Below, in pieces: positions 1 through 64,000 of a DNA stretch of 64,000 nucleotides (position 1 is the first letter of the stretch; each line of letters opens with the position of its first letter). The position numbers were made by a program, and so were the translations under genes. The notes under the pieces were generated by a model. It was not told the DNA's origin, made no database searches, and was given only the letters and a program-made list of their open reading frames with translations. The stretch is from Arenicola marina. Taxonomy: Eukaryota; Annelida; Polychaeta; Arenicolidae. The stretch covers positions 31,862,186-31,926,185 of the forward strand of contig OZ025258.1 of the NCBI GenBank assembly GCA_964019135.1. The letters run 5' to 3'.

Positions 1-760
1 GCGACGTCTTGTCCGGCATGGTGACATCTCGTCCGGATTCTCGTCCCGTTTATCGGACGAGTGTAGCTGGTTTCGTTCGCCTGGTCTGCCACCGACGCGC
101 CACCTGTCGGTGGCCCTGGGCGCTGTCATCCCCTCCCCACACCCCCCCCCCCTCCTCCACCCCACCCCACCCCTCCCCGCCGCCATCCCCATTGCGGACT
201 GGCTGGCCATGTGACATGCCGCGAGGACTCAGTTGTTACGACTCCGCCCCCCCCACCCCCGCTCCCGCTCCCTCCCCTGTCCCCCTGCAGCCATGACACT
301 GTTCGTATTTCTAACTGACAACATGACACCATTTTATCTGGCGGCGGCAGACCGCGGAAAGCCTGGTGTGCATGTCTGCTCAACGTATCGGTGTGCAAGG
401 CAATAAAACATCGCTGTAGGTCGCAACAATCCGTGGCAAATTGGGTTTTGGTCGACAGTCTAATGACATACCATTGCTGCTGCTGTTACAGTAATGTCCG
501 GGTTTGTTATCGTAACCGATAATGCATACTTGCAGCCGGTCGTAGATATTACAGACAAACAAATAGTTTCAGATCTGGCCGCTCATTAGTTGGATTATAT
601 CATCATAATAGATTGGTTCGGAATATATATTGGTTGTTGGAATATGCCGTATTATTTGGACAGTAAGTCGGTTGGAATACATCCAATGTTGGTTGGCTCA
701 TGTCGGCAGGGGGCTGGAAGATGCTAGATGTTGTTTGCATTGCACCTGATAGGCTGTTAG
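1..760. other. Sequence without a recognisable gene
   Basis: No open frame here looks like a protein. The stretch contains C-rich, pyrimidine-heavy tracts (about 140-190 and 247-290) and otherwise AT-balanced unique sequence leading into the 35-bp array. The short open frames are proline or glycine rich and follow only from the C/G runs. Confidence 0.6.
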
Positions 761-762
761 TT

Positions 763-1709
763 GGATCAGGTTGCATGGCTTGTGCTGTTGGTCTATTGGA
801 TCAGGTTGCATGGCTTGTGCTGTTGGTCTATTGGATCAGGTTGCATGGCTTGTGCTGTTGGTTTATTGGATCAGGTTGCATGGCTTGTGCTGTTGGTCTA
901 TTGGATCAGGTTGCATGGCTTGTGCTGTTGGTCTATTGGATCAGGTTGCATGGCTTGTGCTGTTGGTCTATTGGATCAGGTTGCATGGCTTGTGCTGTTG
1001 GTCTATGGCATCAGGTTGCATGGCTTGTGCTGTTGGTCTATTGGATCAGGTTGCATGGCTTGTGCTGTTGGTCTATTGGATCAGGTTGCATGGCTTGTGC
1101 TGTTGGTCTATTGGATAAGGTTGCATGGCTTGTGCTGTTGGTCTATTGGATCAGGTTGCATGCCTTGTGCTGTTGGTCTATTGGATCAGGTTGCATGCCT
1201 TGTGCTGTTGGTCTATTGGATCAGGTCGCATGGCTTGTGCTGTTGGTCTATTGGAACAGGTTGCATGCCTTGTACTGTTGGTCTATTGGATCAGGTCGCA
1301 TGCCTTGTGCTGTTGGTCTATTGGATCAGGTTGCATGTCTTGTGCTGTTGGTCTATTGGATCAGGTTGCATGGCTTATGCTGTTGGTCTATTGGATCAGG
1401 TTGCATGGCTTGTGCTGTTGGTCTATTGGATCAGGTTGCATGGCTTGTGCTGTTGGTCTATTGGATCAGGTTGCATGCCTTGTGCTGTTGGTCTATTGGA
1501 TCAGGTTGCATGCCTTGTGCTGTTGGTCTATTGGATCAGGTCGCATGGCTTGTGCTGTTGGTCTATTGGAACAGGTTGCATGCCTTGTACTGTTGGTCTA
1601 TTGGATCAGGTCGCATGCCTTGTGCTGTTGGTCTATTGGATCAGGTTGCATGCCTTGTGCTGTTGGTCTATTGGATCAGGTTGCATGGCTTGTCCTGTTG
1701 GTCTATTGA
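763..1709. repeat. 35-bp tandem array, about 27 copies
   Basis: The unit contains TTGGATCAGGTTGCATGGCT followed by TGTGCTGTTGGTCTA and repeats every 35 bases. Variants (TCGCATG, GGAACAGG, TTGTACTG) occur in the same order twice, 315 bp or nine units apart (for example GGAACAGG near 1255 and 1570), so a nine-unit block has been duplicated. The period is one short of 36, so a translation moves to another frame each copy. All three plus frames are free of stops across nearly the whole array. I regard it as non-coding. Confidence 0.95.
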
Positions 1710-1851
1710 GTTATTGTTATGACATGCAGTCTTTCTCGCAGTGGGGAGTGTTTGCATTTAGTCAGGACCCATATCGCAACTACGGGAAGATTAAATCTGA
1801 AAATAAGCGCCAAGAGAAATGGGAGCATCCCCACGCTGTTGGCAAGCATCT

Positions 1852-1973
1852 CTCAGAGTCATGATGAGGGGTAGGTAGGATAGGCCAGTAGGTGGCCTCA
1901 CTACCAAAGGGTAGTTCCCTCCTCAGAGTCGTGGTGAGGGGTAGGTAGGATAGGCCAGTAGGTGGCCTCACTA
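1852..1973. repeat. 70-bp direct repeat, two copies
   Basis: Two copies of a segment starting CTCAGAGTC and containing GAGGGGTAGGTAGGATAGGC lie 70 bases apart. They differ at a few positions (ATGATGAG versus GTGGTGAG). No gene is associated with them. Confidence 0.9.
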
Positions 1974-2918
1974 AACGCAAGGTCTAGTCTACAGGTCACA
2001 GTGGCTGGCGAAAGTACGCTACCGGTATACATTGTCAGTCGGGATTGGCAAGGAATATCGTGGCTAAAATTCATTCAGTTTCAATTATTCATCTCAATTG
2101 TGAAAATACAGAGGCACGACTTCGTGCGCCTGCTGCCCTGTACCCCCCCCCCCCCCTCCCCACCTCCTGCCGCCCAGCCCCCCCCCCACCTCCCCACCTC
2201 CTGCCGCCCAGCCCCCCCCCCCTCCCGGGGACAGCTGCCATCGCCCCACACCGGGCTGGCACGGCGGCCAAGTGTTTGCACTAATTATCACGTCAGTCTG
2301 GCCGCGAGAGACCGCGAGAGACTACGTGACCGCCCTTCACTACGGCCTTGGTAGCGGCTGGACCACTATCATCGTCAGAACTAAACTCCTGTCGGGAAGA
2401 GGGATACTGGGGACAGAGAACTTTTCATAAGCTTACGGATATTGTGCCCCCCGCAAGGTAGGCTGTTTGGGTTTCCACTCTAACTTCTTTAAAAGGTTCT
2501 TTAAATTAGGATGCTTTCGGTCAGTACTCTGTAACTGATTTTTGTGTTTAGATTGTCGACAGCACCCTTGTATACTATTTGACATTGTTGGACGCTCATA
2601 TGAACACATGAGTTTTATTATCAACACATAGGCTGGCATGCTATCTATAAGGATGAAAGCAGCTGACAATTGTAATTACAGTTACACAATAACCAACCGA
2701 CATATTCGGAAGGAGTTTTTGTGTCAACGTTCCTCCCCAGACCGTATAATGGGGATGGGTGAGACATGACGCGGGTCAGGTGCCAAGTCAGACAGCCACG
2801 ACCTGTTGATATGCTGCTCCTTCTGCTTAGTAACTGAGTTAAGCAGACTCACTCATCTTTTTTTCTTAAATTAATTATGCCTGCGGGGTCCCTATTGCTA
2901 ACCATGGTATCGTATGCG
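1974..2918. other. Sequence without a recognisable gene, with poly-C tracts
   Basis: Long C runs alternate with CACCTCCTGCCGCCCAGC blocks at about 2141-2225, which is a small pyrimidine-rich repeat. The rest is unique and AT-moderate, and no exon-like open frame with splice signals was recognised. Confidence 0.5.
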
Positions 2919-3440
2919 ACATCAAATGTAAAGGGTATCATTAACTTGCGACACATCGGTGAGGGCAACTCCCCCCCCCCCTCCCCACCCCAACCCCTCT
3001 CTCTCTCTCTCCTTTGTCTTTCTCTCTTTCTCTCCCGGGAGGGAGGCACTATTATAGAAATATGGTGGGAGGGTTTCGCCGGTGCCTTGATGCATGAGAG
3101 AGCGGACATTTGTGATAAAAATAGCTATAGAGCGGATATTAAAAAACTTGCGACCGGGGTGGCGGGGGGCTCTGAAACTGTGCGTTCATAGAGCGCGTTG
3201 CCACGCTTTCGAGCGGATTTTGGCGGTAAAACAAACACCCTGACCGAGCGAATTTTGGCGGTGAAAAAGGGGGAGATTTACCTCGGAACCCCCAAACCCA
3301 GCAATGTATTAAGTACCCCCCCTGGCTTTCTCTTTCCCTATATTTATAGATTGTCAGAACGAAAATGTGAATGTTGGACGCCTATATCACTCCGATTGAC
3401 AATGACGCTGCCTCCTCCTTGACGTCGCTGCTGTTGTTGT

Positions 3441-5160
3441 CAGACGCTGGGGATAGCGCCGCGGGATCAGTGGTGCCTCCCCCCTCCCCCCGGACGCTGG
3501 GGATAGCGCCGCGGGATCAATGGTGCCTCCCCCTCCCCCCGGACGCTGGGGATAGCGCCGCGGGATCAGTGGTACCTCCCCCCTCCCCCCTCCCCCCGGA
3601 CGCTGGGGATAGCGCCGCGGGATCAGTGGTGCCTCCCCCTCCCACCGGACGCTGGGGATAGCGCCGCGGAATCAGTGGTACCTCCCCCCCTCCCCCCTCC
3701 CCCCGGACGCTGGGGATAGCGCCGCGGGATCAGTGGTGCCTCCCCCCCTCCCCCCGGACGCTGGGGATAGCGCCGCTGAATCAGTGGTACCTCCCCCCTC
3801 CCCCCCTCCCCCCGGACGCTGGGGATAGCGCCGCGGGATCAGTGGTGCCTCCCCCCTCCCCCCGGACGCTAGGGATAGCGCCGCGGAATCAGTGGTGCCT
3901 CCCCAATCCCCCAGGACGCTGGGGATAGCGCCGCGGGATCAGTGGTGCCTCCCCCCTCCCCCCTCCCCCCGGACGCTGGGGATAGCGCCGCGGGATCAGT
4001 GGTGCCTCCCCCCTCCCCCCGGACGCTGGGGATAGCGCCGCGGGATCAGTGGTGCCTCCCCCCTCCCCCCTCCCCCCGGACGCTGGGGATAGCGCCGCGG
4101 AATCAGTGGTACCTCCCCCCTCCCCCCGGACGCTGGGAATAGCGCCGCGGGATTAATGGTGCCTCCCCCCTCCCCTCGGACGCTGGGCATAGCGCCGCGG
4201 GATCAGTGGTGCCTCCCCCCCTCCCCCCGGACGCTGGGGATAGCGCCGCGGAATCAGTGGTACCTCCCCCCCTCCCCCCGGACGCTGGGGATAGCGCCGC
4301 GGGATCAGTGGTGCCTCCCCCCTCCCCCCTCCCCCCGGACGCTGGGGATAGCGCCGCGGAATCAGTGGTACCTCCCCCCTCCCCCCGGACGCTGGGAATA
4401 GCGCCGCGGGATCAATGGTGCCTCCCCCCTCCCCCTCGGACGCTGGGCATAGCGCCGCGGGATCAGTGGTGCCTCCCCCCTCCCCCCGGACGCTGGGGAT
4501 AGCGCCGCGGAATCAGTGGTGCCTCCCCCCTCCCCCCGGACGCTGGGGATAGCGCCGCGGGATCAGTGGTGCCTCCCCCCCTCCCCCCGGACGCTGGGGA
4601 TAGCGCCGCGGAATCAGTGGTGCCTCCCCAATCCCCCAGGACGCTGGGGATAGCGCCGCGGGATCAGTGGTGCCTCCCCCCTTCCCCCCTCCCCCCGGAC
4701 GCTGGGGATAGCGCCGCGGGATCAGTGGTGCCTCCCCCCTCCCCCCGGACGCTGGGGATAGCGCCGCGGAATCAGTGGTGCCTCCCCTCTCCCCCCGGAC
4801 GCTTGGGATAGCGCCGCGGGATCAGTGGTGCCTCCCCCCTCCCCCCTCCCGCCGGACGCTGGGGATAGCGCCGCGGGATCAGTGGTGCCTCCCCCCTCCC
4901 CCCTCCCCCGGACGCTGGGGATAGCGCCGCGGGATCAGTGGTGCCTCCCCCCTCCCCCCGGACGCTGGGCGCCGCGGGATCAGTGGTGCCTCCCCCCTCC
5001 CCCCCTCCCCCCGGACGCTGGGGATAGCGCCGCGGGATCAGTGGTGCCTCCCCCCTCCCCCCCTCCCCCCGGACGCTGGGGATAGCGCCGCAGGATCAGT
5101 GGTGCCTTCCCCCTCCCCCCTCCTCCCGGACGCTGGGCATAGCGCCGCGGAATCAGTGGT
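3441..5160. repeat. ~50-bp C-rich tandem array, left copy
   Basis: The unit contains GGACGCTGGGGATAGCGCCG, then CGGGATCAGTGGTGCCTCCC and a variable run of C and CTCCCCCC blocks, so the period varies from about 42 to 60. Recurrent variants are GAATCAGTGGTACC and GGGATCAATGG. The long proline-rich open frames are a by-product of the C runs. Confidence 0.95.
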
Positions 5161-5431
5161 GCGGCTCATCCACACAGATATATTACCCATATTTCGCCGC
5201 CACTAGTTTTTCGAAAATGGCACGATGTCACACATCTACACGCGGAGGGGAGGGGTGGGGTGGAGGTGTCTAAGGGGTCTGCCCCTCACCCCATTTGCTT
5301 TCGTACCGGACCCCGATATCTTCTTGATTTTGAACCGTCCTACCTCCCCTCGGTCGTAGATTTTTCGAAAGTGCCCCTCCCCCCCCCCACTCCCCATCCT
5401 CCTCCATTTTAGAATCCTTGATCCGCCGCTG
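5161..5431 (-). mobile_element. Possible terminus of a non-autonomous DNA transposon, left copy
   Basis: Read on the minus strand from 5431 the segment begins CAGCGGCGGATCAAGG, which resembles the terminal inverted repeats of hAT-like and related cut-and-paste elements. It continues through G-rich and TTTTCGAAA-like sequence, and the array from 3441 may lie inside the same element. I did not find the opposite end or a target-site duplication. The assignment is an inference from the end motif only. Confidence 0.3.
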
Positions 5432-5507
5432 AGACAATTGGGATATCGTGTTCTTTTCGTGTCAGCACATTGATATATGCATAATTTAGTTGGTTCCGAT
5501 GGGAAAA

Positions 5508-6759
5508 AGCCATTGAAGGCAATGGCACAGAAGTCATTAAAGAGAATGGCACTGCGGAGGCCATTAAAGGGAATGGCACTATGGAAGTCATTGAAGGGAA
5601 TGTTACTACGGAAGTCATTGAAGGGAATGGTACTACGGAAGTCATTAAAGAGAATGGCACTGCGGAGGCCATTAAAGAGAATGGCACTATGGAAGTCATT
5701 GAAGGGAATGGCACTACGGAAGTCATTGAAGGGAATGGCACTATGGAAGTCATTGAAGGGAATGGCACTACGGAAGTCATTGAAGGGAATGGCACTATGG
5801 AAGTCATTAGAATGGCACTATGGAAGTCATTAAAGGGAATGGCACTATGGAAGTCATTAGAATGGCACTATGCAAGTCATTGAAGGGAATGGCAATACGG
5901 AAGTCATTAAAGGGAATGGCACTATGGAAGTCATTAAAGGGAATGGCACTGCGGAAGTCATTGAAGGGAATGGCAATACGGAAGTCATTGAAGGGAATGG
6001 CAATACGGAAGTCATTGAAGGGAATGGCACTATGGAAGTCATTGAAGGGAATGGCACTACGGAAGTCATTGAAGGGAATGACACTACGGAAGTCATTGAA
6101 GGGAATGGCACTGCGGAAGTCATTGAAGGGAATGGCACTACGGAAGTCATTGAAGGGAATGGCACTATGGAAGTCATTAAAGGGAATGACACTATGGAAG
6201 TCACTGAAGGGAATGGCACTATGGAAGTCATTGAAGGGAATGGCACTATGGAAGTCATTGAAGGGAATGACACTACGGAAGTCATTGAAGGGAATGGCAT
6301 TGCGGAAGTCATTGAAGGGAATGGCACTGTGGAAGTCATTGAAGGGAATGGCACTGCGGAAGTCATTGAAGGGAATGACACTACGGAAGTCATTGAAGGG
6401 AATGGCACTATGGAAGTCATTGAAGGGAATGGCACTGTGGAAGTCATTGAAGGGAATGGCACTACGGAAGTCATTGAAGGGAATGGCACTGCGGAAGTCA
6501 TTGAAGGGAATGGCACTGCGGAAGTCATTAGAATGGCACTACGGAAGTCATTGAAGGGAATGGCACTACGGAAGTCATTGAAGGGAATGGCACTGTGGAA
6601 GTCATTAAAGGGAATGGCACTACGGAAGTCATTGAAGGGAATGACACTACGGAAGTCATTGAAGGGAATGGCACTGTGGAAGTCATTAAAGGGAATGGCA
6701 CTACGGAAGTCATTGAAGGGAATGACACTACGGAAGTCATTGAAGGGAATGGCACTGTG
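5508..6759. repeat. 27-bp tandem array, left copy, cut by the gap
   Basis: Units contain GGAAGTCATTGAAGGGAATG followed by GCACTAC or variants. A few shortened units lack the AAGGG part (near 5807, 5851 and 6527). The order of variants is the same as in the right copy from 10521, so the two stretches are copies of the same locus. The array is interrupted by the N gap at 6760. Confidence 0.95.
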
Positions 6760-6959
6760 NNNNNNNNNNNNNNNNNNNNNNNNNNNNNNNNNNNNNNNNN
6801 NNNNNNNNNNNNNNNNNNNNNNNNNNNNNNNNNNNNNNNNNNNNNNNNNNNNNNNNNNNNNNNNNNNNNNNNNNNNNNNNNNNNNNNNNNNNNNNNNNNN
6901 NNNNNNNNNNNNNNNNNNNNNNNNNNNNNNNNNNNNNNNNNNNNNNNNNNNNNNNNNNN
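6760..6959. other. Assembly gap of 200 N
   Basis: Exactly 200 unknown bases, probably a fixed-size placeholder. The sequence after it restarts a segment already present at 2919. Confidence 0.99.
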
Positions 6960-7481
6960 ACATCAAATGTAAAGGGTATCATTAACTTGCGACACATCGG
7001 TGAGGGCAACTCCCCCCCCCCCTCCCCACCCCAACCCCTCTCTCTCTCTCTCCTTTGTCTTTCTCTCTTTCTCTCCCGGGAGGGAGGCACTATTATAGAA
7101 ATATGGTGGGAGGGTTTCGCCGGTGCCTTGATGCATGAGAGAGCGGACATTTGTGATAAAAATAGCTATAGAGCGGATATTAAAAAACTTGCGACCGGGG
7201 TGGCGGGGGGCTCTGAAACTGTGCGTTCATAGAGCGCGTTGCCACGCTTTCGAGCGGATTTTGGCGGTAAAACAAACACCCTGACCGAGCGAATTTTGGC
7301 GGTGAAAAAGGGGGAGATTTACCTCGGAACCCCCAAACCCAGCAATGTATTAAGTACCCCCCCTGGCTTTCTCTTTCCCTATATTTATAGATTGTCAGAA
7401 CGAAAATGTGAATGTTGGACGCCTATATCACTCCGATTGACAATGACGCTGCCTCCTCCTTGACGTCGCTGCTGTTGTTGT

Positions 7482-10173
7482 CAGACGCTGGGGATAGCGC
7501 CGCGGGATCAGTGGTGCCTCCCCCCTCCCCCCGGACGCTGGGGATAGCGCCGCGGGATCAATGGTGCCTCCCCCTCCCCCCGGACGCTGGGGATAGCGCC
7601 GCGGGATCAGTGGTACCTCCCCCCTCCCCCCTCCCCCCGGACGCTGGGGATAGCGCCGCGGGATCAGTGGTGCCTCCCCCTCCCACCGGACGCTGGGGAT
7701 AGCGCCGCGGAATCAGTGGTACCTCCCCCCTCCCCCCTCCCCCCGGACGCTGGGGATAGCGCCGCGGGATCAGTGGTGCCTCCCCCCTCCCCCCGGACGC
7801 TGGGGATAGCGCCGCTGAATCAGTGGTACCTCCCCCCTCCCCCCTCCCCCCGGACGCTGGGGATAGCGCCGCGGGATCAGTGGTGCCTCCCCCCTCCCCC
7901 CGGACGCTAGGGATAGCGCCGCGGAATCAGTGGTGCCTCCCCAATCCCCCAGGACGCTGGGGATAGCGCCGCGGGATCAGTGGTGCCTCCCCCCTCCCCC
8001 CTCCCCCCGGACGCTGGGGATAGCGCCGCGGGATCAGTGGTGCCTCCCCCCTCCCCCCGGACGCTGGGGATAGCGCCGCGGGATCAGTGGTGCCTCCCCC
8101 CTCCCCCCTCCCCCCGGACGCTGGGGATAGCGCCGCGGAATCAGTGGTACCTCCCCCCTCCCCCCGGACGCTGGAATAGCGCCGCGGGATTAATGGTGCC
8201 TCCCCCCTCCCCTCGGACGCTGGGCATAGCGCCGCGGGATCAGTGGTGCCTCCCCCCTCCCCCCGGACGCTGGGGATAGCGCCGCGGAATCAGTGGTACC
8301 TCCCCCCTCCCCCCGGACGCTGGGGATAGCGCCGCGGGATCAGTGGTGCCTCCCCCTCCCCCCTCCCCCCGGACGCTGGGGATAGCGCCGCGGAATCAGT
8401 GGTACCTCCCCCCTCCCCCCGGACGCTGGGAATAGCGCCGCGGGATCAATGGTGCCTCCCCCCTCCCCTCGGACGCTGGGCATAGCGCCGCGGGATCAGT
8501 GGTGCCTCCCCCCTCCCCCCGGACGCTGGGGATAGCGCCGCGGAATCAGTGGTGCCTCCCCCCTCCCCCCGGACGCTGGGGATAGCGCCGCGGGATCAGT
8601 GGTGCCTCCCCCCTCCCCCCGGACGCTGGGGATAGCGCCGCGGAATCAGTGGTGCCTCCCCAATCCCCCAGGACGCTGGGGATAGCGCCGCGGGATCAGT
8701 GGTGCCTCCCCCCTTCCCCCCTCCCCCCGGACGCTGGGGATAGCGCCGCGGGATCAGTGGTGCCTCCCCCCTCCCCCCGGACGCTGGGGATAGCGCCGCG
8801 GAATCAGTGGTACCTCCCCCCTCCCCCCTCCCCCCGGACGCTGGGGATAGCGCCGCGGGATCAATGGTGCCTCCCCCCTCCCCCCGGACGCTGGGGATAG
8901 CGCCGCGGAATCAGTGGTACCTCCCCCCTCCCCCCGGACGCTGGGGATAGCGCCGCGGGATCAGTGGTGCCTCCCCCCTCCCCCCGGACGCTGGGGATAG
9001 CGCCGCGGGATCAGTGGTGCCTCCCCCCTCCCCCCTCCCCCCGGACGCTGGGGATAGCGCCGCGGAATCAGTGGTACCTCCCCCCTCCCCCCTCCCCCCG
9101 GACGCTGAGGATAGCGCCGCGGGATCAGTGGTGCCTCCCCCCTCCCCCCAGACGCTGGGGATAGCGCCGCGGAATCAGTGGTGCCTCCCCCATCCCCCAG
9201 GACGCTGGGGATAGCGCCGCGGGATCAGTGGTGCCTCCCCCCTCCCCCCTCCCCCCTCCCCCCTCCCTCCTCCCCCCGGACGCTGGGGATAGCGCCGCGG
9301 GATCAGTGGTGCCTCCCCCCTCCCCCCGGACGCTGGGGATAGCGCCGCGGAATCAGTGGTGCCTCCCCCCTCCCCCCTCCTCCTGGACGCTGGGGATAGC
9401 GCCGCGGGATCAGTGGTGCCTCCCCCCTCCCCCCTCCCCCCGGACGCTTGGGATAGCACCGTAGGATCAGTGGTGCCTCCCCCCTCCCCTCTCCCCCCGG
9501 ACGCTGGGGATAGCGCTGCGGGGTCAGTGGTGCCTCCCCCCTCCCCCCGGACGCTGGGGATAGCGCCGCGGAATCAGTGGTGCCTCCCCTCTCCCCCCGG
9601 ACGCTTGGGATAGCGCCGCGGGATCAGTGGTGCCTCCCCCCTCCCCCCTCCCGCCGGACGCTGGGGATAGCGCCGCGGGATCAGTGGTGCCTCCCCCCTC
9701 CCCCCTCCCCCGGACGCTGGGGATAGCGCCGCGGGATCAGTGGTGCCTCCCCCCTCCCCCGGACGCTGGGCGCCGCGGGATCAGTGGTGCCTCCCCCCTC
9801 CCCCCTCCCCCCGGACGCTTGGGATAGCGCCGCGGAATCAGTGGTGCCTCCCCCCTCCCCCCGGACGCTGGGGATAGCGCCGCGGGATCAGTGGTGCCTT
9901 CCCCCTCCCCCCGGACGCTGGGGATAGCGCCGCAAGATCAGTGGTGCCTCCCCCCTCCCCCCTCCCCCCGGACGCTGGGGATAGCGCCGCGGGATCAGTG
10001 GTGCCTCCCCCCTCCCCCCCCCCCCCGGACGCTGGGGATAGCGCCGCGGGATCAGTGGTGCCTCCCCCCTCCCCCCTCCCCCCGGACGCTGGGGATAGCG
10101 CCGCAGGATCAGTGGTGCCTTCCCCCTCCCCCCTCCTCCCGGACGCTGGGCATAGCGCCGCGGAATCAGTGGT
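7482..10173. repeat. ~50-bp C-rich tandem array, right copy
   Basis: The units and flanks are the same as in the array at 3441-5160, but it is about 970 bp longer. The extra units lie in the second half, around 8,800-9,500, with single-base differences spread through the rest. The difference in copy number is the main distinction between the two segments. Confidence 0.95.
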
Positions 10174-10444
10174 GCGGCTCATCCACACAGATATATTACC
10201 CATATTTCGCCGCCACTAGTTTTTCGAAAATGGCACGATGTCACACATCTACACGCGGAGGGGAGGGGTGGGGTGGAGGTGTCTAAGGGGTCTGCCCCTC
10301 ACCCCATTTGCTTTCGTACCGGACCCCGATATCTTCTTGATTTTGAACCGTCCTACCTCCCCTCGGTCGTAGATTTTTCGAAAGTGCCCCTCCCCCCCCC
10401 CACTCCCCATCCTCCTCCATTTTAGAATCCTTGATCCGCCGCTG
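10174..10444 (-). mobile_element. Possible terminus of a non-autonomous DNA transposon, right copy
   Basis: This segment is nearly identical to 5161-5431 and also begins on the minus strand with CAGCGGCGGATCAAGG. The reasoning and the doubt are the same as for the left copy. Confidence 0.3.
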
Positions 10445-10520
10445 AGACAATTGGGATATCGTGTTCTTTTCGTGTCAGCACATTGATATATGCATAATTT
10501 AGTTGGTTCCGATGGGAAAA

Positions 10521-13500
10521 AGCCATTGAAGGCAATGGCACAGAAGTCATTAAAGAGAATGGCACTGCGGAGGCCATTAAAGGGAATGGCACTATGGAAG
10601 TCATTGAAGGGAATGTTACTACGGAAGTCATTGAAGGGAATGGTACTACGGAAGTCATTAAAGAGAATGGCACTGCGGAGGCCATTAAAGAGAATGGCAC
10701 TATGGAAGTCATTGAAGGGAATGGCACTACGGAAGTCATTGAAGGGAATGGCACTATGGAAGTCATTGAAGGGAATGGCACTACGGAAGTCATTGAAGGG
10801 AATGGCACTATGGAAGTCATTAGAATGGCACTATGGAAGTCATTAAAGGGAATGGCACTATGGAAGTCATTAGAATGGCACTATGCAAGTCATTGAAGGG
10901 AATGGCAATACGGAAGTCATTAAAGGGAATGGCACTATGGAAGTCATTAAAGGGAATGGCACTGCGGAAGTCATTGAAGGGAATGGCAATACGGAAGTCA
11001 TTGAAGGGAATGGCAATACGGAAGTCATTGAAGGGAATGGCACTATGGAAGTCATTGAAGGGAATGGCACTACGGAAGTCATTGAAGGGAATGACACTAC
11101 GGAAGTCATTGAAGGGAATGGCACTGCGGAAGTCATTGAAGGGAATGGCACTACGGAAGTCATTGAAGGGAATGGCACTATGGAAGTCATTAAAGGGAAT
11201 GACACTATGGAAGTCACTGAAGGGAATGGCACTATGGAAGTCATTGAAGGGAATGGCACTATGGAAGTCATTGAAGGGAATGACACTACGGAAGTCATTG
11301 AAGGGAATGGCATTGCGGAAGTCATTGAAGGGAATGGCACTGTGGAAGTCATTGAAGGGAATGGCACTGCGGAAGTCATTGAAGGGAATGACACTACGGA
11401 AGTCATTGAAGGGAATGGCACTATGGAAGTCATTGAAGGGAATGGCACTGTGGAAGTCATTGAAGGGAATGGCACTACGGAAGTCATTGAAGGGAATGGC
11501 ACTGCGGAAGTCATTGAAGGGAATGGCACTGCGGAAGTCATTAGAATGGCACTACGGAAGTCATTGAAGGGAATGGCACTACGGAAGTCATTGAAGGGAA
11601 TGGCACTGTGGAAGTCATTAAAGGGAATGGCACTACGGAAGTCATTGAAGGGAATGACACTACGGAAGTCATTGAAGGGAATGGCACTGTGGAAGTCATT
11701 AAAGGGAATGGCACTACGGAAGTCATTGAAGGGAATGACACTACGGAAGTCATTGAAGGGAATGGCACTGTGGAAGTCATTAAAGGGAATGGCACTACGG
11801 AAGTCATTGAAGGGAATGACACTACGGAAGTCATTGAAGGGAATGGCACTACGGAAGTCATTGAAGGGAATGGCACTATGGAAGTCATTGAAGGGAATGG
11901 CACTGCGGAAGTCATTGAAGGGAATGGCACTACGGAAGTCATTGAAGGGAATGACACTATGGAAGTCATTGAAGGGAATGACACTATGGAAGTCATTGAA
12001 GGGAATGACACTACGGAAGTCATTGAAGGGAATGGCACTGTGGAAGTCATTGAAGGGAATGGCACTGTGGAAGTCATTGAAGGGAATGGCACTGTGGAAG
12101 TCATTGAAGGGAATGGCACTACGGAAGTCATTGAAGGGAATGGCACTATGGAAGTCATTGAAGGGAATGGCACTGTGGAAGTCATTGAAGGGAATGGCAC
12201 TGTGGAAGTCATTGAAGGGAATGGCATTGTGGAAGTCATTGAAGGGAATGGCACTATGGAAGTCATTGAAGGGAATGGCACTGTGGAAGTCATTGAAGGG
12301 AATGGCACTGTGGAAGTCATTGAAGGGAATGGCACTGTGGAAGTCATTGAAGGGAATGGCATTGTGGAAGTCATTGAAGGGAATGGCACTATGGAAGTCA
12401 TTGAAGGGAATGGCACTGTGGAAGTCATTGAAGGGAATGGCACTACGGAAGTCATTGAAGGGAATGACACTATGGAAGTCATTGAAGGGAATGACACTAC
12501 GGAAGTCATTGAAGGGAATGGCACTATGGAAGTCATTGAAGGGAATGGCACTGTGGAAGTCATTGAAGGGAATGGCACTGTGGAAGTCATTGAAGGGAAT
12601 GGCACTGTGGAAGTCATTGAAGGGAATGGCACTGTGGAAGTCATTGAAGGGAATGACACTGCGGAAGTCATTGAAGGGAATGGCACTATGGAAGTCATTG
12701 AAGGGAATGGCACTGTGGAAGTCATTGAAGGGAATGGCACTGTGGAAGTCATTGAAGGGAATGGCACTGTGGAAGTCATTGAAGGGAATGGCACTGTGGA
12801 AGTCATTGAAGGGAATGGCACTGTGGAAGTCATTGAAGGGAATGACACTGCGGAAGTCATTGAAGGGAATGGCACTATGGAAGTCATTGAAGGGAATGGC
12901 ACTACGGAAGTCATTGAAGGGAATGGCACTATGGAAGTCATTGAAGGGCATGACACTGCGGAAGTCATTGAAGGGAATGGCACTATGGAAGTCATTGAAG
13001 GGAATGGCACTGTGGAAGTCATTGAAGGGAATGGCACTGTGGAAGTCATTGAAGGGAATGGCACTGTGGAAGTCATTGAAGGGAATGGCACTGTGGAAGT
13101 CATTGAAGGGAATGGCACTGTGGAAGTCATTGAAGGGAATGGCACTGTGGAAGTCATTGAAGGGAATGGCACTATGGAAGTCATTGAAGGGAATGGCACT
13201 GTGGAAGTCATTGAAGGGAATGGCACTGTGGAAGTCATTGAAGGGAATGGCACTGTGGAAGTCATTGAAGGGAATGGCACTGTGGAAGTCATTGAAGGGA
13301 ATGGCACTGTGGAAGTCATTGAAGGGAATGGCATTGCGGAAGTCATTGAAGGGAATGGCACTACGGAAGTCATTGAAGGGAATGGCACTACGGAAGTCAT
13401 TGAAGGGAATGACACTGCGGAAGTCATTGAAGGGAATGGCACTACGGAAGTCATTGAAGGGAATGACACTACGGAAGTCATTGAAGGGAATGGCACTATG

Positions 13501-15270
13501 GAAGTCATTGAAGGGAATGGCACTGTGGAAGTCATTGAAGGGAATGGCACTGTGGAAGTCATTGAAGGGAATGGCACTGTGGAAGTCATTGAAGGGAATG
13601 GCACTGTGGAAGTCATTGAAGGGAATGGCACTGTGGAAGTCATTGAAGGGAATGGCACTGTGGAAGTCATTGAAGGGAATGGCATTGCGGAAGTCATTAA
13701 AGGGAATGGCATTGCGGAAGCTATTGAAGGGAATGGCACTACGGAAGTCATTGAAGGGAATGGCAATGCGGAAGTCATTGAAGGGAATGGCACTACGGAA
13801 GTCATTGAAGGGAATGGCACTACGGAAGCTATTGAAGGGAATGGCACTGTGGAAGTCATTAAAGGGAATGGCACTGTGGAAGTCATTGAAGGGAATGGCA
13901 CTGCGGAAGTCATTGAAGGGAATGGCAATACGGAAGTCATTGAAGGGAATGGCACTATGGAAGTCATTAAAGGGAATGGCACTGCGGAAGTCATTGAAGG
14001 GAATGGCACTACGGAAGTCATTGAAGGGAATGGCACTACGGAAGTCATTGAAGGGAATGGCACTATGGAAGTCATTGAAGGGAATGACACTACGGAAGTC
14101 ATTAAAGGGAATGGCACTGTGGAAGTCATTGAAGGGAATGGCATTGCGGAAGTCATTGAAGGGAATGGCAATACGGAAGTCATTGAAGGGAATGGCACTA
14201 CGGAAGTCATTAAAGGGAATGGCACTGTGGAAGTCATTGAAGGGAATGGCATTGCGGAAGTCATTAAAGGGAATGGCATTGCGGAAGCTATTGAAGGGAA
14301 TGGCACTACGGAAGTCATTGAAGGGAATGGCAATACGGAAGTCATTGAAGGGAATGGCACTACGGAAGTCATTGAAGGGAATGACACTATGGAAGTCATT
14401 AAAGGGAATGGCAATACGGAAGTCATTGAAGGGAATGGCACTACGGAAGTCATTAAAGGGAATGGCACTGTGGAAGTCATTGAAGGGAATGGCAATACGG
14501 AAGTCATTGAAGGGAATGGCAATACGGAAGTCATTGAAGGGAATGGCACTACGGAAGTCATTAAAGGGAATGGCACTGTGGAAGTCATTGAAGGGAATGG
14601 CAATACGGAAGTCATTGAAGGGAATGGCACTACGGAAGCTATTGAATGGAATGGCACTACGGAAGTCATTGAAGGGAATGGCAATACGGAAGTCATTGAA
14701 GGGAATGGCACTACGGAAGCTATTGAATGGAATGGCACTACGGAAGTCATTGAAGAGAATGGCAATACGGAAGTCATTGAAGGGAATGGCAATACGGAAG
14801 TCATTGAAGGGAATGGCACTATGGAAGTCATTGAAGGGAATGACACTACGGAAGTCATTAAAGGGAATGGCACTGTGGAAGTCATTGAAGGGAATGGCAT
14901 TGCGGAAGTCATTAAAGGGAATGGCATTGCGGAAGCTATTGAAGGGAATGGCACTACGGAAGTCATTGAAGGGAATGGCAATACGGAAGTCATTGAAGGG
15001 AATGGCACTACGGAAGTCATTGAAGGGAATGGCACTACGGAAGCTATTGAAGGGAATGGCACTACGGAAGGCATTAAAGGAAATGGCACTACGGAAGTCA
15101 TTGAAGGGAATGGCACTACGGAAGTCATTGAAGGGAATGGCACTGCGGAAGTCATTGAAGGGAATGGCACTATGGAAGTCATTGAAGGGAATGGCACTAT
15201 GGAAGTCATTGAAGGGAATGGCACTACGGAAGCCATTGAAGGGAATGGCACTACGGACGCCATTGAAAGG
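10521..15270. repeat. 27-bp tandem array, right copy, about 176 copies
   Basis: The array covers 4.75 kb. The period is exactly nine codons, so frames are kept. Two plus and two minus frames stay open for more than 1,200 codons each, the longest being 1,483 codons on the minus strand. The translations are simple nine-residue repeats (TEVIEGNGT, KSLKGMALR, FHSAIPFND, SMTSVVPFP). Most variation is at two adjacent bases after GCACT, where AC, AT, GC and GT all occur. Other variants are GGC/GAC and GAA/AAA. Opposite frames being equally open argues against coding use. There is no splice or promoter support. Confidence 0.95.
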
Positions 15271-16499
15271 AAGGACTGGAGCGGTTCGGATTAACATTTG
15301 TGCAAACACATCGTAGCTCATACATACATTATTATTTTTAATATATTTTGGACAATTGTCCCAGAAACATTAGCTGCCTGTGTGAATGTTCACTCTGAAC
15401 AAAATAGGCATGTTGTCATATTTAAAATTGAAATTAGCAGCGATGCCCGAAGTTTGATGAAGTAATACACAGAAAAATCCATACTGCACGAGATGCACAT
15501 TACGTTGGCCAAAATATGTTTAAACAACATGCCCTGTTATTTATTGCGATCAATAAGTATGCTACAGCTCTATTCCACCAAATACACTAAGCACCTAAGT
15601 ACGTAACTTCCATTCGAAAAAGTTTAAAAGAAAAATATTGCTGTATGAGCAACTTTAATATTTAATAGTGCATCCTGTATATTAAATCTCCTTTCCGACA
15701 TATACCAGACAGTGGCCCGCGTTCGTCTGGCGGCCTCACCTGGTCTGCCATAGGACCATGGATCTACTGTGGTTATAACAGACATGTAAGCGAAGCGTAA
15801 GAATACATAAGCCTCCACCAACCCTACACTGACTTGATTCAATCAAACCCGGCAACGAGCGGCCAGCCATCAACATTGGACATGAGTCGGCAATAATTAT
15901 GGATTTATTACGGTTTAGCCGTACTAATGCCCCCGTGTTGCTGGGTCACGTCTGTTTACCGACAGTAAGGCAGAGACGCGCAGTTGTCTGCGGGGTGTTT
16001 TACAGCGGCCAGACGGACTGTTTAATTAAAGACTCGCTAATATTGAACGTGCGCACAGCTGTACTAAAGCGTCACCTGGAGGCGGTTGTCTCAGCTATAT
16101 AGCACGATCTGAACACACACGAAGGAGGTGAGTGGGCGGGGGGGGGGGGAGCGGTTATATGAATAATCACATTTTTACCGCATGACGAATATGTGAGCAA
16201 ATAGACATATATCATCATTCAACGAAAAGTAATACGCATCCCATTGCGAGCGAAATAAAGAATGTAAATTGAACAGCTTGCGTTTTTAAATAAAGGGACT
16301 TGCATTTGAGCTTCTATTTCATGAACTTTTGTTTGTATAGGTTTGGACTATGCAGCTCTATTCCACCAAATGGTTATTACCTATTGCTGTATTTACTAAA
16401 TGTTATAGATCTTTATATTCGTCATAACACTTCAGAAATACAGTATTATATGAAAAGCAAATGAAGTAAACAGTGATTTAAGGCCTTCGGCCCATATCG
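15271..16499. other. AT-rich sequence without a recognisable gene
   Basis: No exon or domain was recognised. A 19-base sequence, CAGCTCTATTCCACCAAAT, occurs at 15565-15583 and again at 16353-16371. It could be a target-site duplication around an inserted element or just a dispersed short repeat. A G run lies near 16138-16150. Confidence 0.5.
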
Positions 16500-17170
16500 C
16501 TTACAATAAATATGTGAACACGGTATGCGTCGTGTGTCCTATAATTGTCTTACACAATTTTACTTCTCTTTTCCTCAGACAAAAATATATAATTACTAAT
16601 ATCCCATAGAATGCTTACAAATTTACTATTTAGTAGTTTAGCAATGTCTCTCCCCGCAATAACATTACGGTCCAAATTATGTTTTAATATATATACTTTG
16701 TTTCGTAAATCCTCACATAATTTACATTTAAACAGAGAATGCTCCCCAGTTTTTATGTCCCCTGTGTTACACAATCTTCTTCTGGTATATTTAGCCAAAG
16801 TTCGGTTTCTATTCGTAGTCTATGGCTGCCACATCGACATCTTGCCATAGCTATTCGCTGTTTACAATTAGATATTTGGTTAAGATAAACCATAACATGT
16901 TCTCAATTGCTTAGATATTCTTAATACATGTGAGATATTAACATCGCCATGCCAATGTGGATCATAACAATCTTCAATTCTCTGCTTGAACATAAGCCAA
17001 AATAATAATAAATGTTAACCTGCCACTATTTACTCCTACACATGGCTGAAGTAAATAGATCTTAATACGCTTATAACACGGCCATGTATTCCTCTATTTA
17101 ACATCTGAACCTATAGCATTTGATGTGGTATGCGGTCGAAGGCCTTCGAAAAATCGATACACTTTGCATA
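16500..17170 (-). mobile_element. Decayed LINE (non-LTR) reverse transcriptase remnant
   Basis: On the minus strand, about 17112-17166 reads CIDFSKAFDRIPHQML, the reverse-transcriptase motif with the first catalytic aspartate (F-x-K-A-F-D). Further on, around 16800-16870, pieces such as RIAMARCRCGSHRLRIET appear, followed by RRRLCNTGDIKTGEHSLFKC and LCEDLR (open from 16798 to 16550). That resembles the C-terminal cysteine-containing tail of many LINE ORF2 proteins. In-frame stops and frame changes separate the parts. The stretch between them is far too short for a whole RT core, so the copy is internally deleted and dead. The exact LINE clade cannot be assigned. It sits about 180 bp upstream of the first coding exon of the TP53I13-like gene, in the opposite orientation. 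Confidence 0.75.
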
Positions 17171-17350
17171 CAAGGGCTCTTTGCTATATAGTTTACTCCA
17201 ATCCACGTCGTTCTAGCTTACAACGAACATTGCGTTTTATTGCCTGTTATTTACTATGGCGCGATGCAGTTTCGTCAGTCTATCAGAGGACAGGGAAGTT
17301 CATCAAATTTGAAACGTAATTCTCATCAATTGTTGAAGGTCAGTGTTGCC

Positions 17351-17530
17351 ATGGAGACGGTTAGCTGGCGATGCCTTCTGCTACTGATCAACCCGTGGTT
17401 ACTGACCACGCTGGCATGGACTGCCCAAGAGCCTGCACAGGACAACCAGCACGGTGGCCATGGAGACGAACATGACATACACGGCGGGGTTCCCATGGGG
17501 ATCCCCGATGACGGTTGTGACAATGGACAG
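17351..17530 (+). CDS. TP53I13: TP53I13-like coding exon 1 (signal peptide)
   Basis: This exon has 60 codons ending CDNGQ before the donor GTAACC. The start is chosen because the hydrophobic leader follows at once, with a likely signal peptidase site near TLAWTAQ. A longer open frame begins at 17240 but its extra residues are not leader-like. A His-rich stretch ([13 protein letters not shown]) follows the leader. Confidence 0.8.
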
Positions 17531-20500
17531 GTAACCATGGACACACTAACTAACATGCTAAAACTGTCGTCGTAACCTATATGTCATCATGTGTCTTCAT
17601 GTTACTTATGACAATTCACCCATTACGGTTCATAGCTCCCTTGAAACTTGAACTACAAGACGTATTAATATCAACGTAAAAGTATATTTTGATCGATTTC
17701 AACGTCTGACTTTATCAGTTCTGAGTGATCTGTAATACAAGCCACTTATTAGGTTATCAGGTGTTATAGTTATCAGTCTCCACTCTCTGACTTGGCAGTG
17801 GAACATACAACTGGACTGGGACACCAGCAGTGATGTGGAATTCCGTTGTCATGACGACCCCATTGAAGTGCCAGACAACCCCCGGTGGCCGATCGGCGAG
17901 TGTCTTAAGGCAGAACACATCCCCCAGGTAAGGAGTGAGCTGGGGGGGGGGGGGGGGGGTTGTGTCTTCAGGCAGAACACATCCCCCAGGTAAGGAGAGA
18001 GCTGGGGGCGGGGGGTAGTGCCTTCAGGCAGAACACATCCCCCAGGTAAGGAGAGAGCTGAGGGGGGGGGGAGGTAGTGTCTTCAGGCAGAACACTTCTC
18101 CAAGGTAAGGAGAGAGCTGGGGGGGGGGGGGGGGTAGTGTCTTCAGGCAGAACACATCCCCCAGGTAAGGAGAGAGCTGGGGGTGGGGGGTAGTGTCTTC
18201 AGGCAGAACACATCCCCCAGGTAAGGAGAGAGCTGAAGGGGGGGGGGGGTAGTGTCTTCAGGCAGAACACATCCCCCAGGTAAGGAGAGAGCTGGGCGGG
18301 GGGTGGGGGGGGGGGTAGTGTCTTCAGGCAGAACACATCCCCCAGGTAAGGAGAGAGCTGGGGGCGGGGGGTAGTGTCTTCAGGCAGAACACATCCCCCA
18401 GGTAAGGAGAGAGCTGAGGGGGGGGGGGGTAGTGTCTTCAGGCAGAACACATCCCCCAGGTAAGGAGAGAGCTGGGCGGGGGGTGGGGGGGTAGTGTCTT
18501 CAGGCAGAGCACATCCCCCAGGGAAGGTATGTGGGGAGAGCTGGGGTGGGAGGTAGTGCCTTTACGCAGAACACATCCCCCAGGTAGGGGGTGTGGGGAG
18601 AGGTGGGGGGGGGACACATCCCCAGGTAAGACGTTTCGGGAGAGGTGGGGGTGGGTGCAGTGCCTTCAAGCTACATCCCCAGGTAAGGGGTGTGGGGAGA
18701 GTTGGAGGGGACACATCCCCCCAGGTAAGGGGTGTGGGGAGAGGTAGGGGCGGGCATTCGTTTGATTCTGACATTTTGCATTCATACTTGTTTCCCACAG
18801 CCGCTTGTCTTTTTTACAAGTGTTCATTTTTGCAACAAACATGGTTGTCATATTTGTCCGGTTGTTAGACAATGACCACAGTCTTCAATGACATGCCCAA
18901 CATTACAATCCCAGTTATGACTGAACGTTTGTATTCATGCAATAATTGCTGTTTGAACTGATTTCATGTAATAGTTTGTCACGCTTTTGTTGGGTGGGGA
19001 GGGTCTGTATAGTCACCTACCTGGAGGGTACGGAGGGTCTGTATAGTCACCTACCTGGAGGGTACGGAGGGTCTGTATAGTCACCTACCTGGAAGGTACA
19101 GAGGGTCATCGAATAATCATCGAAACATGCGACTGACGCCATGACACAGACCATTCTGATCTTCCCAATCCCTTCGCAGAATGTTCAGCGTTGACGTGTC
19201 CTTGCTTGTGTTATTACTGCAACATGTTTGTCCGTGAACACTGGAGGCTCACTGACAGGCACCTACCACCCTGTGTCTCTAAGAGACTCCACTAGGTGGC
19301 AGCACTTCATTCATCAAGAATTGTGGGTGAGCGGTGGCTCCACCGCGTGAGTGACGTACGAGTTATTCGAATGTTTGATCAGTTTGCGGCTGGGCAAGCC
19401 AGGACCATCCTGAACCCCGCCTGGCTCAGCCGGAATAGCGTCCGACTGTTGGTCGGGTTGCGCCACCAAACCCCGATCCAGACCGATCCATGCTCCGACA
19501 CTAAGCCCCGCCCACGCTTGAGTCCTCTTTCCTTAATCGTGAATATGAAACTGTCAATCATAGCTGATGGTAGGTACAAGTGAGAAGCACTCATTGTCTC
19601 TGAAAGTCACAAGAAAGTGACATGCTGCTTTGTTTGTCCGACTTGTTTGTCCGACATAACGCACGTGGAAGAATTTTTTTTCACCACATGATTGGATAAA
19701 AGAAACAGTGACGTCAGTGTATGATTGAGAGCCTGGATGGGTCTATTTGGATGGATAGCAAGAACTATATCCTGCATCATGCCTTTAGAGTTATCCATGT
19801 TACTAATCGGAAGACCGACAGGCCGACCGATTCGCTTCTTTGCATTTGGTTGTCGTTGCATCTTTCACATGATGGTATAACGGATGGTCGTCTTGGACTT
19901 CTTTACTTGCAGCCTATACATGTGTGTCTTCAGTCGCCCATACAGTACGCTGACATCCCACCTAGAGGGTAGGTATAAGAACCAGACATCCCCACCCAGA
20001 AGGTGGGTCTAACGTGTCAGACATTCCCACCTAGAGGGTAGGTCTAACGTGGCAGACATCCCACCCAGAGGGTAGGTATAAGAACCAGACATTCCCACCC
20101 AGAAGGTGGGTCTAACGTGTCAGACATCCCACCTAGAGGGTAGGTATAAGAACCAGACATCCCCACCCAGAAGGTAGGTCTAACGTGTCAGACATTCCCA
20201 CCTGGAGGGTAGGTTTAACGTGTCAGACATTCCGACCTAGAGGGTAGGTCTAACGTGGCAGACATCCCAGCCAGAGGGTAGGTATAAGGACCAGACATTC
20301 CCACCAAGAAGGTGGGTCTAACGTGCCAGGCACCCCACATAGCGGGTAGGTATAAGAACCAGACATCCCCACCCAGAAGGTAGGTCTAACGTGTCAGACA
20401 TTCCCACCTGGAGGGTAGGTTTAACGTGTCAGACATTCCCACATAGCGGGTAGGCCTAACGTGCCAGACATCCCACCTAAAGGGTAGGTATAAGAACCAG

Positions 20501-23243
20501 ACATTCCCACCAAGAAGGTGGGTCTGACGTGCCAGACATCCCACCTAGAGGGCGGGTCTAACGTGCCAAACATCCCACCTGGAGGGTAGGTCTAACGTGC
20601 CAGACATCCCACCTAGCGGGTAGGTCTAACGTGCCAAACATCCCATCCAAAGGATCTACTGGTTTTCATTTGCACTAAAACAGGAAATATGTTTTATTCC
20701 ATCTATTACCATAAGATATGTTTATCGTCATCATCAAACTGAACGGAAGGACCGCCTGATTAAAAAATACACCATGTAATATTGTGTTGCTGATGTTGGC
20801 CGGTGTGTATGTATTTCAGTGGCCCTCACCGGCCGCTGTGGCCAGTGTACGGGGAGTACGTGTACGCCCCACCCCAGCGCTGGGTCCACTCCCTCGAGGT
20901 AGGCTCTATCTACATGCCATAGTACGAAACGTTTGCGTCGTCCTAGGCTTCAAATGTTTTTTTCCTAATCCTCAAATGTATTGCTTATTAAATCTGATTT
21001 ATTACGGTCTAGTCCTTGCCTTGGTCACAGGACGACGCGATAAAAAGGGTAATAAATCTAATGTGGTATTTTCTTTCATCCTCCTCCCCCCCTCCCTTCT
21101 CAACCCCCCCCCCCCCCCCCTCTTACCAGCACGGGGCGGCTGTGTTCCTGTACCACCCCTGTGCCGACCCGACCGAGGTGGACAGACTGAGGAGGATCGC
21201 TGACTCGTGCCTGCGTCGTCACATCATCACCCCTTACAGACACCTCCCCCGAGACAAGGTCAGTGCTACTTTATTCACGTGTTTCACAGGTCCTTCAGTA
21301 CATTATGATACGTATATCTCTTTCATTAAAGTGTCCCACAAGCCATGGTACTTTCCAAGCAAACACACAACGTTCGCACAACGTTGGCTTTTGGTTATAA
21401 TCACGTTATCTCCAAGTCATCATAAGGACAACGTTGTTACAACGTGTGTCGCAAACATTGAAATAATATGTTGAAGCCTAAATTCCATGAAACCTAAACA
21501 TTGGCTGCGTGTAGCAGTTGTTATCAATACAAAATGATCAGAAGTCGGGAGTGAACATTTGCACAACGTTAGGACAACGTTACCTGAAAAATCAGACATC
21601 ATGAAAACAATATGTAATTGATTGTCTTTGACAGTCATGCTTCTAATTAATTCATTATATGCGCATTTCTTCTCACAAAAGACGCAATTTTAATACTGCA
21701 CCGAGTCTGACAACGTTATCTGAAAACTTTCGGGCAACGTAACGAAACAACACATACATTTTGACGTCGTCACAACGTTATCGCAATAAAAAATAACGTT
21801 GTGTCGACGTTGTCATGACTTTAACCTGTTTGCTGTCTGTGTTAATACGTATATCTGCTTCATTAAAGTGTCCACAGGCCATGGCACTTTACGATACGTA
21901 TATCTGCTTCATTAAAGTGTCCACAGGCCATGGCACTTTACGATACGTATATCTGCTTCATTAAAGTGTCCACAGGCCATGGCACTTTACGATACGTATA
22001 TCTGCTTCATTAAAGTGTCCACAGGCCATGGCACTTTACGATACGTATATCTGCTTCATTAAAGTGTCCACAGGCCATGGCACTTTACGAAACGTATATC
22101 TGCTTCATTAAAGTGTTCACAGGCCATGGCACTTTACGATACGTATATCTGCTTTATTAAAAAGTCTTCAAAATCGGAATAAAATGAGTTAATTCAGAAG
22201 GTACTGATATTTAATATCTTCTGCCGTAGATTGCTTCTTGCATATGATTGGGTAGGGAGTGGTCGCCACAAGATGCCGCCATTTTGCTTCATTGCCCAGA
22301 TCAATCACGTGACGGTATGTATGCCTAGCTTATCACTGTATTTCGGTCTTGCAGCCATTCGCGGTGGTCACGTGGGGATGTAGACTTGAAATGGAGGCCG
22401 TCAGTCAGGAGGCCGTAGTAGACTTCGTCAAGGTCAGTCAAGGTCAAACGGACACCGGGACGTTAACTATTCATAATAATTGTGTTCCAGATTGTTCTAG
22501 ATTTGATATCTTGATTTGTGTTGTAGTCCGGTTATCATGTTTGTGCTGTACATCCGGGTGTCTATGTTAATTACTGTTGTGTACATCCGGGTGTCTATGT
22601 TTGTACTGCACATCCGGATGTCTTTGTTACTGTTGTGTGCATCCGGGTGTCTATGTTTGTGTTGTACATCCGGGTGCCTATGTTTATGTCTTACATCCGA
22701 GTGTCTATGTTTGTACTGTACATCCGGGGATCTATGTTTGGCATGTACATCCAGGTGTTTGTGTGTTCCAGACGCATGCGCTCCGGACGCTTGAGACCAG
22801 GGTCACTGAGGACGGACAGTATAACTTTGGTCTCCTAAGGAGGGCGCCACTGGTCACAGACCTGGAGGACAGCGAGCTGTGTCCATACCTGAATCAGGTA
22901 TTTAGTGGAGTGTCAGAGAAGGCAAACATTAACCTCCCTGAGAGTGTATGCTTCACATATTGTTTAGAGTACGTTTGTCGGTAGCACTTTCTTGTCTATG
23001 AGAACTAATTAAAGCGCATAGAAAACTGGAAATTTAGGGTAATTGGTTACATAAACCTTATATGATAATAGCGGGACAATTAGGCCCCTAACTTACATGA
23101 TAATCAAATGTTATCAAAGAGAGTGGCCTGGATTATCAGTGCTATGACTAACTGTACTGATACCAACACCCTATACTTATAACGATGCGTTATCATTGCA
23201 GAATGCAGACCCCCTTCTGGACGCTGAGCACATGCTGGATTGA
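17351..23243 (+). CDS. TP53I13: TP53I13-like (DUF3105) secreted or membrane protein, seven coding exons
   Basis: The coding exons I infer are 17351-17530, 17799-17927, 20820-20898, 21130-21258, 22355-22432, 22772-22897 and 23202-23243. All have AG/GT borders and nearly all are in phase 0. The start ATG at 17351 opens a signal peptide ([18 protein letters not shown]). The mature part has a CDNGQ motif, then the family core in exons 3-5: [55 protein letters not shown] and CRLEMEAV. This matches, from memory, human TP53I13 (FLYHPCAH, LTAWGLALEM). The total is about 255 residues, shorter than the human protein, and no transmembrane segment was found after the core. Either this form is secreted or a further exon was missed. 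The exon 2 to exon 3 junction has a frame problem, treated separately. TP53I13 is reported as p53-inducible in mammals, but its molecular role is not established. Confidence 0.85.
17799..17927 (+). CDS. TP53I13: TP53I13-like coding exon 2
   Basis: The acceptor is CTTGGCAG and the donor is CAG|GTAAGG. The exon has 43 codons, from [20 protein letters not shown] to [11 protein letters not shown], with two cysteines typical of the family's N-terminal part. Its last ~25 bases and the donor are the parent of the array that follows. With this donor the frame into exon 3 is phase 0, whereas the conserved frame of exon 3 needs phase 2. Confidence 0.8.
17928..18760. repeat. Array of about 14 copies of the exon 2 end and its splice donor
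   Basis: The period is about 55-62 bp. Each unit has GTGTCTTCAGGCAGAACACA, then TCCCCCAGGTAAGGAGAGAG and a G run of variable length. The first part copies the end of exon 2 and the second is its 5' splice site. GTAAG-type donors follow CAG or AAG at 17990, 18046, 18105, 18165, 18221, 18280, 18346, 18402, 18460, 18626, 18683 and 18725. Copies near 18520 (GGGAAGG) and 18593 (GTAGGG) are weakened. Within most units an AG precedes an 18-nt exon-like piece encoding AEHIPQ, but the upstream context is G-rich, so these are poor acceptors. Confidence 0.95.
18761..19950. other. Intron 2 sequence between arrays
   Basis: Intronic sequence of the TP53I13-like gene. A 34-bp unit (with GAGGGTCTGTATAGTCACCT) is repeated three times at 18999-19107. 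A perfect CRE palindrome TGACGTCA is at 19709-19716. No further exon of the gene was recognised here, although one ending in phase 2 would solve the exon 2/3 frame problem. Confidence 0.6.
19951..20656. repeat. ~35-bp tandem array in intron 2, about 20 copies
   Basis: Units contain CAGACATCCCACCTAGAGGG followed by TAGGTATAAGAAC or TAGGTCTAACGTG. Two unit types are mixed, one ending TATAAGAAC and one ending TCTAACGTG. The array lies about 160 bp before the exon 3 acceptor. Confidence 0.95.
20820..20898 (+). CDS. TP53I13: TP53I13-like coding exon 3
   Basis: The acceptor is GTATTTCAG and the donor is CTCGAG|GTAGGC. In the frame entered with two bases from the previous exon it reads (S)[18 protein letters not shown] then QRWVHSLE, the hallmark of the family. 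It continues in phase 0 into exon 4 ([11 protein letters not shown]). The other two frames give no family match. Confidence 0.9.
21130..21258 (+). CDS. TP53I13: TP53I13-like coding exon 4
   Basis: This is a 43-codon exon with acceptor CTTACCAG after a long T/C tract and donor AAG|GTCAGT. It encodes [20 protein letters not shown] and ends RHLPRDK. The HG plus FLYHPC signature is the DUF3105 core. Confidence 0.92.
21303..21357. repeat. Single diverged copy of the 49-bp intron 4 unit
   Basis: ATACGTATATCTCTTTCATT followed by AAAGTGTCCCACAAGCCATG matches the unit of the array at 21841-22160 with a few differences. It is the likely parent or an outlying relic of that array, about 45 bp after exon 4. 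Confidence 0.8.
21367..21805. repeat. Cluster of AACGTT palindromes
   Basis: Eight AACGTT hexamers, most inside ACAACGTT, occur at irregular spacing across about 440 bp. No fixed period is visible, so this is not a simple tandem array. It may be an old repeat element or a binding-site cluster. Confidence 0.7.
21841..22165. repeat. 49-bp tandem array in intron 4, about 6.5 copies
   Basis: The unit is GATACGTATATCTGCTTCAT then TAAAGTGTCCACAGGCCATG and GCACTTTAC, with near-perfect copies. The last copy decays near 22160. Confidence 0.95.
22355..22432 (+). CDS. TP53I13: TP53I13-like coding exon 5
   Basis: This exon has 26 codons, [18 protein letters not shown] then EAVVDFVK, with acceptor GGTCTTGCAG and donor AAG|GTCAGT. 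The WG.RLEM motif aligns with the AWGLALEM segment of the vertebrate protein. Confidence 0.92.
22500..22765. repeat. ~30-bp tandem array running up to the exon 6 acceptor
   Basis: About eight units contain TGTACATCCGGGTGTCTATG and TTTGTACTG-like ends. The last unit (CATCCAGGTGTTTGTGTGTT) forms the pyrimidine tract directly before the CCAG that ends intron 5. Confidence 0.9.
22772..22897 (+). CDS. TP53I13: TP53I13-like coding exon 6
   Basis: This exon has 42 codons, [20 protein letters not shown] through SELCPYLNQ. The donor CAG|GTATTT is weak. Reading through it adds 28 codons to a stop at about 22984, so an alternative C-terminus is possible. Confidence 0.75.
23202..23243 (+). CDS. TP53I13: TP53I13-like terminal coding exon
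   Basis: After the acceptor CATTGCAG comes [13 protein letters not shown] and then TGA. It is in phase with exon 6. It is short, so confidence rests on frame, acceptor and the polyadenylation signal that follows. Confidence 0.65.
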   Translation, partial: NADPLLDAEHMLD

Positions 23244-23721
23244 CCGACACTCTAGGAACAATATGATATAACTGACGAAGACAGTATGAAATTGTCGAAG
23301 GTTAGAGCGAGACTGATTTATCTCACCACAATGTCTCCCATAGGATTGGGAGGATATCTCCCACAGTACGGGACACAGTGTTGTGTACATATTCGCCTGA
23401 GGTTCAAATAGTAAAATTTTGTAAATTAGCCATTCGCGGAGTGCTGAGTGTGATTTTATCCCGGACCGGACATCCCAATGGTCAGAATAACCTGCCGAAA
23501 TAGGAATTCCTAGAACAAATATAGGCCTACATGTCGGTTAATCGGGCGAAGTGCTCATAGTACCACTGTTACCCTTTGTACCGACGTTAAATCAAATTCC
23601 TTTTTTATAAATTCCATTAAATCAAATTTCTCATGTGGAGGCAGTTTCCCGGCAGAGGGCGCTTCGCTGCAGGTCACGTGGTGTTTGGGGCCGGAAGTTA
23701 TTGGAATAGTTATGAAGTATC

Positions 23722-23727
23722 AATAAA
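23722..23727 (+). terminator. Candidate polyadenylation signal AATAAA of the TP53I13-like gene
   Basis: AATAAA occurs 480 bases after the TGA at 23241-23243. It is the first perfect signal on the plus strand after the stop that I noticed. Confidence 0.5.
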
Positions 23728-25480
23728 ACAGAAATGATTTCACTGAATTAGGAGTTTATATTTTTAACGGACACGACCGCTAGACGGGGAACCTCGGTAT
23801 CGGCAACATTATTATATCAAGTTAATGCAAGTCATAAACTGGATCGGATCAATAGTTAACGAGGAATTAATACGCTACTAGAAACGTTAGTGAATTCGTT
23901 GCCACTGCCTGGCCTTCAAACGGATTCTCTTATATACAGGTCGAAGTCATTGACGACCACAACGGTCCTATCCACAATAATATAGTGTGCAATAAACACA
24001 TATGGACATGTAGTGAGACATTGCTGCCGGACTGGCAAGGGTTTCCTTTCGTATTAATTCCATCAACATGCGGACATCTTTGTCTTTCGAAATGACGAGA
24101 ACTTTAGGAGGGAACATTTACAAAATCGAAGAGGCTGCCCGGTAAATTAATTCATAAAAAACATACTAAAGTCGACATGAGGACAGACAATTTTGTAGGA
24201 GCAGCGGTACGCAATTATCATTATGTTTAAACTATTATTGAAGGAGATCTGGAAATAAAACAAGACCGTGGTTTGCTTGCGTGCAACCACAAATTTGATA
24301 TACGAGTTATGAATACTGTGGGACTTCGTTTCTCAGCGTTGTACCCTGGGCTCCGAGTTGTAAGCAAACTGGCACAGAGCGTGATAATGGGCGATATGCA
24401 GTGCTAACTAAAGTGTTCGTGCCAAGATTTTGTCTTGCTCAGAGTTAACTTGGTTTATGGAAGATAAACTAATAACGATTTGTTTTAATGGGAGTTTACA
24501 GTTTTCATTCCACGATATCACTATAAACGGGTTCGTTAAAGTAGCAAAAGTGAGGTCCGGCGGGTTTATTTCTGGGAGCATTGCATCTGAGCGTTATTTG
24601 AAAATTCCCCAATGATGTCATAAGATTGACAGGTGAGCTTTGATGCAGTGCGTAGACATCTGTGGTCGAGGGCGTGTATTGTTTTCATGGTTGAGTGCGT
24701 TTCGTTGAGTCCAAGCCAATGAGCAGAGAGAATCTGAGTCTCCATATAAAAGCACGTGCGTTTGTATTCCCCTTGGACGTCAATTTCCTCGCTCGCAGAA
24801 GTTAACTTGGTAGGTGCGAAAACAAGTGGAAAAAGTATGCCCTTCTACTATTTGGGGCGTTACAGCTCGATAATATAAGCGCGGAAACACAGAAGATTAA
24901 TATGAGCAAAAGTTGTTTTGGCGTGGCACGAACACTTAAAGCGCCATACAAGTACACAGCGAACCACGTGTTGATGTTTGGATAAAGACTGTTTATTGTT
25001 TATACTCACTGATAACAATACACCGAAAAAACGTTACGATGGAAAAACACAGACACAACACTGTCTTTTTAGTATATTGTGCATACTCAAAAATACAGTG
25101 CTTGGTTCTGGCTAAACGCGGGAATGTCCACAGACGCCGAGATGACGTCACAACAAGACCGAAGTCCTAAACACCGAGGAGAGTCCTTCTGACCGTTGGT
25201 TGTACATCTCTCTACAGCTCAGAGTAAAATGGACATCTAGTGGAATGCTTCAAACTGGCCACTCGTTCCTATAACATACACAAGACGCGTCACACCTACA
25301 GAGAATATTCTACTTCTCGGTCTCAAATCTACATAATAAAGAAAACATTTCGATCAAGGAAATTCGCACACAAATATATCTATAGCTCCTTCATAGCGGC
25401 ATATTTAACAATGATTTGAGCTACCTGGGAAAATAGCAACATAAAGACAAGAACAAAGACTTGGTTTTGGAAATACTCGA
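23728..25480. other. Region between the two genes, no exon recognised
   Basis: Mostly unique AT-moderate sequence. Minus-strand AATAAA signals (seen as TTTATT near 24567 and 24987) could end the syntaxin transcript, which would then have a 3' UTR of about 4 kb. A CRE palindrome is at 25143-25150. A possible plus-strand promoter is listed separately. Confidence 0.5.
24718..24790 (+). promoter_or_regulatory. Possible core promoter (CCAAT, TATAAA, CACGTG)
   Basis: CCAATGAGCAG is followed by CCATATAAAAGCACGTGCG about 25 bases later, a CCAAT box, TATA box and E-box in promoter-like order. No plus-strand gene was recognised downstream, so it may be chance. Confidence 0.25.
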
Positions 25481-25494
25481 CTCACTTTGGATAC

Positions 25495-25940
25495 GTTTCT
25501 AAACGTCACTCATCAAGTTGACAGTCTTAACATTGCCTTAAATGTCCCTTGTCACATTGACGGTCTTCAGACTACCATAAATGTCCCTTGTCATATTGAC
25601 AGTCTTAAGACTACCTTAAATGTCCCTTGTCACATTGACAGTCTTAAGACTACCATAAATGTCCCTTGTCATATTGACAGTCTTAAGACTACCATAAATG
25701 TCCCTTGTCATATTGAGTCTTCAGACTACCATAAATGTCCCTTGTCATATTGACAGTCTTCAGACTACCATAAATGTCCCTTGTCATATTGACAGTCTTA
25801 AGACTACCTTAAATGTCCCTTGTCATATTGACAGTCTTAAGACTACCTCAAATGTCCCTTGTCACATTGACGGTCTTAAGACTACCTTAAATGTCCCTTT
25901 TCACGCTGACAGTCTTAAGACTGCCTTAAACGTCTCTAGA
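25495..25940. repeat. 39-bp tandem array, about 11 copies
   Basis: Units contain CATTGACAGTCTTAAGACTA followed by CCTTAAATGTCCCTTGT. Many units hold the 12-base palindrome AGTCTTAAGACT. The period is 13 codons, so an open frame (HIDSLKTTLNVPC) arises, which I treat as non-coding. Confidence 0.95.
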
Positions 25941-26167
25941 CTGACAGCGGCACGGGAAGTCGTCTCCAGTGAAGGGAGTATTTTCACAGACCTAAACACA
26001 ACGATCTGTTTCACAGACGGGAAGAAAGGCCTCTAGCCTATGATATGACTGGGACACAAAGAGGGTAAAATTACTGGAAATATATTCAATTAACGAATCA
26101 CCTTATAAAAATAGTGAACACTCTATAAGTGGCAATCGTATGGTCGGCTCGCTCCGGCCACGTGACC

Positions 26168-26263
26168 GAGTGACGTCACAATGGCGGATGGCCAGACGAC
26201 CACGAGATATTGCTGACTCACGATGACGTCATGGAGCGCTGCAGACAGGGCGCCCCCTGGCGC
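26168..26263. promoter_or_regulatory. CRE pair and CTCF-like site
   Basis: TGACGTCA occurs at 26171-26178 and 26224-26231. On the minus strand GCGCCAGGGGGCGC (26250-26263) matches the core of the CTCF motif. The calls are from motif match only. Confidence 0.35.
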
Positions 26264-26501
26264 TAGGACCAGTAAATGGTGATGGTACGTGATCAAACAA
26301 AACATTATCACTAACTTAATGTTTACGCACTAGACAGGGCGAGTTCACAGCTGCATCTAGTAATGCCGACCGCAGCCTCAAGTCACGGTCGGACTTTATG
26401 ATCGTAACCAGGCCACTCTAATGGTTAACACACTCGACACGCCAGGATTGACACATACGCTTTCTTAGTTCTATTACTTATACTTGCTTGACAAGATCTA
26501 T

Positions 26502-27038
26502 GGTCTGACCAGATGTACGGTCTAACCAGATACACGGTTTGACCAAACGTACGGTCTGACCAGATGTACGGTCTGACCAGATGCACGGTTTGACCAGATG
26601 TACAGATTGACCAGATGTACGGTCTGACTAGATGTACGGTCTGACCAGATGTTCGGTCTGACCAGATGTACGGTCTAACCAGATGTTCGGTATGACCAGA
26701 TGTACGGTCTGACCAGATGTACGGTCTGACCAGATACACGGTTTGACCAAACGTACGGTCTGACCAGATGTACGGTCTGACCAGATGCACGGTTTGACCA
26801 GATGTACAGATTGACCAGATGTACGGTCTGACTAGATGTACGGTCTGACCAGATGTTCGGTCTGACCAGATGTACGGTCTGACCAGATGTACGGTCTAAC
26901 CAGATACATGGATTGACATCTTACCAGATTTGTGAGCTGGCCAGATGTGCGACCTGACCGGATGTGTAGTCTGACCAGATGTGTGGTCTGACCAGATGTA
27001 TTGCCTGACCAGATGCCTTGCCTGACCAGATGCCTTGT
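26502..27038. repeat. 17-bp tandem array, about 31 copies
   Basis: The unit is GGTCTGACCAGATGTAC with point variants. A 12-unit (204-bp) block is duplicated: TACACGGTTTGACCAAACGT occurs at 26531 and 26735. Units decay towards 27038. Confidence 0.95.
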
Positions 27039-27950
27039 CCGCCGTGACGTTGTAAGGAGGCGGCCTAGACCAGACACAACACGCGACCCTTTCGACATAC
27101 GATGGAGCGACACAACACGCATGTTATTTGGTCATCACATACATGATTAGTTCAAGTAACGTCTTGCAAGCTATCTACATGAGTATTAGTTGAGTGCGGG
27201 AGGCTCTGGGGGCGTCTTCTTACTAACCATGGGCCACAGGAAACACGCACCCCGTTAACCCTGCAGAGGGTAGGCGGAGGCCAGCTTGATGACTGAACCA
27301 TGCTTGTGTTGTCACCATACAGAACACAGTATACCGACCCCGAGCGACCACCAGGACCCCCCAAGAGCCTCCCACGCAGTGCCCGGATGTCGGGCCAGAC
27401 GGGCGATAATACCACCGCCTCCAGCGTTAAGGTTGCATATCGTTACGCACGTGGCGTGTCGGCCTCCTCGTGTCAGATCAGAACACCTCACTTGTAGTCA
27501 CTCTCCACATTTATAATTGAAAGCCAACCGAGCTCAGATTACAACGGAGACGAAACAAACACACCTGTGATGTCATAAAGCGTTACTAGGCGACCGCTCC
27601 TAACACCCATATATAGTTATCGATATAAAACCGGAAAATAGAGGGTGGTAAAGGGGTGAGGGGGCAACACACGATATCAGTCCGTGTGCGAGCTAGGTGC
27701 TTCATACTACAGACATATGGTGGTTCGATGTGCGTCCGGCATAGACACATCACCATCTATATGTATATATACTTATATACATATATGTCTATATATATTG
27801 ATACAAGCTTGTTGCTGTACATAAATACAAGCAAACGTTACAGACGGCAGTTTATAGTTCTGCATAATCCCGTTAATGCGCGCAATCTCCTAACAGATGG
27901 CGCCACCAAACACGCGCTATAGACGACTACACGAGTGAGCAGAACGTAGT
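27039..27950. other. Sequence without a recognisable gene
   Basis: No exon was recognised. It contains a TA-rich stretch near 27755-27800 and a CAGATGGCGCCACC motif at 27894-27907. Confidence 0.5.
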
Positions 27951-27954
27951 CAAT

Positions 27955-28155
27955 GACTTGGATGACCACAGGCTGGGTGACCACAGATTGAGTGACCTGG
28001 GTGACCACAGACTGAGTGACCTAGGTGACCACAGACTGAGTGACCTGGGTGACCACAGGCTGGGTGACCTGGGTGACCACAGACTGAGTGACCTGGGTGA
28101 CCACAGACAGGGTGACCTGGGTGACCACAGACTGGGTGACCTGGGTGACCACACT
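27955..28155. repeat. 24-bp tandem array, about 8 copies
   Basis: Units are GTGACCTGGGTGACCACAGA plus CTGA, with CTGG and CAGG variants. The period is eight codons, giving open frames on both strands (LGDHRLSD on the plus strand) that I do not regard as genes. Confidence 0.95.
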
Positions 28156-29064
28156 GAACAATAGGACCATGTCGTTCTAAGCCTACATGTTGATGATAAC
28201 AAGTGGTCCGACATAACATCCCTTACGAATGAATTCTAATGGCGCTTTGCAATCTCTCGACGCACAGGTAGGGGGCGCCACCACGCGAGGACAAGAGGCC
28301 CCCAGAATGATACTTGAAGCCATTCTCCCCCGCACTCTGCTAGCGCGGACATAACCAGACCATACACGAGGAGTAACATTGCGTATACAAACGTTAACAA
28401 CTTACCATGACTATGGCATACCACGTGTTCTGCATCCGTGTGACGGTTACAGTCATAAAATAAACTCCGTCGTTAAATAATGAGGCCGCCTCAAACGGTG
28501 TGACGTACATCCCGTGGTCGCACGGAGCTCAGTACTCGTGCACTCGCGGAGCAATACATCGCAGGACGCAGCCTGTTCACACCGCCTGCGTTAGACGTGC
28601 ACCTCCGCCACACGCGGCCATCACTGGATGAATCACGCGTTCCCCACACCTATAGTGGCAAATACAACCCTTCGTTTTCAACTCTACTACTCAAGTCTAC
28701 AAGCCGCGGCAGTGACGGGACCAACAGGACGGTCACGTGCAAGTGACCATGGCAACAGCGCGGTGTGTTGCTAGGCGGCGACAACCGCCTTAGTTACGGC
28801 CACGCACTCTCGGGAGAAAGCTTGCTTAATACCGAAACACGCACCCAGCACACCAACCAATCGCCAACCATTGCTGGATGTAAGGGAAGAAAGATACGTA
28901 CAGTGACGTCACGTAATAAGAAATAGCTCCTAGTGAACCCTACAGACAGGCTCTCAGCTACAGTACAAGAAAGAGGCCCAGGGTTGTGAAGCAAGTGTCG
29001 CCGCCAGGTGGAGCCGTTCACGGGGAAGAATAGGGCGTCGTGTCTATTCGCTAGGGGGCGGCAC

Positions 29065-29142
29065 TCATCCGAAGATGCCGCCCAGTGTCGAGCAGAGGAT
29101 GATGGCCAGGATTATCAGGCACACGATGATCATGATCTTCTT
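29065..29142 (-). CDS. STX1: Syntaxin-1 terminal exon, anchor form 3 (vertebrate-like)
   Basis: The acceptor is TTGCAG. The exon encodes [20 protein letters not shown] followed by GGIFG and TGA, 25 residues. It is the form closest to the vertebrate syntaxin-1A anchor (STVGGIFA end). It lies furthest downstream, about 4 kb after the second terminal exon. Confidence 0.93.
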   Translation of the reverse strand, partial: KKIMIIVCLIILAIILCSTLGGIFG

Positions 29143-32100
29143 CTGCAAGAGCCAGAGAGAGAGAGAGGGGAGAGTGAGTAAGGCGGCCCGGGACCACTGA
29201 CCACAGCGCAACCAAAACCCCAAACAACAAGCATCGAACACCTGTCATCTTACGTCAAAATAAAATAAATATAAAAAATAACATTTAATGGACTATTATT
29301 TAAGAAAAGGACATAAGATACACTCATAATGTACTTATTAAATATCTAACACATGCTAAACTAATAATAATAATAAAACATATTACATAAAACAGATAGG
29401 ACATTTACTATATAAGAAGTGACTACTGCAGTTACAACCAGTGTTGGCTACAGGCTGCGCCACCTTTTGTCTGCGGGAATCCAACACTTCTCGTGTCACC
29501 TTTCTTACCTTCGACATCACACATTATTGGACAACAAATCCTGCTCCTTCCCTACAGGATCTTCTTCCGGACTAATCCCACTGCGGACCTCCGGGTGTCA
29601 AACCTGTACTACATCCATACAGGTGCGTCCCGACTTGCCGTCCAGACATGTCGCCCAGACTTGTATCCATGACGACCATTGTCTGTCCATGGCCGGTGCG
29701 GACAGCGAGTACTGGTTTCAGTGACATTGGTCGTGTCGCCAGCGTTGTGCCACACATACACACATCTCCAGCGTTGTGCCACACATACACACCACTCCAG
29801 CGTTGTGCCACACATACACACAACTCCAGCGTTGTGCCACACATACACACAAGTAAAGGTAGGAGACTGCTTCAGACAGGAGTTTCTTTATTTCAGAGCC
29901 TTGCACTGGGTAGTTACAGAGCATTCAGAGAGTCGCCTTCAGACAGTCACAAACAGCGCAGTCACACGCGCATGGCGACCACACCAAAGTGGTGGTGGCG
30001 GACCGCATAATTTCCATGATTAACTATAGATACTATATTAAGTGGCATATATATATATATATATATATATATTAATTTCATATATATATATATTTATTTT
30101 CTAGATACAACGGGCGACCGCTCTAGTCTACGGGGTGACCTGGGCGTACAGTGCATTAATCACAGACCCAAAAATGTCCCTTTGATGTCCGTGTATAGGA
30201 CAGGTTAAGTGTATCAATGATACTGCAGACTGTCATCTGATTATACCACTGGATGCAGTGCAGGAACCCCGGCCTACCCCACTGCCTGGAGGTTGTGAGG
30301 TTAACCATACATGGAATATTGCACACATCGACTCTACAGGCCACATGTAGAACAGGTACAGGCCGCACAGACACAACCTTTACAAACGAAATATGCCGCC
30401 CAAACTTTCAGCGGAGGTAAGAATGTAACAAGTAAAAATCATAGAAATTGTTTGTTGAAGACATACCGATGTCAACTAAAACTCATAAGATACAGGGTCG
30501 AAAATCAAGTCATTCAGAAAATGTCTCTCTGGATATTTGTTCAACAAATAACAATCACATCTTCGAATTATATTTCGTTATCCATGTCACTGTTGCACAT
30601 ATATTCCATTTTAGGTCTGAAGCTCCGAAAAACGGATTCCATCGACTTTGATGGAAGTTTTCGGGTTATACATCAAGTAAGAGACTATGTAGGCTTAAAC
30701 ATTTAAACCAGCATCTTCTCAGTTTGTAACAATACTACAATAAAAATCAAAACAATAACACGCGTCACTGTCGTGACGTCACCTGGAAGAATAATGTCCT
30801 ATGCCAGAGCCCCGTACCCTATCCTATGTCCGTGTCCTGGCAGATCTGTCCTATGTCAGTGTCCTGTCTGACCTATCCTTTGACAGTATCCTGCCAGGCC
30901 TATCCTGCCAGACCTATTCTGTCAGTATCCTGTCAGACCAATCCTGTCAGTATCCTGTCAGTATCCTGTCAGACCTAACCTGTCAGTATCCTGTCAGACC
31001 TATCCTATGCCAATGTCCTGTCAGACCTATCCCATGTGACTGTCCTGTCAGACCTATCATATGTCAGTGTCCTGTCAGACCTATCCTATGTCAGTGTCCT
31101 GTCTGAGATATCCTATGTCAGTGTCCTGTCAGACCTATCCTATGTCAGTATCCCGTCAGACCTGTCCTATCTCAGACCTATCCTATTTCAGTATTCTCTC
31201 ACACGTGTCCTATGTCAGACCTATCCTATGGCAGACTATTGTATGTCAGACCTATCTTACGACAGACTATCCTATGTCAGTGTCAAGTCAGACCTATCCT
31301 ATGTCAGTGCCCTGTAAGTAACCCCCAACCCCCTCCCTCCCCCGCCACCCACCCCCATAGCACAAGCTGGCCTCCGACTCACAACAACTACGGTAAGACC
31401 GATTATAGCGACAAGGCGTCTTCACTGCGCCGACTGGCGCAGCACATTACAAAAAATCTATACAAACCAAATGTACAATTTATACTTTAAGCAGAACAGT
31501 CATTTCTCATACAGATGAATATATATATACATGTAGGTTCTGCAGTCACAAAGCGAGCGAGCACACACATACACAACTAGCACTCACCCTTTCACTGGCT
31601 ATATCATCATCATCAGTGTCACGACATACGACACGTGACGTCACGTTACCATGACGCCACACGGTATACGAGCATAATGACGTCAGGATCTTCATGCATA
31701 ATTTACATCACGAATCTACAAGGACTCCCACTTCCGGAGAGATCGCCATTGGTTCATATATCACCATGGCGACATGTGACATCTATAGATACCTCCATGA
31801 CGTCATCGTTGGGAGTTCAAAACTACTACATCGGGACAAAGCGACATGAGGTCATGGCAAGTGACCTTCCTCAAGGTCATCCAGGCAGTTCATGTTCTAT
31901 TGCAATGATTGCGTAACGCGGATCCCTGATTTTGACGGCAAATTTAAGTAGTTGACATAACAGACCCCAGGCCGCGTCACAACCAGTATGGCAAGGTTTA
32001 AGTACGCCACTCGTCCCAGGAATCCTATCAGCCCAACAGTACATGGGTAAAGATTAATGTGTAAACCTGATTAGGTCTGTAGGATCTATACCAAATCACT

Positions 32101-35100
32101 GTCGCGTAGCCAAATAATTCCCCAAAATACATAAAATAATTTAATTTTTCTTCTCTGTGTAACTGTGTAAATGCAGCAGCTGGAATAAGCACATTACATC
32201 AGCTGACCGAGGAGACAGGAATTACCCAGGTGGAGTACACATCTTAGGCTGCAAACGATGAGACTCAAGCGACACACAGTGTAGGACCTCATTACGACAG
32301 TCGTCTTCTTGGGCAACACATTGCGAGCGGAGACAGATAAATAACATTAGCGGTCCAGGCGTTACGGAATACCTACACCGCGAGCGGACAGACAGGCACC
32401 CAGCCCACCACCTTACAGGCCGGGTAGAGGACCCTGGACACAGCGCGTCTCTGTGGCACAGCAAGGCGACGGACCACTGTTATTATTCGTTATAAGCATA
32501 TAAGCTTGGCGACAGTCAATGTTAGTCTCTACCTTATAAGAACCCAGGAGAGTCCCATTTATCGCTCACTCTGAAGCAGTGACGTGGTGACAGACATGAC
32601 TAGCGGCAACATCGCCACGTGACATCAGCGGTGTGGGGGCGCGCCGGGTGGGGGCGCCACAGACACATACCTACACCGCTGGCCACGGCGCCAGACCCGC
32701 GGAACACACGTTGCCATGGGGACATAGGCATCCGGGACATGAAGTGACTGCCACCGCTGGGGTGGCGACATGATCAGCCCACATGACAGCGATCAAACAC
32801 CACAGGTCTTAAACAGTCATTCATCAGTCTCCTTTCCGTTAGAACTCTTTCACTGATTTAGCCGCACTCAAAAAGTCCGCTCTGCGCATGCGCTTGATGC
32901 CTTCCCATCCTTGACATCCAGATTCACCTCCAAACGAGGTCCAGGGTCACGTGTTTTCCTCCATCCAATGGCAATGCTCTTCGCGGACCCGTGACGTCAC
33001 GATGAGATGCCGATGTTTGCCTTGGAGTGGCCTTGCAGTCGGCCCTGGTGAAGCCCCCTCCCCTCTCCCCCTCCTAAGCCCACCCTCTGTGAGGCCCCCA
33101 GGCCCCTAAAGTCCTACTGACAGACCAATTATCAAGGCTATTATCGCTAACCCTACAACAACGCAAATTATAATAATGATCTTTTTCTGAAAGAAACGGG
33201 GGAAAAAAAAGAAGAAGAAAAAGGTAACGAAAGACAAAACAAAGAAAGTAACACGGTAACACCAATGCTGCTTACGCCTCTAACCGCAAAACGAAACTTA
33301 ACGTAACAGCTCCTGAGGAGAAAAATGGATGTTAGTCAAGAACCTTATCGACACGAGTCATAACAGTAGAACCAGCACAGGGTCAAGGTCAAGACAGCGT
33401 CTGCCACGGGGGCTCCAGATTACAGCATGGGCCTTGAGCAAGCTGTCCCAAGCGCCCGCCCCCCCCCACCCCCCACACACACATAGGCGGGAGGGGGGAG
33501 GGGTTGGGCAGAGGGTAGGTGAACCAAACAACACCAATATTATGAGACCCAGAACGTCTTTATGTTGCTATAGCCCCGGTCCCGTCCACGTATCCATCAT
33601 ATATTTACACCAAACATATATTATAATACGTTACAATTGTATCAAAAAATAAGCTTTTTCACGAACAAACGACCGTGAATCATATGAAACAAATAATCTT
33701 TAAAGACCACTTGGAAATGGAATTTGTTAAGACACGATTTATGTACAAAAGTTGAAGGCTTTGGCACTATGGAGAGAGGGACAGAACTGAATCGGACCTA
33801 AGGGGATGTTGGACTGTTAATTGCGAGCGTAGGCGAGCTCCTAAGGTAACATGCTTGCGTATTCAAAGTCCATTTCAAGCATAGTCTTACGATCATTTCG
33901 CGTAACAGCCCCCATGAGACTTTTTCGGAGTAAATATCAGGTGTACGTAAATATTCAAGCAAAGAGAGGACGGAGACTATTATGTCATGTCTTTAATAAT
34001 TAAATCAACTGCCCCAAAAAATTAACTGTTGCCAAGCAGAGCGCTCTTGGTGACCACCCATCGGCTGCTGTCATAGTGAGTAGTTGTGACGTCAACAACA
34101 CAATGGCAGTTCCTAAGCGACCGAATGAGAAGCACGTGCATGGTATACGTCATCCGGCCAAAGACATGCTTCATGGCAAGCCGAAGTGAGATAATTTTTG
34201 AATACTAATCTAGATGTATCCCCTCGAAATATCTGAAATAATAAATATACGCTCGTATTTTTTAGGTAGCACCTATCCATATTATAGCAGATCACAAGTC
34301 CCGAAGCATATTGCCTGAAAATCTCGCTCTCCACAGCCTAGCTGAGGAGTGGAGAGAACTCGAATTCCCCTCCCTCCCCCGCAACTCTCTCCCCTGCCAC
34401 AGGGCCTTCGACAAGCTCTACAACTATACAACTACATCTTTAGTCCCTCCGAAAAACCTACGATGACAACAATGAGACTGATGGCTATCACTACACAGAC
34501 AATAATGATGATCTTTTTCTGAAAGGAACAAAAACATCGAACAGTTGACGCGTGATCTAAGGCCTGGTTGGTACGGTGTAAAGCCGATAGGCGGCGTGGT
34601 TCATGCACCATTCAACGGTCTATACAACTCTGTACAACATCAGATACAACAGATACAACATAGCCTCTCTAGGACATCGAACATACAACATGTAATACTG
34701 GCTACTCCGTAGATATCTACCTACATGGTACAGTGTAGTTAACGTAAATAAAATCATATACGTGGCATTTATTATCAAATTAAACCAATACTCATTAAGC
34801 ACAGAAGTAATTATTTCAATTGAATTACCAATCTGGAAGTTTCATTCAATATAACAAAACACCTGAAAAACATACGACAGTAATCTGACCAGCCCATGAT
34901 GCCGGCCACAATGATTTGTGAGTGGGGACGGGGGACGGGGGACGGGGGAGGGGGGGGGGGGGAGCTAATTAGCAATGGACTTGCGTCAATAGTCCAGTGG
35001 GGGAGTTAGCAATCCTCAACTTGACGGCCCTATTGGAGGCTTGTCGACCTCGCTTGACGACAGATTGGAATGACGCACTCTATTGTACGGTTGTCGACCT

Positions 35101-38100
35101 CACTTGACGACAGACTAGAATGACCCACTCTATTGTACGGTTGTCGACCTCACTTGACGACAGATTGGAATGACGCACTCTATTGTACGGTTGTCGACCT
35201 CACTTGACGACAGACTAGAATGACCCACTCTATTGTACGGTTGTCGACCTCGCTTGGCGACAGATTGGAATGACGCACTCTACTGTACGGTTGTCGACCT
35301 CACTTGACGACAGACTAGAATGACCCACTCTATTGTACGGTTGTCGACCTCACATGACGACAGATTGGAATGACGCACTCTATTGTACGGTTGTCGACCT
35401 CACTTGACGACAGACTAGAATGACCCACTCTATTGTACGGTTGTCGACCTCGCTTGACGACAGACTAGAATGACCCACTCTATTGTACGGTTGTCGACCT
35501 CGCTTGACGACAGATTGGAATGACGCACTCTACTGTACGGTTGTCGACCTCACTTGACGACAGACTAGAATGACCCACTCTACTGTACGGTTGTTGACCT
35601 CGCTTGACGACAGACTAGAATGACCCACTCTACTGTGCGGTTGTCGACCTCGCTCGGCGACAGATTGGAATGACGCACTCTATTGTACGGTTGTCGACTT
35701 CACTTGACGACAGACTAGAATGACGCACTCTATTGTACGGTTGTCGACCTCGCTTGACGACAGATTGGAATGACGCACTCTATTGTACGGTTGTCGACCT
35801 CACTTGACGACAGACTAGAATGACCCACTCTATTGTACGGCTGTTGACCTCGCTTGACGACAGACTAGAATGACCCACTCTACTGTGCGGTTGTCGACCT
35901 CGCTCGGCGACAGATTGGAATGACGCACTCTATTGTACGGTTGTCGACTTCACTTGACGACAGACTAGAATGACGCACTCTATTGTACGGTTGTCGACCT
36001 CGCTTGACGACAGATTGGAATGACGCACTCTATTGTACGGTTGTCGACCTCGCTTGGCGACAGATTGGAATGACGCACTCTATTGTACGGTTGTCGACCT
36101 CACTTGACGACAGACTAGAATGACGCACTCTATTGTACGGTTGTCGACCTCGCTTGACGACAGATTGGAATGACGCACTCTATTGTACGGTTGTCGACTT
36201 CACTTGACGACAGACTAGAATGACGCACTCTATTGTACGGTTGTCGACCTCGCTTGACGACAGATTGGAATGACGCACTCTATTGTACGGTTGTCGACCT
36301 CGCTTGGCGACAGATTGGAATGACGCACTCTATTGTACGGTTGTCGACTTCACTTGACGACAGACTAGAATGACGCACTCTATTGTACGGTTGTCGACCT
36401 CGCTTGACGACAGATTGGAATGACGCACTCTATTGTACGGTTGTCGACCTCGCTTGGCGACAGATTGGAATGACGCACTCTATTGTACGGTTGTCGACCT
36501 CACTTGACGACAGACTAGAATGACCCACTCTACTGTACGGTTGTCGACCTCGCTTGGCGACAGATTGGAATGATGCACCTTATGGACAGCGGGTGGACGA
36601 CATAATGAAGGGAGGGTAGAGTAGGGAGGAGGGGGTAGAGGGAGGACTTACCCGTCGTGCTTTGCTCTGGTACTTGACGGCTTTCTTGGTGTCCGCCTTG
36701 GCTGTCTCAATGTAGTCGACGGACTGCTCAACGTTGTACTCAATCCTGTCAATCATTTCTCCCTGGCGACGACAATATTAGACAACACACTCTAACAGTC
36801 ATTCCTCACTTCGCCGGTACAGGGCTCAATTCATTTAAACCATTTAGTTCCAGCGATATCACTGAAGGTAATGTTCCCCACTGACTCTCCCAGCAGGGGT
36901 CGCTCCTTCCTAACAGCGCCGCTGTGTGGGAGTCACGAACGGCTTTTTAAAGACCTGATATAGATTTTTTTTCTTATCTAAGAGAAAATTGCGATGACAA
37001 GTGAGGACATGGGGCAGATTGGTTATTCAAACTTGACCTGGATCGCCCCTAACATATAGTTCCAAAGTAGGTACCATAGTGAATGCATGCTACATATGAT
37101 GTCATATTCCATTCCATGTTCTCTTATGGCTGGGGCTGGGTACTGGGGCTGGGTACTGGGGCTGGGTACTGGGGCTGGGTACTGGGGCTGGGTACTGGGG
37201 CTGGGTACTGGGGCTGGGTACTGGGGCTGGGTACTGGGCCTGGGTACTGGGTCTGGGTATTGGGCTGGGTACTGGGGCTAGGGCTGGGTACTGGGACTGG
37301 GGGCTGGGATAGCCCTGAATCTATGGCTATGATAGAAAAGTAAAAAAATCCACTTCACATGACAAATTTAAGTGTTTAAAAATAGCTTTCATAATTGGTT
37401 TCAATGAATTAAAAGTACTTTCTTGCTTTTACTAAATTGCCGGGTCCAGGGCCGTTTTTATCGCCCTTGCTTTGTTATACTTATGGGCCGTGGATGCTGG
37501 GGGCGGTACCGACCTGGCTCTCGACCAGCATGGCCATGTCCATGAACATCTCGTGCAGCTCCCTGATGCTGGTCTCCAGCTTGATGATGTCATTGTGTCG
37601 CGCCTCGATGTCCTTCAGCGACTGCTTGGCTTGCTGCGTCTCCATTATGATCTACCAAGGTCAAGTAGCAAGGTCAAATAGCAAGGTCAAATGACAAGGT
37701 AAAATAACAAAAGTCAAACAGCGAGGTCAAATGGCAAGGTCAAATAGCAAGGTTAAATAGCAAGGTCACTTCCACTGTTTCGTGCCACGAATGGCCCTGA
37801 CATTCAGTAACCCGATCCTGGTAGTACGCTCCGAGATAACGACTGAGTACATAATCACGTGAGATGTAACACGTGACAGTCTACCGGTTACGGTGACTGT
37901 CTACTGGACACAAGACAATAAAGGGGAGCATTTGTACCGTTACATGAGGACAGGGCCGGCCGCAGACACTTTATTTAAACATTGAGCTGAAACTCTTACC
38001 ATTCGTGGACACAATATTCAGCCAGATTAACACGACCATCAACGTCACATTGTCTCAGTTATTACACTTAAAACTAAAACAGTTGCTTCCGGTCAAAGTC

Positions 38101-41100
38101 CTGCCAGCATCTAAAATTGTTACATATTAAGGTCGGATTCGTGCAAGAATTATTATTATCACTTAGTTAAGACCAAAGTATATTTATTGCCTGGAGCCTG
38201 CTCCGCAACCCTAAATTGTATGCAATAAACCAGTGAACTGCACACAGTGACGTACTCCACATCGCTTCCAACTTACCGTCAGCTCTCAATAACAAATACC
38301 TTTTCTGCCAGGTTTGCCATTGCATTTTAAGCCAAGGTTACAGTTTTATTAAATGTGAATGCTAATCTTTCATTTCAGTGTATCATGCAGATTATGTTTA
38401 CTTGGCGGGAAGCAACTGTTAAATAGCTTTAACACCTGTTGCCCATCAGTGGCCCCGTCACTCACCCCTTGTGTGAATATTGATGGATTGCCGGATTCCA
38501 ACATGTCTTCCAGCTCGTCATTGGTTGTTGTTCGGCCAGCTAAAGTATGGACCACCATTTGGTTATTTATAATTATATATTATATTATAGAAAACGATAC
38601 CCATACACTTACTAGCATCTTGCTCTGTTTTGCTATAAAAAGGAAGCATATTCACATTGCGCAGAGAAAACTTGGTTGAAATTCTGCATTTTCATCACTT
38701 GAAGGCAAGCAAAAAAATGCTCCCAAGAAATATCCCACAGGTTTAAAATATTATTCTTTAACAAAGTGACAGCATTTAACGACACTTACAAGATATGCAC
38801 GACATCTTATCAGTTTTTAATTTCCTATGCCACGAATTGTTGAGTTGAGTTGAGGGTACATCATGTGTTATTACTCCACTGTTTCTGACTGGACGGCTGC
38901 TCAATAGTGTGTTCCTGTATGCAAGAGTTGGCGATGCAGTAAATATGTATGAAAGATATCAAAGATATTAAATAGAGACATTTAAAAATATTTTGTTTTC
39001 CATTATTTGTCATCTCCTATAATACCGGTAGATACCGACACAGGACCGCAGTGCAATGTTCTGATCTTTATATATATATATATATATATATACTTTTCTC
39101 AGTGTGACGACAGAGTGGCCTTGACCTTGAGATACACCCTTGTGTGACCGTGGTGGAGCCGTCTTTACCACACCGCACAAGCGACCTAGTAACCCAGTCG
39201 GTGTTACCTGGCGTCACTAGTGATCCAGTCAGACTGTTACCTGACGGCACTAGTGACCCAGTGACCCAGCGAGCGAGCGGCTGGCGCGGGCCCGCCATGC
39301 ACTGGGCGGCATGGGATGGACATCTAACGGACAACACCGACATGCGTGACACAACACCAGTCTACAGAGAAACGGCTCACAGCTCGCGGGGACGCTTACT
39401 GCTGAAGGTTAGGCGGTCTAACATGGAAGCCGTTATAGAGGTTCATTGAGGTGGAGGGTCCGGTGAAGGGGGGTGGGCGGATACTGAGAATATGCGACCT
39501 AGGGCAGAATGAATGATGAGGGGGGGGGGCGGGCGGCAGCAGTTCCATGGAGACCACCAGAGGGTAGCACACGCCAGGACAAGAGAACGTCCTCTACACA
39601 CACTGTTGGAACTAATCATAGATTTCTTGCTGAAATAGCCCGGTTTTGATTGACAGCTGGCAATTATCTGATGTGATCAAACACATAGCTAAGATTGATT
39701 CGTCGGGGATTCATTTGCGGAGATGCAAAGCTATCTGCATCAGTGGAGTTGTAAGACTAATATTAAACTTAGATAATATTAAACTAAACCACCGTAGGCC
39801 AGGTAAGGGCTCAGTATTATGTGGAGGGTGATGTACAATTGGTTTGTTATGGGTTAATTTCTTGGAATTACAATTTGAATTAATTGGAAGAAAGAAGCAG
39901 CGTTTTCTAACAGATAAGTAAATCTTAAGTAATACTTGATAGGCAGGTTTATAAGACAAACTGGAAGGCACACAGTGACAACCGAACGGACCACAAAGAT
40001 TAACAGAGACTGACCAGAGACCGCGGTCGGCAATTCCCGTGGATGACACTGTTAGTGACACTGTTAGTGACACTGTTATTGACACTGTTAGTGACACTGT
40101 TATTGACACTGTTAGTGATAGTGTTAGTGACAGTGTTAGTGACACTGTTAGCGACACTGTCAGTGACACCATTAGTGACACTTAGTGATACCATTAGTTA
40201 CACTGTCAGTGACACTAGTGACACTGTTAATGTCAGTGACACTGTTAGCGACACAGTTAGTGACACTGTAGTGACACCATTAGTGACACTGTCAGTGACA
40301 CTGTTAGCGACACCAATAGTGTCACCGTTGGCGTCACTCTCAGTGACAATGTTGACCAACAGCACAGACACGGTCCAACCAGAAGTCGTTGCAGCACGTT
40401 AACACGTTACTCGAGAACATCCAATGACGTTAAAGTTAACGTTAAGCATTAATGTTATATATTAACATTTCACATCCGGACAAAAAAGCTGCATCGACTT
40501 CGCACGTGACACAGCGCAATGACATCATAACCCACGTGACCAAAAAGTAAAGTAAACAGAGAGTCTTACTGATTTCCAACTGACGCTGTATACGGCCTAT
40601 GCAGCGTTCGCGGTAGTCTACCTGACACGTGTTGTAATCATTCATAACTTCCACAAATTTACGCGACAGTGTGGCGTGCTACAAGAAAACAAAAGGTTCA
40701 AAAAAACAAAAAAATCATAAAACTTGCAGATACGGAATGAAAACGCTTTTTTTCGGTTTTGAGGTTGTTGTTGTTGTTGGCGCAAACCTAGACGGCAACA
40801 GTTATCTTGGTGACCAACTATATAGAAAAGGGAGAAGAAGGCAGCACACTATTGTAAAATAACAGCCACGTGACAGACGCGAAGGGCCGACTCGGTCGGC
40901 GCTAAGGTCTGTTGTACCCTGTGCCCACGCCACACTCCCAACGCCACCCGGCGGCAACCGGCGACAACCCCCACCACCACGTGACTAGGCACTGCCCATG
41001 TGACCGGCAGCGAGCAGACAGCAGTCACGTCACGTGGTCTGCCGGAGGGGGCCGGGCCTCTCTCTTGGCCGGGGTCAGACTGCGCAGACGACAATCGCTA

Positions 41101-44100
41101 GCGCGCCAAATTTCAAACAATTACCCGCGCTTACCTAATCGATATAATGTATATTTATTTCTATTATCGATACCACTACAGCCTTCGCCATATATATAGG
41201 GCATTAAGGATCAAGCCATTCGGCGTATGTATGGGAGGTAGTCTGGCACGCTTTAGTGGGTGAGCCGGCAGCCGCGGGGTGAGGCGGCAGGGTGGGGCGG
41301 GAGGGTGGCGTGGTGAGGGCGGGGCGGGGCGGGGCGGACACACGCGGACACAGACACAGGGGCGCCGGGCGGGCAGTCCACACTGTCACGGGGACGGAGG
41401 GCGCTTGATCTATGGAACTTAAGTAAGAAAAAGATCAAGTAATCCTAGATGTCTAAGGCCAACCATGTAAGTCGTAGTAATGAAAGAAAACACACACACA
41501 AACACACCTACGTATAGCTATACGTGGAATACGCCAAGTACATTCAAATACTATCATTGTGTCCTAGATTAGTGAAATCGATCAGGAACATGGAACGATC
41601 AAAAAACAGGCGCATAAAGAAAGGAGCAGAACATCGACTCGGATGCGTGTGGTCATAATACATCGACATGTCGGCAAAGCAAAAGGGGCAACACAGTGGC
41701 AACATTGGGTGTGGGGTCTCCAGTGGTGAGGAAAGCAAATGGAAGTGGAAGAAGAAGAAGAAGAAGTGAAATAACAAATTAAAGAAAAACGAAGGCGAGG
41801 AATCAAAAAAACACAAACAAAATGGAATGCAGGAAGGGAAGAAACGGAGGAGGCTGGAAGGTGTGAGAACAAAGTGTATGAGTCCTTACTGATCTCCATC
41901 TGGCGCTTAATGCGAGCTTTGCAGCCGTCTCTGTAGTCGACTTGCGCCTTGTTGTAATCGTTCATCACTTCTATAAATTTACGTGAGATGGTCGAGTACT
42001 ACAATGACAAACACACATGACATGTTGGAGGACGCTCGGAGCGGCAGCCGGCCACGTGGCGCCGGTGGGCGATAATGGGTGGAGCAGGCCACGAGGTACA
42101 AGGCGGAGAGACTTGGCACGAAGAGATCGAGAGCGGATCACAGAGAAGAGGGGATGGGGGGAATGTGGGGGAGGAGGGGGGGGGGAGGGGGGTAAAGAGA
42201 TAGTCATAACACGAAAAAAAAAATCACATCCCAAGAATCAAACATGAAGCCAATCACCAGCAAAGTCACTGTGCAAGGTCACGGGATCACAAGAAGACAA
42301 CAGACGCGGGTTTTGGTAAAACTCAAGGTCAAAATCAGGGTGGGCACTGTAAGGAGAGACCAGTGGCGCCGCGGACCCTGCGCGGCCGGCACCGGAACTG
42401 GCCCGCCTCGTCACTTATAAATTCATCGCAGCAAAAATCATCAGCGATCCTTAACAACCGTGGAGAATTAGAGGGGACACAACACTGAAAAAACATATTC
42501 AGTAGCATGAGAAAAATCATACATTAGATGCCTCCAGGCGGAGGAAATATCACATTAAGACTGAACATTAGCGGCACGAAATCTTGTAGCAGAGTGGTCT
42601 TTCTGTGCCATAGACTATGTCCAATTTGACCTTTTGATAGAAGAACAATCTTGATTAAAGTGAGGGTTACTAGAGGTTCGGCTCGGCAGCTTTGGGCCGC
42701 CAAGTCTGCCTCGCTGGCGTGCGGGGTGAACAGGGTGGATGCACCAGAGCAGGGAGGGGTGGGAGGGGGGTAAACAGCAGGGCAGAACAGCGGGGAGGGC
42801 GGGGGAGGGAAGGGGAGGGGACAAATGGAACAATTAAACAATACCAATAGTCATTATATTTTCTGCTTATTCACTGCTCCTTATGATTCACACAGCTTGG
42901 CGAACTACACACACCACCATCTCCACGTGTGGCGCCTGTTGACAGCAATCCGTGGACAATCCCAAGTGTTGTCGTGTGGAGCTTATAAAGCACATGGTCA
43001 CGTGATCCAGTGCACGTGGTTGATCCAGGTGGCGTGCTCTCCCTGCCGCCATGTGGTTATAGACAAGTGAAATGATCTGTCATGTTGGTGACCTGTGGTT
43101 ATACACAGGTGAAATGATCTGTCATGTTGGGGACATGTGGTTATAGACAAGTGAAAGGATCTGTCTTGTTGGTGACCTGTGGTTATAGACAAGTGAAAGG
43201 ATCTGTCTTGTTGGCGACTTGTGGTTATAGACAAGTGAACTGATCTGTCGCGTTGGCGACTTGTGGTTATAGACAAGTGAAAGGATCTGTCACGTTGGCG
43301 ACATGTGGTTATAGACAAGTGAAAGGATCTGTCTTGTTGGCGACTTGTGGTTATTGAGAAGTGAAATGATCTGTCATGTTGGCGACTTGTGGTTATAGAC
43401 AAGTGAAAGGAGCTGTCATGTTGGCGACATGTGGTTAGAGACAAGTGAAAGGATCTGTCTTGTTGGCGACATGCGGTTACAGACAAGTGAAAGGATCTGT
43501 CATGTTGGCGACTTGTAGTTATAGACAAGTGAACTGATCTGTCATGTTGGGGACATGTGGTTATAGACAAGTGAACTGATCTGTCATGTTGGGGACATGT
43601 GGCCATAGACAAGTGAACTGATCTGTCATGTTGGCGACTTGTGGTTATAAACAAGTGAAAGGAGCTGTCATGTTGGCGACTTGTGGTTATAGACAAATGA
43701 AAGGATCTGTCATGTTGGGGACTTGTGGTTATAGACAAATGAACTGCTCTGTCATGTTGAGGACATGTGGTTATAGACAAATGAAAGGATCTGTCATGTT
43801 GGGGACATGTGGTTATAGACAAGTGAAAGGAGCTGTCATGTTGGCGACATGTGGCTATAGACAAGTGAACTGATCTGTCATGTTGGGGACATGTGGTTAT
43901 AGACAAGTGAACTGATCTGTCATGTTGGGGACATGTGGCTATAGACAAGTGAACTGATCTGTCATGTTGGGGACATGTGGCTATAGACAAGTGAACTGAT
44001 CTGTCATGTAAACGAGCGGGGCTTCCTGGGGCGGCATGACCACGTGAGGGATGGACGTCAAGGGCGCAACCCTGAAATACAGATCAGCTGCTCCCAAATG

Positions 44101-47100
44101 GAGCGTTGCTGCTACAGGATCCGCTGATCTATCGATCAGCTTTACTACGCTCGACTGACTCGACCCCGTTGCCACTACGCTCACCCCACCCCTCCACCGC
44201 CCTCCATCCACTCTCAGTGTACGCTGGGGCAGGCCGCGGGCAGTGGCGCCGCCTGGCGACCAGCGACAAACTGATACGGCCGCCTCGCCCGTTCGCTGCC
44301 CGTTCAGGCGACATAAACGCCGAATTGAGGGTCTAACTCACAATAATAGACTTTTGGTGGCGGCACTGAAAGAGCTTAAAGACGCTGGGCTAGGATGGGG
44401 GGGTGGGGGGTGGGGGTACAACCGAGGCTCGGACACCGGGCTGGCGGCCCCCACCCGCCTCACCCACCGAGGGAGACAGCCCCCCCCCACACGGTCGGCG
44501 TGGGCCGCACACAGGCGCCACCCCCCACTCCCCTCGCCCCCTCCCACCCCCGCTCCTTGTACGCTGAGGTTGTCATGGATGTGCGGAGGACATCAAACTT
44601 TACGGCCGTTGGTCGGTGGGACTCGGCCGGCCGCACGCAAGGTAAACCCAGGCGGGTTGATTCGGGGCCCGGGTCTCCCACAATATTTCCCATGGGGAAC
44701 ACCACCGCCAATGTAGACAGGACCTGGTAGGCATCGTGCAGAGGCCACGCCACGGAATCGACGCAACGTTAGTTCTATACTACGAAATTGGCGCTCCGTT
44801 AGTGCTATACTACGGAATTGACGCGCCGTTATGGCCACACTACGGAATTGACGCTCCGTTTGTGCTATAGTACGGAATTGATGAACAATTTAAGACTAAA
44901 AAACTATTGAAGTGACGCGCTGTTAGGGCCACGCTACAGAATTGACGCTCCGTTGGTGCTATACTACGGAATTGTCGTTCCGTTGGTGCTATACTACGGA
45001 ATTGACGCTCCGTTGGTGCTATACTAGTGAATTGACACTCCGTTAGTCCTATACTACGGAAGTGACTCGCCATTAGGGCCACACTACGGAATTGACGCTC
45101 CGTTTGTGCTATACTACGGATTTGACGAGTAAAAACCGCCGGAATTGACGCTCCGTGTAGAGTAAAAACAAAGGTACGCAAGTGACAGGTCGTATTGGCC
45201 GTACTGACGACTTGGCCGTGGATTGCCGCCACTGCGCGTGCTGCTAGCCGCTCAGCGCAACCAGGGGCAGGCAGCACCGGCACCAGCACCCACAGCTCGC
45301 GCTGAAGGTTTGCACACACGCCGGCCAGCCACCTATTGCAACCGCCACGCTAGCTCATCTATAAACACTGAGGAGATGATCGCGACTTGTAACGACCGGC
45401 AGTTAATACCCCGGACCGTCTAACGCACAGCGCCACCACACGGGTGTTTATTGTACTGCGAGCTGTAATGCCAGAAACCGGCAAAAACACAGTAATACAT
45501 TCAAAAGAATGAAAGGTTAAAGGTCAGACCCATATACAAGCCATGACGGGCAGGGGGCGCCCCGGCCGCACTGTGTTATCTCGGAAGGCCTTCTGACTGG
45601 AACATGGCAGATACATGTCATCAATGCACCGTTACAATGACGTCATCGCAGTTTATTATTGTCTTGTATATACACAACAAATCTGTGGTGAAAGTTAGAT
45701 GCCGTAACTTAAGCCGTGAGATGATATTTAAACTTTCTTTCTTACATACAGAGAGGATCAGCTGACTGGGTACAGACTGCGGACACGTGCTCACAAACCA
45801 CGTTTAAGGTGGAAGCGTTGCCGTCGTCACCGTGACAACGTGGCGGTAACCATGACAATACCTGTGTTTTTCGTATCCTAAGGTCGGCGGAGGATTTGTT
45901 GGAATGTTCTTCCTGCTCAATGTTTTGTTCGATCACTGCAACAAAAACAACAAAATAGACACTGATAGTGAGTGTTAAAGACACGACAGACAGGGTACCG
46001 GTGTCAATGGGTGGAGAGGGCGGGGGCTGGGGACTGGTGTTAAAGACACGACAGACAGGGTACCGGTGTCAATGGGTGGAGAGGGCGGGGGGCTGTGGAC
46101 TGGTGTTAAAGACACGACAGACAGGGTACCGGTGTCAATGGGTGGAGAGGGCGGGGGGCTGTGGACTGGTGTTAAAGACACGACAGACAGGGTACCGGTG
46201 TCAATGGGTGGAGAGGCGGGGGGCTGTGGACTGGTGTTAAAGACACGACAGACAGGGTACCGGTGTCAACGGGTGGAGAGGGCAGGGGGGCTGTGGACTG
46301 GTGTTAAAGACACGACAGACAGGGTACCGGTGTCAATGGGTGGAGAGGCGGGGGGCTGTGGACTGGTGTTAAAGACACGACAGACAGGGTACCGGTGTCA
46401 ATGGGTGGAGAGGGCGGGGGGCTGTGGACTGGTGTTAAAGACACGACAGACAGGGTACCGGTGTCAATGGGTGGAGAGGGCGGGGGGCTGTGGACTGGTG
46501 TTAAAGACACGACAGACAGGGTACCGGTGTCAACGGGTGGAGAGGGCGGGGGGCTGTGGACTGGTGTTAAAGACACGACAGACAGGGTACCGGTGTCAAT
46601 GGGTGGAGAGGGCGGGGGGCTGTGGACTGGTGTTAAAGACACGACAGACAGGGTACCGGTGTCAATGGGTGGAGAGGGCGGGGGGCTGTGGACTGGTGTT
46701 AAAGACACGACAGACAGGGTACCGGTGTCAATGGGTGGAGAGGGCGGGGGGCTGTGGACTGGTGTTAAAGACACGACAGACAGGGTACCGGTGTCAACGG
46801 GTGGAGAGGGCGGGGGGCTGTGGACTGGTGTTAAAGACACGACAGACAGGGTACCGGTGTCAATGGGTGGAGAGGGCGGGGGGCTGTGGACTGGTGTTAA
46901 AGACACGACAGACAGGGTACCGGTGTCAATGGGTGGAGAGGGCGGGGGGCTGTGGACTGGTGTTAAAGACACGACAGACAGGGTACCGGTGTCAATGGGT
47001 GGAGAGGGCGGGGGCTGTGGACTGGTGTTAAAGACACGACAGACAGGGTACCGGTGTCAATGGGTGGAGAGGCGGGGGGCTGTGGACTGGTGTTAAAGAC

Positions 47101-50100
47101 ACGACAGACAGGGTACCGGTGTCAACGGGTGGAGAGGGCAGGGGGGCTGTGGACTGGTGTTAAAGACACGACAGACAGGGTACCGGTGTCAATGGGTGGA
47201 GAGGGCGGGGGGCTGTGGACTGGTGTTAAAGACACGACAGACAGGGTACCGGTGTCAATGGGTGGAGAGGGCGGGGGGCTGTGGACTGGTGTTAAAGACA
47301 CGACAGACAGGGTACCGGTGTCAATGGGTGGAGAGGGCGGGGGGCTGTGGACTGGTGTTAAAGACACGACAGACAGGGTACCGGTGTCAATGGGTGGAGA
47401 GGGCGGGGGGCTGTGGACTGGTGTTAAAGACACGACAGACAGGGTACCGGTGTCAACGGGTGGAGAGGGCGGGGGGCTGTGGACTGGTGTTAAAGACACG
47501 ACAGACAGGGTACCGGTGTCAATGGGTGGAGAGGGCGGGGGGCTGTGGACAGGTGTTAAAGACACGACAGACAGGGTACCGGTGTCAATGAGTGGAGAGG
47601 GCGGGGGGCTGTGGACTGGTGTGAAAGACACGACAGACAGGGTACCGGTGTCAACGGGTGGAGAGGGCGGGGGGCTGTGGACTGGTGTTAAAGACACGAC
47701 AGACAGGGTACCGGTGTCAATGGGTGGAGAGGGCGGGGGGCTGTGGACAGGTGTTAAAGACACGACAGACAGGGTACCGGTGTCAATGAGTGGAGAGGGC
47801 GGGGGGCTGTGGACTGGTGTTAAAGACACGACAGACAGGGTACCGGTGTCAATGGGTGGAGAGGGCGGGGGGCTGGGGACTGGTGTTAAAGACACGACAG
47901 ACAGGGTACCGGTGTCAATGGGTGGAGAGGGCGGGGGGCTGTGGACTGGTGTTAAAGACACGACAGACAGGGTACCGGTGTCAACGGGTGGAGAGGGCGG
48001 GGGGCTGTGGACTGGTGTTAAAGACACGACAGACAGGGTACCGGTGTCAATGGGTGGAGAGGGCGGGGGGCTGTGGACTGGTGTTAATAACACGACAGAC
48101 AGGGTACCGGTGTCAATGGGTGGAGAGGGCGGGGGGCTGTGGACTGGTGTTAAAGACACGACAGACAGGGTACCGGTGTCAATGGGTGGAGAGGGCGGGG
48201 GCTGTGGACTGGTGTTAAAGACACGACAGACAGGGTACCGGTGTCAATGGGTGGAGAGGGCGGGGGGCTGTGGACTGGTGTTAAAGACACGACAGACAGG
48301 GTACCGGTGTCAACGGGTGGAGAGGGCAGGGGGGCTGTGGACTGGTGTTAAAGACACGACAGACAGGGTACCGGTGTCAATGGGTGGAGAGGGCGGGGGG
48401 CTGTGGACTGGTGTTAAAGACACGACAGACAGGGTACCGGTGTCAATGGGTGGAGAGGGCGGGGGACTGTGGACTGGTGTTAAAGACACGACAGACAGGG
48501 TACCGGTGTCAATGGGTGGAGAGGGCGGGGGGCTGTGGACTGGTGTTAAAGACACGACAGACAGGGTACCGGTGTCAATGGGTGGAGAGGGCGGGGGGCT
48601 GTGGACTGGTGTTAAAGACACGACAGACAGGGTACCGGTGTCAACGGGTGGAGAGGGCGGGGGGCTGTGGACTGGTGTTAAAGACACGACAGACAGGGTA
48701 CCGGTGTCAATGGGTGGAGAGGGCGGGGGGCTGTGGACAGGTGTTAAAGACACGACAGACAGGGTACCGGTGTCAATGGGTGAAGAGGGCGGGGGCTGTG
48801 GACTGGTGTTAAAGACACGACAGACAGGGTACCGGTGTCAACGGGTGGAGAGGGCGGGGGGCTGTGGACTGGTGTTAAAGACACGACAGACAGGGTACCG
48901 GTGTCAATGGGTGGAGAGGGCGGGGGGCTGTGGACAGGTGTTAAAGACACGACAGACAGGGTACCGGTGTCAATGAGTGGAGAGGGCGGGGGGCTGTGGA
49001 CTGGTGTTAAAGACACGACAGACAGGGTACCGGTGTCAATGGGTGGAGAGGGCGGGGGGCTGGGGACTGGTGTTAAAGACACGACAGACAGGGTACCGGT
49101 GTCAATGGGTGGAGAGGGCGGGGGGCTGTGGACTGGTGTTAAAGACACGACAGACAGGGTACCGGTGTCAATGGGTGGAGAGGGCGGGGGGCTGTGGACT
49201 GGTGTTAAAGACACGACAGACAGGGTACCGGTGTCAATGGGTGGAGAGGGCGGGGGGCTGTGGACTGGTGTTACAGACACGACAGACAGGGTACCGGTGT
49301 CAATGGGTGGAGAGGGCGGGGGGCTGTGGACTGGTGTTAAAGACACGACAGACAGGGTACCGGTGTCAATGGGTGGAGAGGCCGGGGGGCTGTGGACTGG
49401 GGTTAAAGACACGACAGACAGGGTACCGGTGTCAATGGGTGGAGAGGGCGGGGGGCTGGGGACTGGTGTTAAAGACACGACAGACAGGGTACCGGTGTCA
49501 ATGGGTGGAGAGGCCGGGGGGCTGTGGACTGGTGTTAAAGACACGACAGACAGGGTACCGGTGTCAATGGGTGGAGAGGGCGGGGGGCTGGGGACTGGTG
49601 TTAAAGACACGACAGACAGGGTACCGGTGTCAATGGGTGGAGAGGGCGGGGGGCTGTGGACTGGTGTTAAAGACACGACAGACAGGGTACCGGTGTCAAT
49701 GGGTGGAGAGGGCGGGGGCCTGGGGACTGGTGTTAAAGACACGACAGACAGGGTACCGGTGTCAATGGGTGGAGAGGGCGGGGGACTGTGGACTGGCGTT
49801 AAAAGACACGACAGACAGGGTACCGGTGTCAATGGGTGGAGAGGGCTGGGGGCTGTGAACTGGTGTTAAAGACACGACAGACAGGGTACCGGTGTCAATG
49901 GGTGGAGAGGGCGGGGGGCTGTGAACTGGTGTTAAAGACACGACAGACAGGGTACCGGTGTCCATGGGTGGAGAGGGCGGGGGGCTGTGAACTGGTGTTA
50001 AAGGCACGACAGACAGGGTACCGGTGTCCATGGGTGGAGAGGGCGGGGGGCTGTGAACTGGTGTTAAAGACACGACAGACAGGGTACCGGTGTCCATGGG

Positions 50101-53100
50101 TGGAGAGGGCGGGGGGCTGTGAACTGGTGTTAAAGGCACGACAGACAGGGTACCGGTGTCCATGGGTGGAGAGGGCGGGGGGCTGTGAACTGGAGTTAAA
50201 GACACGACAGACAGGGTACCGGTGTCCATGGGTGGAGAGGGCGGGGGGTTGTGGACTGGAGTTAAAGACACGACAGACAGGGTACCGGTGTCCATGGGTG
50301 GAGAGGGCGGGGGGCTGTGGACTGGAGTTAAAGACACGACAGACAGGGTACCGGTGTCAATGGGCGCAGAGGGCGGGGGGCTGTGGACTGGAGTTAAAGA
50401 CACGACAGACAGGGTACCGGTGTCAATGGGCGCAGAGGGCGGGGGGCTGGGGACTGGTGTTAAAGACACGACAGACAGGGTACCGGTGTCAATGGGCGCA
50501 GAGGGCGGGGAGCTGGGGACTGGTGTTAAAGACACGACAGACAGGGTACCGGTGTCAATGAGTGGAGAGGGCGGGGGGCTGTGGACTGGAGTTAAAGACA
50601 CGACAGACAGGGTACCGGTGTCCATGGGTGGAGAGGGCGGGGGGCTGGGGACTGGTGTTAAAGACACGACGAACAGGGTACCGGTGTCAATGGGTGGAGA
50701 GGGCGGGGGGCTGTGGACTGGTGTTAAAGACACGACAGACAGGGTACCGGTGTCAATGGGTGGAGAGGGCGGGGGGCTGGGGACTGGTGTTAAAGACACG
50801 ACAGACAGGGTACCGGTGTCAATGGGTGGAGAGGGCGGGGGGCTGTGGACTGGAGTTAAAGACACGACAGACAGGGTACCGGTGTCAATGGGCGCAGAGG
50901 GCGGGGGGCTGTGGACTGGAGTTAAAGACACGACAGACAGGGTACCGGTGTCAATGGGTGGAGAGGGCGGGGGGCTGTGGACTGGTGTTAAAGACACGAC
51001 AGACAGGGTACCGGTGTCAATGGGTGGAGAGGGCGGGGGGCTGTGGACTGGTGTTAAAGGCACGACAGACAGGGTACCGGTGTCAATGGGTGGAGAGGGC
51101 GGGGGGCTGTGGACTGGAGTTAAAGACACGACAGACAGGGTACCGGTGTCAATGGGCGCAGAGGGCGGGGGGCTGTGGACTGGAGTTAAAGACACGACAG
51201 ACAGGGTACCTGTGTCAATGGGTGGAGAGGGCGGGGGGCTGTGGACTGGTGTTAAAGACACGACAGACAGGGTACCGGTGTCAATGGGTGGAGAGGGCGG
51301 GGGGCTGTGGACTGGTGTTAAAGACACGACAGACAGGGTACCGGTGTCAATGGGCGCAGAGATCGGGGGGCTGGGGACTGGTGTTAAAGACACGACAGAC
51401 AGGGTACCGGTGTCAATGGGTGGAGAGGGCGGGGGGCTGTGGACTGGTGTTAAAGACACGACAGACAGGGTACCGGTGTCAATGGGTGGAGAGGGCGGGG
51501 GGCTGTGGACTGGTGTTAAAAGACACGACAGACAGGGTACCGGTGTCAATGGGTGGAGAGGGCGGGGGGCTGTGGACTGGTGTTAAAGACACGACAGACA
51601 GGGTACCGGTGTCAATGGGTGGAAAGGGTGGGGGGCTGTGAACTGGTGTTAAAGACACGACAGACAGGGTACCGGTGTCAATGGGTGGAGAGGGCGGGGG
51701 GCTGTGGACTGGTGTTAAAAGACACGACAGACAGGGTACCGGTGTCAATGGGTGGAGAGGGCGGGGGGCTGGGGACTGGTATTAAAGACACGACAGACAG
51801 GGTACCGGTGTCAATGGGCGCAGAGGGCGGGGGGCTGGGGACTGGTGTTAAAGACACGACAGACAGGGTACCGGTGTCCATGGGTGGAGAGGGCGGGGGG
51901 CTGTGAACTGGTGTTAAAGGCACGACAGACAGGGTACCGGTGTCCATGGGTGGAGAGGGCGGGGGGCTGTGAACTGGAGTTAAAGACACGACAGACAGGG
52001 TACCGGTGTCCATGGGTGGAGAGGGCGGGGGGTTGTGGACTGGAGTTAAAGACACGACAGACAGGGTACCGGTGTCCATGGGTGGAGAGGGCGGGGGGCT
52101 GTGGACTGGAGTTAAAGACACGACAGACAGGGTACCGGTGTCAATGGGCGCAGAGGGCGGGGGGCTGTGGACTGGAGTTAAAGACACGACAGACAGGGTA
52201 CCGGTGTCAATGGGCGCAGAGGGCGGGGGGCTGGGGACTGGTGTTAAAGACACGACAGACAGGGTACCGGTGTCAATGGGCGCAGAGGGCGGGGAGCTGG
52301 GGACTGGTGTTAAAGACACGACAGACAGGGTACCGGTGTCAATGAGTGGAGAGGGCGGGGGGCTGTGGACTGGAGTTAAAGACACGACAGACAGGGTACC
52401 GGTGTCCATGGGTGGAGAGGGCGGGGGGCTGGGGACTGGTGTTAAAGACACGACGAACAGGGTACCGGTGTCAATGGGTGGAGAGGGCGGGGGGCTGTGG
52501 ACTGGTGTTAAAGACACGACAGACAGGGTACCGGTGTCAATGGGTGGAGAGGGCGGGGGGCTGGGGACTGGTGTTAAAGACACGACAGACAGGGTACCGG
52601 TGTCAATGGGTGGAGAGGGCGGGGGGCTGTGGACTGGAGTTAAAGACACGACAGACAGGGTACCGGTGTCAATGGGCGCAGAGGGCGGGGGGCTGTGGAC
52701 TGGAGTTAAAGACACGACAGACAGGGTACCGGTGTCAATGGGTGGAGAGGGCGGGGGGCTGTGGACTGGTGTTAAAGACACGACAGACAGGGTACCGGTG
52801 TCAATGGGTGGAGAGGGCGGGGGGCTGTGGACTGGTGTTAAAGGCACGACAGACAGGGTACCGGTGTCAATGGGTGGAGAGGGCGGGGGGCTGTGGACTG
52901 GAGTTAAAGACACGACAGACAGGGTACCGGTGTCAATGGGCGCAGAGGGCGGGGGGCTGTGGACTGGAGTTAAAGACACGACAGACAGGGTACCGGTGTC
53001 AATGGGTGGAGAGGGCGGGGGGCTGTGGACTGGTGTTAAAGACACGACAGACAGGGTACCGGTGTCAATGGGTGGAGAGGGCGGGGGGCTGTGGACTGGT

Positions 53101-55959
53101 GTTAAAGACACGACAGACAGGGTACCGGTGTCAATGGGCGCAGAGATCGGGGGGCTGGGGACTGGTGTTAAAGACACGACAGACAGGGTACCGGTGTCAA
53201 TGGGTGGAGAGGGCGGGGGGCTGTGGACTGGTGTTAAAGACACGACAGACAGGGTACCGGTGTCAATGGGTGGAGAGGGCGGGGGGCTGGGGACTGGTGT
53301 TAAAAGACACGACAGACAGGGTACCGGTGTCAATGGGTGGAGAGGGCGGGGGGCTGTGGACTGGTGTTAAAGACACGACAGACAGGGTACCGGTGTCAAT
53401 GGGTGGAAAGGGTGGGGGGCTGTGAACTGGTGTTAAAGACACGACAGACAGGGTACCGGTGTCAATGGGTGGAGAGGGCGGGGGGCTGTGGACTGGTGTT
53501 AAAAGACACGACAGACAGGGTACCGGTGTCAATGGGTGGAGAGGGCGGGGGGCTGTGGACTGGTGTTAAAGACACGACAGACAGGGTACCGGTGTCAATG
53601 GGTGGAGAGGGCGGGGGGCTGTGGACTGGTGTTAAAGACACGACAGACAGGGTACCGGTGTCAATGGGTGGAGAGGGCGGGGGGCTGGGGACTGGTGTTA
53701 AAGACACGACAGACAGGGTACCGGTGTCAATGGGTGGAGAGGGCGGGGGGCTGTGGACTGGTGTTAAAGACACGACAGACAGGGTACCGGTGTCAATGGG
53801 TGGAGAGGGCGGGGGGCTGGGGACTGGTATTAAAGACACGACAGACAGGGTACCGGTGTCAATGGGCGCAGAGGGCGGGGGGCTGGGGACTGGTGTTAAA
53901 GACACGACAGACAGGGTACCGGTGTCAATGGGTGGAGAGGGCGGGGGGCTGTGGACTGGTGTTAAAAGACACGACAGACAGGGTACCGGTGTCCATGGGT
54001 GGAGAGGGCGGGGGGCTGTGGACTGGTGTTAAAAGACACGACAGACAGGGTACCGGTGTCAATGGGTGGAGAGGGCGGGGGGCTGGGGACTGGTGTTAAA
54101 GACACGACAGACAGGGTACCGGTGTCAATGGGTGGAGAGGGCGGGGGGCTGTGGACTGGTGTTAAAGACACGACAGACAGGGTACCGGTGTCAATGGGTG
54201 GAGAGGGCGGGGGGCTGTGGACTGGTGTTAAAAGACACGACAGACAGGGTACCGGTGTCAATGGGTGGAGAGGGCGGGGGGCTGGGGACTGGTGTTAAAG
54301 ACACGACAGACAGGGTACCGGTGTCAATGGGTGGAGAGGGCGGGGGGCTGTGGACTGGTGTTAAAGACACGACAGACAGGGTACCGGTGTCAATGGGTGG
54401 AGAGGGCGGGGGGCTGTGGACTGGTGTTAAAGACACGACAGACAGGGTACCGGTGTCAATGGGTGGAGAGGGCGGGGGGCTGGGGACTGGTGTTAAAGAC
54501 ACGACAGACAGGGTACCGGTGTCAATGGGTGGAGAGGGCGGGGGGCTGTGGACTGGTGTTAAAGACACGACAGACAGGGTACCGGTGTCAATGGGTGGAG
54601 AGGGCGGGGGGCTGGGGACTGGTGTTAAAGACACGACAGACAGGGTACCGGTGTCAATGGGTGGAGAGGGCGGGGGGCTGTGGACTGGTGTTAAAGACAC
54701 GACAGACAGGGTACCGGTGTCAATGGGTGGAGAGGGCGGGGGGCTGTGGACTGGTGTTAAAAGACACGACAGACAGGGTACCGGTGTCAATGGGTGGAGA
54801 GGGCGGGGGGCTGGGGACTGGTGTTAAAGACACGACAGACAGGGTACCGGTGTCAATGGGTGGAGAGGGCGGGGGGCTGTGGACTGGTGTTAGAGACACG
54901 ACAGACAGGGTACCGGTGTCAATGGGTGGAGAGGGCGGGGGGCTGTGGACTGGTGTTAAAGACACGACAGACAGGGTACCGGTGTCAATGGGTGGAGAGG
55001 GCGGGGGGCTGTGGACTGGTGTTAAAGACACGACAGACAGGGTACCGGTGTCAATGGGTGGAGAGGGCGGGGGGCTGTGGACTGGTGTTAAAGACACGAC
55101 AGACAGGGTACCGGTGTCAATGGGTGGAGAGGGCGGGGGGCTGGGGACTGGTGTTAAAGACACGACAGACAGGGTACCGGTGTCAATGGGTGGAGGTGGA
55201 GGTGGAGAGGGCAAATGGTTGCCAATACATAAGCCTAGGCCATCCACAGCACATCCCCCAGGGCCCAGGATCACCCCCCCCCACACAATGGATTGACTAT
55301 CGATCAGAACGTTTACGGCCTGTGGTTTGTGGTCATCGATTAGCGGTGATGACACCAGATGGCGCCACCAGCTGGAGTGACTTGTTACTACGGCTGCCTG
55401 GTGTATCAACCCGCCACCACCTCCCCCCCCCCTCCCTCACAAACGAGCAACGACCCTCCCCGCCCCCAGCCACGACCCCCAGCCACGACCCCCAGCCACG
55501 ACCCCCAGCCACAGTCGGCCCATTGTAAACAGGTTCCCCTGTCGCTAAACACCCCATTACAAAATACACCAGGCTGACTGACACATTTCACAGATATTGA
55601 TTTCATGATTGTCTTTAAAGTAACGAATCTGGGCTTCTCGACCAACGTTCAGCCATAAAAACCTGTATTTATTGCTGACATCAGCACTCGGTCAGTAGCT
55701 GTGGAATTAGGATTCAAACATTTACACAAGTACACGAGTTCTTGTCAGCGATATTAGCCATCATTAACCAGTACCAGTAACCAATACAAGTGACCAATAA
55801 TACTGACCAGTAATACTGACCAGTACCATTGACCAGTACCACTGACCAGTACCAAGGGATGGGGGGAGGACTGATTGCACTCACACTTTAACTTTGCTCG
55901 GACTTTGTTTGCTGTTTTCTTGATGTCCGCCATGAGCTCTTCTAACTCCTCCTTCATTT
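29065..55959 (-). CDS. STX1: Syntaxin-1 (t-SNARE), 3' part of the gene, with alternative Hc and membrane-anchor exons
   Basis: The minus-strand exons in order are 55885-55959, 45862-45935, 41890-41998 or 40570-40678 (alternatives), 38466-38539, 37514-37651, 36652-36762, then one of the terminal exons 34432-34518, 33106-33186 or 29065-29142. All phases fit. The protein reads [29 protein letters not shown], an Hc helix, [60 protein letters not shown] and [13 protein letters not shown], closely matching syntaxin-1. Syntaxin-1 is the plasma-membrane Qa-SNARE that pairs with SNAP-25 and synaptobrevin and binds Munc18 in synaptic vesicle fusion. The zero-layer glutamine is expected in the SNARE motif within LVESQGEMID. 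The first exons (N-peptide, Ha and most of Hb) are not in the window as far as I can see. Confidence 0.95.
29158..29176. repeat. Short GA microsatellite
   Basis: A run of alternating GA lies 15 bases upstream (in minus sense) of the anchor 3 exon. On the minus strand it is a CT run, so it forms the pyrimidine tract of that acceptor. Confidence 0.8.
29177..30790. other. Syntaxin intron sequence between anchor exons 2 and 3, with microsatellites
   Basis: It contains a 29-bp unit (GCGTTGTGCCACACATACAC) repeated four times at 29739-29852, (TA)n at about 30046-30097, and a CRE palindrome at 30774-30781. No exon was recognised. Confidence 0.6.
30795..31320. repeat. ~27-bp tandem array, imperfect
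   Basis: Units are built from CCTATCCTATGTCAGTGTCC and TGTCAGA with many substitutions and a shortened 15-bp form (CAGTATCCTGTCAGA) in the middle. Confidence 0.9.
31321..33105. other. Syntaxin intron or 3' UTR sequence with CRE palindromes
   Basis: Perfect TGACGTCA occurs at 31636-31643, 31678-31685, 31798-31805 and 32992-32999, several beside CACGTG E-boxes. GTGGGGGCGCGCCGGGTGGG followed by GGCGCCAC lies near 32634-32660. No coding exon was recognised. Part of this may be 3' UTR of the form ending at 33106. Confidence 0.5.
33106..33186 (-). CDS. STX1: Syntaxin-1 terminal exon, anchor form 2
   Basis: The acceptor is TTTCAG. The exon encodes [20 protein letters not shown] followed by GLSVGL and TAG, 26 residues. 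It is in phase 0 after the QSKARR exon, like the other two anchors. Confidence 0.9.
   Translation of the reverse strand, partial: KKIIIIICVVVGLAIIALIIGLSVGL
33187..34431. other. Sequence between anchor exons 1 and 2
   Basis: No exon was recognised. A CRE palindrome is at 34087-34094. It probably includes the 3' UTR of the form ending at 34432, but no clear minus-strand AATAAA was found close to that stop. Confidence 0.5.
34432..34518 (-). CDS. STX1: Syntaxin-1 terminal exon, anchor form 1
   Basis: The acceptor is CTTTCAG. The exon encodes [20 protein letters not shown] followed by GFSEGLKM and TAG, 28 residues. The hydrophobic core is similar to form 2, but the tail after it (GFSEGLKM) is longer and carries charges. 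It is the first anchor exon reached after the SNARE exon. Confidence 0.9.
   Translation of the reverse strand, partial: KKIIIIVCVVIAISLIVVIVGFSEGLKM
34519..35040. other. Syntaxin intron sequence with a G-rich tract
   Basis: Unique AT-rich sequence, with a G-rich tract of GGGGAC units at about 34925-34963 that could form a quadruplex. No exon was recognised. Confidence 0.6.
35041..36590. repeat. 50-bp tandem array in the syntaxin intron before the anchor exons, 31 copies
   Basis: The unit is TTGTCGACCTCACTTGACGA, CAGACTAGAATGACCCACTC and TATTGTACGG. Two main subtypes, GATTGGAATGACGC and GACTAGAATGACCC, largely alternate, giving a 100-bp higher-order pattern. The array fills most of the intron between the SNARE exon (donor at 36651) and anchor exon 1, beginning about 60 nt after the donor in transcript sense. 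Confidence 0.97.
36652..36762 (-). CDS. STX1: Syntaxin-1 SNARE-motif exon, C-terminal half
   Basis: This is a 37-codon exon, [37 protein letters not shown]. It has GT-AG borders and phase 0 on both sides. It carries the C-terminal heptads of the SNARE motif and the basic juxtamembrane end that is spliced to one of three anchors. Confidence 0.97.
37128..37312. repeat. 13-bp G-rich tandem array
   Basis: The unit is TACTGGGGCTGGG, about 13 copies, becoming irregular at the end. Runs of three to four G every few bases make quadruplex formation plausible on the plus strand (template strand for syntaxin). Confidence 0.95.
37514..37651 (-). CDS. STX1: Syntaxin-1 SNARE-motif exon, N-terminal half
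   Basis: This exon has 46 codons, [46 protein letters not shown], with GT-AG borders and phase 0 on both sides. It holds the first half of the SNARE helix including [15 protein letters not shown], nearly invariant in syntaxin-1. Confidence 0.97.
37654..37772. repeat. ~14-bp array of AGGTCA half-sites
   Basis: AAGGTCAAATAGC and variants repeat about eight times next to the acceptor of the previous exon. Each intact unit holds an AAGGTCA nuclear receptor half-site. Confidence 0.85.
37773..38465. other. Syntaxin intron sequence
   Basis: No exon or repeat was recognised. Two CACGTG E-boxes lie near 37856 and 37870. Confidence 0.5.
38466..38539 (-). CDS. STX1: Syntaxin-1 linker exon
   Basis: This exon is 74 nt, entered in phase 1. 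The junction codon plus [20 protein letters not shown] and FTQG follow. With either Hc exon it gives an EIT-GRTTT junction, matching the known syntaxin-1 linker that holds the closed-conformation DELEDMLE region (the LE residues targeted in open-syntaxin mutants lie nearby). The donor is GTGAGT. Confidence 0.95.
38540..40040. other. Syntaxin intron sequence with small repeats
   Basis: It contains a (TA)n tract at about 39068-39091 and a three-copy ~39-bp repeat (with CCAGTCGGTGTTACCTG-like units) at 39185-39266. No exon was recognised on either strand. Confidence 0.6.
40041..40345. repeat. 12-bp imperfect tandem array
   Basis: The unit is GACACTGTTAGT with CAGT, TATT and CCATTAG variants, about 25 copies. 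It begins about 225 nt downstream of the 40570 donor in transcript sense. Confidence 0.9.
40570..40678 (-). CDS. STX1: Syntaxin-1 alternative Hc exon, form a (conserved form)
   Basis: This 109-nt exon encodes [36 protein letters not shown] plus one base. The acceptor is TTGTAG and the donor is A|GTAAG. It is close to the vertebrate segment ([27 protein letters not shown]). It has the same length and phases as 41890-41998. Confidence 0.95.
40679..41889. other. Intron between the two alternative Hc exons, with a GC-box tract
   Basis: About 1.2 kb. A GC-rich part (40860-41110) has many CpG and E-boxes. GGGCGGGGCGGGGCGGGGCG at about 41319-41338 makes adjacent Sp1-type GC boxes and a possible quadruplex. 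No further Hc-like exon was found in it. Confidence 0.6.
41890..41998 (-). CDS. STX1: Syntaxin-1 alternative Hc exon, form b
   Basis: This 109-nt exon encodes [36 protein letters not shown] plus one base. The acceptor is TTGTAG and the donor is A|GTAAG. It is identical to form a at 24 of 36 residues, with the same phase 0 entry and phase 1 exit. Use of both, or of neither, would shift the frame of the linker and SNARE exons, so they must be mutually exclusive for a full-length protein. Confidence 0.95.
41999..43040. other. Syntaxin intron sequence
   Basis: It contains G-rich patches near 42140-42192 and 42750-42820. No exon was recognised. Confidence 0.5.
43045..44010. repeat. 42-bp tandem array, about 23 copies
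   Basis: The unit is GTGGTTATAGACAAGTGAAA, GGATCTGTCATGTTGGCGAC and TT or AT. The period is 14 codons, which explains a 330-codon open frame on the minus strand ([14 protein letters not shown]). It lies in a syntaxin intron, so it is not a separate gene. Confidence 0.96.
44011..44764. other. GC-rich syntaxin intron sequence
   Basis: CpG-containing sequence with G/C runs (for example 44396-44416). Open frames here are low-complexity and no splice-flanked exon was recognised. Confidence 0.5.
44765..45170. repeat. 30-bp tandem array, about 13 copies
   Basis: Units are ACGCTCCGTTGGTGCTATAC and TACGGAATTG, with a second type ACGCGCCGTTAGGGCCACAC. Ends are degraded and some units are shortened. 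Confidence 0.93.
45171..45861. other. Syntaxin intron sequence
   Basis: No exon was recognised. It has a CAGGGGGCGCC motif near 45551 and a CRE palindrome at 45638-45645. Confidence 0.5.
45862..45935 (-). CDS. STX1: Syntaxin-1 Hb-Hc connecting exon
   Basis: This 74-nt exon encodes (L)[24 protein letters not shown], joined by one base from the upstream exon. It matches the [21 protein letters not shown] segment of syntaxin-1. It ends in phase 0, so either Hc exon can follow. Confidence 0.95.
45972..55190. repeat. 66-bp tandem array, about 140 copies, within one syntaxin intron
   Basis: The unit is GTGTTAAAGACACGACAGAC, AGGGTACCGGTGTCAATGGG, TGGAGAGGGCGGGGGGCTGT, GGACTG. Most units are 66 bp, with 65- and 67-bp forms that shift the frame. 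Variant units (CCATGGG, GGCGCAGAG, TGGAGTT, AACGGGTGG) group by region. The two ends differ: the left end lies about 37 bp from the exon at 45935, and the right end stutters GGTGGAGGTGGAGGTGG. Open frames of up to 640 codons on plus and 595 on minus are products of the 22-codon period. GGGTGGAGAGGGCGGGGGG in each unit is a plausible quadruplex sequence. Confidence 0.98.
55191..55884. other. Syntaxin intron sequence with two small repeats
   Basis: A ~13-15-bp unit (CCCAGCCACGACC) is repeated at 55466-55515, and a 12-bp GACCAGTACCACT-type repeat lies at 55768-55855. A CCAGATGGCGCCACCA motif is at 55355-55370. Confidence 0.7.
55885..55959 (-). CDS. STX1: Syntaxin-1 Hb-helix exon (first syntaxin exon in the window)
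   Basis: This 75-nt exon has acceptor CTTTCAG and donor T|GTGAGT. It encodes (E)[24 protein letters not shown]. It matches the [22 protein letters not shown] segment of vertebrate syntaxin-1. It is entered in phase 1, so at least one earlier exon exists. Confidence 0.96.
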
Positions 55960-56224
55960 CTGAAAGACACAACGACATTGTTACATGAATGAATAATGAG
56001 CAAGTCAATAGACTTTCTGTAAGACACAATGACAATGTAGAATAAATAAATAAATAAAAACACTTAGTTTTGTGTGAATTGGCGTGTACAGCGGCAGATG
56101 TGACCCCCTCTGTGGTTTGTGGAGGGTTGCCGGGGCATTTATCCCCTTCAGTGTCACACTGGTGGAATATACCGGCCGAATACAGACTGATGTCTGGCAC
56201 CTATAGACCTGAGAGTCGTAGAGG

Positions 56225-56430
56225 AACAGCTCAATCACCCTCTCCACACAATCCATCATACAACCCAGTTACCGCTCTATTACCATCCTAACAGTCCATT
56301 ATACAACCCAGTTACAGCTCAATCACCCTCTCCACACAGTCCATTATACAACCCAGTTACAGCTCTATTACCATCCCAACAGTGCATTATACAACCCAGT
56401 TACAGCTCTATTACCATCCCAACAGTCCAT
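56225..56430. repeat. 45-bp tandem repeat, about four copies
   Basis: TATACAACCCAGTTACAGCT recurs every 44-45 bp with CTATTACCATCCCAACAGTC or TCAATCACCCTCTCCACACA between. Confidence 0.9.
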
Positions 56431-56489
56431 TACTGAAGAAATAGTTTAATATTATTCTTATATAAGAAAGAAACGTAGCAGTGACATAT

Positions 56490-57000
56490 CACTGTGTCAC
56501 CCCCCCCCCTCCCTCCACAGTGCTCTATGGGACCCACCACTGTCACCCCACTCGCTATCGTGTCACCCCCCCCCCCTCCAGTGCTCTACGGGACCCACCA
56601 CTGTCACCCCACTCGCTAACGTGTCACCCCCCCCCCTCCAGTGCTCTACGGGACCCACCACTGTCACCCCACTCGCTATCGTGTCAGCCCAATCCCAGTC
56701 TTCTGTGGGCCGCCATTGTCTATCTTGTCACGCCCCCACAAGGTCCTGTGGGACCCCCACTGTCACCCCACCCCCACACACACAATGTCCTGTGGGACCC
56801 CCACTGTCACCCCACCCCCACATACCCAGTGTCCTGTGGGACCCCCACTGTCACCCCACCCCCACATACCCAGTGTCCTGTGGGACCCCCACTGTCACCC
56901 CACCCCCACATACCAAGTGTCTGTGCCAGCCCCTACTCTCTATTGTGCCCCTCCCCCTCACAGTTCTCTGTAGGACCCCCACTCCCCATCGCCCCCCCCC
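56490..57000. repeat. C-rich repeats of ~60 and ~46 bp
   Basis: First come three units around GTGCTCTACGGGACCCACCA. Then there are units of CCTGTGGGACCCCCACTGTC, ACCCCACCCCCACATACCCA. Proline/cysteine-rich open frames come from these units. Confidence 0.85.
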
Positions 57001-57429
57001 CACCCTAACATTGTACCATCGCCGCCCGCTCATTGTCAGGAACCAAGACAGCCCGCGTCATTGATTACGGAACACGCCGCTTGAGGTCGCTCTCGGCGTC
57101 TCGGCAGCCTCACATCGACTTTGTACTTCCTGCCAGCGTTCCGCTGTCATGTCCATGGGCCTGCCCCCCCACCTCCCCCTCCCTCCGCACCCTATCACAA
57201 CAGCAGTGAGCCATGTGTACTGTGCATGCGAGCCTCAGCAGTGACACGGGCAGTACAGATAACGTGAGACTAATCTAAAATGTACAACCCTGCCGTGGGC
57301 ATTGTGTGGACAGTATCCCGCTACAGACAGGCAGCAACCTCTTCCCAACACACCAGGTTAATAATCAGGACATTACCGATGTTACCAGTCAGGTCACCAC
57401 TGAAAACATCGACGCCCACAAGGTGATAA
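57001..57429. other. Sequence without a recognisable gene
   Basis: No exon on either strand was recognised. This is upstream intron of syntaxin if the gene continues beyond the window. Confidence 0.5.
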
Positions 57430-57945
57430 TAATCGGGCACTCTCCAATGACATCCACAAGGTCACTAGTGAGGTCCCCTTTCAAGGACATCCCCAGGGTC
57501 AATAGTGAGGTCACCTTTCAAGGACATCCACAAGGTCACTAGTGAGGTCCCCTTTCAAGGACATCCCCAGGGTCAATAGTGAGGTCACCTTTCAAGGACA
57601 TCCCCAAGGTCAATAGTGAGGTCACCTTTCAAGGACATCCCCCGGGTCAATAGTGAGGTCACCTTTCAAGGACATCCCCCGGGTCAATAGTGAGGTCACC
57701 TTTCAAGGACATCCCCCGGGTCAATAGTGAGGTCACCTTTCAAGGACATCCCCCGGGTCAATAGTGAGGTCACCTTTCAAGGACATCCCCAGGGTCAATA
57801 GTGAGGTCACGTTTCAAGGACATCCCCAAGGTCAATAGTCAGGTCACCTTTGAAGGACACCCCTAAAGTCCATAATGAAGTCGCCTCTCAAGGACATCCC
57901 CAAGGTCGTCAGTTAGGTAACCCTTCAAGGGCATCCCCACTTTTA
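57430..57945. repeat. 37-bp tandem array, about 13 copies
   Basis: The unit is GGTCAATAGTGAGGTCACCT, TTCAAGGACATCCCCAG. Each unit places GGGTCA or AGGTCA and a second AGGTCA in the same orientation six bases apart. Confidence 0.93.
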
Positions 57946-58129
57946 TCAGCTGGGTCGGCTGGGTCCCCGCCTAGGTTTCCTTCCCTGTGGCACTGAACTT
58001 ACACGTTGTACACGGTACCCCTCCCACCAACCCAACAATGTGTATTATATGGACACTACTAGAAGAAAAACAAAAAAGAAACCGTCATGTTGGGTGTGCG
58101 ATGGGTGTGTCCCAGGGGGCGATGTCAGG

Positions 58130-58445
58130 GGCGAGGTGGGGGTGGGGGGTGGGGGGGGGGTGTAGATGGTGAGGGCACGGGAGGACCGGCAGGGGGTGGT
58201 GGGGGGGGGGGGGGGAGGAGCGGGGGGTGGACTGGTGAGGGCTGGGGAGGAAGGGAGGTGGACTGGTGAGGGCTGGGGAGGAAGGGAGGTGGACTGGTGA
58301 GGGCTGGGGAGTGAGCGGGGTGGACTGGTGAGGGCTGGGGAGTGAGCGGGGTGGACTGGTGAGGGCTGGGGAGGAAGGGAGGTGGACTGGTGAGGGCTGG
58401 GGAGTGAGCGGGGTGGACTGGTGAGGGCTGGAGAGGGGCGCGGAG
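58130..58445. repeat. G-rich tract and ~31-bp tandem array
   Basis: Poly-G stretches (58140-58220) precede about seven units of GGACTGGTGAGGGCTGGGGA with GGAAGGGAGGT or GTGAGCGGGGT. Confidence 0.9.
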
Positions 58446-59215
58446 ATGCGGCTGCGCTGCTATGACAACCGTGGCCTGCACGTGCTGCTCTGCTTCAACA
58501 TCCGTCCCAACACGAAGCGAGGCTCGTTCCCTGCTACTGCTACCCTGCCAACCAGGCAGGCTGGCTGGGGCGCACGGACGACACCGACGCCCTCTGCCGG
58601 AGACGGGGGCCCGGGTTACGTGGCTCACGGCACGCGGTGTCACCCCGGGCATCCAGCCCCCACCGCCATCCCCAGGGTGCAGGACACGGGCAGAGATATG
58701 AGACAGTGGGGTGGGAGGGAAGGGGGGGGGGGGTTGGTTGGTCTGATTTGGGCGACTAAAATATACAACAATATTTCGTTATGCGTCAAGCGGCAAATTG
58801 TGCAAAAGTTACATAACATCTAGTCGTCATGGCGGTTCAGCAGATACCACCATTCGTAGCCTCTTGGAACCAGTCCTCGGCAGCTAAAGGGCACTACAGA
58901 GTACTCAATGCATCAATGCCGAAGCCAATGAACACAAACAGAACAACTGAGAAACGTGGAACGAGAAAGGTGGAAGGTCACGGAATACAGAACAGCGCCA
59001 ACCACAACTGAATGGGCGATAAAAGGGGCAACTAAGTTATTGGCTGTTGTCAGGGCGCGGTTGCCTAGGCTGCGGTGCCCTGTCTTACGGGCGGTTCGGG
59101 CCATTACCCCGCAGGGCCGCGTGCTGCAGGGCCGCGCGGTGCCTAGCCCCCGGCCGGAACCGGGCCAGGCGGCCTGAAACACAAGGCAACACGTCACTCA
59201 CTGTGGGGGGTGTGG
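58446..59215. other. Sequence without a recognisable gene
   Basis: A plus-strand frame from 58446 starts MRLRCYDNRGLHVLLCFNIR and looks less repetitive than its surroundings, but it has no family match and no clear splice sites. Nothing else was recognised. Confidence 0.4.
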
Positions 59216-59219
59216 AGAG

Positions 59220-60370
59220 GGGGGGAGGGCAACCACTGAGTGGGGGGCCACACTGGGGCGTCACACACTGGGGAGTCACACACTGGGGCGTCAGACATTG
59301 GGGCGTCACACACTGGGGCGTCACAGAGAGGGGCGTCACACACTGGGGCGTCACACACTAGGGCGTCACACACCGGGGCGTCAAACTGGGGCGTCACACT
59401 GGGGTGTCACACACTGGGGTGTCACACACTGGGGTGTCACACACTGGGGTGTCACACACTGGGGCGTCACACACTGGGGTGTCACACACTGGGGCGTCAC
59501 ACACACTGAGGCGTCACACACTGGGGTGTCACACACTGGGGTGTCACACACTGGGGCGTCACACACACTGAGGCGTCACACACTGGGGTGTCACACATTG
59601 GGTATCACACACTGGGCTGTCACACACTGGGGCGTCACACACTGGGGCGTCACACACTGGGGCGTCACACACTGGGGCGTCACACACTGGGGCGTCACAC
59701 ACTGGGGTGTCACACACTGGTGCGTCACACACTGAAGAGTCACACACTGGGGCGTCACACACTGGGGTGTCACACACCGGGGCGTCACACTGGGGCGTCA
59801 CACTGGGGTGTCACACACACTGGGGAGTCACACACTGGTGTGTCACACACTGGGGCGTCACACACACTGAGGCGTCACACACTGGGGTGTCACACACTGG
59901 GGTATCACACACTGGGGTGTCACACACTGGGGTGTCAAACACTGGGGCGTCACACACTGGGGCGTCACATACTGGGGCGTCACACACACTGGGGCGTCAC
60001 ACACTGGGGCGTCACACACTGGGACGTCACACACTGGGGTGTTACACACTGGGGTGTCACACACTGGGGTGTCACACTGGGGTGTCACACACTGGGGCGT
60101 CACACACTGGGGCGTCACACACTGGGGCGTCACACACTGGGGCGTCACACACTGGGGCGTCACACACTGGGGTGTCACACACTGGGGTGTCACACACTGG
60201 GGTGTCACACACTGGGGTGTCACACACTGGGGTGTCACACACTGGGGTGTCACACTGGGGTGTCACACACTGGGGTGTCACACACTGGGGTGTCACACAC
60301 TGGGGCGTCACACACTGGGGCGTCACACTCTGACGGGCGTCACACACTGGGGCGTCACACACTGATTTCT
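59220..60370. repeat. 17-bp tandem array, about 65 copies
   Basis: The unit is CACTGGGGTGTCACACA or CACTGGGGCGTCACACA. T/C at one position separates the two forms, which occur in blocks. Some 13- and 19-bp units break the period. Open frames on both strands (for example CVTPQ repeats) are by-products. Confidence 0.96.
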
Positions 60371-60442
60371 CACACTTATGCCCTGACCATTGCCCGGAAA
60401 CACGCCCCCCTCCCCCACCTCTTCTGCTCCTTTCCTATTCAG

Positions 60443-60688
60443 CGAATGACCAACGAGGCACTCCAGTACCAATATGCCCACCCACACAACCCCTCCCCCT
60501 ACCCCGTCTGGCTGACCTATCTGGCCCAGATCCGTGCTCCCTCGCCCACGCGGCCCCACCCTGCCCCCGGACCTCACTACTCGGATTTGAGGCTAGAACA
60601 GCATAGAGGATCCGGCCCACGCCCCTGCCCCCTCCCCACCCCACCCTCCTCCTCTGGCAGTCCGGGTCGACAATCAGGGATTGACTGA
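60443..60688 (+). CDS. Possible unrecognised terminal exon
   Basis: A good acceptor (CTGCTCCTTTCCTATTCAG) opens a frame RMTNEALQYQYAHPHNPSPY, PVWLTYLAQIRAPSP and on to a TGA at 60686. The first half has a natural-looking composition with aromatic residues, while the second half is proline-rich. I do not recognise the protein and saw no partner exon, so it may be chance. Confidence 0.2.
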   Translation, partial: RMTNEALQYQYAHPHNPSPYPVWLTYLAQIRAPSPTRPHPAPGPHYSDLRLEQHRGSGPRPCPLPTPPSSSGSPGRQSGID

Positions 60689-61011
60689 GGAGAGAGCGGT
60701 CTGCGCCTCGCAAGGTCAAGGCCATCCATCCATTGACCTGAGTCGATGAGAATACGTCGGTGGACGGGTGCTTGCTGGCGGGAGGGTGCGGGGGGGGGGG
60801 GAGGGGGTAGCTTCCTGAAAGTGTTCGCATCAGACAAGAGGAAGAACAATTGTTAGGCGGGCTACACCATGATTAACGGGCTTCCGCTGCGGCCACAGCA
60901 TCTGGGGTGAGGTTAAGTTAAGGTCACAGGCACCAGGGGTGGTATCAGAGGGTACCCTAAGTGAAGGTCACGGTCACCAGAGGTGATACCAGAGGATACC
61001 CTAAGTGAAGG

Positions 61012-61211
61012 NNNNNNNNNNNNNNNNNNNNNNNNNNNNNNNNNNNNNNNNNNNNNNNNNNNNNNNNNNNNNNNNNNNNNNNNNNNNNNNNNNNNNNNNN
61101 NNNNNNNNNNNNNNNNNNNNNNNNNNNNNNNNNNNNNNNNNNNNNNNNNNNNNNNNNNNNNNNNNNNNNNNNNNNNNNNNNNNNNNNNNNNNNNNNNNNN
61201 NNNNNNNNNNN
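61012..61211. other. Assembly gap of 200 N
   Basis: Exactly 200 Ns, the same size as the first gap. On its left a GGTCACCAGAGGTGATACCAG-like sequence (60930-61011) appears twice, so the gap may lie in another array. Confidence 0.98.
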
Positions 61212-61690
61212 AGGCAGGGGTGGGGGGGGGGTAGGCATGGAAGTGGCGCGTGGGGACATCCGTCGACGGTGGGGGGGCGGGACCGCGCAGGGTGGCAGGG
61301 AGGGAGGGTGGAGGGGCGAGAGGGAGGTGGAGGGAGGCGGGGGGGGTGTTAAGTGCGGTGACACGTGGTATAAATATACCGTGTCCCGGTGGTGGGTGGC
61401 TGGGAGGCTGAAAGGGGCGCCGGCGGGACGCATGGTAAACAGGCGGGTGGAGGTTGTGCAGATGGGTGCCTTGCTGGAGGCGAGGTGGGCTGGCGGCGGG
61501 CTGGAGGCGGGCTGGATGAGGGCTGGAGGCGGGCTGGACAGGCGGGCTGGGAGGCTGCTCGCCCTTGGGCCGCCCGCTATCTGCCCAATGGCCGCCAGCC
61601 CTCAATGGGGTCGTAGTACTACTACAGGGGCCGATATTTCACTCCCGACAGGCAGTCTGCCCACTTCAAACTCATCCCAGGCTAGGCTGT
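61212..61690. other. G-rich sequence without a recognisable gene
   Basis: Runs of GGGTGG and GGAGGC type, with a short GGCTGGAGGCGGGCTGGA repeat near 61490-61550. No exon was recognised. Confidence 0.6.
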
Positions 61691-61692
61691 CG

Positions 61693-64000
61693 GCTGTAGG
61701 GTACTGTCGGGGCCATAGAGAGGTGATATCATGTGAGACAATGAGAAGGAATCTCCGTCTGCCTTAGGGTTCTGTCGGGGCCATAGAGAGGTGATATCAT
61801 GTGAGACAATGAGAAGGAATCTGTGTGCCTTAGGGTTCTGCCCAGGCCATAGCGAGGTGATATCATGTGAGACAATGAGAAGGAATCTCTGTCTGCCCTA
61901 GGGTTCTGCCGGGGCCATAGCGAGGTGATATCATGTGAGACAATGAGAAGGAATCTCTGTCTGCCTTAGGGTTCTGCCGGGGCCATAGCGAGGTGATATC
62001 ATGTGAGACAATGAGAAGGAATCTCTGTCTGCCTTAGGGTTCTGCCGGGGCCATAGCGAGGTGATACCATGTGAGACAATGAGAAGGAATCTCCGTCTGC
62101 CTTAGGGTTCTGCCGGGGCCATAGCGAGGTGATATCATGTGAGACAATAAGAAGGAATCTCTGTCTGCCTTAGGGTTCTGCCGGGGCCATAGCGAGGTGA
62201 TATCATGTGAGACAATGAGAAGGAATCTCTGTCTGCCTTAGGGTTCTGTCGGGGCCATAGCGAGGTGATATCATGTGAGACAATGAGAAGGAATCTCTGT
62301 CTGCCTTAGGGTTCTGCCGGGGCCATAGCGAGGTGATATCATGTGAGACAATGAGAAGGAATCTCTGTCTGCCTTAGGGTTCTGCCGGGGCCATAGCGAG
62401 GTGATATCATGTGAGACAATGAGAAGGAATCTCTGTCTGCCTTAGGGTTCTGCCGGGGCCATAGCGAGGTGATATCATGTGAGACAATGAGAAGGAATCT
62501 CTGTCTGCCTTAGGGTTCTGCCGGGGCCATAGCGAGGTGATATCATGTGAGACAATGAGAAGGAATCTCTGTCTGCCTTAGGGTTCTGCCGGGGCCATAG
62601 CAAGGTGATATCATGTGAGACAATGAGAAGGAATCTCTGTCTGCCTTAGGGTTCTGTCGGGGCCATAGCGAGGTGATATCATGTGAGACAATGAGAAGGA
62701 ATCTCTGTCTGCCTTAGGGTTCTGTCGGGGCCATAGCGAGGTGATATCATGTGAGACAATGAGAAGGAATCTCTGTCTGCCTTAGGGTTCTGCCGGGGCC
62801 ATAGCAAGGTGATACCATGTGAGACAATGAGAAGGAATCTCCGTCTGCCTTAGGGTTCTGCCGGGGCCATAGCGAGGTGATATCATGTGAGACAATGAGA
62901 AGGAATCTCTGTCTGCCTTAGGGTTCTGTCGGGGCCATAGCGAGGTGATATCATGTGAGACAATGAGAAGGAATCTCTGTCTGCCTTAGGGTTCTGTCGG
63001 GGCCATAGCGAGGTGATATCATGTGAGACAATGAGAAGGAATCTCTGTCTGCCTTAGGGTTCTGTCGGGGCCATAGCGAGGTGATATCATGTGAGACAAT
63101 GAGAAGGAATCTCTGTCTGCCTTAGGGTTCTGCCGGGGCCATAGCAAGGTGATACCATGTGAGACAATGAGAAGGAATCTCCGTCTGCCTTAGGGTTCTG
63201 CCGGGGCCATAGCGAGGTGATATCATGTGAGACAATGAGAAGGAATCTCTGTCTGCCTTAGGGTTCTGTCGGGGCCATAGCGAGGTGATATCATGTGAGA
63301 CAATGAGAAGGAATCTCTGTCTGCCCTAGGGTTCTGCCGGGGCCATAGCGAGGTGATATCATGTGAGACAATGAGAAGGAATCTCCGTCTGCCTTAGGGT
63401 TCTGCCGGGGCCATAGCGAGGTGATATCATGTGAGACAATGAGAAGGAATCTCTGTCTGCCTTAGGGTTCTGCCGGGGCCATAGCGAGGTGATATCATGT
63501 GAGACAATGAGAAGGAATCTCTGTCTGCCTTAGGGTTCTGTCGGGGCCATAGCGAGATGATATCATGTGAGACAATGAGAAGGAATCTCTGTCTGCCTTA
63601 GGGTTCTGCCGGGGCCATAGCGAGGTGATATCATGTGAGACAATGAGAAGGAATCTCTGTCTGCCTTAGGGTTCTGCCGGGGCCATAGCAAGGTGATATC
63701 ATGTGAGACAATGAGAAGGAATGTCTGTCTGCCTTAGGGTTCTGCCGAGGCCATAGCGAGGTGATATCATGTGAGACAATGAGAAGGAATCTCTGTCTGC
63801 CTTAGGGTTCTGTCGGGGCCATAGCGAGGTGATATCATGTGAGACAATGAGAAGGAATCTCTGTCTGCCTTAGGGTTCTGCCGGGGCCATAGCGAGGTGA
63901 TACAATGTGAGACAATGAGAAGGAATCTCTGTCTGCTATAGGGTTCTGCCGGGGCCATAGCGAGGTGATATCATGTGAGACAATGAGAAGGAATCTCTGT
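61693..64000. repeat. 68-bp tandem array, about 33 copies, running off the window end
   Basis: The unit is GATATCATGTGAGACAATGA, GAAGGAATCTCTGTCTGCCT, TAGGGTTCTGCCGGGGCCAT, AGCGAGGT. Copies are very similar, with C/T variants at GTCGGGG/GCCGGGG and TCCGTC/TCTGTC. Each unit contains one TTAGGGTT. Confidence 0.97.

Follow-up and report, generated by a model that had tools for sequence, protein, structure and literature searches.

Syntaxin-1 drives vesicle fusion in nerve cells. The closest described counterparts of the exon arrangement reported here lie in other SNARE genes or at other positions. In the neuronal SNARE gene SNAP-25, the tandemly duplicated, mutually exclusive exons 5a and 5b are given as differing at 9 of 39 residues (PMC2581893). 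These vertebrate exons cover the last part of the first SNARE motif and the beginning of the linker, palmitoylated cysteines included, whereas the pair described below encodes an autoinhibitory helix. Vertebrate STX3, a member of the same family as syntaxin-1, also yields isoforms by differential exon use. As described in PMC11476516, syntaxin-3A and -3B have exons 1-8 in common and differ in exons 9-10, which encode the SNARE motif's second half along with the membrane anchor, whereas the Hc helix is not changed. In C. elegans syntaxin-1, the UNC-64A and -B forms end in different last exons (8a/8b), which encode the membrane anchor and are controlled by the CELF protein UNC-75 (PMC4946901). 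This resembles the three alternative last exons of the annelid gene but changes the anchor rather than Hc. The syntaxin splice forms that we met in the literature thus alter the SNARE motif or the membrane anchor, and no Hc exon pair in syntaxin-1 was described in the titles and abstract openings among the open-licence matches listed.

The window analyzed here, a stretch of 64,000 nucleotides from the annelid Arenicola marina, holds two adjacent homologous exons, A and B, for the Hc helix (Table 1). We consider it likely that they represent an old tandem duplication in annelid syntaxin-1, of which one exon would be used per mRNA. The predicted pair is, in other words, of an ordinary splicing kind, that of tandem mutually exclusive exons, at a site in syntaxin-1 that was not described among the matches listed. 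Judged by its predicted product, the gene is an annelid syntaxin-1, the genome being taken as that of an annelid by its mitochondrial gene order as well. As in other Qa-SNAREs of this type, a Syntaxin N-terminal (Habc) domain (Pfam PF00804; 102.8 bits for isoform B and 100.5 bits for isoform A, cut-off 26.7) is combined with a SNARE domain (PF05739, 66.4 bits in both isoforms) and a membrane anchor. The closest sequence relatives in PDB searches are syntaxin-1 proteins, with syntaxin-1A chains matching best. Of the three last exons, c is the best match to rat syntaxin-1A. The exons for the N-terminal peptide and Ha of this gene were looked for and not found. Genome searches, of which the best candidates were considered, gave no second copy of the syntaxin-1 gene; one other genomic match (C10) showed 34% identity.

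Table 1. Features of the syntaxin-1 gene, in window positions and in order of transcription
Feature	Positions	Strand	Remarks
Shared Hb-helix exon	55885..55959	minus	Putative donor, set by eye at a GTGAGT consensus
Shared upstream exon	45862..45935	minus	(L) + 24 residues, ends in phase 0; squid counterpart exists
Hc exon A	41890..41998	minus	109 nt, squid type
A-B intron	40679..41889	minus	1211 nt
Hc exon B	40570..40678	minus	109 nt, type of rat
Shared linker exon	38466..38539	minus	(T) + 24 residues, enters in phase 1
Shared exon, first part of SNARE motif	37514..37651	minus	
Shared exon, second part of SNARE motif	36652..36762	minus	
Alternative last exon a	34432..34518	minus	28 residues, then stop
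Alternative last exon b	33106..33186	minus	26 residues, then stop
Alternative last exon c	29065..29142	minus	25 residues, then stop

Exons A and B each enter in phase 0 and leave in phase 1, and both have TAG ahead and GTAAG behind. A first-pass annotation had proposed the two exons with these limits, length and phases, and the minus strand bears it out, AG/GTAAG borders included. It had also placed the flanks at 45862 and 38539, exactly where the shared exons end and start, and its count of 24 identical residues was reproduced from the translations (36 residues each, 12 differing). At the nucleotide level, identity is 79/109. The encoded part corresponds to residues 120-155 of rat syntaxin-1A, the Hc helix, and in a PDB search both versions matched the Hc portion of syntaxin chains. 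Chance likeness of the two predicted exons is excluded. With exon B as the query, a whole-genome search returned exon A at E = 2.4e-10, and the loci of A and B were the only two scored candidates, the best candidates alone being considered. No third Hc copy emerged from the genome searches, again among the best candidates, and the window held no further match below E = 1.3.

Beyond the exons, the likeness fades quickly. When A and B were compared by blastn with 300 nt of flanking sequence on either side, the one strong match (134 nt, 75% identity) comprised the exon plus 15 nt upstream and 10 nt downstream, and the remaining matches were at most 19 nt long (E >= 0.048). This dissimilarity past the exon edges disfavors an assembly repeat or tandemly joined alleles. 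Long tandem arrays, which can lead to misassembly, are abundant in the window, and two haplotypes or two loci might in principle have been joined here. However, the introns beside A and B are dissimilar beyond some 15 nt and an exon identity of 79/109 is too low for alleles, and we regard such an artefact as extremely improbable. In collections of genome and viral contigs that were not intended to contain animals, the A/B alignment gave one locus from 65 pattern matches and none from 41, respectively. The one locus, in a Halobacillus contig and presumably a frame for peptidyl-tRNA hydrolase, was a chance likeness and was dropped.

The pair has the anatomy of tandem mutually exclusive exons, with adjacent homologues, equal length and phase, and compatible splice sites. 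A functional protein is expected neither from joining A to B nor from skipping both. In test frames, the joined form reached a stop at codon 67, with four junctions lying over 50 nt further downstream, and the skipped form a stop at codon 51, with two such junctions. The earlier claim that including both or none breaks the frame is thereby substantiated. From this anatomy, each mature mRNA would contain one of the two exons, and messages with both or neither would be removed by nonsense-mediated decay. Frame-incompatible pairs are the common case, since 377 of the human mutually exclusive clusters (60%) are described as having exons not divisible by three (PMC5740500).

The first-pass annotation also took the gene to have a strict either/or choice built into it, a wording not supported here. 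The frame renders the wrong products useless but does not make the splicing choice, and we found no physical barrier at A and B. Their spacing of 1211 nt is far over the 50 nt used as the limit for steric exclusion (PMC5740500), and the introns at both exons have GT-AG ends, leaving no U2/U12 mismatch. Loop-out RNA pairing, examined in three tests with 400-nt flanks, did not exceed that of shuffled sequences (30/30, 8/30, and 13/30 shuffles were as strong or stronger), and docking-type pairing found no support. Such barriers need not be present in every member of the class; in the human clusters described, steric spacing occurred in 57 (9%) and U2/U12 mismatch in 5 (0.79%; PMC5740500).

Tissue-specific RNA-binding proteins that act in the flanking introns probably direct the choice between A and B. 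The A-B intron contains a pyrimidine run (41766-41747) and a GU run (41507-41490). Its count of GU motifs was equalled in 18 of 302 equal-length minus-strand stretches and that of UCUU motifs in 4 of 302, both including stretches that overlap the intron, although with 49 uncorrected tests this enrichment is weak. Unrelated motif types were also high in some introns, and the RBFOX motif showed no excess in any of seven regions. The GU-rich and UCUU-rich stretches are only a lead to possible regulation.

The age of the pair can be judged from squid s-syntaxin (PDB 1s94), the Hc helix of which is identical to A at 30 of 36 residues and to B at 25. Its flanks match the shared exons of the window at 23/24 and 16/17 residues (counted by eye), and we thus take it as the same gene, albeit known here as one protein sequence rather than as an exon pair. 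A and squid have Y120, I123, D143, A147, K150, and M153 in common, where B and rat carry H, L, E, G, Q, and L. Six quartet sites group A with squid and B with rat, against one and none for the remaining groupings, and the A-squid grouping had a parsimony bootstrap of 9693/10000, within a lophotrochozoan comparison that consists of one squid sequence of 36 residues. The B type is also that of fly and worm. That A resembles syntaxin-2, -3, or -4 of vertebrates was rejected, B being closer to 7/7 references compared. With an A-type squid protein, the duplication is most likely older than the split of annelids and molluscs. Conservation, which had been named as a test of the exon pair, in this way gains independent support for A, the view into a second phylum being this one squid protein sequence.

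Alternatively, the duplication might be recent and confined to the annelid lineage, with A and squid alike by convergence. The exon is short (36 residues), the squid sequence is single, and at the twelve A/B differences squid agrees with B at three and with neither at one. Convergence would, however, have to produce identical residues at six sites against a quartet pattern of 6:1:0, and both the seemingly saturated synonymous sites of A and B and an intron alignment that ends within 15 nt speak against a recent event. We consider this quite unlikely and retain the duplication before the split.

The divergence between A and B suggests purifying selection on the pair. Identity by codon position is 27/36, 32/36, and 19/36 for the first, second, and third positions. 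The NG86 method gave a dN of 0.20 and a dS of 1.80 (two further estimators returned no value), and the argument for constraint hangs on this dS, which is saturated and derives from 108 bases. In simulations of unconstrained drift from B, at least 24 identities without a stop were retained in 1 of 4000 runs at 0.45 substitutions per site and in 0 of 4000 at both 0.9 and 1.8. At 0.2 and 0.3 substitutions per site, however, 1094 and 135 of 4000 runs passed, which is why the constraint argument depends on that dS value. These values also bear on whether A might be a duplicate in decay that splicing has ceased to include, with B alone in use. Exon A differs from rat where rat, fly, and worm agree, and its pyrimidine tract is weaker than that of B (10/17 versus 13/17). 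Yet the tracts of three shared exons are about as weak (linker 9/17, SNARE parts 11/17 and 11/17), the frame of A is open with both splice borders intact, dN is far below dS, with drift seldom matching the observed identity at the higher substitution levels, and the squid protein carries the A type. Decay of A is accordingly very improbable; by these predicted features, exon A is no dead copy, and the exon switch looks old and used.

R151 and I155, described as Munc13 contacts (PMC8728020, PMC13398699), are common to A and B, as is C145, and since both contacts are kept, the Munc13 docking step should not differ directly between the predicted isoforms. Hydrophobic replacements are conservative (L/I, L/M, V/I). 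Several differences are polar or charged, and the net charge of the exon is +3 for A and +1 for B. Clustering of the differences on one helix face was rejected, as they were not significantly turned from the hydrophobic face (P = 0.17). With the Munc13 contacts unchanged, the likeliest effect, which we offer tentatively, would be a shift by cell type in how stable the closed form is or in how firmly Munc18 grips it.

The identical docking residues and conservative swaps would also be expected if the two proteins were alike and the choice mainly set the dose of syntaxin-1 through nonsense-mediated decay of frame-broken products, for which both wrong products carry the early stops and downstream junctions. 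The six-site A signature common to squid and annelid argues instead for selection on the protein sequence of A, not for a mere second exon, and we think dose control unlikely as the main role. Possibly, lophotrochozoan syntaxin-1 has had an Hc exon switch since before the annelid-mollusc split, yielding two proteins preset to differ in the stability of their closed state or in how Munc18 grips them. The squid structural syntaxin would be one of them, so that squid and vertebrate measurements may concern different versions. If the pair is common to molluscs, squid syntaxin work concerns the A form specifically. A natural switch in Hc, the helix that keeps syntaxin closed, would also provide an evolution-tested isoform pair for relating closed-state stability to release, without artificial "open" mutations. 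In single-sequence predictions of the lone helix out of context, between which we give the difference no weight, A formed one helix (3-35, mean pLDDT 91.9) and B two (6-21 and 24-34, mean 87.6).

The two Hc exons of the syntaxin-1 gene have the structure of a tandem, mutually exclusive pair. Exons A and B, which encode alternative versions of the Hc helix of the Habc domain, are 109 nt each, are preceded by TAG and followed by GTAAG, and are entered in phase 0 and left in phase 1; 79 of their 109 bases are the same, as are 24 of 36 residues. The first-pass annotation had given the length, phases, and residue identity of the pair correctly. Similarity in their flanking introns reaches no farther than 15 nt upstream and 10 nt downstream of the exon. 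In a search of the genome (867 Mb in 762 contigs, one of which holds the window) with exon B as the query, the best candidates scored were B and A alone. Joining both exons produces an early stop that is followed, at a distance of more than 50 nt, by four exon junctions, and using neither produces one followed by two such junctions, so that joined or skipped messages should be targets of decay. The either/or choice proposed at first pass is very likely right as mutual exclusion, but the word "strict" is too strong. Among human mutually exclusive clusters, 377 (60%) include exons whose length is not a multiple of three; in 83 (22%) of these, reads joining the exons occur (PMC5740500).

Syntaxin-1A chains in the PDB match the exons, and the rat numbering used here, set by this match, places the Hc exons at residues 120-155. 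Each of the three alternative last exons has an acceptor, a KKI start, and its own stop; with two Hc exons, six full-length forms could result. The end encoded by last exon b presumably resembles that of vertebrate syntaxin-3A. Exons for the N-terminal peptide and Ha, which would lie at 55959-64000 or farther upstream, were found neither in the window, which contains 400 N, nor in a genome search with the fly sequence; they may be divergent, split, or in a gap.

Syntaxin-1 exons located by tblastn with rat syntaxin-1A; exon boundaries were placed by eye according to the splice-site consensus
Feature	Position in window	Strand	Method
Hb exon	55959-55885	-	tblastn
Piece preceding Hc	45935-45862	-	tblastn
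Hc exon A	41998-41890	-	tblastn
Hc exon B	40678-40570	-	tblastn
Linker exon	38539-38466	-	tblastn
SNARE exon, first	37651-37514	-	tblastn
SNARE exon, second	36762-36652	-	tblastn
Alternative last exon, membrane anchor	34518-34432	-	tblastn
Alternative last exon b, membrane anchor	33186-33106	-	tblastn
Alternative last exon, membrane anchor	29142-29065	-	tblastn

Both exons look to be under constraint. Between A and B, dN is 0.20 and dS 1.80 (NG86), values that are rough because they rest on 108 bases; two other estimators gave no value. When unconstrained drift was simulated starting at B, an open frame with 24 identities was retained in 1094 of 4000 runs at 0.2 substitutions per site, in 135 at 0.3, and in 1 at 0.45.

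The best PDB match of exon A is chain 1s94_A (E = 8.8e-16; best syntaxin-1A chain, 3e-11), listed there as s-syntaxin, which we take to be from the squid Loligo. Exon B, conversely, matches syntaxin-1A (1.1e-14) ahead of s-syntaxin (5.3e-13). The squid helix is identical to A at 30 of 36 residues and to B at 25. Six sites (120, 123, 143, 147, 150, and 153) unite A and squid against B and rat, one (132) unites A and B, and none unites A and rat; the A-squid grouping was recovered in 9693 of 10000 bootstrap replicates. Of the twelve positions where A and B differ, the squid residue is that of A at 8, that of B at 3, and distinct from both at 1; the corresponding counts for rat are 2, 8, and 2 (Fisher P = 0.03). 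The squid flanks agree with the shared exons of the window at 23/24 and 16/17 residues, as counted by eye with a chimeric query. On the simplest reading, both exon types would predate the annelid-mollusc split and squid would express the A type, although a squid with a single A-type exon would still fit. The squid match raises the interest of the exon pair.

From B to A, the protein changes by H120Y, A121S, L123I, V128I, T136K, C137A, E143D, R144G, I146K, G147A, Q150K, and L153M, and the net charge of the exon goes from +1 to +3. R151, I155, and C145 are identical in both; the first two dock on the Munc13 MUN domain (PMC13398699, PMC8728020). A tendency of the differences to turn away from the hydrophobic face was not significant (P = 0.17). 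In AlphaFold models of the lone exons, A was a single helix and B a helix with a break, a difference that carries little weight because the exons were modelled without context. We infer, with less than even confidence, that the swap could shift closed-state stability or the grip of Munc18.

As to how the choice might be made, with an A-B spacing of 1211 nt and GT-AG borders, exclusion by steric hindrance or by the minor spliceosome is not to be expected. In three tests of RNA pairing with A, B, or both in the loop, energies were no better than those of shuffles, and the pairing around A was weaker than in all 30 shuffles. The A-B intron contains 14 GU motifs (shuffle mean, 3.4) and 20 UCUU-type motifs (9.2), both above all 200 shuffles. 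Compared with other stretches of the window, this excess is modest, equally high counts occurring for GU in 18/302 minus-strand and 4/301 plus-strand stretches and for UCUU in 4/302 and 0/301. NOVA- and MBNL-type motifs are also raised in the A-B intron (P = 0.02 each, among the same 49 enrichment tests). None of 200 shuffles was as high for the ELAV-type T-rich motif upstream of A, or for either the MBNL- or the QKI-type motifs in the intron after B. The QKI-type excess is at least partly due to a tandem repeat. Some 220 nt downstream of exon B, at 40044-40353, a 12-base unit, TGACACTGTTAG, is repeated in tandem about 26 times; this array is the probable source of the ACTAAY-like motifs on the transcribed strand. 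In C. elegans, unc-64 exon 8a is promoted by the CELF protein UNC-75, which binds downstream of it (PMC4946901). As a lead only, the GU sites would be in keeping with control by a CELF protein like UNC-75.

The nearest known SNARE switch is that of SNAP-25 exons 5a/5b (PMC2581893), and in syntaxin-3A/3B (PMC11476516) and UNC-64A/B (PMC4946901) it is the C-terminal part that changes. Syntaxin is unnamed in the main text of two tandem-exon surveys (PMC9741552, PMC5740500). None of the literature matches listed concerns an Hc exon pair in syntaxin-1, which is weak evidence of novelty since subscription journals lay mostly outside the search. The kind of splicing is known; its place is new and apt.

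The mitochondrial contig (15,942 bases) carries nad4, nad1, nad3, nad2, cox1, cox2, cox3, nad6, cob, atp6, and nad5 on one strand. The ten frames other than nad3 were scanned against Pfam and nine matched; nad6, without a match, and nad3 were named by position and look. We take the order from cox2 to cox3, nad6, cob, and atp6 to be that of annelids, not of molluscs or arthropods, and on this basis assign the animal to the annelids.

In the public-contig search with the A/B alignment, the tail of a Halobacillus protein, presumably peptidyl-tRNA hydrolase, was near-identical to part of the Hc helix (L018:3001-3048), a chance likeness. A 9.2-kb array (45972-55195) of about 140 copies of a 66-base unit with 97% matches takes up the greater part of the intron that separates the Hb exon from the piece preceding Hc. 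Further long minisatellite arrays lie in and around the gene (3443-5162, 5507-6756, 7484-10175, 10520-15272, 35030-36578, and 61697-64000), and two unit types, of 50 and 27 bases, recur among them at separate places.
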